NCBI GenBank assembly: GCA_022376465.1
Contig: JACDTU010000010.1
Coordinates: 62,001 to 126,000, forward strand
From: Cubamyces lactineus
Lineage: Eukaryota > Basidiomycota > Agaricomycetes > Polyporales > Polyporaceae
DNA: 64,000 nucleotides
Direction: 5' to 3'
Of this stretch, positions 1-64,000 are shown piece by piece. Positions within the stretch are counted from its first letter, which is position 1. Each line of letters starts with the position of its first letter. Made by a program: the position numbers and the translations under genes. Below the pieces are notes generated by a model that worked only from the letters and a program-made list of their open reading frames with translations, did not search any database and had not been told where the DNA came from.

Positions 1-270
1 CCCCTTCCCCCTTTCTCCTTCCCCGTGTATCCGCGAACCCTTTCCCTGCGCTCTCGCCAGCGTCGCGTCCTTCGCAAAGGCCAGCCAACCCTCTCTACCC
101 ACTCCCTTTGGTCCTAGGCTTTGCTACGGTTCGCGCCAGTCACAGGGCACCCGACTCCAACCTCCCTTCTCCTTCGCGTCCTTTCCCCTCTCCCCCACCA
201 GCAGGCCTCGACCTACAAAGGCTCTCGGCCCGAGTAGTATCCTTCCCTTACGGGTGGGTTAGACGCTTCA
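1..270 (+). repeat. Element B 5' LTR, 3' portion
   Basis: Direct repeat of 14420-14689 (offset 14419) with one mismatch seen. It ends in the usual CA. The beginning of this LTR is left of the window. Confidence 0.9.
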
Positions 271-843
271 TTTTGGTGACCACCGCAGGGGGGTGTGTAT
301 AGATCACACAGTCGGTTTCCTCCTGTTGACGGCCCTCCGCGCCGTATCTGTTCGCATTTTCGCGAACAACAAGCCCCACTCCAGGACCCTGTACCCTCGC
401 GTCTGAGCTACTCATTGCATGATTCACAAGTCTGGTCAGACAGGCCAACCATCACCTCGACAGCGACTCCCTTGCGGCCCTACTCGACCCCGTTCGCCTC
501 CTTCTTGAGAGAGGTATCAAAAGGCTCACCAGCGAACCTGCGAGTGCTCCCTGGATCCGCGAAACCACCCTCGCGATCATTGCGAACCCCATAGGTACCT
601 TACGGCCTCTATCTTCGAACATAGCCTTCGCCTCAGCCGAGGATCCTCTAGTCCACCACCCCTCACCTTTCAGGAGTCCCCTCACTTCCCTCTTGGACAC
701 TTCCCCCTGCTCAAGCCCTGCGAGAAGAGAGCCTTGGCGAGGAGGCCTTATCCGCCGCGAGCCTTCTAGTAAACCCTCCAGACTCCTCCCCAGACATTGC
801 GCAAGTCTTCTACTCTATCCGCAAGCCCAATCCAGTAGAGGCA
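271..843 (+). other. Element B leader between LTR and ORF
   Basis: About 570 bases without a convincing gene. It holds the primer-binding site and an untranslated leader with several short ORFs that look incidental. Confidence 0.6.
274..291 (+). other. Element B primer-binding site, tRNA type (candidate)
   Basis: Three bases after the LTR end the sequence reads TGGTGACCACCGCAGGGG. A TGG start complements the CCA end of a tRNA, as in tRNA-primed LTR elements. No complement to it was found in the visible LTR, unlike elements A and C. The tRNA was not identified. Confidence 0.5.
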
Positions 844-1450
844 ATGGCAGACCACAGCGCAAAACCTGCAATGCCTCCTTGCGGACATACTACAGCACCT
901 ACCTTTGACCCTGCGGACCCGCAAAACCTTCGCTGCTTCTTCCGAGATGTGGAGGTGCTCTTTGAGCGAAGCAGAATCGTCGCGGATCAGCGAAAGAAGC
1001 TCTGGGTCATTCGCTACCTCCCTATAGAAGTCGCTGAGCTCTGCGAGAGCCTCCCCTCCTACAGCAGCGAAGACCAGACCTATCAGCAGTTCAAGGCTGC
1101 GATCATTGCTCTCTATCCTGGTGCTGGCGACGATCGCAAGTTCACTATAGCCCAAGTTGAGTCGCTAGTTGCCCAGCGCGCAAGATCCCCCATTGCAGAT
1201 GTCACCGAGCTCTCCAGCTACTACCGCGACTTCTATGCCATGACTGCGTACCTGATCGCGCGAGGGCGATACTCCAAGACAGAGCAGTCGCGTCTCTTTA
1301 TTCACGGGATTGCGGGACCTCTGCGGGAGCGCGTTCAGAAGCAGCTGGAGCTAAAGGACCCTGACCACCACCCAGACGATCCCTACGATGTGGAAAAGGT
1401 CTATGAGGCGGCGATCTTTGTCTTGCACAAGACGATCATTGGAGCGAAGG
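844..1450 (+). pseudogene. Element B Gag-like ORF, N-terminal part (interrupted by A1)
   Basis: The frame starts at ATG 844 and runs to the A1 insertion. Residues about 20-200 look like a Ty3/Gypsy Gag (retrotransposon gag domain): a capsid-like helical stretch starting near FDPADPQNLRCFFRDVE and rich in Trp, Leu and aromatic residues. When A1 and one copy of its 5-bp target duplication (GAAGG, 1446-1450 and 9768-9772) are taken out, the frame continues without a stop into 9773-12690. The intact ORF would be 1174 codons. The interruption is therefore a pure insertion, not decay. Gag identity rests on composition and position; the family is not named. Confidence 0.8.
1446..1450 (+). repeat. 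Target-site duplication of A1, left copy (GAAGG)
   Basis: GAAGG directly precedes the A1 LTR and is repeated at 9768-9772 directly after the other LTR. A 5-bp duplication is typical of Ty3/Gypsy integrase. Confidence 0.97.
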
Positions 1451-2143
1451 TGTTAGGACCGTGCCGTCCGGGGGTACAACTCCGGTGGTCGGGACTTGGA
1501 CGGAGTTCGGGGTCGGAGTACGACCGGAGGTCGGACTAGCACTGGGGTGAGGACTTTCGCGAAACTATTAGTAACGCACGGGTTCCGACTCGGTGTCCTC
1601 TATTTGCGGACTTCGGAGTACGGACTTGACGAGACGAAGGTCGGACTTGGGAACGGGGTTGGGTTGAAGGGGTTGGTAGGAAGGGAACGAAGGTTGGTCG
1701 GACTAGAGGGTCGGGGTTGAGTGTCGGACTACGAGTTGAACCAGTAATGGGTATAACGAGATTTCCGAACTGAGTAGCTACTACATTCCGGGGCAGTATT
1801 TATACTAAGTCAGAAACCCGATAGAAACAATAAGAGATGTACGTGATAGGAAGGAGTAGAACGAAAGTACGAAGTAACTTGCCAAGGGTAAGATAACGTA
1901 GATAGCTCAGTAAGCAAAAGCCTCATGTAGGTAGCGCCATGAGGGGTTATCTGAGACATGTAAGTCATGGGGTCGGGGGAAGTCCGAAGTACGGAGTACG
2001 AAGTGCGGAGTACGGAGAACGGAGTCGGGGGTACGGGGTACGGAAGAGCGGAGTACGGAGGAACGGAGTACGTAACGCGGAGTAAGGAGCGGGGTACGGG
2101 GGTTCGGGGATCGGGCTTCGGGGTTACAGCACGGAGCGTAACA
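1451..2143 (-). repeat. A1 3' LTR
   Basis: 693-bp terminal repeat, the downstream LTR in element orientation. The stretch 1975-2110 is a degenerate tandem array of CGGAGTAC-like units. Short ORFs that appear here recur in all four LTR copies and are not genes. Confidence 0.97.
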
Positions 2144-2280
2144 GTGCCTCCCCCCTAGGCCCGAACCCTTGAGGGCCTATAGTGAAGGGAAATGGAAGTC
2201 TGTCCAAAAAAGGTAATCCGATAAGTCCAGGGAACGGAGATCAAGAATCGGGGCAGGGTCAGAATCGATGAAGAAAGGTG

Positions 2281-2287
2281 TATATAA
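2281..2287 (+). promoter_or_regulatory. TATA box of the A1 antisense gene
   Basis: TATATAA lies 64 bases upstream of the ATG at 2351, outside the LTR and on the strand opposite to gag-pol. The gene therefore seems to have its own promoter. The same box is at 25102-25108 in A2. Confidence 0.7.
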
Positions 2288-2350
2288 GACGGGGGTGAGA
2301 CTTAGCCAGTTCGTCCTCGCTCTTTGTCCCCCACCACCACCACCAGCACT

Positions 2351-3744
2351 ATGTCCTCAACCCTCGACAACATTCAGGCTTTGGAGGCGCACCTTGCGCA
2401 GCTCCGGATGAAGGCAGCGGCGGAGGAGGCCGCAGCAGCCGAAGCGTAAGTACCGGGGTTGCCGGGGTTGCGGAGTACGGAGTTCGGGCTAACGGTGGTT
2501 TACAGGGCGCGAAAAGCGGAGGAGGAGCGAGCACGGGAGGAGAAAGAGCGCGCGGAGTACGAGGCCGCGCAGAAGGCAGCAGCGCTGATCCGCCAGGCTG
2601 CCCTCGCGAAGGCCGGGGCTTCCGCGCGGGGAAGCAAGCGTCCCGCGGAGGACGAGGAGCCGGAGTCGGAGGAGGAAGAGGACGACGCGGAGTTGCTCGT
2701 CCCGCGGTAAGTCCGGTCGGGGTACGGAGTACGGGGGTCGGACTAACGGAGTTCCACAGGACGAGGTGCGACCGGTGCGCCGCGAAGCAAATCGCGTGCC
2801 GGTTCCGCGCGGGCAAACGGACGTCGAGTTGCGTCCAATGCCAGAAAGCTCGGTCGCGCGCGTGCGTCGGGGCCCGCGGACTTCCCGCGGACATCCAAGC
2901 CCGGATCGCGCGCAAGGAGGAGGCCCCAAGCCCGCAGCGCAAGAAGGTCAAGTCCGCCCCCATCGTTGTCGACGACGACGGGTTTGAGACCCCCGCGCCC
3001 ACCGGAGTTCGGAGTTCGGAGAAGGTGCGGGCGGAGAAGGGCAAGGGGAAGGAGAAGGAGAAGGAGAAGACGGTGGAGAAGGCGGCGGAGAAGCCGCTGC
3101 AGCCAGGTGAGGTCCGATGGACCTTTGTCGCGCCACCCGGAATTAACCCCCCAGCACGAACAGTCGTCGCCCGAGGCCCGAGCATCGCAGGCTCGTCGAC
3201 GGGCCCTCGGATGTCCGCCAGCTCCGGACTTACGGAGGTTGGGAAGTCCGACCTCCGGTGGTCCGACGACCCGGAGAAGCTCTCCGACCGGGAGCTCCTC
3301 GAGCACCTGCTCGTCGCGGTGCAGCGCAACCGGCGCACCGCGGGGCGGGTCATCGACCTGCTGGTCGACGAGGAGGAGCAGCGGGAGGAGATGATGCGGG
3401 AGGAGGTCCGGGGTCTTGGCGATGCCATCGCCAAGATCGTGCGGAAGGAGTTGAAGGCCGTCATCGGCGAGGCCGTCCGCGAGGCGGTGAAGTCCGAACT
3501 CGCGACGGAGTTCAGGACTATGCTGCGGGAGATCCTTGAGATCACCTCGCAGGACAAGGAGGACGCGATCGCGGACGCGCTGGAGCGGGCGGGGGTTGCT
3601 GGGTCGGACTGGGAGGAGGAGAATGGGTCGGGGTTGGAGAAGTCCGCGCGGGGCAAGTCCGGTGAGGAGGAGGAGGAGCAGGGCGAGGGCGCGAAGGAGG
3701 GGAAGGGGCCGGAGGACCCGGCGGACATGGACATGGCGGAGTAG
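2351..3744 (+). CDS. A1 antisense accessory gene: Zn2Cys6-like protein, 3 exons
   Basis: Exons 2351-2445, 2506-2706 and 2760-3744, introns of 60 and 53 bp with GTAAGT/CAG ends; the joined frame is 426 aa with no stop. Seen in the protein: an N-terminal Ala/Glu coiled-coil stretch (about 5-60), an acidic patch (about 80-95), then six cysteines at residues 102, 105, 112, 123, 126 and 134 spaced C-x2-C-x6-C-x10-C-x2-C-x7-C. This fits the Zn(II)2Cys6 binuclear cluster of fungal DNA-binding proteins, and basic residues lie between the cysteines. A Lys/Glu-rich segment (about 185-205), a helical charged region (about 270-350) and an acidic tail follow. A DNA- or RNA-binding role is inferred, for example self-regulation or targeting. 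The gene is convergent with pol; the two stops are 107 bp apart. A2 carries the same gene with one residue changed (Arg here, Gly there). Confidence 0.85.
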
Positions 3745-3851
3745 GGCGGTAGTACGGACTTCGGACCTCGGACTTCGTAGCTAGTATCTTGTAGTCCGAG
3801 TGCGGAGGAGTATAGAAAGAAATCTGCTGGTGAGAACTCCGCGTGTGAACT

Positions 3852-6800
3852 TCAAGACAATTTAGCAAGAGGTCCGGGCTTGTCCGGGTAAGCTGCGTGG
3901 AAGTCCGAAACTAGCTCCTGGGCATGTCCGAGCTCCGTGGCCAAGATCCACGAAGTTTCTTCGTCCGTACCTTCGTAGCCTGCCCATCGGACTAGGTACA
4001 GGAGTTGACAACTCCGACGCCGGCGGTCAATCTTGGAGTCGAGGATCTCCGAAATCTCGTACTCCGGTTCTCCGTCCACCAGGATCGGAGGTGGCGGAGT
4101 TTGGACGCGGCCGGGGATGGTGTTCGGAGTTGCAGGCTCGAGTTGTGAGACATGGAAAACGGGGTGTACCGCGTGCATAGAGTCCGGTAGTCGGAGGGTG
4201 AAGGAGTGAGTTCCGACCTGCGCGATGATAGTGAACGGACCTAAGAACTTCTCGGACAACTTTTTGGAGGGACGAGTAGTCCGGATGTGCTGAGCTCGGA
4301 CATAGACCTGATCTCCGACCTTGAAGTCCGGCGCGGGTAGACGGTGTTTGTCCGCCTGTACTTGGTACCGGGCCTGGGCTTCGGCGATCTGCTGTCGGAG
4401 TTGGGTGTGAAGTTCGTCGAGGTCGACAGCGTAGTCGCGAGCTCGAGCGGAGGTGAGGTCCCGCTCGGGGTAGACGGAGATGGCGGGGTTGTAGCCCTTG
4501 TTCGCGAAGAACGGGGATATACCGGTAGTTGCGGACGGAGCATTGTTGTACGCGAACTCCGCCAAGGGAAGGAGTTGGGACCAGTTGTCCTGCTGGTAGT
4601 TCGAATAGATCCGGAGGTACTGCTCGAGGGTCTGGTTAACCCGCTCGGTTTGACCGTCGCCTTCCGGGTGGTAACCGGAGGTGAAGTGAAGGCGCATGTC
4701 GAGGGCCTTACCGAGGGAGCGGAAGAAGTGAGAGACGAACTCCGAGCCCCGGTCGGAGGTAACGTGCGAGGGAACTCCGTGCTTGGAGAACACATGGAGT
4801 ACGAACAAGTCCGCTAACTCCGAGGCTGTAAGCGTGTCGTGGGTAGGGATGAATATACCTTGCTTAGTGAGCCTGTCGACTACCACCAAGATCGCGGTGT
4901 AGCCAGCGGAGTTCGGGAGTTGCTCGATGAGGTCCATGGAGATGGAGTTCCAGGGTCGCTCGGGGATCGGGAGTTGCTTCAAAGTACCGTAGGGGAGATG
5001 CCGGGGGACTTTAGCTCGCGCACAGGTAGTACAGGACTTACAATAGTCCCGGACGAAGAGTCGAAGTCCGGGCCAGGCGTAGTCCCGCAGGACCAGGGCT
5101 TGCGTCTTGTTCTGTCCCCAGTGTCCGGCAGTAGGGTGGTCGTGACAAGCTCGGAGTACGCGAAGGCGGAGGTCGCCGGAGTTCGGGACATAGACTCGAC
5201 CTGAGAGTCGGAGTAGCCCGTCTTCATCGCGGGACCATCGGGAGTTACCTTCGGAGGCGAGCTTGAGTGCAGCAGATAGTTCGGGGTCAGGAGTCGGGGT
5301 TGCTTGAGCGGACTTGATGTCCGAGAGGAGTTGTTCGGAGTCGAGGACGAAGGAAGCTCGGAGTACGGGGGGTCGGAGGTAGGTAGCCCGGAGGGACGCG
5401 GCGAGCTGCTCCTGGGTGAAAACCGGTCGGTAGTTGTGTGGGTTGACGACGGAGTAGTCACTGCCCCCCTCTTTTGGGTAGACGTCCCAACGGCGTGTCA
5501 GTGCGTCGGGCTTCGCTCCAAGCTTACCTGGCCGGAACCGGACTACGAGGTTGAACTGCGAGAGGAACTCCGACCATCGGGCTTGACGGCGGGTCAGTAA
5601 CTTCGTAGTCGCGAAGTATACCAAATTCTTGTGGTCCGTGACAACGTCGATCGGGGTTGCCGAACCTTCGAGGTAGTGCCGCCAGGTCTTGAAACATTCG
5701 AAGATCGCGAGGAGTTCCTTGTCGTGGGTGTCGTAGTTCAACTCCGCGCCGGTCAAGGTGCGGGAGTGGAAGGCAATGGGGTGGAGTTCACCGGACTCGG
5801 TGGTAATGGAGAGAATGCCGGCGATGGCGTAGTCCGAGGCGTCAGTCTCGACGGTGAGGGGTCGGTCGGGCATCCAGTGGTGTAGTACCGGAGCTGTCGT
5901 GAACGCCTTCTTGAGAGCGTTAAACGAACTCCGACATTCCTCGGAGAAGTGCCAAGGCACGGACTTGCGGGTTAAGCGGGTCAGCGGTAGTACGATCTCG
6001 GAGTAGTTTGGAATAAACCGTCGATAGAAGTTCGCGAACCCCAGGAACGACTGTATGTCGCGGACCTTCCGGGGTTCGGGCCAATCCAAGATCGCCTTAA
6101 CCTTCGACTCCGCCATGGTGAGTCCGGTGGGAGAGAGGATGTAACCGAGGTACTCGACGGAGTCGGTGTGGAACTCGCACTTGTCAGCGCGGGCATAAAG
6201 CCGGTGCTTGCGGAGTCGCCGGAGTACCTCTTTGACGTGCTTGCGGTGTTGCTCGGGGTTGTCGGAGTAGATGAGGATGTCGTCCAGGTAGACGATGACG
6301 CACACATCGAGCATGTCCGCGAAGATGTCATTGACGAACCGCTGGAAAGCAGCGGGCGCGTTAGAAAGTCCGAACGGCATGACTAACCATTCGAAAGACC
6401 CATAGCGGGTCCGAAACGCGGTCTTCCACTCATCTCCGGGAGCTATGCGGACTAGGTTGTAGGCGTGACGGAGGTCGATTTTGGTATAGATCCGGGCCTT
6501 CCGAGGCGCGTCCAGCAAGTCCGAGACGAGAGGAAGGGGGTAGCGGTCCTTCCGGGTGATCTTATTCAAGCCCCGGTAGTCCACGCAAAGGCGAAGAGAT
6601 CCGTCCTTCTTTTTGACGAAGAGGACGGGAGCTCCGCAGGGAGAGTTGGACGGACGTATGAACCCCGATCGGAGGTTCTCGTCAATATACTCCCGAAGCG
6701 TGTCGAGCTCGAGTTTTGAGAGGGAGTAAATAGGTCCGAGTGGCGGAGTAGCCCCTTCTTCCAGGTCGATCTTTAAGTCGTAGGGGCGATGCTCCGGTAG

Positions 6801-7577
6801 GATGTCGGCCTTGGTCTTGCTGAAGACGTCCGCAAACTCGTGGTACTCCTCCGGAACTCCGGTGAGGTCCGGGGGAGAGTCGGAGATGGACGAACTCCGC
6901 GCAGTAGCCAAGTCCGGGGTAGACAGGTTCAGGGTATAGCTCGCGGACCCCGGGAGTTTGCAAGCCCGAGCGAAAGCAGCAGCGTTCACAAGGGAGATCC
7001 GGGGTACGGAGGTCGGAGTAGGAGAAGTCGGTAGTTCCGGAGTAGCCGGAGTAGACGGAGTAGACGGAGTACGCTCAGCCGGAGCTGGCGGGGGTACCAT
7101 GGTGTCAGAAACAGGACGCGGCGGGGGTGCGGAACGGAATTGGATGCTGCGCTTCTTCCAGTCAATCAACGGATTGTAGGCGGAGAGCCAGCTGTATCCC
7201 AGAACGGCAGACACGGACTTGTCGAGCGGAGTAACATAGAAATCTATATTGAGGACTTCTCCAGACGGGAAATGTACGGGCAGAGTGGTAAACGAAGTAA
7301 TCAGGTGGTTAGAAGTACCGTCAAAAAGCTGTAGACGGAGCGGGGTTACGGCGGTAGTTGGGAGTTGATACATAGTCGCGAAATCGGAGTCGATGAAACA
7401 ATGGGAGGAACCGGAGTCGATAAGGGCGCGGAACGGAGTTGGGATAGGATCGGAGTACAAGTCGAGGAGGAGTGCATGGGGGTCGGAAAGAGCGGACGCG
7501 TTGAGCCTGAGGATCTCCGTACCGGAGGAGTCAACGCGGTCCTCACGGGGTACGGAGTTCGGAGGACCGCGGACTAA
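3852..7577 (-). CDS. pol: A1 pol polyprotein (PR-RT-RH-IN-chromodomain), -1 frame
   Basis: Open for 1241 codons after the frameshift site. In order: aspartic protease with a DSG triad; reverse transcriptase with the VDYRGLN and YLDD motifs; RNase H starting near VETDASDYA; integrase with an HHCC zinc domain (H...H...CKSCTTC) and DDE core (MDLIEQLP, SDRGSEF, ERVNQTLEQ); a C-terminal chromodomain (EYEISEILDSK ... LVRWAGYEG). It makes the particle protease, copies the RNA and integrates the cDNA; the chromodomain is expected to bind methylated histone tails and steer integration. There is no ATG of its own at the start; it is made as a Gag-Pol fusion through the signal at 7515-7583. All visible catalytic motifs are intact. 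Confidence 0.96.
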   Translation of the reverse strand, partial: LVRGPPNSVPREDRVDSSGTEILRLNASALSDPHALLLDLYSDPIPTPFRALIDSGSSHCFIDSDFATMYQLPTTAVTPLRLQLFDGTSNHLITSFTTLPVHFPSGEVLNIDFYVTPLDKSVSAVLGYSWLSAYNPLIDWKKRSIQFRSAPPPRPVSDTMVPPPAPAERTPSTPSTPATPELPTSPTPTSVPRISLVNAAAFARACKLPGSASYTLNLSTPDLATARSSSISDSPPDLTGVPEEYHEFADVFSKTKADILPEHRPYDLKIDLEEGATPPLGPIYSLSKLELDTLREYIDENLRSGFIRPSNSPCGAPVLFVKKKDGSLRLCVDYRGLNKITRKDRYPLPLVSDLLDAPRKARIYTKIDLRHAYNLVRIAPGDEWKTAFRTRYGSFEWLVMPFGLSNAPAAFQRFVNDIFADMLDVCVIVYLDDILIYSDNPEQHRKHVKEVLRRLRKHRLYARADKCEFHTDSVEYLGYILSPTGLTMAESKVKAILDWPEPRKVRDIQSFLGFANFYRRFIPNYSEIVLPLTRLTRKSVPWHFSEECRSSFNALKKAFTTAPVLHHWMPDRPLTVETDASDYAIAGILSITTESGELHPIAFHSRTLTGAELNYDTHDKELLAIFECFKTWRHYLEGSATPIDVVTDHKNLVYFATTKLLTRRQARWSEFLSQFNLVVRFRPGKLGAKPDALTRRWDVYPKEGGSDYSVVNPHNYRPVFTQEQLAASLRATYLRPPVLRASFVLDSEQLLSDIKSAQATPTPDPELSAALKLASEGNSRWSRDEDGLLRLSGRVYVPNSGDLRLRVLRACHDHPTAGHWGQNKTQALVLRDYAWPGLRLFVRDYCKSCTTCARAKVPRHLPYGTLKQLPIPERPWNSISMDLIEQLPNSAGYTAILVVVDRLTKQGIFIPTHDTLTASELADLFVLHVFSKHGVPSHVTSDRGSEFVSHFFRSLGKALDMRLHFTSGYHPEGDGQTERVNQTLEQYLRIYSNYQQDNWSQLLPLAEFAYNNAPSATTGISPFFANKGYNPAISVYPERDLTSARARDYAVDLDELHTQLRQQIAEAQARYQVQADKHRLPAPDFKVGDQVYVRAQHIRTTRPSKKLSEKFLGPFTIIAQVGTHSFTLRLPDSMHAVHPVFHVSQLEPATPNTIPGRVQTPPPPILVDGEPEYEISEILDSKIDRRRRSCQLLYLVRWAGYEGTDEETSWILATELGHAQELVSDFHAAYPDKPGPLAKLS

Positions 7578-7583
7578 TTTTTT
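7515..7583 (-). promoter_or_regulatory. A1 gag-pol -1 frameshift signal: slippery site plus pseudoknot
   Basis: On the minus strand the heptamer A AAA AAT (7583-7577) ends directly at the gag TAG stop. Five bases later a 10-bp stem begins, and its loop can pair with a 9-base sequence downstream, giving an H-type pseudoknot. Details are given for the identical A2 copy. Confidence 0.85.
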
Positions 7584-9043
7584 GTCTCCTTCGGGGCTGC
7601 AGCCGGAGCGGGCGCAGCGGGAGCGGGGTTGGCTTGAGCGGCGCGACCCTTAGTCGCGGACGAGGTCTTCTTCGGACAAGCACTCGCGGTATGACCAGCT
7701 CCACCGCAGAAGAGACAGAGATTGTTGGCGAAACGGCGTTGACGCTCCTCGGGGGTGAGTTTTCCGTCCTTACCGAGCTTGTCGGTGTACGTCTTGGCCG
7801 GGGTCTTCGGAGTCTTAGGAGACTTCGACGAAATACCGGAATTGCCGGACTTGGACGGGGTAGACGAGGAGGCCTGTCCGGTGTTGTTACCTCCGGACTT
7901 GTTGCCGGAGTTGGAGGACTTGGAGTCGGAGGTCGACTTGTTACCGGACTTCGAAGGTCCGGACTCGCGCGAGACCTCGGCCTTGCGCTCCCAGTAGCGG
8001 TTGTCGATCGACTGCGCGAGGTCGCGAAGGGCCACCAGGGTCTCGGGCTTGCCGACCTCGGAGATGCGGTCCTTGAGACGGTTCGGAAGTCCGTCGTAGA
8101 ACCGGTACCGGAGCGGAGCATTACCCCAACGGACTTGAGTAGCGAGGCGGGTGAACTGAGTGATGTACTTAGCTATCCGCTGGTTGTCGCCCATCCGGAG
8201 GTTCATCAGCTCATGCTCCGCAGCTCCGGAGGCGTCGTAAGGACCGAAGTTCACTCGGAGTTCCTCCTGGAAGTGGTCGTAGGATGTAAGGAAGATGGGG
8301 GGTTTGTCCGAGTCGCCTTCGAGGAGGTAGGGCTCGAACCACTGTAGCGCGGTGCCCTTGAGGAAGGAGATGGCGTAGGTCACCTTCTTCTCATCGGAGT
8401 CGAAGGTTCGGGGTCGGGCCTTGAAGACAAGTTCCAACTGCGTGAAGAAGGACCGGAGTTTGTTGGGGTCGGACCCGTCGAACTGGTCCGGCTCGCGGAC
8501 GTTGTGCCGCTCGTTGTTCGAAGGTTGGGTAACCGCCGGAGTTGGAGCGGTAGTACGTTCGAGGGTACGCGCGATGAGAGAGATCGCGGTCGCTAGTTGC
8601 GACTGAACCCGGTCTTCGGAGTCGGAGGAGTCCGAGCTTGAGCTAGTGTCGTCGTCTCCCGGCCCTTGTGGGTCGTTGTCCGGAGGGCCTGGCGGTCCTG
8701 GAGGGCCCGGCGGACCTGGAGGACTAGGCGGACCCGGAGGCCCGCGGCTCGGACCTGAAGGCTGACCCTCGGAGAACGGGTTCCCCGGAGATGGCTCGCG
8801 GGGTACCTGCGAGGCAGTCGCGGTAGAGATGACCAGAGGCTGAGGCGGGTCACCTTCGTCGTCCCCATCGGAGGACGCTTCGACGATTGTTCGAGCGAAC
8901 TGCCCGCGGCGGCTCGGAGTAGCTTCTTCTTGCGTCGCTGAGTCGCCTCGGCGAGCTGTCCAGCCACTCCAGTTCTCGGCGGGGTCTTCTTGCTCTAGGG
9001 CGCGAGATTGCGTCTGAGTGCGGACTACGGTTCGAGTGGACAT
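7574..9043 (-). CDS. gag: A1 gag
   Basis: 489 aa from ATG 9043. Residues about 95-125 are a collagen-like run of Gly-Pro-Pro triplets, followed by an Asp/Ser-rich stretch. A capsid-like retrotransposon-gag domain follows (about 160-330), then a Lys/Ser-rich linker and one zinc knuckle CLFCGGAGHTASAC (C-x2-C-x4-H-x4-C, about 445-458), then an Ala/Pro tail. It is the structural particle protein. Translation ends at TAG in the frameshift site, so Gag alone should be the main product. The protein is identical to that of A2; the few DNA differences here are silent. Confidence 0.96.
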   Translation of the reverse strand: MSTRTVVRTQTQSRALEQEDPAENWSGWTARRGDSATQEEATPSRRGQFARTIVEASSDGDDEGDPPQPLVISTATASQVPREPSPGNPFSEGQPSGPSRGPPGPPSPPGPPGPPGPPGPPDNDPQGPGDDDTSSSSDSSDSEDRVQSQLATAISLIARTLERTTAPTPAVTQPSNNERHNVREPDQFDGSDPNKLRSFFTQLELVFKARPRTFDSDEKKVTYAISFLKGTALQWFEPYLLEGDSDKPPIFLTSYDHFQEELRVNFGPYDASGAAEHELMNLRMGDNQRIAKYITQFTRLATQVRWGNAPLRYRFYDGLPNRLKDRISEVGKPETLVALRDLAQSIDNRYWERKAEVSRESGPSKSGNKSTSDSKSSNSGNKSGGNNTGQASSSTPSKSGNSGISSKSPKTPKTPAKTYTDKLGKDGKLTPEERQRRFANNLCLFCGGAGHTASACPKKTSSATKGRAAQANPAPAAPAPAAAPKETKN

Positions 9044-9061
9044 ATTGAGTGAAACCCGGTG

Positions 9062-9072
9062 AGTTCGGAAAT
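9062..9072 (-). other. A1 self-priming primer-binding site
   Basis: Two bases inside the 5' LTR end, the minus strand reads ATTTCCGAACT, an exact complement of AGTTCGGAAAT at 9395-9385 in the same LTR. That position lies 33 bases after the TATA box (9428-9421). This is the Tf1/sushi layout in which the RNA 5' end primes reverse transcription. Confidence 0.8.
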
Positions 9073-9074
9073 AC

Positions 9075-9767
9075 TGTTAGGACCGTGCCGTCCGGGGGTA
9101 CAACTCCGGTGGTCGGGACTTGGACGGAGTTCGGGGTCGGAGTACGACCGGAGGTCGGACTAGCACTGGGGTGAGGACTTTCGCGAAACTATTAGTAACG
9201 CACGGGTTTCGACTCGGTGTCCTCTATTTGCGGACTTCGGAGTACGGACTTGACGGGACGAAGGTCGGACTTGGGAACGGGGTTGGGTTGAAGGGGTTGG
9301 TAGGAAGGGAACGAAGGTTGGTCGGACTAGAGGGTCGGGGTTGAGTGTCGGACTACGAGTTGAACCAGTAATGGGTATAACGAGATTTCCGAACTGAGTA
9401 GCTACTACATTCCGGGGCAGTATTTATACTAAGTCAGAAACCCGATAGAAACAATAAGAGATGTACGTGATAGGAAGGAGTAGAACGAAAGTACGAAGTA
9501 ACTTGCCAAGGGTAAGATAACGTAGATAGCTCAGTAAGCAAAAGCCTCATGTAGGTAGCGCCATGAGGGGTTATCTGAGACATGTAAGTCATGGGGTCGG
9601 GGGAAGTCCGAAGTACGGAGTACGAAGTGCGGAGTACGGAGAACGGAGTCGGGGGTACGGGGTACGGAAGAGCGGAGTACGGAGGAACGGAGTACGTAAC
9701 GCGGAGTAAGGAGCGGGGTACGGGGGTTCGGGGATCGGGCTTCGGGGTTACAGCACGGAGCGTAACA
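9075..9767 (-). repeat. A1 5' LTR with promoter
   Basis: 693-bp LTR upstream of gag in element orientation. It carries TATAAATA on the minus strand at 9428-9421; the predicted RNA start is near 9395. Confidence 0.97.
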
Positions 9768-9772
9768 GAAGG
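9768..9772 (+). repeat. Target-site duplication of A1, right copy (GAAGG)
   Basis: Second copy of the 5-bp duplication; the B reading frame resumes right after it. Confidence 0.97.
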
Positions 9773-12690
9773 TCCCCTCTCAGGCGACAGGTGCTGCGAA
9801 TCAGGCTTTGCCAACCATGGTCAAGATTGAAGATCTCGCGCGGGCTCTGCGATTGCTGGCACAGAAAGTTAGCGAAGGCCCTGCAGGTGCAGCGGGGTAC
9901 ATGGCGGATCACCTCACAGGTCCGCTACTGGGTTCACCTTGCTACCAGCCAGGCTCTGTGTCGTGCAACTCGCGCTGCTCCTCTCTGGGTGGAAACTCCT
10001 GTCACTACTGCGGTAGTGCTGGCTGCAAGTTGCGAAGCTGCCCCTTTGTGGAGGAAGACCTTCGCGCGAGGCGTTGTGTGCGGAATCAAGATGGTCGCGT
10101 TGTCCTGCCAAACAAGAGCTTCATCCCCCGTCAGCTTCCAGGTTTCAACGGCCTTGCTATGCGCGACAGGCTGTACGAGTGGCATAGGCGGCACAGCGCA
10201 GACACACCACCTCCAATGACACGGACAGGCCTCTTCATCGCATCCGAGGGGCCTAGCGCAAACATTCCCAACCGCAGTGTTGAAGACAGGATTGCGCACC
10301 TCAAGCACGAGCTTCTCATACTGCAGCGGAGCAGGCGAAGACACCCTGACGCTATAGAGGCTCCCCAAGTTCGCACACTGCGCTCGCGGCAGTATTCCTC
10401 ACCTGCGCAACCCAGGGATCGTTCACCGGGATCTCAGACCTTCGCAAGCTGCGAAGTATCTTCAAACTGTCCTGCCACCCTCGATTGCGAAGACAGAAGC
10501 CGAGAGTCACCAGTGGCTACGTGGAGCCACCCCTGTATGCGCGAAGAATCCTTGCAGGCCGACCCCCACAGGATAGGACCAGATGAGGCTGCGGCTACAG
10601 GTAGGGAGGCCAGCATCCCTCGCATAACTATCAGGCCACCTACGCCCGAGCCAGCACTCCAGGAACAGTCCTTGCCACCTGAGCATCCCTTCGCGAAGGC
10701 TCGTAGCCCATTCTACACATCTCTCCGAGTTCGCGACTCCAGCACTTCAACTCTGCGACGTGAGGGTGATGATCGCAAGCCTGCTTATCGGACCCGCCCT
10801 CTGACCCAGCCAGAGGATCTTGTTGAGGGATTCTTTCAGCGATCTAGGACCTCACCATACCTCTCCGTTCCAGCGGAGGCAATCCCATTGATTCCGCCAG
10901 ACTCTTCCACCTGGCGCCGTGAAGAGCCTGCCCCCGGACATATCGCAACAGAGTCGCATGTAGTACCTTCCCCTGAGGCTGACAACGCGACGGCTCCGGA
11001 CTCCTGCGAAGTCTACCTTCGCGATTTTGCCTCCCCTGACAAATCTGAGGGCTTGCTAGCTGCTAGAGAGACTTGCCCTTCTGTGGAACTTGTGATCGCC
11101 CTTCCGGACTCCAGCACCGCGGAGCCCGCGACGATCCCTACTGCCACCCGCGAGCATGGTCTTGAGCTGGAGGAGGCACCTAAGGCCCTGCTAGCCTTGC
11201 ACTGTGGAGGCGAAGAAGAGATGGCACCCGCCGCGGTGGAGGAGAGTGATTGCGACGATCTGGCTCTCATCCTTGCCTTACATCCACCTACCTGCGACAA
11301 CCTCTCCGAGATTGCGAGACCCTCATGCGCTCCAAAACCCTGCAATGCGACTCCTCCATTCAGTCTGCATCCACTGCTGCTTTTGTGTCCTGTGTGTTTC
11401 TTGCGCCCCCTCCGCCTACATCCCCTAGCTTGGCTCCAGAACGCGCTTACGATCACCCATATGCCCCACCTCAGACTGCAACAGAACATCCTAGCAATCG
11501 CATGGCGTTACACCCTGCTCACGACTATGTGTCTGCGAAGTGCGAAGCCGTCCTCCTCCTTGACACCTGTGTTAGTGCCCCCTAGCAAGCGGAAAGGCGA
11601 AGGACTTTCTACCCCCTGCTATCATGTTCGCGACTGTGTTCGCGTGGTCGCTCCGCAACCCCAAGTGGTGCCTGCTAGTGTACCCCCCTACGCGAAAGCT
11701 TTGACTACCTCATCCTCCCCTGAGCTGCCTATGCAACAAATACTCTCCCGTCGCTTGCGTTCCCTGCTTCTCTGCCATTTGTCTTTCCCCCATATCTGCT
11801 TCTGCCCCCTGTCACGCATTCCTTGGGCTGCGACGAACAGACAGGTCCTCAGCGATGCTTGCACAAGTCAAGGCAATGTACCAGTCATTTGCGAAGGCGC
11901 GATGCCTCTGTTTATCCCCACAAGAGCGAGGCGCGACCATCTAGACCTAGTCAACCGGTTCGCACGGCGAGAGGCAACAGAGGACAGCAGCGAACTCAGT
12001 GAGGGGGAGAAGGCGAGCCCAGAGACGAGTCAAGCTACTGGCAAGGTTGTGAAGTTGCGACAATGTGAGGGTGCGAACTGGACTGCTGGCTATCCTCCCC
12101 TTCGCGGACTTTGGCCGTACCTGCGAAGGCAAGCTTGGCAACAAGACCACTCTTTTGGACCCTTGCGAAGAATGTGCAGCACGCTACCACTCCTACAAAG
12201 TCTCCGCAGCCCTACCCTTCCGACTCCTATCCTTCTGGCCCTATCCCACAACCCACCTGCCGTCATGTGTTGGCGACCACCCTCGCCGAGCCTCTGGGTC
12301 ATCTGTCACAAGCCCGCAATCCACTTCGCCAAAGAGCGAATGGATCGCGGCCACGATACTGGAATCGCGTACAAGCAATTCATCCTTGCAAGACTTGAAA
12401 CTTCACGGCAGGCTCAGTACACCAGTGCCCAGCTCGTGCAACGAACCACACCCTCCTTCATGTGTATCCAACTCCCTCTGCTCGCCCATTTCACCTTCCC
12501 CAGGCAACTCTCAGTGCAGCAACCTGTCTCCTCTTGGGTGTATGCTGGTTCGCGCGCAATGTATAGTGGCAATTTGCAACAGTGTTCGCATTCACACTTG
12601 AGCTTCAATGCGCAAGTGGCAATTGCAGCACCGACTGAGGACAGTCGAGATTTCAGTGGGGGGGAGATGATGCGCATGTTGCCTGCCTAG
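9773..12690 (+). pseudogene. Element B Gag-like ORF, C-terminal part
   Basis: Continues the frame broken at 1450 (codon split G/TC) for 972 more codons to TAG 12690. About 70 residues in is a zinc-knuckle-like CHYCGSAGCKLRSC, in which the usual His is Cys (C-x2-C-x4-C-x4-C). After it comes a conserved-looking module, GRVVLPNKSFIPRQLPGFNG, ending in YEWHRRHS. I recall similar modules after the knuckle in basidiomycete Gypsy Gags, but cannot test this here. The remaining 800 residues are rich in Ser, Pro, Ala, Cys and Arg and hold no protease or polymerase motif. The DNA is peppered with the word GCGAA in all frames, so part of this long ORF may be open because of composition rather than selection. 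Confidence 0.65.
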
Positions 12691-13993
12691 GCTCAGAAGA
12701 ACAAACTCGCACCTTCGCTAACTGCGCCCTCCAGCTGCCTCTTGTGCTAGCAGCCCTCGCGCGAAGGCTCTCCCTCTAATGTACTGTCTGGCGAAGCCTC
12801 TGCTCCCTCTCATGCGACTCTGCAACTCCCCTCAGTGACTTCCCCTTCGCATCTCTCTTCCATCCTGGTCTGGCGCATCACGCGAACACATCCTATTCCC
12901 TTGCGAGCACACTACTCCTCCCGCAAAGACACTGCTCCTCCTGCGAAGCCACCACCTCTCCCGCGAACACTCTGCATCACTTGCGAGCTGCCTACCCTCC
13001 TTGACAGGCTATAGCAAGCCAGCGAAAGTCAGCGAAGATGGCGCTACATCATTTGCGAGCCACCCTCAAGCCGACAGGGATGTGCTAGAGCGTGGCACAC
13101 TTGCTAGCCTCGCGGTGCACTTAGTGCACTCACACGGTGATGCGCATGGTGCCGGTCCAGAGTCAGAGCAGAGGGCTATCGCTGCGGTGTCTCCCCTCCT
13201 TTCCGCGGCGGTCTCATCTACACCTTTGCCAGTCGCGACCTCGCGCAACTCTTCGCACGTCCGCGGGACCCTTTGCACACACCTGGAGCACTCGCGCCTG
13301 CGCTCTTGGACTCCTGTGGATCTGCACTCCCCTCCCCCTGCCCTCGCGGATGTGTTGTGCCCAGCTACGGACCGTATCGGCCGACGGAAACAATGCGGAA
13401 TGGCGCCATATGGCGCAAGAGGTAGAGCAGAGCCTATAGGAGGCTGCGGAGAGGTCGCGTGGCGAGCTGGCCCCGCGATGAGGCCAGGCGGCCTCGCCAA
13501 GACTTGATGGACTGTAGCACAGCATCCCCCCCCCTCCAGAGTCGAGCACCATACGCTCCTCCCTCCGAGGGCTGGCGGACAGAGAACTTGGCCCCTTCCC
13601 CACCAGACCACAAATCCCCACTTCCCTTCACTACTGCTAGAGTCTTTCAGCTGCAATCCTTCTTCTGTACACACGTCCTCTGCTAATCTATAACTTGACA
13701 CCTTACGAATCTTTGGCCTGCGACTGCGAGCCCTGCGACTGTGAACCCTGCAACAGCGAACCCTGCGACTGCGAACTGTGAAGACAGCAAACCCCCAAAG
13801 CCTGCAAAACCTGCGAAACCCTGCGAGTTCAGAGTGCGAAGTTGCGAGTGCTACGTCTGCAGGATTGTGGGAGTTTGTGTAAAAGCTAGCTGCGTTCCCC
13901 TCCTTTCCTTCATATACTCTGCAACTGCTGCGAACCTGCCAACCACGAACCTGCGAAGCTTGCAACTGCGAAGTCTGCGAAGACACGAAGACG
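12691..13993 (+). other. Element B 3' internal region, no gene recognised
   Basis: About 1.3 kb between the ORF stop and the 3' LTR or its possible start. It has fragmentary ORFs on both strands without known motifs and many GCGAA words. A purine run (gtggggggagatgatg) at about 12656-12671 could be a polypurine tract, but no LTR start follows it clearly. Confidence 0.5.
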
Positions 13994-14400
13994 TGAAGCC
14001 TGTGGATTGCAAGGCTAGCAGTGCTCCCCTCCTTCCCTTTCCATCCAGCGGACCTGCGACATCCTCTCCCATCCTCTCCCATCTCTGTACCCTTTGCGAG
14101 GTTGGACAATACAGATGCCCTTCCCCCATACCCTTAGGGTCTCTCACTTGTGATATTTACGACCTTGCGAAATCTGCGAACTTGCGAACTGCGAAACTGC
14201 GAACTGCGAACTGCGAACTGCGAACTGCGAACCCTTGCGAACTGCGAACTGCGAACCCTTGCGACGACCTTGCGAAGATCTGCGAAACCACTTAGCTGCG
14301 AAACGGCGTGAAGCCACGAGGACAGACTCCGCGAAAAGTTTGCGAAACCGCGTGTTGCGAAAACCTGCGAAACTCCGCGACATTGGCGAAATCGACAGCC
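13720..14400 (+). repeat. Degenerate tandem array of TGCGAAC units in element B
   Basis: A short word of the type CTGCGAAC(CCTT) is repeated many times; about 15 GCGA words fall within roughly 130 bases at 14161-14290. The units are irregular, about 6-12 bp, without spacers, so this is a microsatellite-like array and not CRISPR. Confidence 0.85.
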
Positions 14401-14419
14401 CGCGCTCCTCTCCCCTTGT

Positions 14420-14689
14420 CCCCTTCCCCCTTTCTCCTTCCCCGTGTATCCGCGAACCCTTTCCCTGCGCTCTCGCCAGCGTCGCGTCCTTCGCAAAGGC
14501 CAGCCAACCCTCTCTACCCACTCCCTTTGGTCCTAGGCTTTGCTACGGTTCGCGCCAGTCACAGGGCACCCGACTCCAACCTCCCTTCTCCTTCGCGTCC
14601 TTTCCCCTCTCCCCCGCCAGCAGGCCTCGACCTACAAAGGCTCTCGGCCCGAGTAGTATCCTTCCCTTACGGGTGGGTTAGACGCTTCA
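14420..14689 (+). repeat. Element B 3' LTR, portion matched by 1-270
   Basis: Matches 1-270 and ends in GCTTCA. The true LTR start is further left. Two upstream positions start with the inverted end sequence TGAAGC (13994, which would give 696 bp; and 14309, which would give 381 bp); neither can be chosen from this window. Confidence 0.9.
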
Positions 14690-17621
14690 ACGCGTGGAAC
14701 ACGGGGTGTACCTTCCAGTGTTTCGGCAGCTCCAGCCGATAGGTCACGGGTCCGAGGACCTCGGTGATGACAAAGGGCCCTTCCCGTTTTGGTGCAAGTT
14801 TCCGGGATGCGTAGGCGAGGTTGAGGTTCTTCCCTTCGAGCCAGACCTTCTGTCCCTTCTTGAATTGGACGAACTTTCCCTTGAATCTGTCACTCATGAC
14901 GTGTCGGGCTAGTTCGTGAGCTGCTAGGGCTTCGTCCCTGGCCTTCTGGAGGTTTGCCAGCCGTTCTTGTACTGTCGGGGTGTTGGTCTTGGGGTATGCG
15001 ATGGGAATCAGCGTCGGTTCATACCCCATCATGAGGTAGAAGGGTGATGCATTTCGTGCCGAATGGATCCGTTGGTTGTGTGCAACTTCGGCATCAATGA
15101 GGTGTTCTGCCCATTCGTCCGGTCGACCTTCGCAGAATATTCTGAGGTAGACTTCCAGTTCTTGATTCACGCGTTCGGTTTGTCCGTCGGTTTGCGGGTG
15201 GTAGGCGGTGGATGGGGAGAGTGTGATGCCCAGGAGTTTCCCTAGTTCGCGGGTGACGTTGGACACAAACTGTGGTCCTCTGTCGGATATGACCTTGCTG
15301 GGTAGTCCAAAGCGTCGATAGACGTGCCGGTGGTAGAGCGCCGCTGTGCTGATTGCATCGATCGTCTTCTTGCATGGTGCAAAGATCACCCCCTTCGTAA
15401 GGCCATGGTCGACCACGACCAGAATACTATCGTAGCCGTGGGATTCGGGGAGATCGGTGATGAGATCCATCATGACATTCTGGAATGGCCGAGTAACATC
15501 GTCAGCGGGGATTGGTTGTGGGGGCGGGGTGGTCGGGTGTGTGTTGGGCTTGTTCTGCTGGCATGTAGCACAGCCTTCGACGTATCGGGATACCATGGCA
15601 TACATGCCGGGCCACCAGTATGACCGTCGTATCAGTTCTAGAGTCTTGAATTTCCCAGGGTGTCCGGCTGCCGGGGAGTCGTGGTGTTGACTGATCAGGT
15701 CTCGTCGCAGAGCTTCGTCGGCCGGTACGTAGCATCGGTTCTTGTAGAAGATTAAGCCATCTCGTTCTTGCCAATCGGTGAGTGCACTTCTGATCGGGGG
15801 TGGTCCGTCGTGTTGGATGGCGGCAAGTGCATCGCAAAAGAGTCTGTCTTGCGTGGCCAAGTGTCGGAATTTTGGTGCCAGTCGGGTGTCCACTAGTCGT
15901 ACGAAGAGGTTGTCAGGTAGCATGGTTCGTTCAGTATTGTCGTCTTCTGATCCTTGTCGGTGATCGGGTCTTCGGGATAGCGCATCCGATTGTACCATTG
16001 CCGTGCCGGGGGTGTGTACGAGTTGGATGTCGAACTGGGAGAGAAAGAGGGCCCATCGTGCCTGTCGTCTGTTCAGTTGTTGCGGGTTGTGCCAGTAGGT
16101 GAGGTTCTTGTGGTCGGATAGGATCGTAACCGGGTGCCCTGATCCTTCGAGGTAGTGTCGCCAGGCCTTCAGGGCTCGAATGATGCCAAGTAGTTCTCGG
16201 TCATAGATTTCGTAGTTCCGTTCCGCTTCGGTGAATCCTTCGGATAGATACGCGCACGGGTGCAGGTCGCCGTTGGCGTCTCGTTGCCGGAGTACTGCCC
16301 CTGTGGCCCATTGCGAAGTGTCGGATTCAACGACAAAGGGTTTGCTAACATCGGGCATTTGCAGCACGGGGGCCGTCGCGAATCGTTGCTTCAGCATGTC
16401 GAAGGCCTTCTGGCATTCCGTTGTCCATTCCCATTTGGCGTCTTTCTTGGTGAGCGCGTTGAGCGGTCGCGCGATCTCCGAGAAGTGGTCGATGAATCGT
16501 CGGTAGAAGTTGCCGAATCCAAGGAATGATCGAACGTCCTTGACGGTTGTCGGTTCTGGCCAGTCGAGTATTCCCTTTATCTTGATAGGGTCCATGGAGA
16601 TCTGGTTCTCGCTGATGATCATTCCAAGATACTCCACTTCTGGTGCGTCGAATATGCACTTCTCTAGCTTGAGGTAGAGGTCGTGTTCTTTAAGTCGTTC
16701 CAGGACACGTAAGGTCCTTCTTCGGTGTTCGTCCAGGTCTGCCGAAAAGATCAGTATGTCGTCCATGTAAATCACTACCCATCCTTCGTCGATCATGTCT
16801 GCGAAGATCGCGTTCATCATAGCTTGGAAAGCCGAGGGGGAGTTCCGCAGTCCAAAGAACATGACCATTGGTTCGTATAGCCCTTTGCTGGTTCTGAAGG
16901 CGGCCTTCCATTGATCACCGTCCTTGATACGGACGTTGTTGTATCCCGATCGGATGTCCAGTTTGGAGAAAACCTTCGCTCCGCGCAGCTTGTCGACCAG
17001 TTCCGATATGAGCGGTAGTGGGTACTTGTTGGGGACGGTTCCTTCGTTGAGGTATCGATAATCTTGGCAGGGTCGTAGTGTTCCGTCCTTCTTGCCGACG
17101 AAGAAGAATGGGGATGCCATCGGCGAGTTCGAGGGTCGGATGTAGCCTTTTTGTAGGTTCTCCCGGATGAATTCTTCCTCGGCTTCGAGTTCCTTGGGCG
17201 TGAGTTGATATCGCTTGAAGTCCTTCGGGGTAAAGCCTTCCTTGAGTTCAATGGCCAGGTCCCAGGGTCGTGATGGTGGGAATCGTTCGGACGCCTTCTT
17301 TTCAAAGATGGCGGCATATCCTCGGTACGGTTCGGGGAGCATCTCTTCGAAAGTCTTCTTCTCTTCCTGTGCTTGGTGCTGTTGTGCGAGTGCCATTGCG
17401 GGGTTGACCTTTGCTCGGATCCAGACGTTGGCTGCAATTGCAAATCGAAGTCCTTGTGGGGCTCGTCGGATTCTTCCGATGGTGGGTCCAGGTCCGATCT
17501 TGGTGGGTTCGTAGTCGTGTTCCGTGGTGAGGGGGGATCCGGGTCGAGGCATATCTCCGTGCCATTCTGTCGCGTGCGGTGCTATCATGGCTTCGTGTTC
17601 TCCGCGAAGATAAGCTATCAG
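14690..17621 (-). pseudogene. pol: Element C pol, RT-RNase H-integrase segment
   Basis: Open from the A2 insertion to the B insertion, about 977 codons. Reverse transcriptase with [10 protein letters not shown] and the YMDD catalytic motif (16769-16758); RNase H with [13 protein letters not shown]; integrase with an HHCC zinc domain (HHDSPAAGH...CATCQQNK) and DDE core ([30 protein letters not shown]). It ends in HPVFHA, the motif that in this family precedes the C-terminal domain or chromodomain, which was cut off by B. The first residues ([10 protein letters not shown]) are in the same frame as the protease segment once A2 and one ATCAG are removed. An ATG-started reading of this frame would begin inside the A2 LTR; that part is not pol. 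Confidence 0.93.
17617..17621 (+). repeat. Target-site duplication of A2, left copy (ATCAG)
   Basis: ATCAG precedes the A2 LTR and recurs at 25939-25943 directly after it. Confidence 0.97.
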
Positions 17622-17960
17622 TGTTACGCTCCGTGCTGTAACCCCGAAGCCCGATCCCCGAACCCCCGTACCCCGCTCCTTACTCCGCGTTACGTACTCC
17701 GTTCCTCCGTACTCCGCTCTTCCGTACCCCGTACCCCCGACTCCGTTCTCCGTACTCCGCACTTCGTACTCCGTACTTCGGACTTCCCCCGACCCCATGA
17801 CTTACATGTCTCAGATAACCCCTCATGGCGCTACCTACATGAGGCTTTTGCTTACTGAGCTATCTACGTTATCTTACCCTTGGCAAGTTACTTCGTACTT
17901 TCGTTCTACTCCTTCCTATCACGTACATCTCTTATTGTTTCTATCGGGTTTCTGACTTAG

Positions 17961-17968
17961 TATAAATA
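17961..17968 (+). promoter_or_regulatory. TATA box of A2 5' LTR
   Basis: TATAAATA, 33 bases before the A at 17994 that would start the RNA if the self-priming model is right. Confidence 0.75.
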
Positions 17969-17993
17969 CTGCCCCGGAATGTAGTAGCTACTC

Positions 17994-18004
17994 AGTTCGG
18001 AAAT
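17994..18004 (+). other. Predicted RNA 5' end, self-primer strand
   Basis: AGTTCGGAAAT. It is complementary over 11 bases, and no further, to the primer-binding site at 18317-18327. In Tf1 the first 11 nt of the RNA fold back in the same way and are cleaved to make the primer. Confidence 0.75.
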
Positions 18005-18316
18005 CTCGTTATACCCATTACTGGTTCAACTCGTAGTCCGACACTCAACCCCGACCCTCTAGTCCGACCAACCTTCGTTCCCTTCCTACCAACCCCTTCA
18101 ACCCAACCCCGTTCCCAAGTCCGACCTTCGTCCCGTCAAGTCCGTACTCCGAAGTCCGCAAATAGAGGACACCGAGTCGAAACCCGTGCGTTACTAATAG
18201 TTTCGCGAAAGTCCTCACCCCAGTGCTAGTCCGACCTCCGGTCGTACTCCGACCCCGAACTCCGTCCAAGTCCCGACCACCGGAGTTGTACCCCCGGACG
18301 GCACGGTCCTAACAGT

Positions 18317-18327
18317 ATTTCCGAACT
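18317..18327 (+). other. A2 primer-binding site
   Basis: ATTTCCGAACT, beginning two bases after the LTR end; complement of 17994-18004. No TGG start, so tRNA priming is unlikely. Confidence 0.8.
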
Positions 18328-18345
18328 CACCGGGTTTCACTCAAT

Positions 18346-19815
18346 ATGTCCACTCGAACCGTAGTCCGCACTCAGACGCAATCTCGCGCCCTAGAGCAAG
18401 AAGACCCCGCCGAGAACTGGAGTGGCTGGACAGCTCGCCGAGGCGACTCAGCGACGCAAGAAGAAGCTACTCCGAGCCGCCGCGGGCAGTTCGCTCGAAC
18501 AATCGTCGAAGCGTCCTCCGATGGGGACGACGAAGGTGACCCGCCTCAGCCTCTGGTCATCTCTACCGCGACTGCCTCGCAGGTACCCCGCGAGCCATCT
18601 CCGGGGAACCCGTTCTCCGAGGGTCAGCCTTCAGGTCCGAGCCGCGGGCCTCCGGGTCCGCCTAGTCCTCCAGGTCCGCCGGGCCCTCCAGGACCGCCAG
18701 GCCCTCCGGACAACGACCCACAAGGGCCGGGAGACGACGACACTAGCTCAAGCTCGGACTCCTCCGACTCCGAAGACCGGGTTCAGTCGCAACTAGCGAC
18801 CGCGATCTCTCTCATCGCGCGTACCCTCGAACGTACTACCGCTCCAACTCCGGCGGTTACCCAACCTTCGAACAACGAGCGGCACAACGTCCGCGAGCCG
18901 GACCAGTTCGACGGGTCCGACCCCAACAAACTCCGGTCCTTCTTCACGCAGTTGGAACTTGTCTTCAAGGCCCGACCCCGAACCTTCGACTCCGATGAGA
19001 AGAAGGTGACCTACGCCATCTCCTTCCTCAAGGGCACCGCGCTACAGTGGTTCGAGCCCTACCTCCTCGAAGGCGACTCGGACAAACCCCCCATCTTCCT
19101 TACATCCTACGACCACTTCCAGGAGGAACTCCGAGTGAACTTCGGTCCTTACGACGCCTCCGGAGCTGCGGAGCATGAGCTGATGAACCTCCGGATGGGC
19201 GACAACCAGCGGATAGCTAAGTACATCACTCAGTTCACCCGCCTCGCTACTCAAGTCCGTTGGGGTAATGCTCCGCTCCGGTACCGGTTCTACGACGGAC
19301 TTCCGAACCGTCTCAAGGACCGCATCTCCGAGGTCGGCAAGCCCGAGACCCTGGTGGCCCTTCGCGACCTCGCGCAGTCGATCGACAACCGCTACTGGGA
19401 GCGCAAGGCCGAGGTCTCGCGCGAGTCCGGACCTTCGAAGTCCGGTAACAAGTCGACCTCCGACTCCAAGTCCTCCAACTCCGGCAACAAGTCCGGAGGT
19501 AACAACACCGGACAGGCCTCCTCGTCTACCCCGTCCAAGTCCGGCAATTCCGGTATTTCGTCGAAGTCTCCTAAGACTCCGAAGACCCCGGCCAAGACGT
19601 ACACCGACAAGCTCGGTAAGGACGGAAAACTCACCCCCGAGGAGCGTCAACGCCGTTTCGCCAACAATCTCTGTCTCTTCTGCGGTGGAGCTGGTCATAC
19701 CGCGAGTGCGTGTCCGAAGAAGACCTCGTCCGCGACTAAGGGTCGCGCCGCTCAAGCCAACCCCGCTCCCGCTGCGCCCGCTCCGGCTGCAGCCCCGAAG
19801 GAGACAAAAAATTAG
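18346..19815 (+). CDS. gag: A2 gag
   Basis: 489 aa, ATG 18346, first ATG after the primer site. Gly-Pro-Pro triplet run at about residues 95-125, capsid-like gag domain at about 160-330, Ser/Lys-rich linker, zinc knuckle CLFCGGAGHTASAC at about 445-458, Ala/Pro-rich tail ending in PKETKN. It forms the cytoplasmic particle and packages the RNA through the knuckle. The stop TAG (19813-19815) is part of the frameshift signal. The collagen-like run is unusual for a Gag and is kept in both copies. Confidence 0.96.
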   Translation: MSTRTVVRTQTQSRALEQEDPAENWSGWTARRGDSATQEEATPSRRGQFARTIVEASSDGDDEGDPPQPLVISTATASQVPREPSPGNPFSEGQPSGPSRGPPGPPSPPGPPGPPGPPGPPDNDPQGPGDDDTSSSSDSSDSEDRVQSQLATAISLIARTLERTTAPTPAVTQPSNNERHNVREPDQFDGSDPNKLRSFFTQLELVFKARPRTFDSDEKKVTYAISFLKGTALQWFEPYLLEGDSDKPPIFLTSYDHFQEELRVNFGPYDASGAAEHELMNLRMGDNQRIAKYITQFTRLATQVRWGNAPLRYRFYDGLPNRLKDRISEVGKPETLVALRDLAQSIDNRYWERKAEVSRESGPSKSGNKSTSDSKSSNSGNKSGGNNTGQASSSTPSKSGNSGISSKSPKTPKTPAKTYTDKLGKDGKLTPEERQRRFANNLCLFCGGAGHTASACPKKTSSATKGRAAQANPAPAAPAPAAAPKETKN

Positions 19816-19874
19816 TCCGCGGTCCTCCGAACTCCGTACCCCGTGAGGACCGCGTTGACTCCTCCGGTACGGAG
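19806..19874 (+). promoter_or_regulatory. A2 gag-pol -1 frameshift signal
   Basis: Slippery heptamer A AAA AAT at 19806-19812, in the right phase with gag (ACA AAA AAT TAG) and followed at once by the gag stop. After a 5-nt spacer, stem 1 pairs 19818-19827 with 19845-19854 (10 bp, core CGCGGTCCT/AGGACCGCG). The loop segment 19832-19840 (CTCCGTACC) pairs perfectly with 19866-19874 (GGTACGGAG), making stem 2 of an H-type pseudoknot (9 bp). Pol is open in the -1 frame from this point. Heptamer, spacer and knot fit the rules for -1 ribosomal frameshifting. Stem 2 must be weighed against the abundance of CTCCGTAC words in this element. Confidence 0.85.
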
Positions 19875-22800
19875 ATCCTCAGGCTCAACGCGTCCGCTCT
19901 TTCCGACCCCCATGCACTCCTCCTCGACTTGTACTCCGATCCTATCCCAACTCCGTTCCGCGCCCTTATCGACTCCGGTTCCTCCCATTGTTTCATCGAC
20001 TCCGATTTCGCGACTATGTATCAACTCCCAACTACCGCCGTAACCCCGCTCCGTCTACAGCTTTTTGACGGTACTTCTAACCACCTGATTACTTCGTTTA
20101 CCACTCTGCCCGTACATTTCCCGTCTGGAGAAGTCCTCAATATAGATTTCTATGTTACTCCGCTCGACAAGTCCGTGTCTGCCGTTCTGGGATACAGCTG
20201 GCTCTCCGCCTACAATCCGTTGATTGACTGGAAGAAGCGCAGCATCCAATTCCGTTCCGCACCCCCGCCGCGTCCTGTTTCTGACACCATGGTACCCCCG
20301 CCAGCTCCGGCTGAGCGTACTCCGTCTACTCCGTCTACTCCGGCTACTCCGGAACTACCGACTTCTCCTACTCCGACCTCCGTACCCCGGATCTCCCTTG
20401 TGAACGCTGCTGCTTTCGCTCGGGCTTGCAAACTCCCGGGGTCCGCGAGCTATACCCTGAACCTGTCTACCCCGGACTTGGCTACTGCGCGGAGTTCGTC
20501 CATCTCCGACTCTCCCCCGGACCTCACCGGAGTTCCGGAGGAGTACCACGAGTTTGCGGACGTCTTCAGCAAGACCAAGGCCGACATCCTACCGGAGCAT
20601 CGCCCCTACGACTTAAAGATCGACCTGGAAGAAGGGGCTACTCCGCCACTCGGACCTATTTACTCCCTCTCAAAACTCGAGCTCGACACGCTTCGGGAGT
20701 ATATTGACGAGAACCTCCGATCGGGGTTCATACGTCCGTCCAACTCTCCCTGCGGAGCTCCCGTCCTCTTCGTCAAAAAGAAGGACGGATCTCTTCGCCT
20801 TTGCGTGGACTACCGGGGCTTGAATAAGATCACCCGGAAGGACCGCTACCCCCTTCCTCTCGTCTCGGACTTGCTGGACGCGCCTCGGAAGGCCCGGATC
20901 TATACCAAAATCGACCTCCGTCACGCCTACAACCTAGTCCGCATAGCTCCCGGAGATGAGTGGAAGACCGCGTTTCGGACCCGCTATGGGTCTTTCGAAT
21001 GGTTAGTCATGCCGTTCGGACTTTCTAACGCGCCCGCTGCTTTCCAGCGGTTCGTCAATGACATCTTCGCGGACATGCTCGATGTGTGCGTCATCGTCTA
21101 CCTGGACGACATCCTCATCTACTCCGACAACCCCGAGCAACACCGCAAGCACGTCAAAGAGGTACTCCGGCGACTCCGCAAGCACCGGCTTTATGCCCGC
21201 GCTGACAAGTGCGAGTTCCACACCGACTCCGTCGAGTACCTCGGTTACATCCTCTCTCCCACCGGACTCACCATGGCGGAGTCGAAGGTTAAGGCGATCT
21301 TGGATTGGCCCGAACCCCGGAAGGTCCGCGACATACAGTCGTTCCTGGGGTTCGCGAACTTCTATCGACGGTTTATTCCAAACTACTCCGAGATCGTACT
21401 ACCGCTGACCCGCTTAACCCGCAAGTCCGTGCCTTGGCACTTCTCCGAGGAATGTCGGAGTTCGTTTAACGCTCTCAAGAAGGCGTTCACGACAGCTCCG
21501 GTACTACACCACTGGATGCCCGACCGACCCCTCACCGTCGAGACTGACGCCTCGGACTACGCCATCGCCGGCATTCTCTCCATTACCACCGAGTCCGGTG
21601 AACTCCACCCCATTGCCTTCCACTCCCGCACCTTGACCGGCGCGGAGTTGAACTACGACACCCACGACAAGGAACTCCTCGCGATCTTCGAATGTTTCAA
21701 GACCTGGCGGCACTACCTCGAAGGTTCGGCAACCCCGATCGACGTTGTCACGGACCACAAGAATTTGGTATACTTCGCGACTACGAAGTTACTGACCCGC
21801 CGTCAAGCCCGATGGTCGGAGTTCCTCTCGCAGTTCAACCTCGTAGTCCGGTTCCGGCCAGGTAAGCTTGGAGCGAAGCCCGACGCACTGACACGCCGTT
21901 GGGACGTCTACCCAAAAGAGGGGGGCAGTGACTACTCCGTCGTCAACCCACACAACTACCGACCGGTTTTCACCCAGGAGCAGCTCGCCGCGTCCCTCCG
22001 GGCTACCTACCTCCGACCCCCCGTACTCCGAGCTTCCTTCGTCCTCGACTCCGAACAACTCCTCTCGGACATCAAGTCCGCTCAAGCAACCCCGACTCCT
22101 GACCCCGAACTATCTGCTGCACTCAAGCTCGCCTCCGAAGGTAACTCCCGATGGTCCCGCGATGAAGACGGGCTACTCCGACTCTCAGGTCGAGTCTATG
22201 TCCCGAACTCCGGCGACCTCCGCCTTCGCGTACTCCGAGCTTGTCACGACCACCCTACTGCCGGACACTGGGGACAGAACAAGACGCAAGCCCTGGTCCT
22301 GCGGGACTACGCCTGGCCCGGACTTCGACTCTTCGTCCGGGACTATTGTAAGTCCTGTACTACCTGTGCGCGAGCTAAAGTCCCCCGGCATCTCCCCTAC
22401 GGTACTTTGAAGCAACTCCCGATCCCCGAGCGACCCTGGAACTCCATCTCCATGGACCTCATCGAGCAACTCCCGAACTCCGCTGGCTACACCGCGATCT
22501 TGGTGGTAGTCGACAGGCTCACTAAGCAAGGTATATTCATCCCTACCCACGACACGCTTACAGCCTCGGAGTTAGCGGACTTGTTCGTACTCCATGTGTT
22601 CTCCAAGCACGGAGTTCCCTCGCACGTTACCTCCGACCGGGGCTCGGAGTTCGTCTCTCACTTCTTCCGCTCCCTCGGTAAGGCCCTCGACATGCGCCTT
22701 CACTTCACCTCCGGTTACCACCCGGAAGGCGACGGTCAAACCGAGCGGGTTAACCAGACCCTCGAGCAGTACCTCCGGATCTATTCGAACTACCAGCAGG

Positions 22801-23537
22801 ACAACTGGTCCCAACTCCTTCCCTTGGCGGAGTTCGCGTACAACAATGCTCCGTCCGCAACTACCGGTATATCCCCGTTCTTCGCGAACAAGGGCTACAA
22901 CCCCGCCATCTCCGTCTACCCCGAGCGGGACCTCACCTCCGCTCGAGCTCGCGACTACGCTGTCGACCTCGACGAACTTCACACCCAACTCCGACAGCAG
23001 ATCGCCGAAGCCCAGGCCCGGTACCAAGTACAGGCGGACAAACACCGTCTACCCGCGCCGGACTTCAAGGTCGGAGATCAGGTCTATGTCCGAGCTCAGC
23101 ACATCCGGACTACTCGTCCCTCCAAAAAGTTGTCCGAGAAGTTCTTAGGTCCGTTCACTATCATCGCGCAGGTCGGAACTCACTCCTTCACCCTCCGACT
23201 ACCGGACTCTATGCACGCGGTACACCCCGTTTTCCATGTCTCACAACTCGAGCCTGCAACTCCGAACACCATCCCCGGCCGCGTCCAAACTCCGCCACCT
23301 CCGATCCTGGTGGACGGAGAACCGGAGTACGAGATTTCGGAGATCCTCGACTCCAAGATTGACCGCCGGCGTCGGAGTTGTCAACTCCTGTACCTAGTCC
23401 GATGGGCAGGCTACGAAGGTACGGACGAAGAAACTTCGTGGATCTTGGCCACGGAGCTCGGACATGCCCAGGAGCTAGTTTCGGACTTCCACGCAGCTTA
23501 CCCGGACAAGCCCGGACCTCTTGCTAAATTGTCTTGA
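19812..23537 (+). CDS. pol: A2 pol polyprotein (PR-RT-RH-IN-chromodomain), -1 frame
   Basis: 1241 codons from the slippery site to TGA 23537. Aspartic protease (ALIDSGSSHCF); reverse transcriptase with LCVDYRGLN and YLDD (21099-21110); RNase H (VETDASDYA ... DHKNLVYF); integrase with HHCC finger and DDE core; C-terminal chromodomain (about 23325-23460) with the aromatic residues of the methyl-lysine cage region (YLVRWAGYE ... SWI). It has no start codon of its own near the 5' end and depends on frameshifting from gag. It is convergent with the antisense gene, whose stop is 107 bp away. No inactivating change was seen. Confidence 0.96.
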   Translation, partial: LVRGPPNSVPREDRVDSSGTEILRLNASALSDPHALLLDLYSDPIPTPFRALIDSGSSHCFIDSDFATMYQLPTTAVTPLRLQLFDGTSNHLITSFTTLPVHFPSGEVLNIDFYVTPLDKSVSAVLGYSWLSAYNPLIDWKKRSIQFRSAPPPRPVSDTMVPPPAPAERTPSTPSTPATPELPTSPTPTSVPRISLVNAAAFARACKLPGSASYTLNLSTPDLATARSSSISDSPPDLTGVPEEYHEFADVFSKTKADILPEHRPYDLKIDLEEGATPPLGPIYSLSKLELDTLREYIDENLRSGFIRPSNSPCGAPVLFVKKKDGSLRLCVDYRGLNKITRKDRYPLPLVSDLLDAPRKARIYTKIDLRHAYNLVRIAPGDEWKTAFRTRYGSFEWLVMPFGLSNAPAAFQRFVNDIFADMLDVCVIVYLDDILIYSDNPEQHRKHVKEVLRRLRKHRLYARADKCEFHTDSVEYLGYILSPTGLTMAESKVKAILDWPEPRKVRDIQSFLGFANFYRRFIPNYSEIVLPLTRLTRKSVPWHFSEECRSSFNALKKAFTTAPVLHHWMPDRPLTVETDASDYAIAGILSITTESGELHPIAFHSRTLTGAELNYDTHDKELLAIFECFKTWRHYLEGSATPIDVVTDHKNLVYFATTKLLTRRQARWSEFLSQFNLVVRFRPGKLGAKPDALTRRWDVYPKEGGSDYSVVNPHNYRPVFTQEQLAASLRATYLRPPVLRASFVLDSEQLLSDIKSAQATPTPDPELSAALKLASEGNSRWSRDEDGLLRLSGRVYVPNSGDLRLRVLRACHDHPTAGHWGQNKTQALVLRDYAWPGLRLFVRDYCKSCTTCARAKVPRHLPYGTLKQLPIPERPWNSISMDLIEQLPNSAGYTAILVVVDRLTKQGIFIPTHDTLTASELADLFVLHVFSKHGVPSHVTSDRGSEFVSHFFRSLGKALDMRLHFTSGYHPEGDGQTERVNQTLEQYLRIYSNYQQDNWSQLLPLAEFAYNNAPSATTGISPFFANKGYNPAISVYPERDLTSARARDYAVDLDELHTQLRQQIAEAQARYQVQADKHRLPAPDFKVGDQVYVRAQHIRTTRPSKKLSEKFLGPFTIIAQVGTHSFTLRLPDSMHAVHPVFHVSQLEPATPNTIPGRVQTPPPPILVDGEPEYEISEILDSKIDRRRRSCQLLYLVRWAGYEGTDEETSWILATELGHAQELVSDFHAAYPDKPGPLAKLS

Positions 23538-23644
23538 AGTTCACACGCGGAGTTCTCACCAGCAGATTTCTTTCTATACTCCTCCGCACTCGGACTACAA
23601 GATACTAGCTACGAAGTCCGAGGTCCGAAGTCCGTACTACCGCC

Positions 23645-25038
23645 CTACTCCGCCATGTCCATGTCCGCCGGGTCCTCCGGCCCCTTCCCCTCCTTCGCGC
23701 CCTCGCCCTGCTCCTCCTCCTCCTCACCGGACTTGCCCCGCGCGGACTTCTCCAACCCCGACCCATTCTCCTCCTCCCAGTCCGACCCAGCAACCCCCGC
23801 CCGCTCCAGCGCGTCCGCGATCGCGTCCTCCTTGTCCTGCGAGGTGATCTCAAGGATCTCCCGCAGCATAGTCCCGAACTCCGTCGCGAGTTCGGACTTC
23901 ACCGCCTCGCGGACGGCCTCGCCGATGACGGCCTTCAACTCCTTCCGCACGATCTTGGCGATGGCATCGCCAAGACCCCGGACCTCCTCCCGCATCATCT
24001 CCTCCCGCTGCTCCTCCTCGTCGACCAGCAGGTCGATGACCCGCCCCGCGGTGCGCCGGTTGCGCTGCACCGCGACGAGCAGGTGCTCGAGGAGCTCCCG
24101 GTCGGAGAGCTTCTCCGGGTCGTCGGACCACCGGAGGTCGGACTTCCCAACCTCCGTAAGTCCGGAGCTGGCGGACATCCGAGGGCCCGTCGACGAGCCT
24201 GCGATGCTCGGGCCTCGGGCGACGACTGTTCGTGCTGGGGGGTTAATTCCGGGTGGCGCGACAAAGGTCCATCGGACCTCACCTGGCTGCAGCGGCTTCT
24301 CCGCCGCCTTCTCCACCGTCTTCTCCTTCTCCTTCTCCTTCCCCTTGCCCTTCTCCGCCCGCACCTTCTCCGAACTCCGAACTCCGGTGGGCGCGGGGGT
24401 CTCAAACCCGTCGTCGTCGACAACGATGGGGGCGGACTTGACCTTCTTGCGCTGCGGGCTTGGGGCCTCCTCCTTGCGCGCGATCCGGGCTTGGATGTCC
24501 GCGGGAAGTCCGCGGGCCCCGACGCACGCGCGCGACCGAGCTTTCTGGCATTGGACGCAACTCGACGTCCGTTTGCCCGCGCGGAACCGGCACGCGATTT
24601 GCTTCGCGGCGCACCGGTCGCACCTCGTCCTGTGGAACTCCGTTAGTCCGACCCCCGTACTCCGTACCCCGACCGGACTTACCGCGGGACGAGCAACTCC
24701 GCGTCGTCCTCTTCCTCCTCCGACTCCGGCTCCTCGTCCTCCGCGGGACGCTTGCTTCCCCGCGCGGAAGCCCCGGCCTTCGCGAGGGCAGCCTGGCGGA
24801 TCAGCGCTGCTGCCTTCTGCGCGGCCTCGTACTCCGCGCGCTCTTTCTCCTCCCGTGCTCGCTCCTCCTCCGCTTTTCGCGCCCTGTAAACCACCGTTAG
24901 CCCGAACTCCGTACTCCGCAACCCCGGCAACCCCGGTACTTACGCTTCGGCTGCTGCGGCCTCCTCCGCCGCTGCCTTCATCCGGAGCTGCGCAAGGTGC
25001 GCCTCCAAAGCCTGAATGTTGTCGAGGGTTGAGGACAT
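23645..25038 (-). CDS. A2 antisense accessory gene: Zn2Cys6-like protein, 3 exons
   Basis: Mirror copy of the A1 gene: exons 25038-24944, 24883-24683 and 24629-23645, 426 aa. The splice signals, TATA box (25108-25102), frame and six-cysteine cluster C-x2-C-x6-C-x10-C-x2-C-x7-C are all preserved. One amino-acid difference from A1 lies in the helical C-terminal region (Gly in place of Arg, from one base). In the sense direction the same DNA is open for 461 codons, but that reading is Ser/Pro/Arg composition without a motif and I take it as a shadow. A role in DNA binding is inferred from the cysteine pattern only; no target or partner is known to me. Confidence 0.85.
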
Positions 25039-25101
25039 AGTGCTGGTGGTGGTGGTGGGAGACAAAGAGCGAGGACGAACTGGCTAAGTCTCACCCCCGT
25101 C

Positions 25102-25108
25102 TTATATA
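25102..25108 (-). promoter_or_regulatory. TATA box of the A2 antisense gene
   Basis: TATATAA on the minus strand, 64 bases before the ATG at 25038 and outside the LTR. Confidence 0.7.
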
Positions 25109-25245
25109 CACCTTTCTTCATCGATTCTGACCCTGCCCCGATTCTTGATCTCCGTTCCCTGGACTTATCGGATTACCTTTTTTGGACAGACTTCCATTTC
25201 CCTTCACTATAGGCCCTCAAGGGTTCGGGCCTAGGGGGGAGGCAC

Positions 25246-25938
25246 TGTTACGCTCCGTGCTGTAACCCCGAAGCCCGATCCCCGAACCCCCGTACCCCGC
25301 TCCTTACTCCGCATTACGTACTCCGTTCCTCCGTACTCCGCTCTTCCGTACCCCGTACCCCCGACTCCGTTCTCCGTACTCCGCACTTCGTACTCCGTAC
25401 TTCGGACTTCCCCCGACCCCATGACTTACATGTCTCAGATAACCCCTCATGGCGCTACCTACATGAGGCTTTTGCTTACTGAGCTATCTACGTTATCTTA
25501 CCCTTGGCAAGTTACTTCGTACTTTCGTTCTACTCCTTCCTATCACGTACATCTCTTATTGTTTCTATCGGGTTTCTGACTTAGTATAAATACTGCCCCG
25601 GAATGTAGTAGCTACTCAGTTCGGAAATCTCGTTATACCCATTACTGGTTCAACTCGTAGTCCGACACTCAACCCCGACCCTCTAGTCCGACCAACCTTC
25701 GTTCCCTTCCTACCAACCCCTTCAACCCAACCCCGTTCCCAAGTCCGACCTTCGTCCCGTCAAGTCCGTACTCCGAAGTCCGCAAATAGAGGACACCGAG
25801 TCGAAACCCGTGCGTTACTAATAGTTTCGCGAAAGTCCTCACCCCAGTGCTAGTCCGACCTCCGGTCGTACTCCGACCCCGAACTCCGTCCAAGTCCCGA
25901 CCACCGGAGTTGTACCCCCGGACGGCACGGTCCTAACA
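25246..25938 (+). repeat. A2 3' LTR
   Basis: 693 bp, one base different from the 5' LTR. Preceded by a purine tract and a CAC before the TGTTA end. Confidence 0.97.
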
Positions 25939-25943
25939 ATCAG
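25939..25943 (+). repeat. Target-site duplication of A2, right copy (ATCAG)
   Basis: Second copy of the 5-bp duplication; element C sequence resumes after it. Confidence 0.97.
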
Positions 25944-26603
25944 CAGATCTTGGTCATTGGGTTCTTCTTCCGGGTGCACGTCGGAGAGGGTAACTCATTC
26001 GATGTTCTCGTAGATTGGTTCTTGGGTCGATGCTTCCTCGGTCGCGTCTTCGTTTTCTTCATCTGTTTCTTCGTCCGGTTCTTCTTCGACTGGCTTGGGT
26101 CTTCCGGTGAAGGGGTCTTGATCTGGGAACCACATTGCACGCAGATGTTCCACAATTGTTCGGTTCACCCGGGCGGGGTCGATATCGAGGGTCCCTTTCG
26201 TGAAGTTGATGTTGGCATTGACACGCTGCAGCCATGGCAGGCCCAGAATGATTGGTTCCTTTCCTAGCGACGTAATCAGGAACCGCACAATGTGTCGGTG
26301 GCGCCCAGCTTCAATTTCAAGGACTGCGCATTTCTTGATATCGCCTGCTTCATTCCTGGTTCCGTCAGCGTTGTATACTCGGATCGGGGCTTTCAGCGAT
26401 TTGAGCGGGAAGTTGTGCTCTTTCGCAAACCTGTGGTCCATGAATACTTCTCCCGCTCCCGTGTCGATGAGGGCTTTCGCTTCGACGCTTAGGTCCGCGT
26501 GGATAGATAACGGAATTCTCATAGACTGTCGAGAAGTCTGCGCTACTATTACACGGCGGACCTTAGTACGCGGTCGTGACGTCGAGACACGCCGGTTCTT
26601 CAA
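25944..26603 (-). pseudogene. pol: Element C protease segment of pol, with one in-frame stop
   Basis: Read in the -1 frame after the gag stop. Retropepsin with a DTG triad (ALIDTGAGEVFMDH) and the second signature ILGLPWLQ about 75 residues later, then an acidic Glu/Asp-rich linker. A TGA at 25995-25997 follows ENIE. The same frame then continues openly to the A2 insertion and, after excision of A2, into the RT segment at 17621. The TGA is thus a single nonsense codon (possibly CGA to TGA) rather than the end of a separate protein, unless the element uses readthrough here. Confidence 0.85.
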
Positions 26604-26609
26604 AAACCC
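26600..26609 (-). promoter_or_regulatory. Element C gag-pol slippery site
   Basis: Minus-strand codons GAG GGT TTT TGA contain the heptamer G GGT TTT (26609-26603) directly before the gag stop; pol continues in the -1 frame. The layout is the same as in element A with another heptamer. No strong downstream stem was found by eye. Confidence 0.65.
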
Positions 26610-27601
26610 TCGTTGGAGAAGCTTGCAAGGATTTCCTTCGCGTCTTGGTCTTCTTCTAGCCCCTTCAGAGCGGTACGGATCCTTGCTGCGATAAGCTGCT
26701 TCTTGTCAGCCGCTTGGCCGTTGATGGATTTGATGTCTTCGTCATCATCGCTCTCGTCTTCTTCGACCTCGGTGATGCGGGCCTTGGCAGCAGGCTTCGT
26801 CTTCTTACGGTCGTTGGTTCTTCTGTTGGGGCACTGCCGCGCTAGATGCCCTATCTGGTGGCAATTGAAGCATCGTCCTTCTCGGTAGTGCTTCTCACGT
26901 TCTTCGGTTGTCATCTTGTCGACATCCATGGCGTCAGGGTCGCGTTCTTGTGGTCGGGGTCTGTACGGCTTGTACGTAGGTCGGAAGGTCGAGGTCTTCC
27001 CGTCGTATGCTCTTCCCAGGTGATACTGCTGTTCGAGAGTGGAGGCTCGGAGGTAGAGTTCGCTGGCGTCCTTCGGTAGGGGGTACATCCCGAAGATCTT
27101 CTCTCGAAGGGGACGGTTGAGTCCAGCATAGAAGAAGTTGGCAGTGACTTCGAACTCTGTGATTCCGCATCGCGAGATGATCGACTTGAACTCGGCGATG
27201 TAGTCTTCGACTTTCTTGCTTCCTTGCTTCAGGTTTCGCAGCAGCACACGGGCGCTGGCCTTCTGGTCGATGTCGTCGAATGCTTCCAGTAGTTGCTTCT
27301 TGAAGTCGTCCCATGTTCCGTAGTTGGGTTCAATACGTTCTTCGCCTGGTCTTCGGTTCTTGTTCTGGTCGGCTGCCTGCCGTTCTACGTCTTCAATGAA
27401 GGTGCGGGCCCAGGTTCCGGCGGTGCCTCCGTTCATCAGCATAAGGCAGAAGACGATCTTCATTTCGTCGGTGGCGTAGGTCTTCTTGTTCATCGTGAGG
27501 TAGAGGGAGCATTTCTGCAACCACTCCACTACTTCGCCCCGCTTCCCTGAGAACTCTGGGGGCATCTTGAGCTTGATCTTGTTCGTCTTTTCTTCAGCCA
27601 T
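26600..27601 (-). CDS. gag: Element C gag
   Basis: 333 aa from the first ATG at 27601. Retrotransposon-gag domain (about 15-215) starting with KMPPEFSGKRGEVVEWLQ, and a zinc knuckle CFNCHQIGHLARQC (C-x2-C-x4-H-x4-C, about 245-258), then an acidic tail. Stop TGA at 26602-26600, overlapped by the frameshift site. The same frame stays open without ATG for about 170 codons upstream, almost to the primer site, with a protein-like Glu/Pro-rich reading, so the natural N-terminus may be longer. Confidence 0.92.
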   Translation of the reverse strand: MAEEKTNKIKLKMPPEFSGKRGEVVEWLQKCSLYLTMNKKTYATDEMKIVFCLMLMNGGTAGTWARTFIEDVERQAADQNKNRRPGEERIEPNYGTWDDFKKQLLEAFDDIDQKASARVLLRNLKQGSKKVEDYIAEFKSIISRCGITEFEVTANFFYAGLNRPLREKIFGMYPLPKDASELYLRASTLEQQYHLGRAYDGKTSTFRPTYKPYRPRPQERDPDAMDVDKMTTEEREKHYREGRCFNCHQIGHLARQCPNRRTNDRKKTKPAAKARITEVEEDESDDDEDIKSINGQAADKKQLIAARIRTALKGLEEDQDAKEILASFSNEGF

Positions 27602-28121
27602 CGTGGCTTCGGTTTGGCCTTCCGGTTTGTTCGCAGTTCGGTTCGATTTTTCTTGAGGGGTCTTCCCTACGGGTTCTGGTGCGGCTTCGCTTCCCTCCGG
27701 GTCGTGGTCGTTGTTCGAGGTTCTTGTAGCGTTCTCGCTTTCTGGTTCACTCTCTTCGAGTATCTCCGCTTGAGCTGGTCTGGGAGTAGTGAAGTCTACC
27801 GGGGAAGGTTGTTCTGGTTCTGTTCTCGGTTCCGGGGTGGCCGCTGGTTCCTCCGGAAGTTCGTCTCCAAGTGATATTTCGCGGTAGCGTCTTCGGTAGT
27901 CGGGGTCGATGTCAAGGCAGTTCCGCCAGGTGAGGGGGACTTCAGTGAAGTGCCAGGACTTGTTCTTCCAGAAGACTTGTTGCCCTTCGTAGTAGACTAG
28001 CTTGGCTTCCTTGTCAACCGCAAATTCTTTCGGTATCGACGCCGTGTTGTTCGGTTCGGGGCCGCTCTGTCTTGAGCAGGTGTCGTGTGTCGAGATCTGG
28101 GTAGATCGACGGGTTCTGGTG
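27602..28121 (-). other. Element C leader with ATG-less open frame
   Basis: Between the primer site and the gag ATG. The gag frame is open throughout with no ATG, encoding an acidic Pro/Glu-rich stretch. No other gene is seen. Confidence 0.6.
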
Positions 28122-28131
28122 AGCTCGACCT
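28122..28131 (-). other. Element C self-priming primer-binding site
   Basis: Minus strand AGGTCGAGCT, two bases inside the LTR end. It is complementary to AGCTCGACCT at 28254-28245 in the LTR, which lies 33 bases after the TATTTAA box (28287-28281). Same geometry as in element A. Confidence 0.7.
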
Positions 28132-28133
28132 AA

Positions 28134-28590
28134 TGTTACGACGAGCCTAGATCGGTCACAGCAAGCGACGTCCTAGGGATCGGACCAGAGGTCTCCAGTA
28201 GTTCGAGTCGAGTAGAGGTTCAGAGGAATAGGCAATGGATAACCAGGTCGAGCTGAGGATCCCGAGTGGATCCTCTGGTCTTAAATACAGGAAGAGAGAC
28301 ATGGACACGTCAGCGCCACGTAGGCGCCGCGTACCGTGAGAGTCCAGTATAACTACGTAGAGTCAGGGCTGGGAATACAGATGATGTGGCGATGACGTGG
28401 CGGAAGGTGATAGGGTAGTAATACAACAGCCGTGTGAACCGGTGGGGAAGGATAACGTGGCATGGGAAAGGGTGACGTGGCATGGGAAAGGGTGCCGTGG
28501 CATGGGAAAGGATGACGTGGCATAACGGGGGCACGAGGAAGAGAGAGGAAAAGGAAACTGGGTGACCGTGACGTACTGAGCGTCGTAACA
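28134..28590 (-). repeat. Element C 5' LTR (457 bp)
   Basis: Bounded by a perfect 10-bp inverted repeat: TGTTACGACG at 28134 and CGTCGTAACA ending at 28590. Contains TATTTAA on the minus strand and the predicted RNA start at 28254. The other LTR lies left of the window, so its boundaries rest on the inverted ends, the primer site and the element context. Confidence 0.85.
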
Positions 28591-29395
28591 GGCATAGTAG
28601 AGGATTTAATAGATGGATAGCGGATGGGAGGGATCACGTCTGGCACAGCAACCACCAACAGCAATGACATGTCCTGTTGAGAGACACGAGCTATGTATCC
28701 AAGTGCACTATATATATCAGCTGATTTGAGATGTCGCAGCCGCAGTTACAAGACTGGGGATTGTTGTTCGTAGGGAACCTGAGCCTGTCATTGGAAATAC
28801 ACGAGGTTTCTGTCAGTCGCAGCGAGGAAGAGAGCTTTTCCTGCCATCTTATCCGCGGCAGTATTCGAGGTGCAGGCATGAACTTCCGTTATCAAGTCCT
28901 CACAACAGCTTACCTGTATACTTCCAAGTTGCATTCGCCACGTCCCATTCCAAGATTGAGACCAGCCCTCGTTCACCTGATGAAAGGGATAGATTCTGGA
29001 TTGCATGCTACCTGCGGCGAAAGATATGATCAGTAATGTGCTCTGGCATGGATGATGATCACCTAGTGCTCAATCTAACCAGACCTATGATAAGCCGTAG
29101 CAACCCAAAGCTCTTCCAGGCTGTCTTGTCTATACAACCCTCCTGAGCACAAAGCGAATGGACTTCCCTTTGGACGCAGATGTCGCGAACGGAGTTAACT
29201 GAAATACGTGGCCCTTACAAGCCCTTCAAGACATTGAGCCAAGCAGTCACGAGCCCACGTGCCGCGTGACATGGGCGTTCCACCCCGAATGGAGCGCCCA
29301 TGGGATGTTGAGTTGCCACCGCCACCACTTCCTCTACACCTCGCTTGCAGCATCGTGCTAGCTAACTCTTGCACACATCGCGTCTGCAGCTCAGC
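28591..29395. other. Host sequence between element C and first host gene, no gene recognised
   Basis: First five bases GGCAT are the expected target duplication of C. The rest has only short ORFs on both strands with no known motif. The last 200 bases are the likely promoter of the next gene. Confidence 0.6.
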
Positions 29396-31065
29396 ATGCT
29401 CAGCGCGCGTCCTATATCATTTCATGGCGACATCGATGTTGCCGCACAGCCTATCCTGAATGCGAAGACGCCAGGGCGGAAGGCGTTGAAGAACCGCGCC
29501 GCACTCCAGGAGAATGCGGTTCACAGCGGCGCGAAGACTGTGTTGTCCAAGAAGAACGCCCTTCAGACCCCGTTTAGGCCGGGTACAACTCGTAAGCATC
29601 CTTCATGCACTCTTGCGCGAGAGGCGACGCATACAATCATCCCGACCTCCAGATGGCAAGAAACCAACGGTGTCCGTGTCTGTGACGCGCCCGCTCATGG
29701 ACAAGACACCCTTCCCGAACCGCGTCGCCCCAGGGGGAGGCTTCGGTACCTCCAAAACACCAGGAGGAAAAGGCTCAAAGCTCTCCAAGCTCACTCTCCT
29801 CGTCCCCGAGCTCGAACAGCCGGAGGTGCTATCTCCGGACGTCGCGCCCCTCCTACGCCCCTCGAGCACGCGCAAGAGCCTACGAGGGAGACTGAGCGGG
29901 ACGTTCAAGACGCCAATGACGAAGGGTGACTACTGGAATGTGAGCCCGGGCGATATGGAGATGGAGATGGCGGGAGGTACGGAACAAGCTGCAGAGCAGG
30001 TGTTGGCTGTAGACGATGAAGATGATGAGATCGAGTATATGCCGCCCACTGCGATCGGTGAGTGGCCCCCATTATCTCGAGGACTCGGGATGCTCAAGTT
30101 TATATAGAACGCCCGTATGAGCCTCCGTTCGAGATGCCGGATTACAAGAGCATGGGCAGCACCCTCTTCAACATCGGACATGCCCCCCTGCTAGACGACA
30201 CGCTGGACGTGTACTATTCGAGGGACATCGAAGAGCAGATCAACGTGCGCGAACTCATCGAAGCCGGCGGAAATCCCTCGAGCATCGAGAGGCTGGATCT
30301 TCCCGAGCTCGGTAAGTTGAGTCACGAATACTCGGCAATGCTTAACTCAATCGGCTCGTAGAGGATGACAGCCCCTTCGCGCGCAAGCCCGCGAAGCCTA
30401 CTTCCGCCATACCAAAGACTGCCTCTACTCAGCCGCGCGTTGGATCCTCCCGCTCCGTTTCCGCTGCTACCGCTGCCCCCGCAACGCGCTCGCAGCCCGC
30501 CGCAAGGCCAGCGACCGCGATTCCGCAGAGTCGTTCCTCATCCCGTACAACGACATCTTCTGGCTCCGGCTCTGGCCCCGCGCCAAAGCCTGGACCAGCG
30601 CCCACACGCACATCCGTCCTGCGTGCGGCCAAGGCCGCCGCAGCGTCGTCCTCGAACAGCGCAACTACGCCACATCCTACCCGGCCGACGTCGACGTCTG
30701 CAGCGAGCGCTGGCGTTCGCCCTGCGTCGGCGATCCCTCAGAGGAGGGTCGTTTCTGCGACGACTACGACGACTACGACGAAACCTGTGTCGAGGCAGCC
30801 TAGTACTGTTGTTGCTGCATCGAGGCCCACGACGACTGGGGCTGGTGCCGGTCTGCGAGGACGGTCGGCAACTACGACTGCTACTACTGTGAATGGGACG
30901 GGGACGCGGGCGCGATCAGCGACTGTCACTGCCGCAACCGTCAAAGCCAAGGCTGTAAATGCTACTGTGGCTCCGAAGGTGCCTGCATTGGACGATGGCT
31001 TGGCGCAGACCCTGGAGAAGGAGATCGGAGGAGGTCTGGACGACGACTTCCTGTTCGAATTGTGA
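29396..31065 (+). CDS. Unrecognised 502-aa protein with D-box-like motifs (securin-like candidate)
   Basis: Four exons: 29396-29591, 29653-30057, 30108-30311, 30362-31065; introns of 61, 50 and 50 bp, all GT-AG and in frame, giving 502 aa. The N-terminus has a basic stretch with overlapping destruction-box-like motifs (KTPGRKALKNRAALQENA: RxxL twice), then several TP sites in a Pro/Gly/Lys-rich region, an acidic patch (DDEDDEIEY), a distinct segment PYEPPFEMPDY, and a long Ser/Thr/Ala-rich tail ending in an acidic-hydrophobic LDDDFLFEL. This is the general layout of an APC/C substrate such as securin (Pds1/Cut2), but I do not recognise it as one with certainty. The gene structure is secure; the name is a guess. 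Confidence 0.75.
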
Positions 31066-31668
31066 TGTCCTGTCATCCGGACTCCGAGACGTACCCAATG
31101 ATCTCGACTTGTAGTGTGTGAGCAGTTGATCTTTGTCATGGGCGATCGCCCTGTGGGACGGCGCGCCGAGATGTGATGTGTAGGCTATTGATTGGATTTG
31201 TTTTGAGACTTGTACTACTTTCTATGTTATGACATCTATGCCCTATATGCCACAGGAATATATTCGCAGAGTATTTCTCCTCTCGCATATCACCAACCTC
31301 AACGTCGCATTGGTTCAACTAGAGAAGAGTTTACCTTTCGTTTCGGACTCGGGACGCGACGCGTACGCTTAGGAGGATGAGCTCACGTGACCGCGTTTTG
31401 CGCACGAAGGATGCGCCTCATCATCTGAATGCGGGAGCCGGAATCCGGAGTGCCGTCGAGGGGCGGTCCGCTGACACAGCGCAGACGGAACATGTATGGG
31501 CCCACCTGAAGATAGCACCAGGTGCTGGAATGTTTGAGATGATGGAGTAGATTGCGATGTGGGAGCCAGTGTGACTAGAATACAGATGGGGACGGCGGCC
31601 GAGCACGGCGCGTCGTGCAACTTCGTGTTCGATTGCTTTCCTTCGGGTTCGACGGGATGCGCACACGC
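31066..31668. other. Convergent intergenic region, no gene seen
   Basis: 600 bases between the stops of two convergent genes, AT-richer than its neighbours; 3' untranslated regions and terminators are expected here. Confidence 0.6.
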
Positions 31669-32418
31669 TCACGGCTTGAAGGTGTTGGGGAGGATCTCAA
31701 TCCAGTACCTGAGACGCAAACCAGGCTTATCAGCACCCCCGATCGATAGCGCGCGCCGCGCGCAGGAACATTGAGATGAGGGAAAGAAAGAGGGGGGAAC
31801 GCACCCATCGGGGTCGAGGATGAAGGCAATGTGCTTCATCTTTCCGTCGGTGAGGCGCTTCTGGAAGCGGACCCCAAGCTGCTCAAAGCGTGCGCAGGCG
31901 GCCTCGACGTCGTCGACGGTGATGGCGATGTGGCCGAAGCCGCGGCCGGGGTCGGCGTTGCCGCTGGCGTAGCCCTGGAAGGAGGGGTCGGACTCGGTGC
32001 CGTGGTTGTGGGTGAGCTCGAGGATGCCCTCGCGGGAGAAGCGGTTCTCGGCGGTGGTGGGGGTGCCGTTGTCGAAGGCGAGGAAGTAGAGCGTGAACGT
32101 CTCGAACTCGTTCTCTGGAGAGAGAGGTTGGGGGTGGTGAGCGATGAGGTTGTGAAAGGAGAGGGGCTGGGCACGTACTGGCAACGAGATCCATGCCAAG
32201 GACCTGTACAGAGAAGTGTTCAGCAACAGAAAATGTGTGCACTACCGCTTTTCGGGGACGGACCTCAGTGTAGAACTTGAGGGACGCCTGAGGGTCCTTG
32301 ACACGAATCATCGTGTGGTTGAACTGTGAAGAGAATTGCGGAACTGAGCATGTATGTACTACGGCAGACCATAGGAAGGCTTTACCTTGAAGCTGGCGGT
32401 CTCTGCGGTGCGCGGCAT
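31669..32418 (-). CDS. Glyoxalase I (lactoylglutathione lyase)
   Basis: Five exons: 32418-32386, 32323-32264, 32203-32179, 32114-31805, 31708-31669; 155 aa, exact in frame. One glyoxalase module of the VOC fold. The four metal/catalytic positions are visible: His in [10 protein letters not shown], Glu in [10 protein letters not shown], His in [12 protein letters not shown] and Glu in GYWIEILP. It isomerises the hemithioacetal of methylglyoxal and glutathione to S-lactoylglutathione in the cytosol. The length equals that of single-domain forms (human is longer at the N-terminus), whereas ascomycete yeasts have a double module. One donor (GTCCGT after exon 2) is weak but needed by frame and similarity. 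Confidence 0.93.
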
Positions 32419-32785
32419 GGCGAGGGAGCTGCGGGTAGAGATGTAACGAGAGGAGAGAACAGGCTGTGGGCGAAGAAGGCGCGAAGGGGAACGGGGGAGA
32501 ATATAAGAGAGCCGGAACTTGAAGGGACGGATGAGGGGGTGCATGAGGGGTGCGAGTGTGACGGCCCAGAGAGCGCGATGACGATCGATGACGCTGTCCT
32601 GTGACAGCTGTGACAATCGCAACCTTTTATCTGGCCGTAATGTTTCAGTCTTCTCCCACCAAAGTTCGCACGGAACAATAACGGAGTATACATATCATGC
32701 ACGCGTAGTACCAAGGGCAAGCGATATGGAACACAACAAACGCATGCATCAACCCACAATGTCCATGGCTACACTGAGTGTCCCA
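32419..32785. other. Intergenic region upstream of glyoxalase I
   Basis: About 370 bases between the glyoxalase start and the end of the next minus-strand gene. Promoter region; no gene seen. Confidence 0.6.
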
Positions 32786-34478
32786 TTATATCTGGTCGTC
32801 GACAAAGTCAATTACCCGCACAGTCTGTCCGTCGTATACTGCATTTCTCGGCCGAATGTCTGTGGCCTCCAGCCCGGCTTCTCCCAACACACGAATTGCT
32901 CGCTCGTGTGCTGCCCTGTGATTCAAATCAGCAACATTTTGACTTGATTGTTTCTACTCTTCTCACCTCAGCTGGACACCTAATTCGCCCAATTCCTCGA
33001 GGCTGGGTCCCCCATCTGACATAATGCATGCTCGCCAGGGCTCGCCCATCCGCACAGTGCAGAACATGCCATAGTAGTCGGGGATCGGCAGTGCGCTTGC
33101 CACAGCCGGATCCTTGGGAAGGCATTGGGCCAATGCGGCATACTCACGGTTTACCACGCTTGTCGTGTCGCTCTGTCCCTTGCGGTCAGTCTTCACAACA
33201 ACCGTCATAGACCCACAGGTCCCCCTCCATACGACAGTCCGTGAGGTCTCCCATAGCAGTTCCGTCGCGACTATCCTAGCGGTCAGGCCTTTAGCACGAG
33301 CAAGGTGCAGCGCAGCGCGCCCCGCAAGTGTGGAGACAACTGCGCCGTTGAAAGCCTTGCCGCTCGGCCACTGACGGTGTAACACATGCGTTTTCTGCCC
33401 GGGCAAATTGAGGTAGAGCTTGTCGCTTGCGATGAGGACATACTCGTCCCATCCGCGCTTCGCCTGCACCCACCAGCTTTCGCGGGTGCGCTCCTGGAAA
33501 TGCAGCCTCGGCACTGCTGATGCTGGGGCATTGCTAAGGTGCCGTGCCCCCATTACCTGATGCAGCAATTTATCAATGAAACTTCCGCATTCAGCGCAAA
33601 TGCACTCACATAGAAGCACGTGACAATCGTGCAGAACATCTGGTAAGGCGTAAACATCAGGTACTCCTGGCCAGCCGGGGCCTCGTAGTACCGGTACATA
33701 GGCCCCTTGATCAGCATTGTTGTGCCCTCCAGCTGGCACATGTACACTGTGTTGCTACCGGTGAGGATGCCTGCAGGCGCCCCGGACGTTTTGAGTTGCG
33801 CATACATCTTTAAGACAATCAGCGTCTGTCATCAAATAACTCATGAATTGTACTAACCTGCACAAACATGGCAATGCCAGCGTTAAGAGTTTTGCTGTCT
33901 GGCATTTCTGGGTGAAATATCTGACCCTCGCGGAGCCAGCCAAGAATTTTGTCTTGATTTTTCTCCAACATCTCCTCGACCTTGACCTCAATGGGGCAGT
34001 ACACCACATTTCTGGTGACATTTGGCCACTCTTCGATCATGGCCGGCGCTATATCGTACTCCATGGCCTGATTACTCATCTTGTACATACCGAACTCCAT
34101 GTGCTGCGAGCACCCCGGGTAGATTGGCCAGACATTGCGAGTGATGTCCGGGGCGTTGAAGAGGAGCACTTGGACCTGCTTCATCAGCCACTCACGCAAG
34201 TGCGTTTCGTCCCTCGGGCTGAACCCTTGCCCTGCCAGCTCCCACGCAATGTCGCTCTTGCGGTTGTAGGGCTTGTTGAGCCACGCCCGCAGTTTCGCCC
34301 CCGCAACGGCATCCTGCTCAATGGGTAGAGTGGCACAGTAGCGGACTCGGCCGAATTCGGGGTAGAGCGTTGCTTCCAGGTTGCTGAGTGCCCTCTGCTG
34401 AGTTGGGCTCTTGACATTGGTATATTCTGACAAAATTGGCCATTTGAGCTCGAGCAGCGCGGCGTCGATAGTTGTCAT
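32786..34478 (-). CDS. Kinase-fold-like hypothetical protein, 512 aa
   Basis: Four exons: 34478-33858, 33807-33610, 33556-32967, 32915-32786, joined in frame to 512 aa. The N-terminal 300 residues hold an unrecognised Trp-rich domain. The C-terminal half looks like a degenerate protein-kinase-like fold: a hydrophobic strand with a possible Lys (MTVVVKTDRKGQ), a hinge-like segment before SDGGPSLEELG, a catalytic-loop-like DIRPRNAVYDG and a DFG-equivalent VIDFVD. In this pattern Asp-x-x-Pro-Arg-Asn would replace HRDxKxxN. Similar stand-alone proteins are frequent in Agaricomycete genomes as far as I know; no substrate can be given. It could be a pseudokinase. Confidence 0.7.
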
Positions 34479-34735
34479 GGCAGTTAGGAATGGGTGGGTG
34501 GACGCGTGAGGAAGCCAAAGAAGGCCAAACAGACGCGAGGCGCGTGCTGTTGAGCGGAGACACGTGACACGTGATGCGCGAACCTGAACCCGAACCGTCC
34601 GCCCTCTCCTCTCCTCTGCTCCTCTCCCTATCTCTCCGTTCTCCCGCTCTCTGCTCGTGTCTGGCGTTCTGTGGACTGTACTCTACTCTCTTCTCTCCGA
34701 CCGTAACTGAGGAGTATCTCCCCTCTGGCTGGAAT
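34479..34735. promoter_or_regulatory. Divergent promoter region
   Basis: 257 bases between two divergently transcribed genes. It contains a palindromic CACGTGACACGTG stretch at about 34562-34574, a possible bHLH/bZIP site; pyrimidine-rich on the right. Confidence 0.45.
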
Positions 34736-37700
34736 ATGCCTCCGACGCGGACATCACCTGCTCTTTCTCCTCATCGTCCGCCGTCGCTATCCAGCATCCC
34801 CTTCAAGTTCCGCAGAAAGAGCTTGTCCGAGGACGATCTCCCCGTCTTCCCCTCCCCCTCCCTCTCGCCCTCTCTCTCCGCCTCCATGTCCTCTTCTCCA
34901 CCCTCCTCTCCCACTGTTCTCTCCACCTCCCCAACCCGCCCTTCTCATCTGGACTCCGCCCGAGTTCACCAGTCCTCGTCTCCCGTCCGCCCCGCAGCCT
35001 ATCATGCCTACGGCTATGCTTACAGCTATCCGCGCGCCGGTTCCCATCCCTTCGGCTATGAACATGATTCCTGGTCTGCTGAACATCCATCGAAGCCTGT
35101 CCCGACCAGATCCCATGCATATGCCGTCATTCCCCCTCCGTTAAGTAGCTCCAGCCGCTCGAGCTACTCTCCCCTCTCTCCCACAGACCCCGACGCCAGC
35201 GATCCCTTCTACTCTTCCGCATCAGACAGTGGTTTCCCTCACGGTGTGTACTACTCTCCTCTCCTTTCCTCTCTCCTGCACATCTATCAGATGGCCCACA
35301 TCATCCTATCACTGCATTGCCATGGCCAAAACCCCGAGTTCGCGGTCGGGAGTCCGTCCGCTCTCGACCGTGCACTCGTGTCTCACCTTCGGCACTCTCT
35401 CCTCCTGCTGATCCCACACTTTCGTCACCGGTCAATCCTCGTCCGCCTCGTTGCCCGGATGATCGGATCGGATCAGCTCATGACCTACCCTCACTGCTTC
35501 CTTCTTCCTTCTCCCTCCTGCGTTATCCCGATAGACTTCATATCTTCTGCCACACTTGAGCTTGTCCTTTACCCCACGCACCGGGATATCCAGAAACACT
35601 GCGCATCGGGACGCGCGCTTTGGGTGTACGGTCTGCCCGCTCGTCGCGCGCGTCTTGTCGCGATTCATGATGACCGCCCGCCTACTTTCGCGGCCTCGGC
35701 ATCTGTTGTCGCACCCTGTATCCGCGACGCGTAGCGCTCATCCGCCAACCGGTGTCGATGGAATGGCAGCTAGCCCCAGCTGTTCGCGCGAATTGATATG
35801 GACGGACACCGTCGCGGTTATATTCTCGGGCATGCCACCCCTGCGCGTCTCCCGTGCGATTCTCCCCTCTGTCCTTATCACCATCACTCCACGTCCCCTT
35901 CTCTTCCCTTGTGCTTTCCACTTTTACTCGTCACCGCTCCCAAGCCGAACGTGCGATACTGACATCTGCCCATGCGTTATCGCCCCTTTCGCCATCCAGA
36001 TGACCACGATGATGAGATCGAAGACGCCTTCGGCTTCACTCTCGATATGGACGGCATTCTCAACGCCTCATCGCCCTCACGTCGTGTCTCGTTCACGACG
36101 TCCTCTGAACGTGATCGGCCGTTCGTGCGCCCTCCCGCCCAACTCCCCAAGCATCGTGCTCCCGCTCGAGACAAACGCGCAACTACAAAGACAGATGGCT
36201 CCAGCACGGAGATCCCTCACGGTAGTCTGGGCGTGTCGAGAGGTACAGGCGACAGTCTCCAGAGTGAGTCCCCGCTCCCACAGACGAGAGAGACGCCGCG
36301 TCGTCCGACCACTCCGGTGCGCCCACGTACGCATGCGCCCTCCGCTTCTTCGCATCCCTCAGCGACGACAGTTGTGGACGACAACGACGATCTCCCCCCG
36401 TCGTCGCCGTTATTGTCACCCTTGTCCTCTCCGTTATCATCACCCACGACAGACGAAGATACAACACGCGCACGTGATGCATCCCTTCCACCTTCTTCGC
36501 CCATTTCCATTCCGCGCTCTCCTATGTGCTCGCTGGAATCCCGGGAAGATACGGAGCTGGCATTCGTAGTGACGCCTTCACCGCCGTCGCCTACCCTGGA
36601 CGCGCTCCGGATAACATCGCGTGTCGCTGTCAGGGCGCTGCTGAACCCAATGCCTGAACCTACGATTACGCCGGAAACCGGCGTTGTGGAGAAGGTCAAG
36701 CAAGCTGAACTGCCGGTGGAGCAGCCGAGCAAGATTGAAGCAGACGGAGACGTGACACCCTTCGATCTGAGTGCCCCCGCAATGGCCGATATCCCTGTGG
36801 CTCCTCAAGCGATGAGTGTTGCAGTGAACGTAGAAGTGGTAGAGAAGGTTTCGGTGCGTGTACCACGTTCTGGCGCGTAGTATACCTCATTGACGCTTCC
36901 GCAGCAGCAGAGTTCTGTCGCGCCATCGCGAGCCCAGTCATGCCTTCCAGTCGTGCTCTCGCGCGCGAGCACACCAGACTCTATCATGCAGGATATCCCA
37001 TCGTCACCGCTCTCGTCTCCCCCGCGCTCTATCGCCGGTGATATTGATGCGATCGTGGATATCGCCGATGTGGGCATGGATGCTGACGTCGACATTGATA
37101 TTGACATCGAGACCGAAGACGCGGCTCCCACAATATCGACGCTCACTCCTGTGACCAGCGTCAGCGCACGTAGCAGTCGCGCACCATCGGTCGCTCCCGC
37201 CGTTCGTGAACGAAGTGCGGAGCGCGTGGATGAGCCTCCCCGCAAGAAGGCCCGCCACGAGGATCGTGCGGAAAGTTCTGCCAGTCCTGCTCCCCTTCCA
37301 GATTCGCACCCAAATACCACCCGCACGGAACGGGAGCAAAGCGAATGCAAATCGAGACCGAAGTCGTTGCACAAGAAGCGCCGCAGAGTCGTGTGGTCGG
37401 ATGATGAAACCGAGTCCGAGGCGGATGTGACCGACGCACCAGTCCCAGTCCTTGCGTCCCTGCCAAAGCCAGCTCCAGCTCCTGTGAAAGCCTCGCGGAG
37501 AAAAGAGAAGGACGGCGTGCAGGAACGCGAGCGCAAGCGAGTGCGCGAGAAGGAGCACGACAAAGACCCGCGGGAGCGCACGAAGAAGCCGCGGGCGAGA
37601 GATGCGGGCGGCGCGGACGTTGAGAACGAGCCGCTCGAGCCGCCATCTGGTGCCGTTCCAGCCTCGAAAGCGACCACGGCCTCCAAGCCCGCGGCGCGAT

Positions 37701-38578
37701 CTGCTGCCCCGCCGAAAAGCGCGACGAACTTTGAACGATCCAATGTTACGGTGCCAGAGACGACTAAACACGCGGAGACGACGCTGCAGAAAATCGTACC
37801 CGAATCCGTTCCGACCCTTGAAGCTGAACCGCCTAGCGCTGTCCCGGAAGTCAAGTCGAAAGCGGCGGCTCGCCAGCAGGACAAGAGGCACACGCAGCAT
37901 GAAGACGGGCCTGCGCTTCCCGAGTACACGCTCCCGCTCCCCGCAGGCGAGCTCGAGGGCATGCTGATCGAGACGCTCGCCACCGCGCGCGCGTCTTCCC
38001 TCGCGACCTCTGCGCTGTACGGCGCGCTCATGGCTGCTCGCCCCGCACTGCGCGAGATGGCTCTACCCGTCCTCGCTGGTTCCGTTCCGGAGGAAGCAGG
38101 CGCCGAGAAAGAGAAGGAGAGCGAGAAGTCGAAGGAGGGCGAGAAAGAGAAGAAGCCGAAGGGTGGGCGGGGACGGGGCGCGAAAGCTGAGGCGGACGCG
38201 GCCAGTCGACGCGCGTGGGTCCCCGCGCTCGAGGTCGTGCTCGAGGCGGGCTGGAGGCGGAGCGGTGTGTTTGGCAAGGTCGTCAATTGCGGCACGGTGA
38301 GTATCTTTCCACCTGACCCATGCCATCTCTTTCGTTGTCTTTTTCTTTTCGCTGGGTACTGAACGAGAATACGGTGACAGGATACGGGCGACCAGGAGCT
38401 CGCGCTCGAGGCGCGCTGGTTCTACGACCCGGACCGGGACGAGGACGGGGAGCGCGCGGCGCTGGTGCGGAGCATGATGCGCCGCCCAGGGAAGCGGAGC
38501 GAGACGAAGAAGGCGAAGCAGTACTACTGGCGGCCGCTGCCCAAGATATCTCGCTGGGACCCGGAGGACGAGCTCTAG
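34736..38578 (+). CDS. Large low-complexity charged protein, exon structure partly unresolved
   Basis: Clear parts: exon 34736-35243 (Ser/Pro/Tyr-rich, starts MPPTRTSPALSPHR), GT-AG intron to 35290, an exon from 35291, then an unresolved stretch of about 35.5-36.0 kb; a long frame to 36853, a 51-bp intron, exon 36905-38296, intron, and last exon 38381-38578. The C-terminal part holds acidic repeats (DVDIDIDIET), bipartite basic signals (PPRKKARHE, KKRRRVVWSDDE), long Lys/Glu/Arg runs (about 37.5-37.6 kb) and a compact, probably folded C-terminus ending YYWRPLPKISRWDPEDEL. It is most likely a nuclear protein. I do not recognise the family. An alternative is two genes, the second starting at ATG 35972. 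Confidence 0.6.
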
Positions 38579-39184
38579 CTCTAGTCGTTCTGGCGTACTG
38601 GCGCTCCTCACATTCCAACTCGTGCGCGAGAGCGGCGTTTTGAACTTTCGCTGGTTGCATTTGTTGCTGTTGTTATTCGTCCGACCAGGTCATAAGGTAC
38701 AGTAAGTTATGCGTATGTACGATCGACCCTCGCGGATCCGATTCGAGTCTGTAGCCGGCTTTTCGTAGGCCTTTACTAGTAATTGTTGTCTGTTGTTGTC
38801 TTCTGTTCTTTCCTTCTTAATGAAAATAAAATACAAGATATAAAATACATTGGGTGCACTGGAGAGTTTTTGTGCACTTCATTGCACATGTAGGTGTGAG
38901 TGTCTTTCGATTGGCGACAAACCTGCAAGACGCGATCACGTGCAGACAAATCACAACAAAGCACTTAACAAGGCACCTGTCTTGAAGCTTGAAGCACAAG
39001 GATGAAAAACGAGTGGTGTGTTGCAAAGTCCGAAGCGTACGCAAACTGGGGGATACATAGTCGTGATACAAAGCACCGAGCACAGCAGACGGGCGACGAG
39101 GATAGCACGGTAGGACATTAGGATACATAGTACATAGCAGCGGCCTCGAGAGCACAAAGACACGGTTTGGGATTAGCGTTCTCG
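38579..39184. other. Convergent intergenic region, no gene seen
   Basis: 600 AT-richer bases between two convergent stops; contains AATAAAA-like words (about 38823-38830) that may serve 3'-end formation. Confidence 0.55.
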
Positions 39185-41741
<2,557 letters not shown>

Positions 41742-42865
41742 GAGCGCAGAAGGGGAGGAGGAGCAGTAGTAGTAGAGAATCAAAGAAACCTGCTAGAGTG
41801 GTCCGCGCGTGCTAGCAGCCTGTGGAAGTGCAAGAAGCCCGAGCTCCCAGAGAACGTATAGTCAAGGCGGGATATAAGTGCAGCCCAAGTACAAGGCGGC
41901 ACAGGCCCGAGAACGTGCTGCAGCAATGGTAGCGAAAAATAGCCCAGAATAGACAAGGGTCCTGCTCTCCAGCCTCGCTGCCCACCGCCGCGTTACCGTT
42001 ACGGCGAGTTTACCCTATCGACGTCGACATTGACCCCATGCCTGCCTCTCAGTGACGCCGAAGATGCGTAGAATGGAGATGCGCGAGCGTACCGATAGAT
42101 TGCGGGTGCAAGGCCTTCTTCGTGTGGGTTATTGGCCTCGCTCGTGCCACCGCAGTGGTCGGCGGACTCGATGATAGAGTTTGTTCCGAATCAATGTCGC
42201 ACTTGTCCGAAGCCTCGCGCGCACTAGGGTCCTCCGTAAACGCCAGGGCTGTGTGGAGCGCCAGTACCACGTTCCGTAGCCCAAATGTTGTGGAGGTTCG
42301 TCGCAAACCTCCCTGGTGGGCGACAAACGAAGAAGGGGTTCGTTACGACGAAGAGCATCGTCGTCGCGTCTCTGAACGAACGCGACGCGGTCACGTGTAC
42401 AATTATGATGATCACGACCCAACTCCAACTCAACTCCGACGCGGACACACATACGAACACGGGTAATTTGGGGCAATACTGATGATATATGCAACATCGT
42501 AACATATGAGATCCTAGATACACAGCAGAGGGAATCGACACTAGATAGAAACACAGTAAAGGAGCGTATTATGCGAGTGCAGCAGCGCGCGAGCACGTAT
42601 ACAACGGAGTAGTGCGAGAGGAACAGGAGTCAGATTCGTGCAGGGAGAATGATAGAAAGGGAGAGGGGGGGGATCATGCGTGCGACGATGAGGTATGCAG
42701 GGAGGCACATTCAAGAGAGCGTGTGGGTGAGGACAAGGGAACACATGACGAGATGAGAGTACTTGGAAGCCAGAGACAGAAGAAAATGGCGGGAAAGCAG
42801 AGCAGTCTAGACAAGACACAGAAGAAATATAACGGAACACGGGAATCCTTACCACGGATGTTTAT
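41742..42865. other. Intergenic region between the two FHA kinases
   Basis: 1.1 kb holding the promoter of paralogue 1 and the 3' region of paralogue 2. Short ORFs on both strands without motifs; no gene supported. Confidence 0.6.
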
Positions 42866-45511
42866 TCAGCGACGCCCGCCCGCCTTCCGTGGGGACGCCG
42901 ATACGAGACGACTGGACCGCCGTTTCCCTCCCACCTCCACATTCTCGTCCGCCGCTACCGCTGCCGCCCGCGTCCGGCCTTTCTTCGCGACAGGCGGGTT
43001 CGCGGGTGCCGCCTTCTTCGCACCGCGGCCCTTCTTCGGAGCAGCAGCAGCAGCAGCAGCACCACGCCCGCGCCTCGGCGGGGGCGCGACATCTGAGTCG
43101 TTCGACGGCTCCCCATCCTCCTCTTCTTCCTCTTCTTCCTCCGACATCGGCGTCAGCGATGCGTCAAAGTCGAGTGCGGCCTTACGCTTGTTCCCGCGCG
43201 TGACAGGCCCCGCCCCTCCGTTCGCACTACCGTTCTCAATCGCGAGCACCCCGTTTCCCGTCTGAGGCTCGGGCTGGGGCGGGGGCTCGATCGCGAGCGC
43301 GGCTGCAGGCGCGTGCTCCTCCACCTCCGCGCGCTGCTGCATCTCCTGCGATGGCCCAGGAAGGGGAAGCCCGATCTCGTTCGCCTGCGAGATCACGTTT
43401 GAGCGGCGCTGCAGGCGCGACGGCTGGCGAGCGACGAGTGCCCTGCTCATCGAGCCGCCCTCTTGACTATCGGGCAGTTCTTGGGAGCCCAGGAGCGGGG
43501 TGCCGCCGTTATCGGGCTCGGCCTCCATAGCTTCTCCCTCACCTTGGGGGTCGAGCGCCATGCCATCGGAGGCGATCGAGCGCATGGACGCGTCGACGAC
43601 GGTGACCGGGTCGGGGGAGGCCGTTCGGCGGCGGATTTCAGCGCTCTGGTGGAGCATGGCCTGCCTGATCAGCCATGGGTGGTCGCGCGCCGCGGCGAGC
43701 GTCATCCGCTTGCGCGGGTCGTACTCGAGGAGTCTGCGGATGAAGTCTTCGCCTATGGACAATATGAGTTATTGACGGTGGGATGAATCGCGCAGCGCAC
43801 TTACCCTGGGGACTACAGTTGACCTCACGCAGGATGCTCCACTCGACTTGGCGGTTGGATACCCGCGTCTTGACATCCGTGCTCATGTCTTCCTCGCCGA
43901 ACGGGGTAGCCATAGTGAGCCTGTTCGCCCATAAGGAACACAATGAGTATTAGGGAAGTACGAAGTGAAGATGGGTCACGTACATAGAGAACACAATGAC
44001 TCCGACGCTCCAGCTGTCGACGACCTGGTCGTAGCCTTCGTTCGGAGCCTGGTTGACAACTTCTGGCGCAAGGTACACGGGCGTTCCGCACATGGTCTAG
44101 TGCGCTCGTCAACACTTGTGTGAGCGCGAGCTAAAACGTATGGATACTCACCCGCAGCATAGTCATGCTATCAATCACCTTGGCGAGACCGAAGTCTGCG
44201 ACCTTGACTACCGGAGGGTTGTCGCTCGTCAAGAGCACGTTCTCCGGCTTCAAGTCACGGTGCGCAATGCCTTGACTGTGCACGTACTGTAGGAATGTCA
44301 GTCGCATTCGCGGGTACAGCTAGGATGATACGCACTGCCAGCGCGTCACAGATCTGATACGTAAGGTGCTGTGCCTCGGGCTCCTCTAGAATACGGTCAG
44401 CGGGGATATATTGGAGATACGTGAAATGCACGAACGCAATCCTTGGTTCTTGATGATGTAATCGAGCAGGTCACCGCCAGGTACCCATTCGAGCACAAGG
44501 TCTACGTTGGTCAATACAAATTTCCTTCCTAGAACGCGCGACCTTTGACTCACTGATGCTGTAGCTCTCAAAGAAGACCTCCTTCAGCTGACAGATATTC
44601 GGGTGCTGGAGCCTCTCGAGGATGTTGATCTCGCGCGCAAAGTTGTTGGACTTGTCGTTCGTTTGAACGCCGTTCAGTGTCGCGTTGCTGAGGCCCTTGC
44701 GGAGCTTGTTGGCCTGGATCATCTTCACGGCGTACCACTTGCCCTCCTCTTTGTGAAGAGCCTTCATGACGGTCGCGAAGGAGCCCTTGCCGAGCTCGTG
44801 CAGCAGATCGTAGTACCTGTACAAGCCGCGGCTTGGGGGTCCACTGGCCAGGTGGCGGTAGACGAAGCCTAAATGACGTTGGAATTCCGTTGGTCATGGA
44901 ACGGGGGAGTTGTGAATGCACGTACGGTAATCCTCAAGCCCTCCATTAGCCGGCTGGGGCACACAAGTCCCAAACGCGATCTCATTTCCGTCCCGCAACA
45001 CCTTGAAGTGGCCCTTGCCGATCTTCTCACCGTTGATCTGGTCCCACCGCACTATTGGAGGCTCATTCACACGGCAGAAAGGAACGCAGGACTCACGTAA
45101 GTGCCATTGCTCGAGAGGTCGGTGACTTTGACGGCAGAATGCGGGCCCTCGTCTCCGTCCCACTCAATGATGCAGTGGAAGTTACCTAAAGCGGGAAAGA
45201 CGCGTCAGGAACGAGAGGAACGCGCGAAGGGGACGCGTCGGGGGGCACTGACTGATCTTCATGCCGGGGAGGATGATGTCGTTCTTGTGCTGCTCGGTGT
45301 TGCGGCCGATCTGGTACTTGGGCTTGAGCTTTTGAAAGTCGATGCGGCGGAGGTTTGCGCTGCAGGGGATGAGGAAGCCCCAGAGGTGAGCGTCGACGAC
45401 ATAGTCGGGCTGGGACGCCTCTTGAGTGGACTGGGTGGGCTGCTGGGTGGACTGAGTGACTGCGTCGTCGGTGACCATCGCGTCGGCCATGTTTTGGTCT
45501 TCTGCTTGCAT
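42866..45511 (-). CDS. FHA-domain Ser/Thr protein kinase, Chk2/Rad53/Cds1 type, paralogue 2
   Basis: Ten exons: 45511-45253, 45185-45097, 45037-44926, 44868-44554, 44501-44436, 44385-44336, 44286-44152, 44096-43984, 43920-43805, 43752-42866; 713 aa in frame. Same plan as paralogue 1: SQ/TQ cluster ([16 protein letters not shown]), FHA domain with [10 protein letters not shown], the canonical SNFH and NGTY, kinase with [26 protein letters not shown] and [10 protein letters not shown], then a long tail with an acidic run and an Ala/Lys/Arg-rich end resembling AT-hook or nuclear-localisation sequence. All canonical kinase and FHA residues are present, so this is the better candidate for the ancestral checkpoint function. 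Exons 2, 6, 7 and 8 are 89, 50, 135 and 113 bp in both paralogues: a tandem duplication. Confidence 0.93.
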
Positions 45512-46381
45512 GGTGTCGTGTAAGTCGCGTTATACGTAGGGAGGGCGCGCGGGGCAGAGGGAGAGGCAGAGATAGAGGCGCGGGCGGCGAGAGAACTGGG
45601 GAGTGAGTCGAGAGGTAAGGAGAGTAGACGTAGATGGCCGTGCCTTTAAACAACAAGGGAGGAAAGGAGAAGGCGTGTTGGCAGCACAAGCGGTGCGAGA
45701 GACAAGGCGGGGAGGACCAAAGTGGGGGATCTAAGCGAGGTGGTTGCGGCCAAAGTTGCAGCCAAGGCCCGTCAAAGCGGGGGGAGACTTTGTTTGATGG
45801 TGCAGCTGGGTTTGAGGCCGAGAGATGAGATGGGTGGGAGAGATGCGATATGAGATAGAAGAAGGCGTGGAGGGAGTGGTACACTCGACCACCCACAGTC
45901 CCAATCTGAATCCCAATCCTATGGCCACTCCAGTCCAGGCTCCAGTCCGCCATATCAATCTCTCGACCATCCCAGATTGGGCGCTTCCTTGCGGGCGGAG
46001 CATGTCGGAGTTCCACTCTCGCTTTCCTGTCTGCTATCGGAGAACAAATGTATTGAGCTCAGCTTATCCCTAGTGGCAGTGCCGTTTATGAGCAAGCGCA
46101 CTGCACTGCGGCGGGGCCGCGCGCTTTGACTCTAATCGAAATCAGCCGAACATACGTATCGTCCTGGATCCCTTTCACAATGCACGTCTCCAACGCCCAT
46201 GAAGTTCTCGAGCTTTGAGCGCGTAAAATCTCGATATACAAACATGACAGCCATAGCATGTTGCAGTACTGATCACAGCATAAAGAATTGATACAAGCCT
46301 GAGCCTCCACCGAGTCACCAAACGCGATACGACCGAAAAGGGACGACCATAATGATCATGAAACCGGATCCTCAAAGCGAA
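45512..46381. other. Intergenic region upstream of FHA kinase 2
   Basis: 870 bases: promoter side of the kinase on the left, 3' region of the BRCT gene on the right. No gene supported. Confidence 0.6.
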
Positions 46382-49300
46382 TCAAAACGACCCTGGCACC
46401 AGGAATGTGGCGTCCTCCAGGTCGAGCTCTTGTCTCAGCGCGCTTGTCAAAATCAGCTCTTGCGTGTACACCGGGTGCCCGTGTTCTACGAGCGGCCGCC
46501 AGATCGACACGTCTGCCGGGCAGGATATCACGAACCGGTCGTCGTGTCCGTTGAGCATGCGCACTGTCGGTGTCTGCGTCGATAGCTAAGAGACATCGTC
46601 AGCACTTGGTCCTTGCATACTCGAATGGAGCGCACTGACCTGCCCGCCATTTGCTGTCACGACGTTCTTCAGCAGCTTACTATCTACGGGCACCTTCGAC
46701 GTCACGTAGAACGTCTTCCCCGCGAACAGCTTCTGCGCGTTCTTCTTCGCACGCTTGAGAGCATCCCCGAGAACGAACCCGTACTTCTTCTCCGTCTCAG
46801 CGTCCTTGATCATGAACTCGTCCTCGGCTACACAGCGAGGTCAACACGCATGGCCTGGGGGACACACCAACAACCGCGCACTCACGTAGAAGCTTGCGAA
46901 CGGTCGCAGACCGAATCGCCCAGTGCTCGCCGAGCACGTACGGCGCGACGGCGACAGCACACAGGAACTTCTCCGTTCGTACGATGCTCCGCACGAGCAA
47001 GTGCGTGCACTCCGTCGGCTTCGTGACGAACTTTACGCCTAACTTCGTCAAAGTCTATAACAGAGCGTGAGCCACGGACACATTTCAGCCCCGGAAAGTG
47101 CACGCTCACCCTGACGACGTCGTCACCAAGCGTCAATTGGGTGGTCATCACCCGTATAGTCTTTGTCTCCGTCCGCGTTGGCTCCGCGGCTGGAGGCGCT
47201 GCCGCTGTCTTCTTGCGTGGTAATGGTTCCTGACTCTCAGGTTCCTCCGAAGGTTCAGTAGTCGACCTCCTCGATACAGCGCCCTTCTTCCTCCCCTTCG
47301 GAGCGCTCTCGACTTCCGTCGTCCCCGCCTTCCGCTTCTTCTTCTCCGGCATCTCTTCTTCGTCCTCGTCTTCCTCGCCAGATCCCACCGACGGCCGTTT
47401 CTTGCCCTTCGGCTTCACTTCCCCTCCCGCCCCATTATTCGCGCGCCCCTTGCCCTTGCTCGCAGCCTGCTCGAGCTCGTGCGCGGGCCGCACCGTCCCC
47501 TTCTTCAGCTCCTTCTGGAACGAGAGCACGTCCGGCATGATCACGTCGTGCAGCTTCCGCGTCGCATTCGTCGCCGCCGTGCGTCTCGACGGCGTCCGCC
47601 CGACCTTCGTCGGGCTCATCGAGGGTGCTGTTGCTGTTACAGACGGACGGCTCGGCCCAGCCTCTGGCGCCGCAGAGGGTGCGGCTTTGGGCTTGCGTGT
47701 GGTTTTTGCGGGAAGTGGGGGAGACTGAGACGCTCTTGACTCGCTTGGAGAAGGTGATGGAGAGGGAGGTCGTGCTGGCTTCTTGACTATCGAGCCCGAA
47801 CGGCCCCGCGCGGGCTTTGGCGCAGCGAGTTTAGCTGTATCCAACGCGTCCCCTTTGTCCCCTTTCTTCGTTGGGGAGCCATAGACGGAATCCACCGTAG
47901 GCACGACGACGGGCTCCAACTTCCGCGGAGTGTGGCTCGTCTTCGCCCCACCCGCGCGAGAGGTGCGCCCGTTCCTCGCGAGGTCACCCAAGACAGAGCG
48001 GACGTCCTCTTCGTCGGAGTCAGAGTCCGACTCGAGAAGAATGTCGTTCGGCCGACGTTTCACAGGCTCCTCCGGTGCGCTATCATCCAGCACTTTCGTC
48101 ACGCGCACGCCCGGGGGGCCTTTCTTCTTCATCTTATCCGGGCGTGCCTGGACCTCGCTCGTGCCCTCCATGACAACATCCTCGTCTGGGGCGGGGACAG
48201 GTTGTCGAGTGCTCTGCGGTTTCTTGGCGGGCGATGGAGTCGACAACGGAGAGCTCGCGCCAGCGTCGACCGGCTTGTCACGCGAGGCTTTTGCACTGCC
48301 GTATGTGCGTACCGGAGCCTTCGACTTTGGTGATGCCGCAGGTGCAGGCTCACCTTCGTCGTCGGTGTTTCGCGACGCGAACCTGCGTACAAGACGCCGT
48401 TTGGTCCTCGCGTCAGTCGAAGAACCAGCTTCTTTGGCGGTGCCTTTGGACGGAGGCCCTCGCTTGCTCAGCGGGGGTTTGCTTGGACCAGCCTCCTCGT
48501 CTATATCCATCGTCTCCAGCTGCGGATCTTCCTTCTCTAGACTGGTAGAGTCTGCATCGACGTCCATCTGTCCGCCGAGGCTGACTTCACCTTCGCCATC
48601 CCCTCCATCCTCGTTAATAGTGACCGCCTCCTCGACCTCGACAGCACTCGCCGCTGTGCCCATCGGGACTTCCCCAGCATCGCGCTGTGACACGCGCCCA
48701 TCCTTCTTCACCTTCTTCGGGCTCGCGCTGACCCTCTTCGTCGAGTCCGGAGACGTCTGGCCGTTCACACTTGCGCCAGCCTCCGCAGCGCGGAACATCT
48801 CCTCGAGCTGCGCGGGGTCCCATGCGATGCGCCCGAGGCCGCGCTCAGCGAGGACGGTACTGAAGTCGACGCCGGGCGGGAAGACGATGTATTTCTCGCG
48901 CGCGGGAGTGAGCCGTCGCCATTGGACGAAGCAGTCTTCGATCCAGGTGTGGTTCACGATCGGAATGGACCACGAGGTCGCTTTGTCCGTCTTGGTCCCG
49001 TGAAGGCTGTGAAACATGGTCAGCACTAGGACCGTGGGGCACGGACGGATGAGAGAAGTTGGCTGTGATATTTTGTGATGAGCAATCTCGGAGGCTTGAA
49101 CCCAGCGAACATAGCCAATGCTCCCGTCAGGATGTTTGAGATGAGGCGGACAGTGAAGGATTTTGCGCTCTTTATATTCCTTACATCCCAGAGGGAACTT
49201 ATCGGATACAATCTTACCCTCTTTGTGACAGATTCGGGACGAAGGCACCGTTTTGAGAAGGAAACGAACCCCCGCGAAGGTGAAGAGCAAACCAGGTGAA

Positions 49301-50656
49301 GAGCAAACAAATGTAGACGAAATTGATGGAGAAAGGAATGCGAGACGTACTAGGCGGCCACAACTATTGTGTTTCTCTCCGCGGACATTGACGCAGTGAA
49401 CTCACCACCCATCAGGGTGATCAGTTTCTTCAGGTACTCGCGATCCTTCCCGGTATAATTCGTCACGGTTATAACCTATGCACACCAACATCAGGCGAAT
49501 GACGCGGGGATAGCCAAGAGCGGCACCAACCTCATTAGAGAACCCTTCAGCAGGCTTGTCAGGTATGGGGTAGTGCAGCAGCTGGTCTGCGGGTCGCGTG
49601 AGTGTGCCCGAAGCACGAACATACCACAGCCAGGCCAGAGTGCCGATAGTCAATTTGCGCTTGTACGCCTGTGCAACGCATGGTTATTCGGGAGTATCCT
49701 CGTTACATTCCCCATGACTATACCTTTGCATAAGAAGGTCCCGTTCGATACCGCGTGACGAATACGTCCGCCTCTTCTAGCTTCTCGAGTTCCTCCTGTG
49801 CACGTTTCGCGTCGCTTGCTGACTTAGGCAACCTTAGTTCGACCACCTTGCCGCCCTGCCTTTCAATGTCGGCACTGAGGGCCTTCCGCTGGTTGCTGGA
49901 CAGGTCCAGGGAGATACCCAGGAGGATACGTTTGCCATTCCACACATTTCGTGATGCAGGTCGTGATTTGCTCTGCTCCTCGTTTGACATGGATGCAGTA
50001 TCATACAGCATCATCCTCTCTGGTGGGGGTTCATAGTCTACATCCTCCTGCGGCGTACGACCTTCCGGGCGCTGCTGGAAGACGCGCGGTTCGGGCCATT
50101 CATAGTTGCGTGTGGGGAGGTCTCTGATACCTAGCCGCACGGTATCGTCAAACCAGTGGGGAACAAGGATACATACCCCGGTCTGTTCCTTGAAGTGCAT
50201 AGCGGTATCGTACTTGGCGCTTCCGGGGCCGAGCGCGAAGAGATGGGTGACATCACGAGTCAGAGCTGACCGCCACTGGCCGCCTAATGCGGTGATCGCG
50301 GCAGACATGAGCTCGCAGTCCGCTTGAGAAAGGTCGGTGGCAGCTGCAGTGACCCCAGAGAAGAGGTAAGCAGGGTCTGGAGAGTAGTACTCCGGGTCCT
50401 GAAGAGAGGCCAGTATCGCGGAGCGTTCGACCCAACGTGGAGTAACGACATGAGCAGGCGAGTCTTCTGGGAGGCTTTCTACAAAATCTTCCAGCGCGAT
50501 AGACGATGTTATGAAATGCGTCAGCTTCGGGTCGGTAATGGTAGCTACTGGCGTGGCTCCGCGCGCGTCGAGGACCTCCTTCAGTTGATCGCGTTGGGCT
50601 TGAGGAAGCGTCTCGGAGACATAGTAGCAGACACCCTCAAAGACAGACTGGGACAT
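46382..50656 (-). CDS. Multi-BRCT DNA-damage scaffold, Brc1/Rtt107-like
   Basis: Seven exons: 50656-49724, 49668-49531, 49475-49351, 49006-47110, 47054-46886, 46827-46640, 46585-46382; 1217 aa, exact in frame. BRCT repeats at about 1-95, 105-200, 245-330 and 335-430 (with THFITS, SVGVTAAATD-type strands, the LITLMGGEFTASMS ridge and WSIPIVNHTWIEDCF), a long Ser/Lys/Pro-rich disordered linker (about 450-1010) with several nuclear-localisation-like KKRK runs, and a C-terminal BRCT pair (about 1030-1217). The layout of four N-terminal and two C-terminal BRCTs is that of fission yeast Brc1 and budding yeast Rtt107, which bind phosphorylated H2A at stalled forks. Its neighbours are two Chk2-like kinases on the same strand. 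The 344-bp intron 3 is unusually long for this locus. Confidence 0.88.
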
Positions 50657-52220
50657 GTACGACCAGGTATTTTCGGGCCGTCAGTAGTGAGGAAGGAGGA
50701 AGCGCGTCGAACAAAGAGGCGAGGGGGACAGTGCGGGACAAGGGAGTATCTGAGCACGACTCCGCGCGCCGTTGCTGAAAGGACTCAGGCGCTAAAGCGT
50801 GTGCGTGACGGCCGCGTTCGTCACGTGCCTCCGTATAACGCTACCGTGACTTTTGGCGACGAGACCCGGTGCAGCTTGCCACAGCCCATCACTCGATATA
50901 CAGCAAAGCTTCAAGCTCGAAGGCCTTACTTCCTCAGGTACTTCACTTTGGGAGAAAGTGAAGCTGGGATGGTATTTTTTGATGTCTTCTGAGCTTCTGT
51001 AAGGATCCGAAACGCGTTCACAAGCGCTGCCATATGTGACTCGGGCCCCCTTCTTTGACCACGACTCGTAACTTGTAGTGGTCCATGATTGGGGTGGCCA
51101 AGGAGGCACACAAGCTTTGTAGGTGAGTGAATCCCAAACAGATGAGACTTTGATTCTGACACACCTACTGAACAACGATACATTTTGCAAGAGGCCAACC
51201 CTGACAGAACTGAGCGCGTTTCAGCAACGAGAGTCGCGTCGCTGCTCGGTTCGGGTGTTTGAAGATATCGATAACTCGTTGCGGCGCGCTTTCCTACAGC
51301 CTCGCGACGACGAAAGCAAGGAGCAATGCTGTCCCCCTGAAGACCGACAGACACGTCGAGCATCTTTGTCTCGGAGATAGCTATGCCATTCTCAGCTACC
51401 CCTAGTAGCTCCTCAAATACAAGACTATACGATTGCATCGCTCATCACTGGATCCGAACTTGGCAGGAGCTCTGACGAACACATTGTGGTGGACCTATCC
51501 ACCTCGGTTCCGAAGTGGGTCGATGTAGCATCATTGCAGCAGAGATCCGGCGCGCGTCGTTCCTGTGCGTATGTGCAGGGTATCTCAATCGAGACCTGAC
51601 ATCTCACTCAAGACACATTCGTGCCAGGTATCGGATGTCGGATTCACTGATCTGGCAGAGTGTCATATTAGGTGAGAATAGCGAAGCCGTTCACCAGGAC
51701 GACATGCCCATACCGAGTCGTCGGACGCGGTTCCGCCACGGCTGGCACGCTGAGGTATACGACGTTTTGTGCCTCTCGGCGGTTTGTTTGTTCAGAGTGG
51801 CAGAGTGAACACCCACTAGAATTGACGCCGCCATCCCCAGATAGCAGAGTTCCGGGTAGGACGAACAGCGCCAGTCGTACAACGATCACCGCCGACTATA
51901 GGGGCCAGTGTCGCCGGGACATAGAACCGTCACAACCTACCGCCATTTTGTCTCAGTTTGAGCGGCCACACTCGTTCTCCGGCTAGCTATGAATCTGTAG
52001 CTCGAGCTCTCCATTGTCAGCTGCTGAGTAGTCTTAGCAACGTCGTAAGAAACCCGGCTGGGAAGATTTGGCGTGAGCGAATCTGACACGGCGTAGGATT
52101 CTCTGAATCATTGAAGAAGATACCGAAAGGGTCTCTGATACTCCGTATATAAGGCCCACGACTCGGTGCACTGGATATCAATATCGTCGTACCAGGTCCA
52201 CCCCAATTCCCGCGCGGAAC
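50657..52220. other. Divergent intergenic region, 1.56 kb
   Basis: Between the divergent BRCT and glycosyltransferase genes. Short ORFs only, none with a recognisable motif or good splice continuity. The right end is the glycosyltransferase promoter. Confidence 0.55.
52146..52152 (+). promoter_or_regulatory. TATA box of the glycosyltransferase gene
   Basis: TATATAA, 69 bases before the ATG at 52221. Confidence 0.6.
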
Positions 52221-54322
52221 ATGGATACCGACAAGCATATCGTACTTATGCCAATGATCATGTGGGGTGAGTTCACTATCGCGTGTTCGTATCTAGTGCA
52301 GACTGAACAAGATCCATGGCCGCTTCTAGGCCACACTCGTCCTATGTGCACATTTGCCGCACGCATCATCAAGCTGCGCCCGCGGATGCTCATCACGATG
52401 TTCGTATCGGATGGATTCTACGAGCGTGCTAGAGCGGCGATGGCGCTTGAATTCAAGGCGGACGAAGAGCATCTGCAGTCCAGAATCACGTACGTACCTC
52501 GACACTAGTGCATGCTACACAGACAGACATTCTGTTCTACCCAGCTTGGTCCGCTTGACACGCGCCACCAGCCCATGGGATTCAGAGACGTACGAAGCAG
52601 ACTTCTTGGATACCTGGGCGAGCTTCAGCAGTGGCAAGCCTCTCCGTGGGTACGCAGTTAATGGAACTCCACGCGAAGTGGCTGCAAGTGAGAAGGATCG
52701 CTTTGCGGCAGCGGTGATTGACGTACGTTCCGTATTCCCATATTAAACGCCCTGTGCGGTCCAAACCACCAATGTGCTCACTGACGAGTATGCCTGAGGC
52801 AGATGTTTGCGATTGGCGCCTTTGACACGATCCGCAAGCTCAAGGGAACCACGGGGATCAAGATTTACTCGTGGTATCCCGCAGCAACAAACTGCTTGTT
52901 CAAGTGGTTCGGAACGGACCTTGTCCCTGGTGCGCGGGAGTTAGCATCACGCACGGGTGTATCATTCGACGTCGCGGCCCATGAGGTTGGTGTGTGTTCA
53001 CTTGCGGATTGGCTATGATCTCTTACCCTGGTACAGCTCCTCATCGTACCCAAGGGCAAAGTGATACAGAGTCCGTGCTTGCCTAGAATGTACGACTATG
53101 AATATCATCCGCAAGCGGTACGTCTGTGCCTTGCCCGTTGTCATGTCTTCTGCAGTCTGACAACAGACGTAGGCTTATACCGCTGCTGAATTCACGGGTC
53201 ACACCATCATCCACGTCCACCGGTGAGCTCGCCTGTGACTAGAGTGGTGGAACGCGCACTCAACGGAATAATCCGATAGTGTGCTACGCGAGACTGATGG
53301 ACTGGTTACCATTGACGCGGCCGACTATATCACTCCTCAGACGTTGGAAGCTGTCCACGCATGGTTTGGCCCGAAACCAGTGTACTTTGCGGGTCCTTTT
53401 GTCTCTCCGGTTAAGACGAGCCCAGATGCTTTCGCGAGGCCAGAAGCAGCGAGTATCAAACGGTTCTTGGATGACCGTATGGAATCGCATGGTGCGAACT
53501 CAGTCATGCTGGTAAGCCGTTGCCCGTTGTTCAGACCAATGCACTGATACTCACTTCTACTCCAGGTTTCCTTTGGCTCTATGTTCTGGCCTGCGAACGC
53601 AGCGAAGGTTGGGGCGGTACTCAATGTGTTGATGGAGAAGAACGTTCCCTTCGTAAGCGACATTGTAGCTTTCGCTCACTAGCCGCCTCATTCGCTGACA
53701 ACGTTCATGTGGTAAGATTCTCAGCCGCCCCACTTCCACTGCGCAGATTCCGGAGGATATTACAGTCAAACTAGCAGAGCGTGAGAACGTGTACATCGCG
53801 GATTGGATCCCTCAGCAGCTAGTGCTATCGCATCCGGTGCGCATCTCGCCTTTAAGGGCAACCGCACTTATGAACCATCGCTACCCAGGCCACCGGGTGC
53901 TGTCTCACGCACGCAGGTCTAAACACTATCTTTGAGTGTATCTTCGCAAGCGTTCCGATGTATGTGGCACACTCTCGGTACTCATGGCAGTCAACTCATC
54001 GTACATTAGGATCACCTGGCCTATTGATGCGGATCAGCCCCCCAACGCTATCCATCTCACCGACGAGCTGAACGTCGCATACGAGTTGCTTGAAGGCAGA
54101 GACGGCTACGGGCTCGGTCCGATCTATCGTACTGGGATTACACCGAGCGGTACGGTATCCGCGATCGAGGACGAGCTGCGAAACGTGCTCGTACGCGCGT
54201 TTGGTGCAGATGGACACGCCAAGCGTATGCGACTGCTAGAACTAAAGGCCAAACTGCACAATGCGTGGGAGGTTGGTGGTTCTGCGCGGGAAGACGTTCA
54301 GACTTTTCTCGGTAGTATTTAG
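52221..54322 (+). CDS. UDP-glycosyltransferase (GT1 family)
   Basis: Eleven exons: 52221-52266, 52312-52489, 52545-52722, 52803-52985, 53037-53117, 53173-53222, 53280-53511, 53566-53652, 53747-53836, 53889-53959, 54010-54322; 502 aa in frame. N-terminal acceptor domain begins like other UGTs (PLLGHTRPM, with the catalytic His). The C-terminal sugar-donor domain has the LVSFGSMFWP strand and a signature WIPQQLVLSHP, ATGCCLTHAGLNTIFE, WPIDADQP, matching the UDP-sugar binding (PSPG-like) motif. It moves a sugar from a UDP-sugar to a small lipophilic acceptor, probably cytosolic. The acceptor is unknown. The intron at 53653-53746 could hide a small exon, but none keeps the frame. Confidence 0.92.
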
Positions 54323-54772
54323 CTGAAGGATCCATGTAGCAGTGCTGAGGGATATCGCAGGTACAGAACTATGGGTGGCCTATGTACTGAATAGAAGTGT
54401 GACTTCTTGGCTATAGCCGACCGATTGTAGATGGCAATTTATGCGCGTGTGTATCAGTACACTACCAACAGGGGGTCAACTGTCGTAGGTTTGTATGTAG
54501 GGGGGAAGGGAACCAATTCTGTGAGCTAGAAGTGGGGGAAATGGAAAGAGATAAGGGGAACGGAGAAGGAGAAGGAGAAATCGGCAGCGCCGTTTGTACC
54601 GCGCCGGCGACAGAGTGGAAGGCACCGGGATCTAAGCTTCTCTGTCCTGTTGAATAGTGGATGCGCTTCCGGCTGCGGGAGGGGCGCGCGGGCGCGGCAG
54701 ACACCGGCGCGGCGTAGGAACAGCACTCCCTAGCAGCCTCTACGTCAAAGTGCATTGGTTAGTAGCGTCGCA
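54323..54772. other. Convergent intergenic region, no gene seen
   Basis: 450 bases between two convergent stops, with a purine-rich GGAGAA run at about 54535-54580. Confidence 0.6.
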
Positions 54773-57700
54773 TCACTCGCCCTGCGTGCGTAGGGCAGTC
54801 ACTCTGTCCAAATTGCCTTTCGCCTTCGCCCTCCCTTTCGCCTTCGCCCCTCCTCTTCCTTTACCAGTGGCTTTGCCCTTACCCCTTCTACCATCCTCGA
54901 TCAGCGTGCTGCTACTCCCATCATCCGAACAAGGGTCGTAAGAAGTAGATGTTCCGCGCAATGAAGATCCGGTGAGGGCATCGATTTGCATCCTAGCAAG
55001 CGACACTGGAAGAGGCGTGGTAGACCGCGATCTAGGATTCTGAGATCCGGATGTGGATGGGGAGGGGGAAGGTGCGCGAGAGCCCACCTGCGAGTCAGGG
55101 CTAGCGTGGTTCGATGCCTCAGTGCTGCTGGATTCCTGAGGCTTGAATCTTTTGCGAGGAGCACTAACTTGGCTACTCTTGCTATGTAGCGGAGTATCAG
55201 TGCTTCCGCGTTTTGTTCCCAGCAGTGTAGAGGGCACCAATGGGCAATGCGGAACTTGATCCGGCACCTTTTCGATTCCCGACCAGAGTTCGTCCTGGGC
55301 ACTGGCTGCATCCCTAAAACTGACAATGACTTCGTAATGCGTTTGGAAAGGCGATTCTGAGCTCCGGTCCGTATTCGAGTGTTGCGTGTCCGAACATTTG
55401 GGCCTAAATTGAGACAAATCTCCGAATTCGTCCGCATAGGCCGGGTTTGCATTGGCATACGCCTCCCCATGCGACGGAAGAATCACGTGCCACTGCTCCC
55501 GTACACCAGGGCTGTGATAGTGCTGCTTGCACAAACCAGCAAGCGTGTCTGCTAGCTTAGAGAGCGGACTGTCGTAGCGACCCCCAATGCCCGTGACAAG
55601 CGGCAGGCCGTCCTTTAGCTTGCCGAACTTCGCGTTGCCGTCCCATTCCGTCACCATATGATCGCTCCTATCAAAATAGTCGTAGAAGAAACTCGCGAGA
55701 GAGGGGTCTCCGGAGCGAGAATGCTTGCAGAACTTCAGCAGACACCAGGAGAGTACGTGGCAGAAGGATTCCAAGTCGTCTGAAAGACTGTCGACCTTCT
55801 CGGCCTGTGGATTCCAACACTGCTTGGCGATCGATAAAAATTGCCAAGTGCCCTACACATGCGCTCCATCATCAATAAAATACGGCTACGAACAGAAGAT
55901 CCTCTGCAGGACTTACGAAACGGCTACTCTGGGATGCAACGCCGAGGTCGCGTTCCTCTTTAGCGAGGTCCCAGTCCGCAAGGATGCCAACGGATTTGGT
56001 GCCATCAAGTGGATCATAGATTAAGATGTTGGAAGGACTGATGTCCCTGTGGAGTAGTTTGGCCTTCGTCCATGCGAGATAGTGAGCTATTGGGTGGGAG
56101 GCACGTATCAGCGGCGAGGTCACATGGCACGCGTGACGGAGCAGACTAACCTCTCAGTGCACCTACCATTGCCGTCACCAGCTCCTTTGGCGTCCGGAAT
56201 TGCAGCAGATTTCGACACACTTCCTGGAAAACAAGCCGGCAGTGACGTCTTCCAGCCAGGCCCTTTCTGAGTCCAGCCCATGCCACGGTTGTGTCCTGCC
56301 AGGACAGCGGGGGTGCGCCTTCGGGTGAGTGCTCGGACTCGGAGTCGCTGCCTTCGTAATCTGTCTCATCTAGCGGGCGTTCGACGTCACCTCCAGCGCG
56401 CACAGTCAGGAAATTGCAGCCTATTGTCTGCTGCTGCAACAAACGCTGATACAGCTCAAATTCACTCAGGCCGTCCTTCGTCTTCCTCCAGTAATCCTTG
56501 ACCCAGACTACGACCTTCTCTTCGAGGTCGTACGCGACGAAGCCCTTTCCCCCACGACCAACCAGAGATCGGCTCTTGTATGCCGGCTTACCGATGAGAA
56601 GGCGATGGGTAGAGGGTATGATGTTCGGATCGTTCGCGTCCACAAATTCATCTGGAGCGGACCATTTCGACTTGATGGAGAGAACATATACGGGCCAGCC
56701 TGGCGCTGCAGCATTCTTCAGATACTCTTGGAGTGCTGGGTTACTTTCGACTCCGGGATACGTATTCCACAACTCCCGAAAAAGTCGTGTTTCGTCTTCC
56801 GATGCTAACGTTGCAGTGGTATCATGACCGCGCTGAGAAGCGCTCATCCGGGTGAAAAGGTAGATGAACTTCCACAGAGGCCTCGGGTCCTCTACATAGT
56901 CAAACTGTTCAGTCACCAGAATACCATTCCTGTCTGTTCGGACAAAGCGAGCTTTGTCTCTTTGTATGTTGATACCAAAAAGGAACTGCCGGTGTTGGTG
57001 GTTGAACACTTCGCGAGCATACTGAATCAATTGCCCCCGGTACAGTCGCGACTTGGTACCCTTGAGGACAGGTTCGTCGGCATTGACGAGGGAGAACGCC
57101 CCACTGCTCTTCTTGACTTCTACGAGGAGTTCTATCCAAGACCACGCAACCCGGGCCTTAAGGCGAGGTAGGTCTTCCAGCTGGGACGCATGCGTAGCCT
57201 CGGGCTCGGCGAGCTCATGGGCTGGCCCACCTGCGGCGGAATCTTGAGGGCCATCTGTGGTGGATTGTGAAGCCAAAAGCACAGTGGACGCACTCGCGGC
57301 TACCTCGGGAGCGGTGTCCGACGTCACGACGGGAGCCCGCGCGGAAGTCATGTCGGAGTCTTGAGAGAGCTGAGAATGCTCCTTAGCAGCAGCTGCTTCA
57401 CCGACGAGCTCATACGCTTTGACCGCCTCTGGGGTAGTGGGGTATATAGCGATATCGGGGCGGTACCAATTCTGTTTGCCATCCGCGCCTTTGAGTTGAG
57501 GGTGGTTATCGCAAGAGTACACAGCCAGATCCTCGCATCCAGCTTTCTTCAGCATCTTGCCTATGAGATCGCACTGGGACTCGAGAGGTCAGCCAGGTAG
57601 TACATATGAGATACGATACGACGTACAAGTCCTGGGTACATTTCCACCTCGGTCTTGCTCAGTTCGACCACAGGCTTGATATCGTCCGGCATGTCCGGAA

Positions 57701-57974
57701 CAGAGCCGCCATGAAAGAAAGCGTCGGTGAACCACTCGTCCAGCTTGATGCCTGCAATCGTCATAGTCTCGCGTTCAATTTCGTCTCGCTCGCGTATGTA
57801 GGCAGCGTTCCCTGTATCAGTGCCCGCGTGGCGATTCTTGTTGCCCGATGTTCCCTTTACAGGCGTACTCTTCGCAAGATGAGACTGCGAATCTGGAGCA
57901 GTCGCGGTGTCTTGCCCTGCAGCCGGTGCGGCCTGACCAATCCCTGAAGCTGCCGAGGAGAGAGTGCTAGTCAT
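54773..57974 (-). CDS. FunK1 family protein kinase
   Basis: Four exons: 57974-57627, 57579-56151, 56086-55917, 55852-54773; 1008 aa in frame. The N-terminal 400 residues carry the domain usual before FunK1 kinases (YRPDIAIYP, ELLVEVKKSS, a region often likened to a restriction-endonuclease fold). The kinase part has a glycine loop GRGGKGFVAYD, a Lys in VVVWVKDYWR, the FunK1 signature LLHRDISPSNILIY (about 603-616) and LADWDLA in place of DFG. The C-terminal 200 residues are Ser/Pro-rich and end in a Gly/Lys repeat. FunK1 kinases are expanded in mushroom-forming fungi and linked to multicellular development; a substrate is not known. Confidence 0.93.
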
Positions 57975-59975
57975 GTTCGCAGGATGATGTCAGAAGAGCT
58001 CAAACGGAATGCGAAGAGATCTTGGAGACTGACCTGAGGATAGAGCACCCCCTTTATACGCTTCGAATGCGAGACACCGATGCACACCGATGGGCGGTAG
58101 AGGCGTCTGATACTGGTCCTGGGTAGGCCAGCCAAATGGTACGTGGCGAGCCTCGCTGCCACCGGAGGTGACTAGCTATAGCACCTGAGAGTCGATTGTC
58201 GGATGCGCCGCTTCGTGGCGTGGAGGTTACGCCAGAGGAACCTCTGTATGATGCCGCAACGGCGTGGCGTGTTCAGATAATCGTTGTCACTTGAATGTAA
58301 TCGCGCGAGCGTACGTGTAGAGAGGCGGCGGTTAGTACTCAGTGCTCAGTATCGGCTATTACTCGCCGTGCTTGAAAAGGCAAGTGTGTTCGCCCGTCCA
58401 CCCTGATCCTGAGATTGATCGTCCTCCGACTGAGTAAAGTCCTCCGTAGCCAGAGCGCAAACATCCGCATTCAGGGTTCCATCCTCTTCCCCCGAGAGCC
58501 AAGAGACTCTCACTTGCTGTATCTGTCGGTCGAGCCTGATATCAATAATCAAACTGTCGCTGTACATAGTCTGAGGTGCACACGATGCACTGCCGCCAGC
58601 CTGACGAGTCACGGTTCACTATAGAGGTAAGTTCCTTTTCGAATTGAGGTGAAAAAATTGCGCTACTCGAGTCATGGCCCTATCTATCTCACCGCGCCCA
58701 AAATATGTGTGCATCTATCTAACGTGCACCGTGGCGTCCCCGGGCCGAAACGTAAGAATTATACAGAATATCAGAGGAGTATGCTGCCTTCAAGCCATGC
58801 AGCGTGATCTTGGCCATACGAAACTTGTACACCGTATGCACAGTGCGTCAAGGCGACCCGACCTGCAACGGGACCGTCAAAGTCGTTTATCGAGGGTATG
58901 CCCCGCCGCACATATTGCTCTGCTTCCGGAACTTTGTCCTCACACTCTCCACTGCTGAATGTGAATCGGTTTTATGGCGTTCACCGAATGATCGTAATGC
59001 CCCTTGAGCGCAATACGTCCAACTTGGAGCGGGCCTGAGGTCGGTCAAACCTAGTGCGGCGTGCTACTACTAGTAGCCGGGTAGGACGTTGCATCCGAAT
59101 CGATCTCGTCAGCGCCACAGAGTGGGTGGCGAATTCAGCCACTACAGCTCTTTCGCCAAGCGCATGGTCCTCGTGGTTTAGCACAGGCTAGCACAAGGCA
59201 GTTACAGTATATCATACGGTAAGTAGAGAGTGCGGCGCAGGACCATCTCCACGGCGCGTACAATCAAGCGCTCTAAGATGCGGCGCCAGTGCGCAAACCC
59301 GCTGCGAAAAAGCTTTACACTGACAGTGGCTGCAATTGCCACCCGCTCTGTGGCGCTGACGAGATCAGGCGTGCGGCGACTCGGGTGCAACAGCCTACCC
59401 AGCTACTTGAAAGCCCTCGCAGAGCCTCAACAGCAGGCGTCCTATACAGTAAGGTCCTATAAGCCCTTCTCAGGGGGCTTTGTGAGGTCCCCAAGCGCTC
59501 ATACGACCAGCCCGAAGCCCGGGCTGTCGCCGCGGCAGTGGCGTACTTCTTGACACATATTGGTAGAGGCCTAGGCGTTCATACGCCCTGTAACACATAC
59601 CAATCTATCCACGCGTGAGCTAAATTATCCAAGGGCATTATATGGTCGATAACATGTGTGTATGAAGCGCAACTTGAAGAAGGGGAAGCCTAGTCCGTAG
59701 ATCATCTATCGTGCGTGGCCAGGCCGTATCATCCCTCTGGCGTACATCGGGACCCTCGTAAACAATCGGATCCGCAGGCGCACACAATCGGCAGTCACGT
59801 CCAAACCCGACGTGCGGGGCCGCAGCACCTGCGCAGGATCGCCCGCTTCATCGGGGCGCTGTGCGTGCGGCGCACCGTCCAGAATCGAAAATCTATCCCA
59901 GCGGCGGGGCATATCAAGCCAACCCAGCAAGTCCAATCCCACACTGGGCCCCCAGTCCATGATATCCGTTCAAAT
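57975..59975. other. 2-kb intergenic region, no gene recognised
   Basis: Holds the FunK1 promoter, with TATAAAG on the minus strand at 58058-58052, 78 bases before the ATG. Short open stretches at 58346-58612 (-) and 58800-59005 (+) have protein-like composition but no start, splice continuity or motif I can defend; they may be relics. Confidence 0.5.
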
Positions 59976-61759
59976 TCACCGCACGCGCCCGGGCAGCTCG
60001 ACGGTGACGTAGTGCCAGACATAGTGCGTCCAGCCCTCGAGCACGCCCGCGCCGGTCATGATGTGCAGACAGTCGCCCGCCGAGTGCGCGTCGGGGCGGA
60101 GCAGCGCGGGCCTGTCGATCGGCAGGAAGTGGATGTCCGGGTACTTGCGCGACTCGAGCACCGTCTGCAAGGATACGCAAGTCACAGGTCAGCCAATCCA
60201 AACCAGAAACAATCGGTACGACAACCGTTCACGTGGAATCAAACGCACCTCGAACGCGTGGTTGAAGTCGCCGATCTGGTTCCAGTTGTACCAGCCCCAC
60301 CGGCCGGGCTTGTACTCCGTCAACGGCTTCCTGTGGTCGTGGCAATCTTCATGTCCCGGCAGGTACGCACGCACAACGACCTGCCTCGGGGCACGCTGAT
60401 GTCCCCGGGCTGCGCCTGCCGACCCACTCTGCGCCGCCTTCCGTTCCCGCTTCTCAGCCTCATCCAAGAGCGACTGCACCTCGCGCGCCCACGCCTCCAT
60501 CGCCTCGCCAAAGAAGTCCACGACGTTCTGGATTCCGTCCTTCGGCAGCTCGGGGTCCTTCAGGCCAGCGAAAAGCGTGGTCGTCCAGTGCCCGCCCGTG
60601 CTGACGACCATCGTCGCATAATTCGCGCGGGGCAGAGGAGCGGTGAACAATTTGACATATTCGGCGGGGGAGAGGTTCCATGTGGCCTCGTCGCTGAATA
60701 GGCTCGCGTTCTCCGCTACGAGCGGAGAGTTCGGGTGCAGCGAGCGGTAAAGCGCGTCGAGCGCGGCAGGCTCGAAGAGTAGGTCGATGCGGCGGAATGT
60801 GACGAGCGGAGTGGTCTCGATGTCGAACCCAGGCGGGAAGCTGAGTTGCGAGACGAGAGGCGAGGAAGGGTCGAGGTAGAGGTTCTGAGGCCAGGCGCGG
60901 TCAAAGTACGGGTTCTGGACGTAGTCGGGCGTTGCGCGCACGTGCGGGTAGAGCAGGCACGAAAGCGAAAAGAAGTGGTTCTCCGTCACGGAGTCTGCGA
61001 AGGCGAGCGGGCGTTAGTACTGCTGATGAATTGGCACTTGGATTCGCGACAGGATTCGCAGCATCGAAGGCGCCTTGCAACGACTACCGAAGGAGTGGGC
61101 AAATAGCAAACAGACACGAGCAAGTGGCGAGAAAGCGGATCAGGAGAACCGATCAAGCTGCGTAGGTACGTCAAGGCTAAGAATTGAAGGGTGTGGTACT
61201 GTGACGGTCGCAACGAAGCGGTCGAAACAGTCCATGGAACCTGTCGAAAAAGAGGGAGGTCGGTAAAGGAGCGGTGCTTACCTCCAATGAGCAACCAACC
61301 GCCTTGCTCGACGAGGTCGCGGATGATAGAGGCGGTGTTCATGTTGCGGACCCGACAATCGTCTGGCGGCTGCCAGCGCCATGAAGAAACGCCGGGAAAG
61401 CGGTCCCATAGCTGCCCATGGTCAGCGCCAAGATGCCAATAGACTTCACGTGAACTTGCGCAGCCCTCGAGGCCAAGGAATTCGTAAACATCGGAGAGTT
61501 GTGTCATGTTTTGGTGTGTCGTTGGTGGTGGTGGCTGTGGTACCCATTTTCCAGCGGCGTATGAGCGCGGAGGGCAGGTTCCGCGTGTGCGTGAAGAGGA
61601 GACGGAGAGAGAGGGCTTGAGGGAGGAGGGTAGGAAGGAATGAGTGACATAGAGGACGGAGAATACGGCGAGGAGGGTGAGGAATTTAGCGGATAGGGAG
61701 CGTGGGGGAGAGAAGAGGGGCCTGTAGGCGGCCTGGTCGTTCTTGAAGAGAGCGACCAT
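59976..61759 (-). CDS. Cas1p-like PC-esterase family protein (membrane-anchored acyltransferase/esterase)
   Basis: Three exons: 61759-61282, 60994-60249, 60164-59976; 470 aa in frame. A hydrophobic segment at about 26-46 (FLTLLAVFSVLYVTHSFL) makes it a type II membrane protein, probably Golgi. The SGNH/GDSL-like PC-esterase fold of the Pmr5/Cas1p group is shown by LLIGGDSVTENHFFS (catalytic Ser after GD, about residues 158-163) and the C-terminal GDCLHI (Asp439-x-x-His442). Family members add or remove O-acetyl groups on glycans; the Cryptococcus CAS1 product O-acetylates capsule glucuronoxylomannan, so a role in wall-polysaccharide acetylation is likely here. It is divergent from DAD4. Confidence 0.87.
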
Positions 61760-62289
61760 GGTGGTGGAGGACGGGGCAGGGGAGGCAGGGGTGGGGGAGC
61801 TGGGAGAGGTCGGAGAGGTCGGGAGAGGGCATTTTGAGGGAGGTCAGGACGCGTGGATCGGACGCGGAGGAAAGCAGCTGGCGATTGCGACTGCGATTGC
61901 ACGGAACCGACGAGGGCCCAAAGAGGGATGGACGCGTCGGACGAGAGGAGGGGACCCCGTTCTCGAGTGACGTCAGGGAGCTCCACTTTTGCGAAGGCGG
62001 TTGTTGCCTCCCTTGACGACGACGTCCCTCTTGTGTGCCAGACAGACCCTCTTCTTGCTCGGATATCGTCTGGGGCACTCAACAGTCGTGCTTCTCGGAC
62101 GAGCGACGCAAGGCGACGCAGCACTCGCCTCCTCCGCAGCACTTGCCCCGCCTTCTTTTCCCTTTTTCCGTAGCCCCGCCTAGACCCTCCTTCACTCTAG
62201 CGCCCATAACCAACGTTGGTGCCACAGACGCGTCTCCGGCGTCTATTCCACCTCCGTTTCTTCCGCCACCACTAGCTCAGACGCCCGCC
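61760..62289. promoter_or_regulatory. Divergent promoter between PC-esterase and DAD4
   Basis: 530 bases between two ATGs facing away from each other. No clear TATA box; GC-rich with CT-rich stretches near the DAD4 start. No gene seen. Confidence 0.5.
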
Positions 62290-62648
62290 ATGGAGAACCC
62301 GCACGCAGAGAGGCAGAACGTCCTCCTCCAACGCATCATCAAGAACGCCGTATGTCACGTCCTTGTCTGCACAACCATGAGTTCCTTATACTCTTTCGCC
62401 TAGGATAAATGCACGGAAGCCATCCTTGAACTCAACCGCTGTCTCGAGGCACGTCTCCCATTTCCGCCTCTTCTACCGCCCTGGATCCAGGCTCACCTAT
62501 TTCCCTCCTCCCCGATCGCCCTCCCCTACAGGAGATCATCCAGGCGGACGTCCATGTGAAGACTGCCGCAGATCTCGTCTCCAAATACCGCAAGAACGTA
62601 CAGTACAACCTCGAGGCCACTCGCTCCGCCGCCCATCCCGACGCCTAG
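62290..62648 (+). CDS. DAD4: DASH complex subunit Dad4
   Basis: Three exons: 62290-62349, 62404-62448, 62532-62648; 73 aa, the size of the yeast protein (72 aa). It starts MENPHAERQNVLLQRIIKN, has EAILELNRCLEEI in the middle and ends with YRKNVQYNLEAT, the family signature. Part of the ten-subunit DASH/Dam1 ring that couples kinetochores to microtubule ends. The second intron (62449-62531) needs the donor GAG/GCACGT, a GC-AG intron; the only nearby GT would shift the frame away from the conserved end. Too short and too split to be seen by ORF length alone. Confidence 0.93.
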
Positions 62649-64000
62649 CGCCTCCGCCCTGAACCCCTTCGGACCTCTTCCCGCCCGGGATTGACCCGTC
62701 TGCTACCGTAGCCTCATCGTGCGCCCGGGCAATTTCTGAGTACTTATTCTGATCTGGCGTCAAACGTTGAAACATACGCGTACGCACGTTGCTTCTCAAC
62801 ACCTGGTGTCTCAGCTTTGTTCCAAGCCAGTGAGTGACCTGATTCACTGCATACGTTCTGCAGGGCTGATGCGCGCATGCGCATCAACAGTCAACGCGAT
62901 GCCTCTCGTATACCCTGTTGTATATCACAATGTATCGCCATCCATCGCTTCGTGCCCTTTGGAAACTTCAGGCAGCTTTCCCTCCATTCCGTTAGGCGCG
63001 ACCAAACGTACAACTAGCATGTTGTCAAGAGATCGCTCGACTCGTCGCAAGTTGCCACAGGGAGAGATAGTAACGTGGACTTCATATAATGCCCTTCAAC
63101 AACATATTTGTCTTCTAGACACCATCAGAGGCAGATGTGAACGAGCGCGGTGAACACGCCTCATCATGTCGCAGCGTGTCGAACCAACTGAGAGATGACT
63201 CGCGAAGAGCAGACTTGACATCAAGCTCTTTGAACCTCATCTAGGCGTTGCTGCAGGATAATACTAATTTCGGAGAATTGCCAGGTTTGTCACGGCCCGA
63301 ACGTAACTCCCGTTCACACCCAGCATCTCATGTATGCGCGTTCTATTCACGTACGTGGCTCTTCTTGCAAAGTCCAGACGTAGGGAACCTAATAGGCAGC
63401 CTGATGTAGCCAGGAAGAAACGGCCCGCGCGGCGCCGATGGGCCTACACCATACCATTCATTACTCCGCCAAGCAACACAACTCCTCCGAGGAAAGATAC
63501 ACAACGCAGCACAGCATGCCGCCCGGTTCTCTTCCGAGACGCGCTTCTCCATCCACGCTTATATCCGTGCCTTCGACGACTCGACAGCTCGAAAGCTCGA
63601 GAGCCCATGACTGCCCCGCGCGCCCGCCTCTTCCATCACATGGTGCCTATTTCCCCCTCGCTTCTCCACGCGTATTTATGCGCGAAGGGCTTGCGTCGGG
63701 GCCTCATCAAGCGATGACCATACAGTGCTCGTCCTCGGAGAGCTCGATGCGCGAGATTTACCCGTGTTGCGTTGATGCGGGGCGCTCACGTGGCCCGCCC
63801 TCTCTGATCCCGGGCTCGACATGCATGACACCTCTGCTTATTTCCGCGTCGGTTTGTACTCCGTTGCGCGCGTGGACGAGGACGAGGAGGCGGTCTGACG
63901 GGTCTCGCGGGGCTTTCACGGGCAAACTCGACCTGTTGTGACGCTCTCGAGGTCATCCGTGCCGTGCCTCACATTGGGGTGTCGGCTAGGCTCGCGGTTC
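62649..64000. other. Terminal intergenic region, no gene recognised
   Basis: 1.35 kb with short ORFs only. A plus-strand open stretch at 63438-63941 has no motif or splice support. It may be the promoter of a gene beyond the window. Confidence 0.5.

Follow-up and report, generated by a model that had tools for sequence, protein, structure and literature searches.

An intron-bearing antisense gene with a six-cysteine cluster in a chromovirus family of Cubamyces lactineus

LTR retrotransposons that carry an accessory gene antisense to gag-pol are already known as a kind, from the plant elements Retand and Grande and from the fungal element Boty. The plant antisense open reading frames (aORFs) described to date include the TRP28 ORF of Retand, gene23 of Grande, and those of RIRE2 and PvRetro13; in these accounts the Grande gene has its own promoter, and the aORF products are nuclear or putative DNA-binding proteins of unknown function (PMC11963269, PMC7264820). 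What antisense genes of this kind do for an LTR retrotransposon is presented as an open question (PMC7264820). Among fungi, the Boty-like chromovirus of Botrytis and Sclerotinia carries the antisense gene brtn (Zhao et al. 2011, as cited in PMC7264820, PMC4227169 and PMC8365987). VANC of the VANDAL transposons is reported to be a transposon-encoded, DNA-binding anti-silencing protein; its short motif is described as having multiplied within the protein's own family, often as tandem repeats (PMC5735166, PMC10398659).

The chromovirus analyzed here lies in a 64-kb window (the whole stretch of C. lactineus DNA under study). Its additional gene resembles the plant aORFs, as they are described, in lying between pol and the 3' LTR, in antisense orientation and in most copies. 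The plant cases differ in host, in other domains and, for Retand, in not being a chromovirus, and the published descriptions compared mention neither a zinc cluster nor a family-specific CGG array. With Boty the element shares a fungal host, LTRs, a chromodomain and the presence of an extra antisense gene, but Boty is an ascomycete element, whereas the Cubamyces element is from a basidiomycete and its antisense gene has introns and a six-cysteine cluster (brtn being compared by its description). A previous reading of this DNA made from the sequence only had pointed to antisense ORFs in plant Gypsy elements, in agreement with these accounts, and named no fungal counterpart with a Zn2Cys6 factor; given Boty brtn as described (PMC7264820, PMC4227169), a fungal chromovirus with an antisense accessory gene is by itself no novelty. 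Among the top matches in the open-access literature (titles and beginnings of abstracts), we found no zinc-cluster or Zn2Cys6 antisense gene in an LTR retrotransposon or chromovirus, and no such antisense or extra ORF in basidiomycete, Agaricomycetes, fungal or Trametes LTR elements. As far as these searches go, an intron-bearing antisense gene with a six-cysteine cluster and protein-level selection across its family is new.

Structure of the element and of the antisense gene

The window contains two copies of the element, A1 and A2, with the following features.

1451..9767, minus strand: chromovirus copy A1 (Ty3/Gypsy), 8,317 bp, with the target-site duplication GAAGG flanking both ends
1451..2143, minus strand: 3' LTR of A1, 693 bp, identical to the 5' LTR except at two bases
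1469..1727, plus strand: first CGG-rich cluster of the LTR, with CGGRST sites and many direct repeats
1799..1804, minus strand: candidate gag-pol promoter TATAAA, read on the LTR's sense strand
1974..2134, plus strand: second CGG-rich cluster, at the LTR's U3 end, with the antisense TATA box about 150 bp downstream
2152..2278, plus strand: upstream block between LTR and TATA box, with 98.7% identity to the window in 16 diverged copies
2281..2288, plus strand: candidate TATA box TATATAAG, kept in 36 of 36 aligned rows
2351..2445, plus strand: exon 1 of the antisense gene, in which an N-terminal coiled-coil-like region begins
2446..2505, plus strand: intron 1, 60 bp, GT-AG, with CTAAC at 2489, rich in CGG repeats
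2506..2706, plus strand: exon 2, charged helix and acidic stretch
2707..2759, plus strand: intron 2, 53 bp, GT-AG, with CTAAC at 2743, rich in CGG repeats
2760..3744, plus strand: exon 3, six-cysteine cluster, basic stretch, conserved LSDRELLEHLL helix, acidic tail and stop
2767..2865, plus strand: six-cysteine cluster C-x2-C-x6-C-x10-C-x2-C-x7-C
3852..7649, minus strand: pol of A1 (protease, RT, RNase H, integrase, chromodomain)
7574..9076, minus strand: gag of A1, open frame from stop to stop
9075..9767, minus strand: 5' LTR of A1
17622..25938, plus strand: copy A2, inverted, with ATCAG as target-site duplication and a single base difference between its 693-bp LTRs
23645..25038, minus strand: antisense gene in copy A2

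The RT, RNase H, integrase and Chromo domains of pol all exceed their Pfam cut-offs in a profile search (26.3 bits against a cut-off of 25.1 for Chromo). The order RT, RNase H and integrase followed by Chromo, together with LTRs and a short target-site duplication, identifies the element as a chromovirus. A1 and A2 are young copies, and their 1,394-bp antisense genes differ by one base.

The antisense gene consists of three exons (2351-3744, plus strand) between pol and the 3' LTR, antisense to gag-pol, and it is placed tail-to-tail with pol, with 107 bp between them. Both introns have the form GTAAGT...CAG, and in each a branch-site-like CTAAC begins at a distance of 17 bases from the 3' end; both are also rich in the CGGRST unit. 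The gene in this position in both A copies, its two canonical introns of 60 and 53 bp and its product of 426 aa, all proposed in the sequence-only reading, are borne out by the spliced translation, which ends with the stop codon at 3742-3744. The TATA box of that reading is also present (TATATAAG at 2281), but it precedes the ATG at 2351 by 70 bp, start to start, and not by 64 bp. The block 2152-2278 is conserved above the level of the exons in the same 16 diverged copies, and CGGRST is absent from the plus strand of the 207 bp separating the LTR and the ATG.

The window harbors further elements. A1 is apparently inserted in another repeat-ended element (1-1450 and 9768-14689, with a 270-bp repeat at 1-270 and 14420-14689), in which the ORF 652-1539 shows a weak likeness to Ty3 capsid (E 0.09) and a DUF7041 match below the cut-off (E 1e-5), and the 974-aa ORF 9766-12687 has no Pfam match. 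A pol-like ORF of a further Gypsy element (14667-17801, minus strand) has its upstream end cut by A2.

Family copies and selection on the antisense protein

The minus strand over the antisense gene is also open for 500 aa, is GC-rich and shares its third positions with the gene, so that the open frame alone is unconvincing; the family copies in the C. lactineus genome assembly (36.3 Mb) were therefore compared. Searching the genome with the protein yielded 133 matches at exon level, and 50 loci, picked by the presence of the antisense gene, were examined. Four matched places lie outside these 50 (C20:322513, C3:1169361, C12:372978 and C40:1488515), and pol adjoins the gene at the first two. 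Among the 50 loci thus chosen by the gene, 43 have LTR, gene and pol; pol is missing at three (L045, L048 and L052), and the LTR is missing from the fetched piece at four (L037, L043, L051 and L055), all of these being interrupted, cut or deleted copies. Every one of the 50 has a family LTR or pol beside the gene and none lacks both, and a host gene outside the element is rejected on this ground. In the piece fetched for locus L048 (G000:C12:344000-349500), an LTR and a broken gene are followed by an LTR of reverse orientation, with no pol end; this is a rearranged or deleted derivative. At L058 (G000:C4:813000-822999) the gene region is found twice, in mirror orientation around ~818100 and each time interrupted, like a large inverted repeat.

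Alignable copies, covering 1,600 bp or more of the 1,729-bp block 2152-3880, were obtained at 35 of the 50 loci and make 36 rows with the window; among the 35 are the copy of the window itself and two that are identical to each other. The frame is open from ATG to stop in 23 of the 35 and broken in 12. The ATG is kept in all 36 rows, intron 1 starts with GTAAGT in 35 and intron 2 has GT...AG in 36. No intron-less copy was found among the 36 aligned rows, which agrees with the earlier expectation that introns survive in a gene antisense to the genomic RNA. The length of intron 1 varies from 45 to 61 bp, with changes that are often not multiples of three, and the spliced coding sequences of all intact copies (1281-1323 bp) are always multiples of three.

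Substitutions at codon positions 1, 2 and 3 number 237:127:1036 in the 16 diverged copies (intact or broken). Pairwise dN/dS of the window's copy against eight intact diverged copies is 0.08-0.19, and the mean over the 36 pairs of nine intact sequences is 0.153 (range 0.069-0.505), compared with a mean of 0.223 for the minus-strand reading. In a strand test on third positions, 13 changes are silent only on the plus strand (9.8 expected) and one is silent only on the minus strand (14.6 expected). Indels, codon positions, dN/dS and the strand test therefore establish that the antisense protein is under selection. Of these lines, all but dN/dS also serve to choose the plus strand, and on this basis both a chance ORF and a sense-strand env-like ORF (2349-3851) are rejected. 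As in the aORF-3R class, the gene lies between pol and the 3' LTR on the opposite strand, is present in most copies and is conserved like pol, whose end piece shows a similar pattern (106:68:469 in 17 copies). It is almost certainly a real protein-coding gene resident in the element.

Copy-to-copy distances of the gene covary with those of pol (r 0.91) and of the LTR (r 0.94) in 28 rows (0 of 2000 permutations each). The mean distance of the older copies among these rows from the window is 7.1% for the gene (2351-3744), 2.6% for the pol end (3852-5150) and 5.6% for the LTR (1451-2143), and these unequal distances indicate different histories of the element parts, perhaps through exchange between subfamilies. 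In 25 old LTRs, CpG has been lost nearly always as TpG/CpA (0.180 of 0.184), a near-purity that suggests host CpG methylation of the family. The loss is less pure in the gene block (0.087 of 0.129), and pooled non-coding changes otherwise comprise 324 transitions and 291 transversions.

The six-cysteine cluster and the CGGRST motif

Zn(II)2Cys6 binuclear clusters of fungi have the spacing C-x2-C-x6-C-x(5-24)-C-x2-C-x(6-8)-C. The cysteines of the antisense protein fit these limits, and the spacing given in the sequence-only reading proved exact; the protein has no cysteine beyond these six. The pattern occurs twice in the six-frame translation of the whole window, once per gene copy, and is intact in 34 of the 36 rows. 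Along the protein, an N-terminal charged helix and an acidic stretch are followed by the cluster, the sequence GLPxxxQARIxRK, a basic stretch, a K/E/G-rich linker, a conserved DPxxLSDRELLEHLL...RV helix and an acidic tail.

A search with Pfam Zn_clus (PF00172), which had been proposed as a check, gave no match for the 426-aa product at E up to 10. The profile does match six of 11 trimmed family members, the window's protein not among them, with a best score of 18.1 bits against a cut-off of 21 and, in two members, over only half of the profile; since all scores are below the curated cut-off, membership of PF00172 by profile is rejected. Weak fold matches of two related, non-independent models are mostly to Zn2Cys6 domains. 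Of the Zn(II)2Cys6 label given earlier, then, the spacing stands and the weak fold matches favor it, but the Pfam profile does not; we therefore call the cluster Zn2Cys6-like only, and consider a zinc-binding fold of this sort probable. The likeness to the fungal Zn(II)2Cys6 proteins Gal4, HAP1, Leu3 and Pho7 consists in the cysteine spacing, the best weak fold matches and the availability of CGG triplets as direct repeats. Unlike them, the antisense protein falls below the Pfam cut-off, has about 100 residues preceding the cluster and is encoded by a retroelement.

The plus strand of the LTR has CGG 37 times and CCG 10 times, with 7 bp as the commonest CGG spacing (12 pairs), and CGGRST occurs there 22 times, in two clusters, against 2.2 expected from dinucleotide shuffles. 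The element as a whole has 138 CGGRST sites on the plus strand and 44 on the minus strand. Against synonymous-codon shuffling, both strands of pol have 79 sites (25 expected; z 13.2), namely 51 (17.6 expected) and 28 (7.1 expected) in the two orientations, and those of gag have 23 (9.5 expected; z 5.7). The spliced coding sequence of the antisense gene has 12 on its coding strand (4.9 expected), and seven on the other strand (4.5 expected), which is not significant. For comparison, z is -1.1 to 3.0 in seven further long ORFs that lie in the window but not in A1 or A2, and the one at 3.0 overlaps an LTR of A2. The tandem form CGGRSTNCGGRST is found 867 times in the genome, compared with 212 for a reversed control; among 100 places listed, 85 were assigned to family copies or LTRs (five of them to a probable solo LTR) and 15 lie elsewhere. 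CGGRST is not clearly better conserved than other patterns.

The CGG direct repeats, as in CGGAGTACGGAGT, are the obvious candidate target sequence in the protein's own element. The element holding A1, however, has a dense 7-bp motif of its own (TGCGAA/GCGAAC, in clean tandem near 14180-14260), and the six-cysteine pattern is absent from its part in the window. LTR elements of this genome may thus owe their dense motifs to some other, shared cause, which weakens the link between CGGRST and the antisense protein.

Possible functions and relatives of the antisense protein

A self-encoded regulator of the element, as suggested in the earlier reading, is still our best guess, although we put it no higher than evenly balanced: the product of this resident accessory gene may be a DNA-binding regulator that acts on the element's own DNA. 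The gene would be transcribed from its own TATA promoter beside the 3' LTR and spliced by the host. The protein, with its N-terminal charged helix, Zn2Cys6-like cluster, basic stretch, second long helix and acidic tracts, would enter the nucleus as a dimer, bind CGG triplets in the LTRs and body of its own family and keep the copies transcribable, by activating the LTR and/or counteracting silencing. In the 5' LTR the U3-side cluster is upstream of the presumed gag-pol TATA as well, so that one binding protein could feed both its own gene and gag-pol. Sites also fill the introns, gag and pol, which makes coverage of the whole element, as in VANC, an attractive alternative.

As in VANC, according to the published accounts, a short motif is over-represented and in tandem in its own family. 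VANDAL elements, in contrast, are DNA transposons of Arabidopsis and the Cubamyces element is an LTR retrotransposon; moreover, VANC21 sites are described from non-coding regions (PMC5735166), whereas CGGRST is also enriched in the coding sequences of gag, pol and the antisense gene, so the system could be VANC-like in its working at most. More doubtful than a regulator as such is a complete self-recognition module, in which an intron-bearing antisense zinc-cluster gene and some 180 CGGRST sites per copy would let the protein find only its kin and keep them active. If true, a VANC-like system of sequence-specific anti-silencing or transactivation would have evolved independently in an LTR element, with zinc-cluster chemistry of the host type. 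The function of antisense accessory genes becomes testable here, given a zinc-cluster-like domain, a selected protein, young near-identical copies, a candidate target sequence and a small fungal genome; a protein that reads the repeats would show how an LTR element recognizes its own family and escapes silencing.

We regard it as unlikely that the protein acts on the host and not on element DNA, either as a suppressor of RNA silencing or as a tether steering integration to chosen chromatin or promoters. A counter-measure would pay if old LTRs are methylated by the host, as their TpG/CpA loss makes probable, and a protein that interacts with chromatin might well have such long helices and basic and acidic tracts; but the dense family-specific CGG motif would be left unexplained, and the element's own chromodomain could already serve targeting. 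Less likely again is an RNA-binding zinc module for packaging or export of genomic RNA, with the repeats (ASYCCG in the sense RNA) as RNA-level signals. The motif is indeed strand-biased and present in gag and pol as well as in the LTRs, beyond codon usage, but both orientations exceed expectation in pol, which an RNA signal does not need, and the weak fold matches are to DNA-binding domains.

Capture of a host transcription factor, also raised in the earlier reading, is highly improbable in its recent version, even though Zn2Cys6 domains are common in the genome (25 PF00172 matches) and the gene has kept its introns, as a gene captured in antisense orientation should. The gene is carried by old and young copies alike, family LTR or pol accompanies it at all 50 loci, and the protein has little similarity to host zinc clusters; an ancient capture of a host gene is compatible with all of this. 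There is next to no room for the proposal that antisense RNA alone matters, by siRNA or interference, with an incidental reading frame. The gene is complementary to the genomic RNA over its full length, but codon-position bias, low dN/dS, the strand test and the frame-preserving lengths of exon indels speak against the proposal, and this protein-level constraint refutes antisense RNA as the sole function.

Sixteen relatives were found in databases, from Cubamyces sp. BRFM 1775 (three), T. cubensis (one), T. sanguinea (four), T. cinnabarina (seven) and one unnamed source. All named homologues are thus from Trametes or Cubamyces, and since the homologue searches covered about 8,000 scored candidates each or, in one case, eight candidates, absence elsewhere means little. 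The six-cysteine pattern is intact in 10 of the 16, the other six being without all or part of that stretch, and several relatives are truncated, as expected of element-borne genes. In the T. cinnabarina relative P0013, 67 columns match the antisense translation of pol 4569-4748 (48% identity, E 3e-12), which suggests that in T. cinnabarina, too, gene and pol are carried together on opposite strands.
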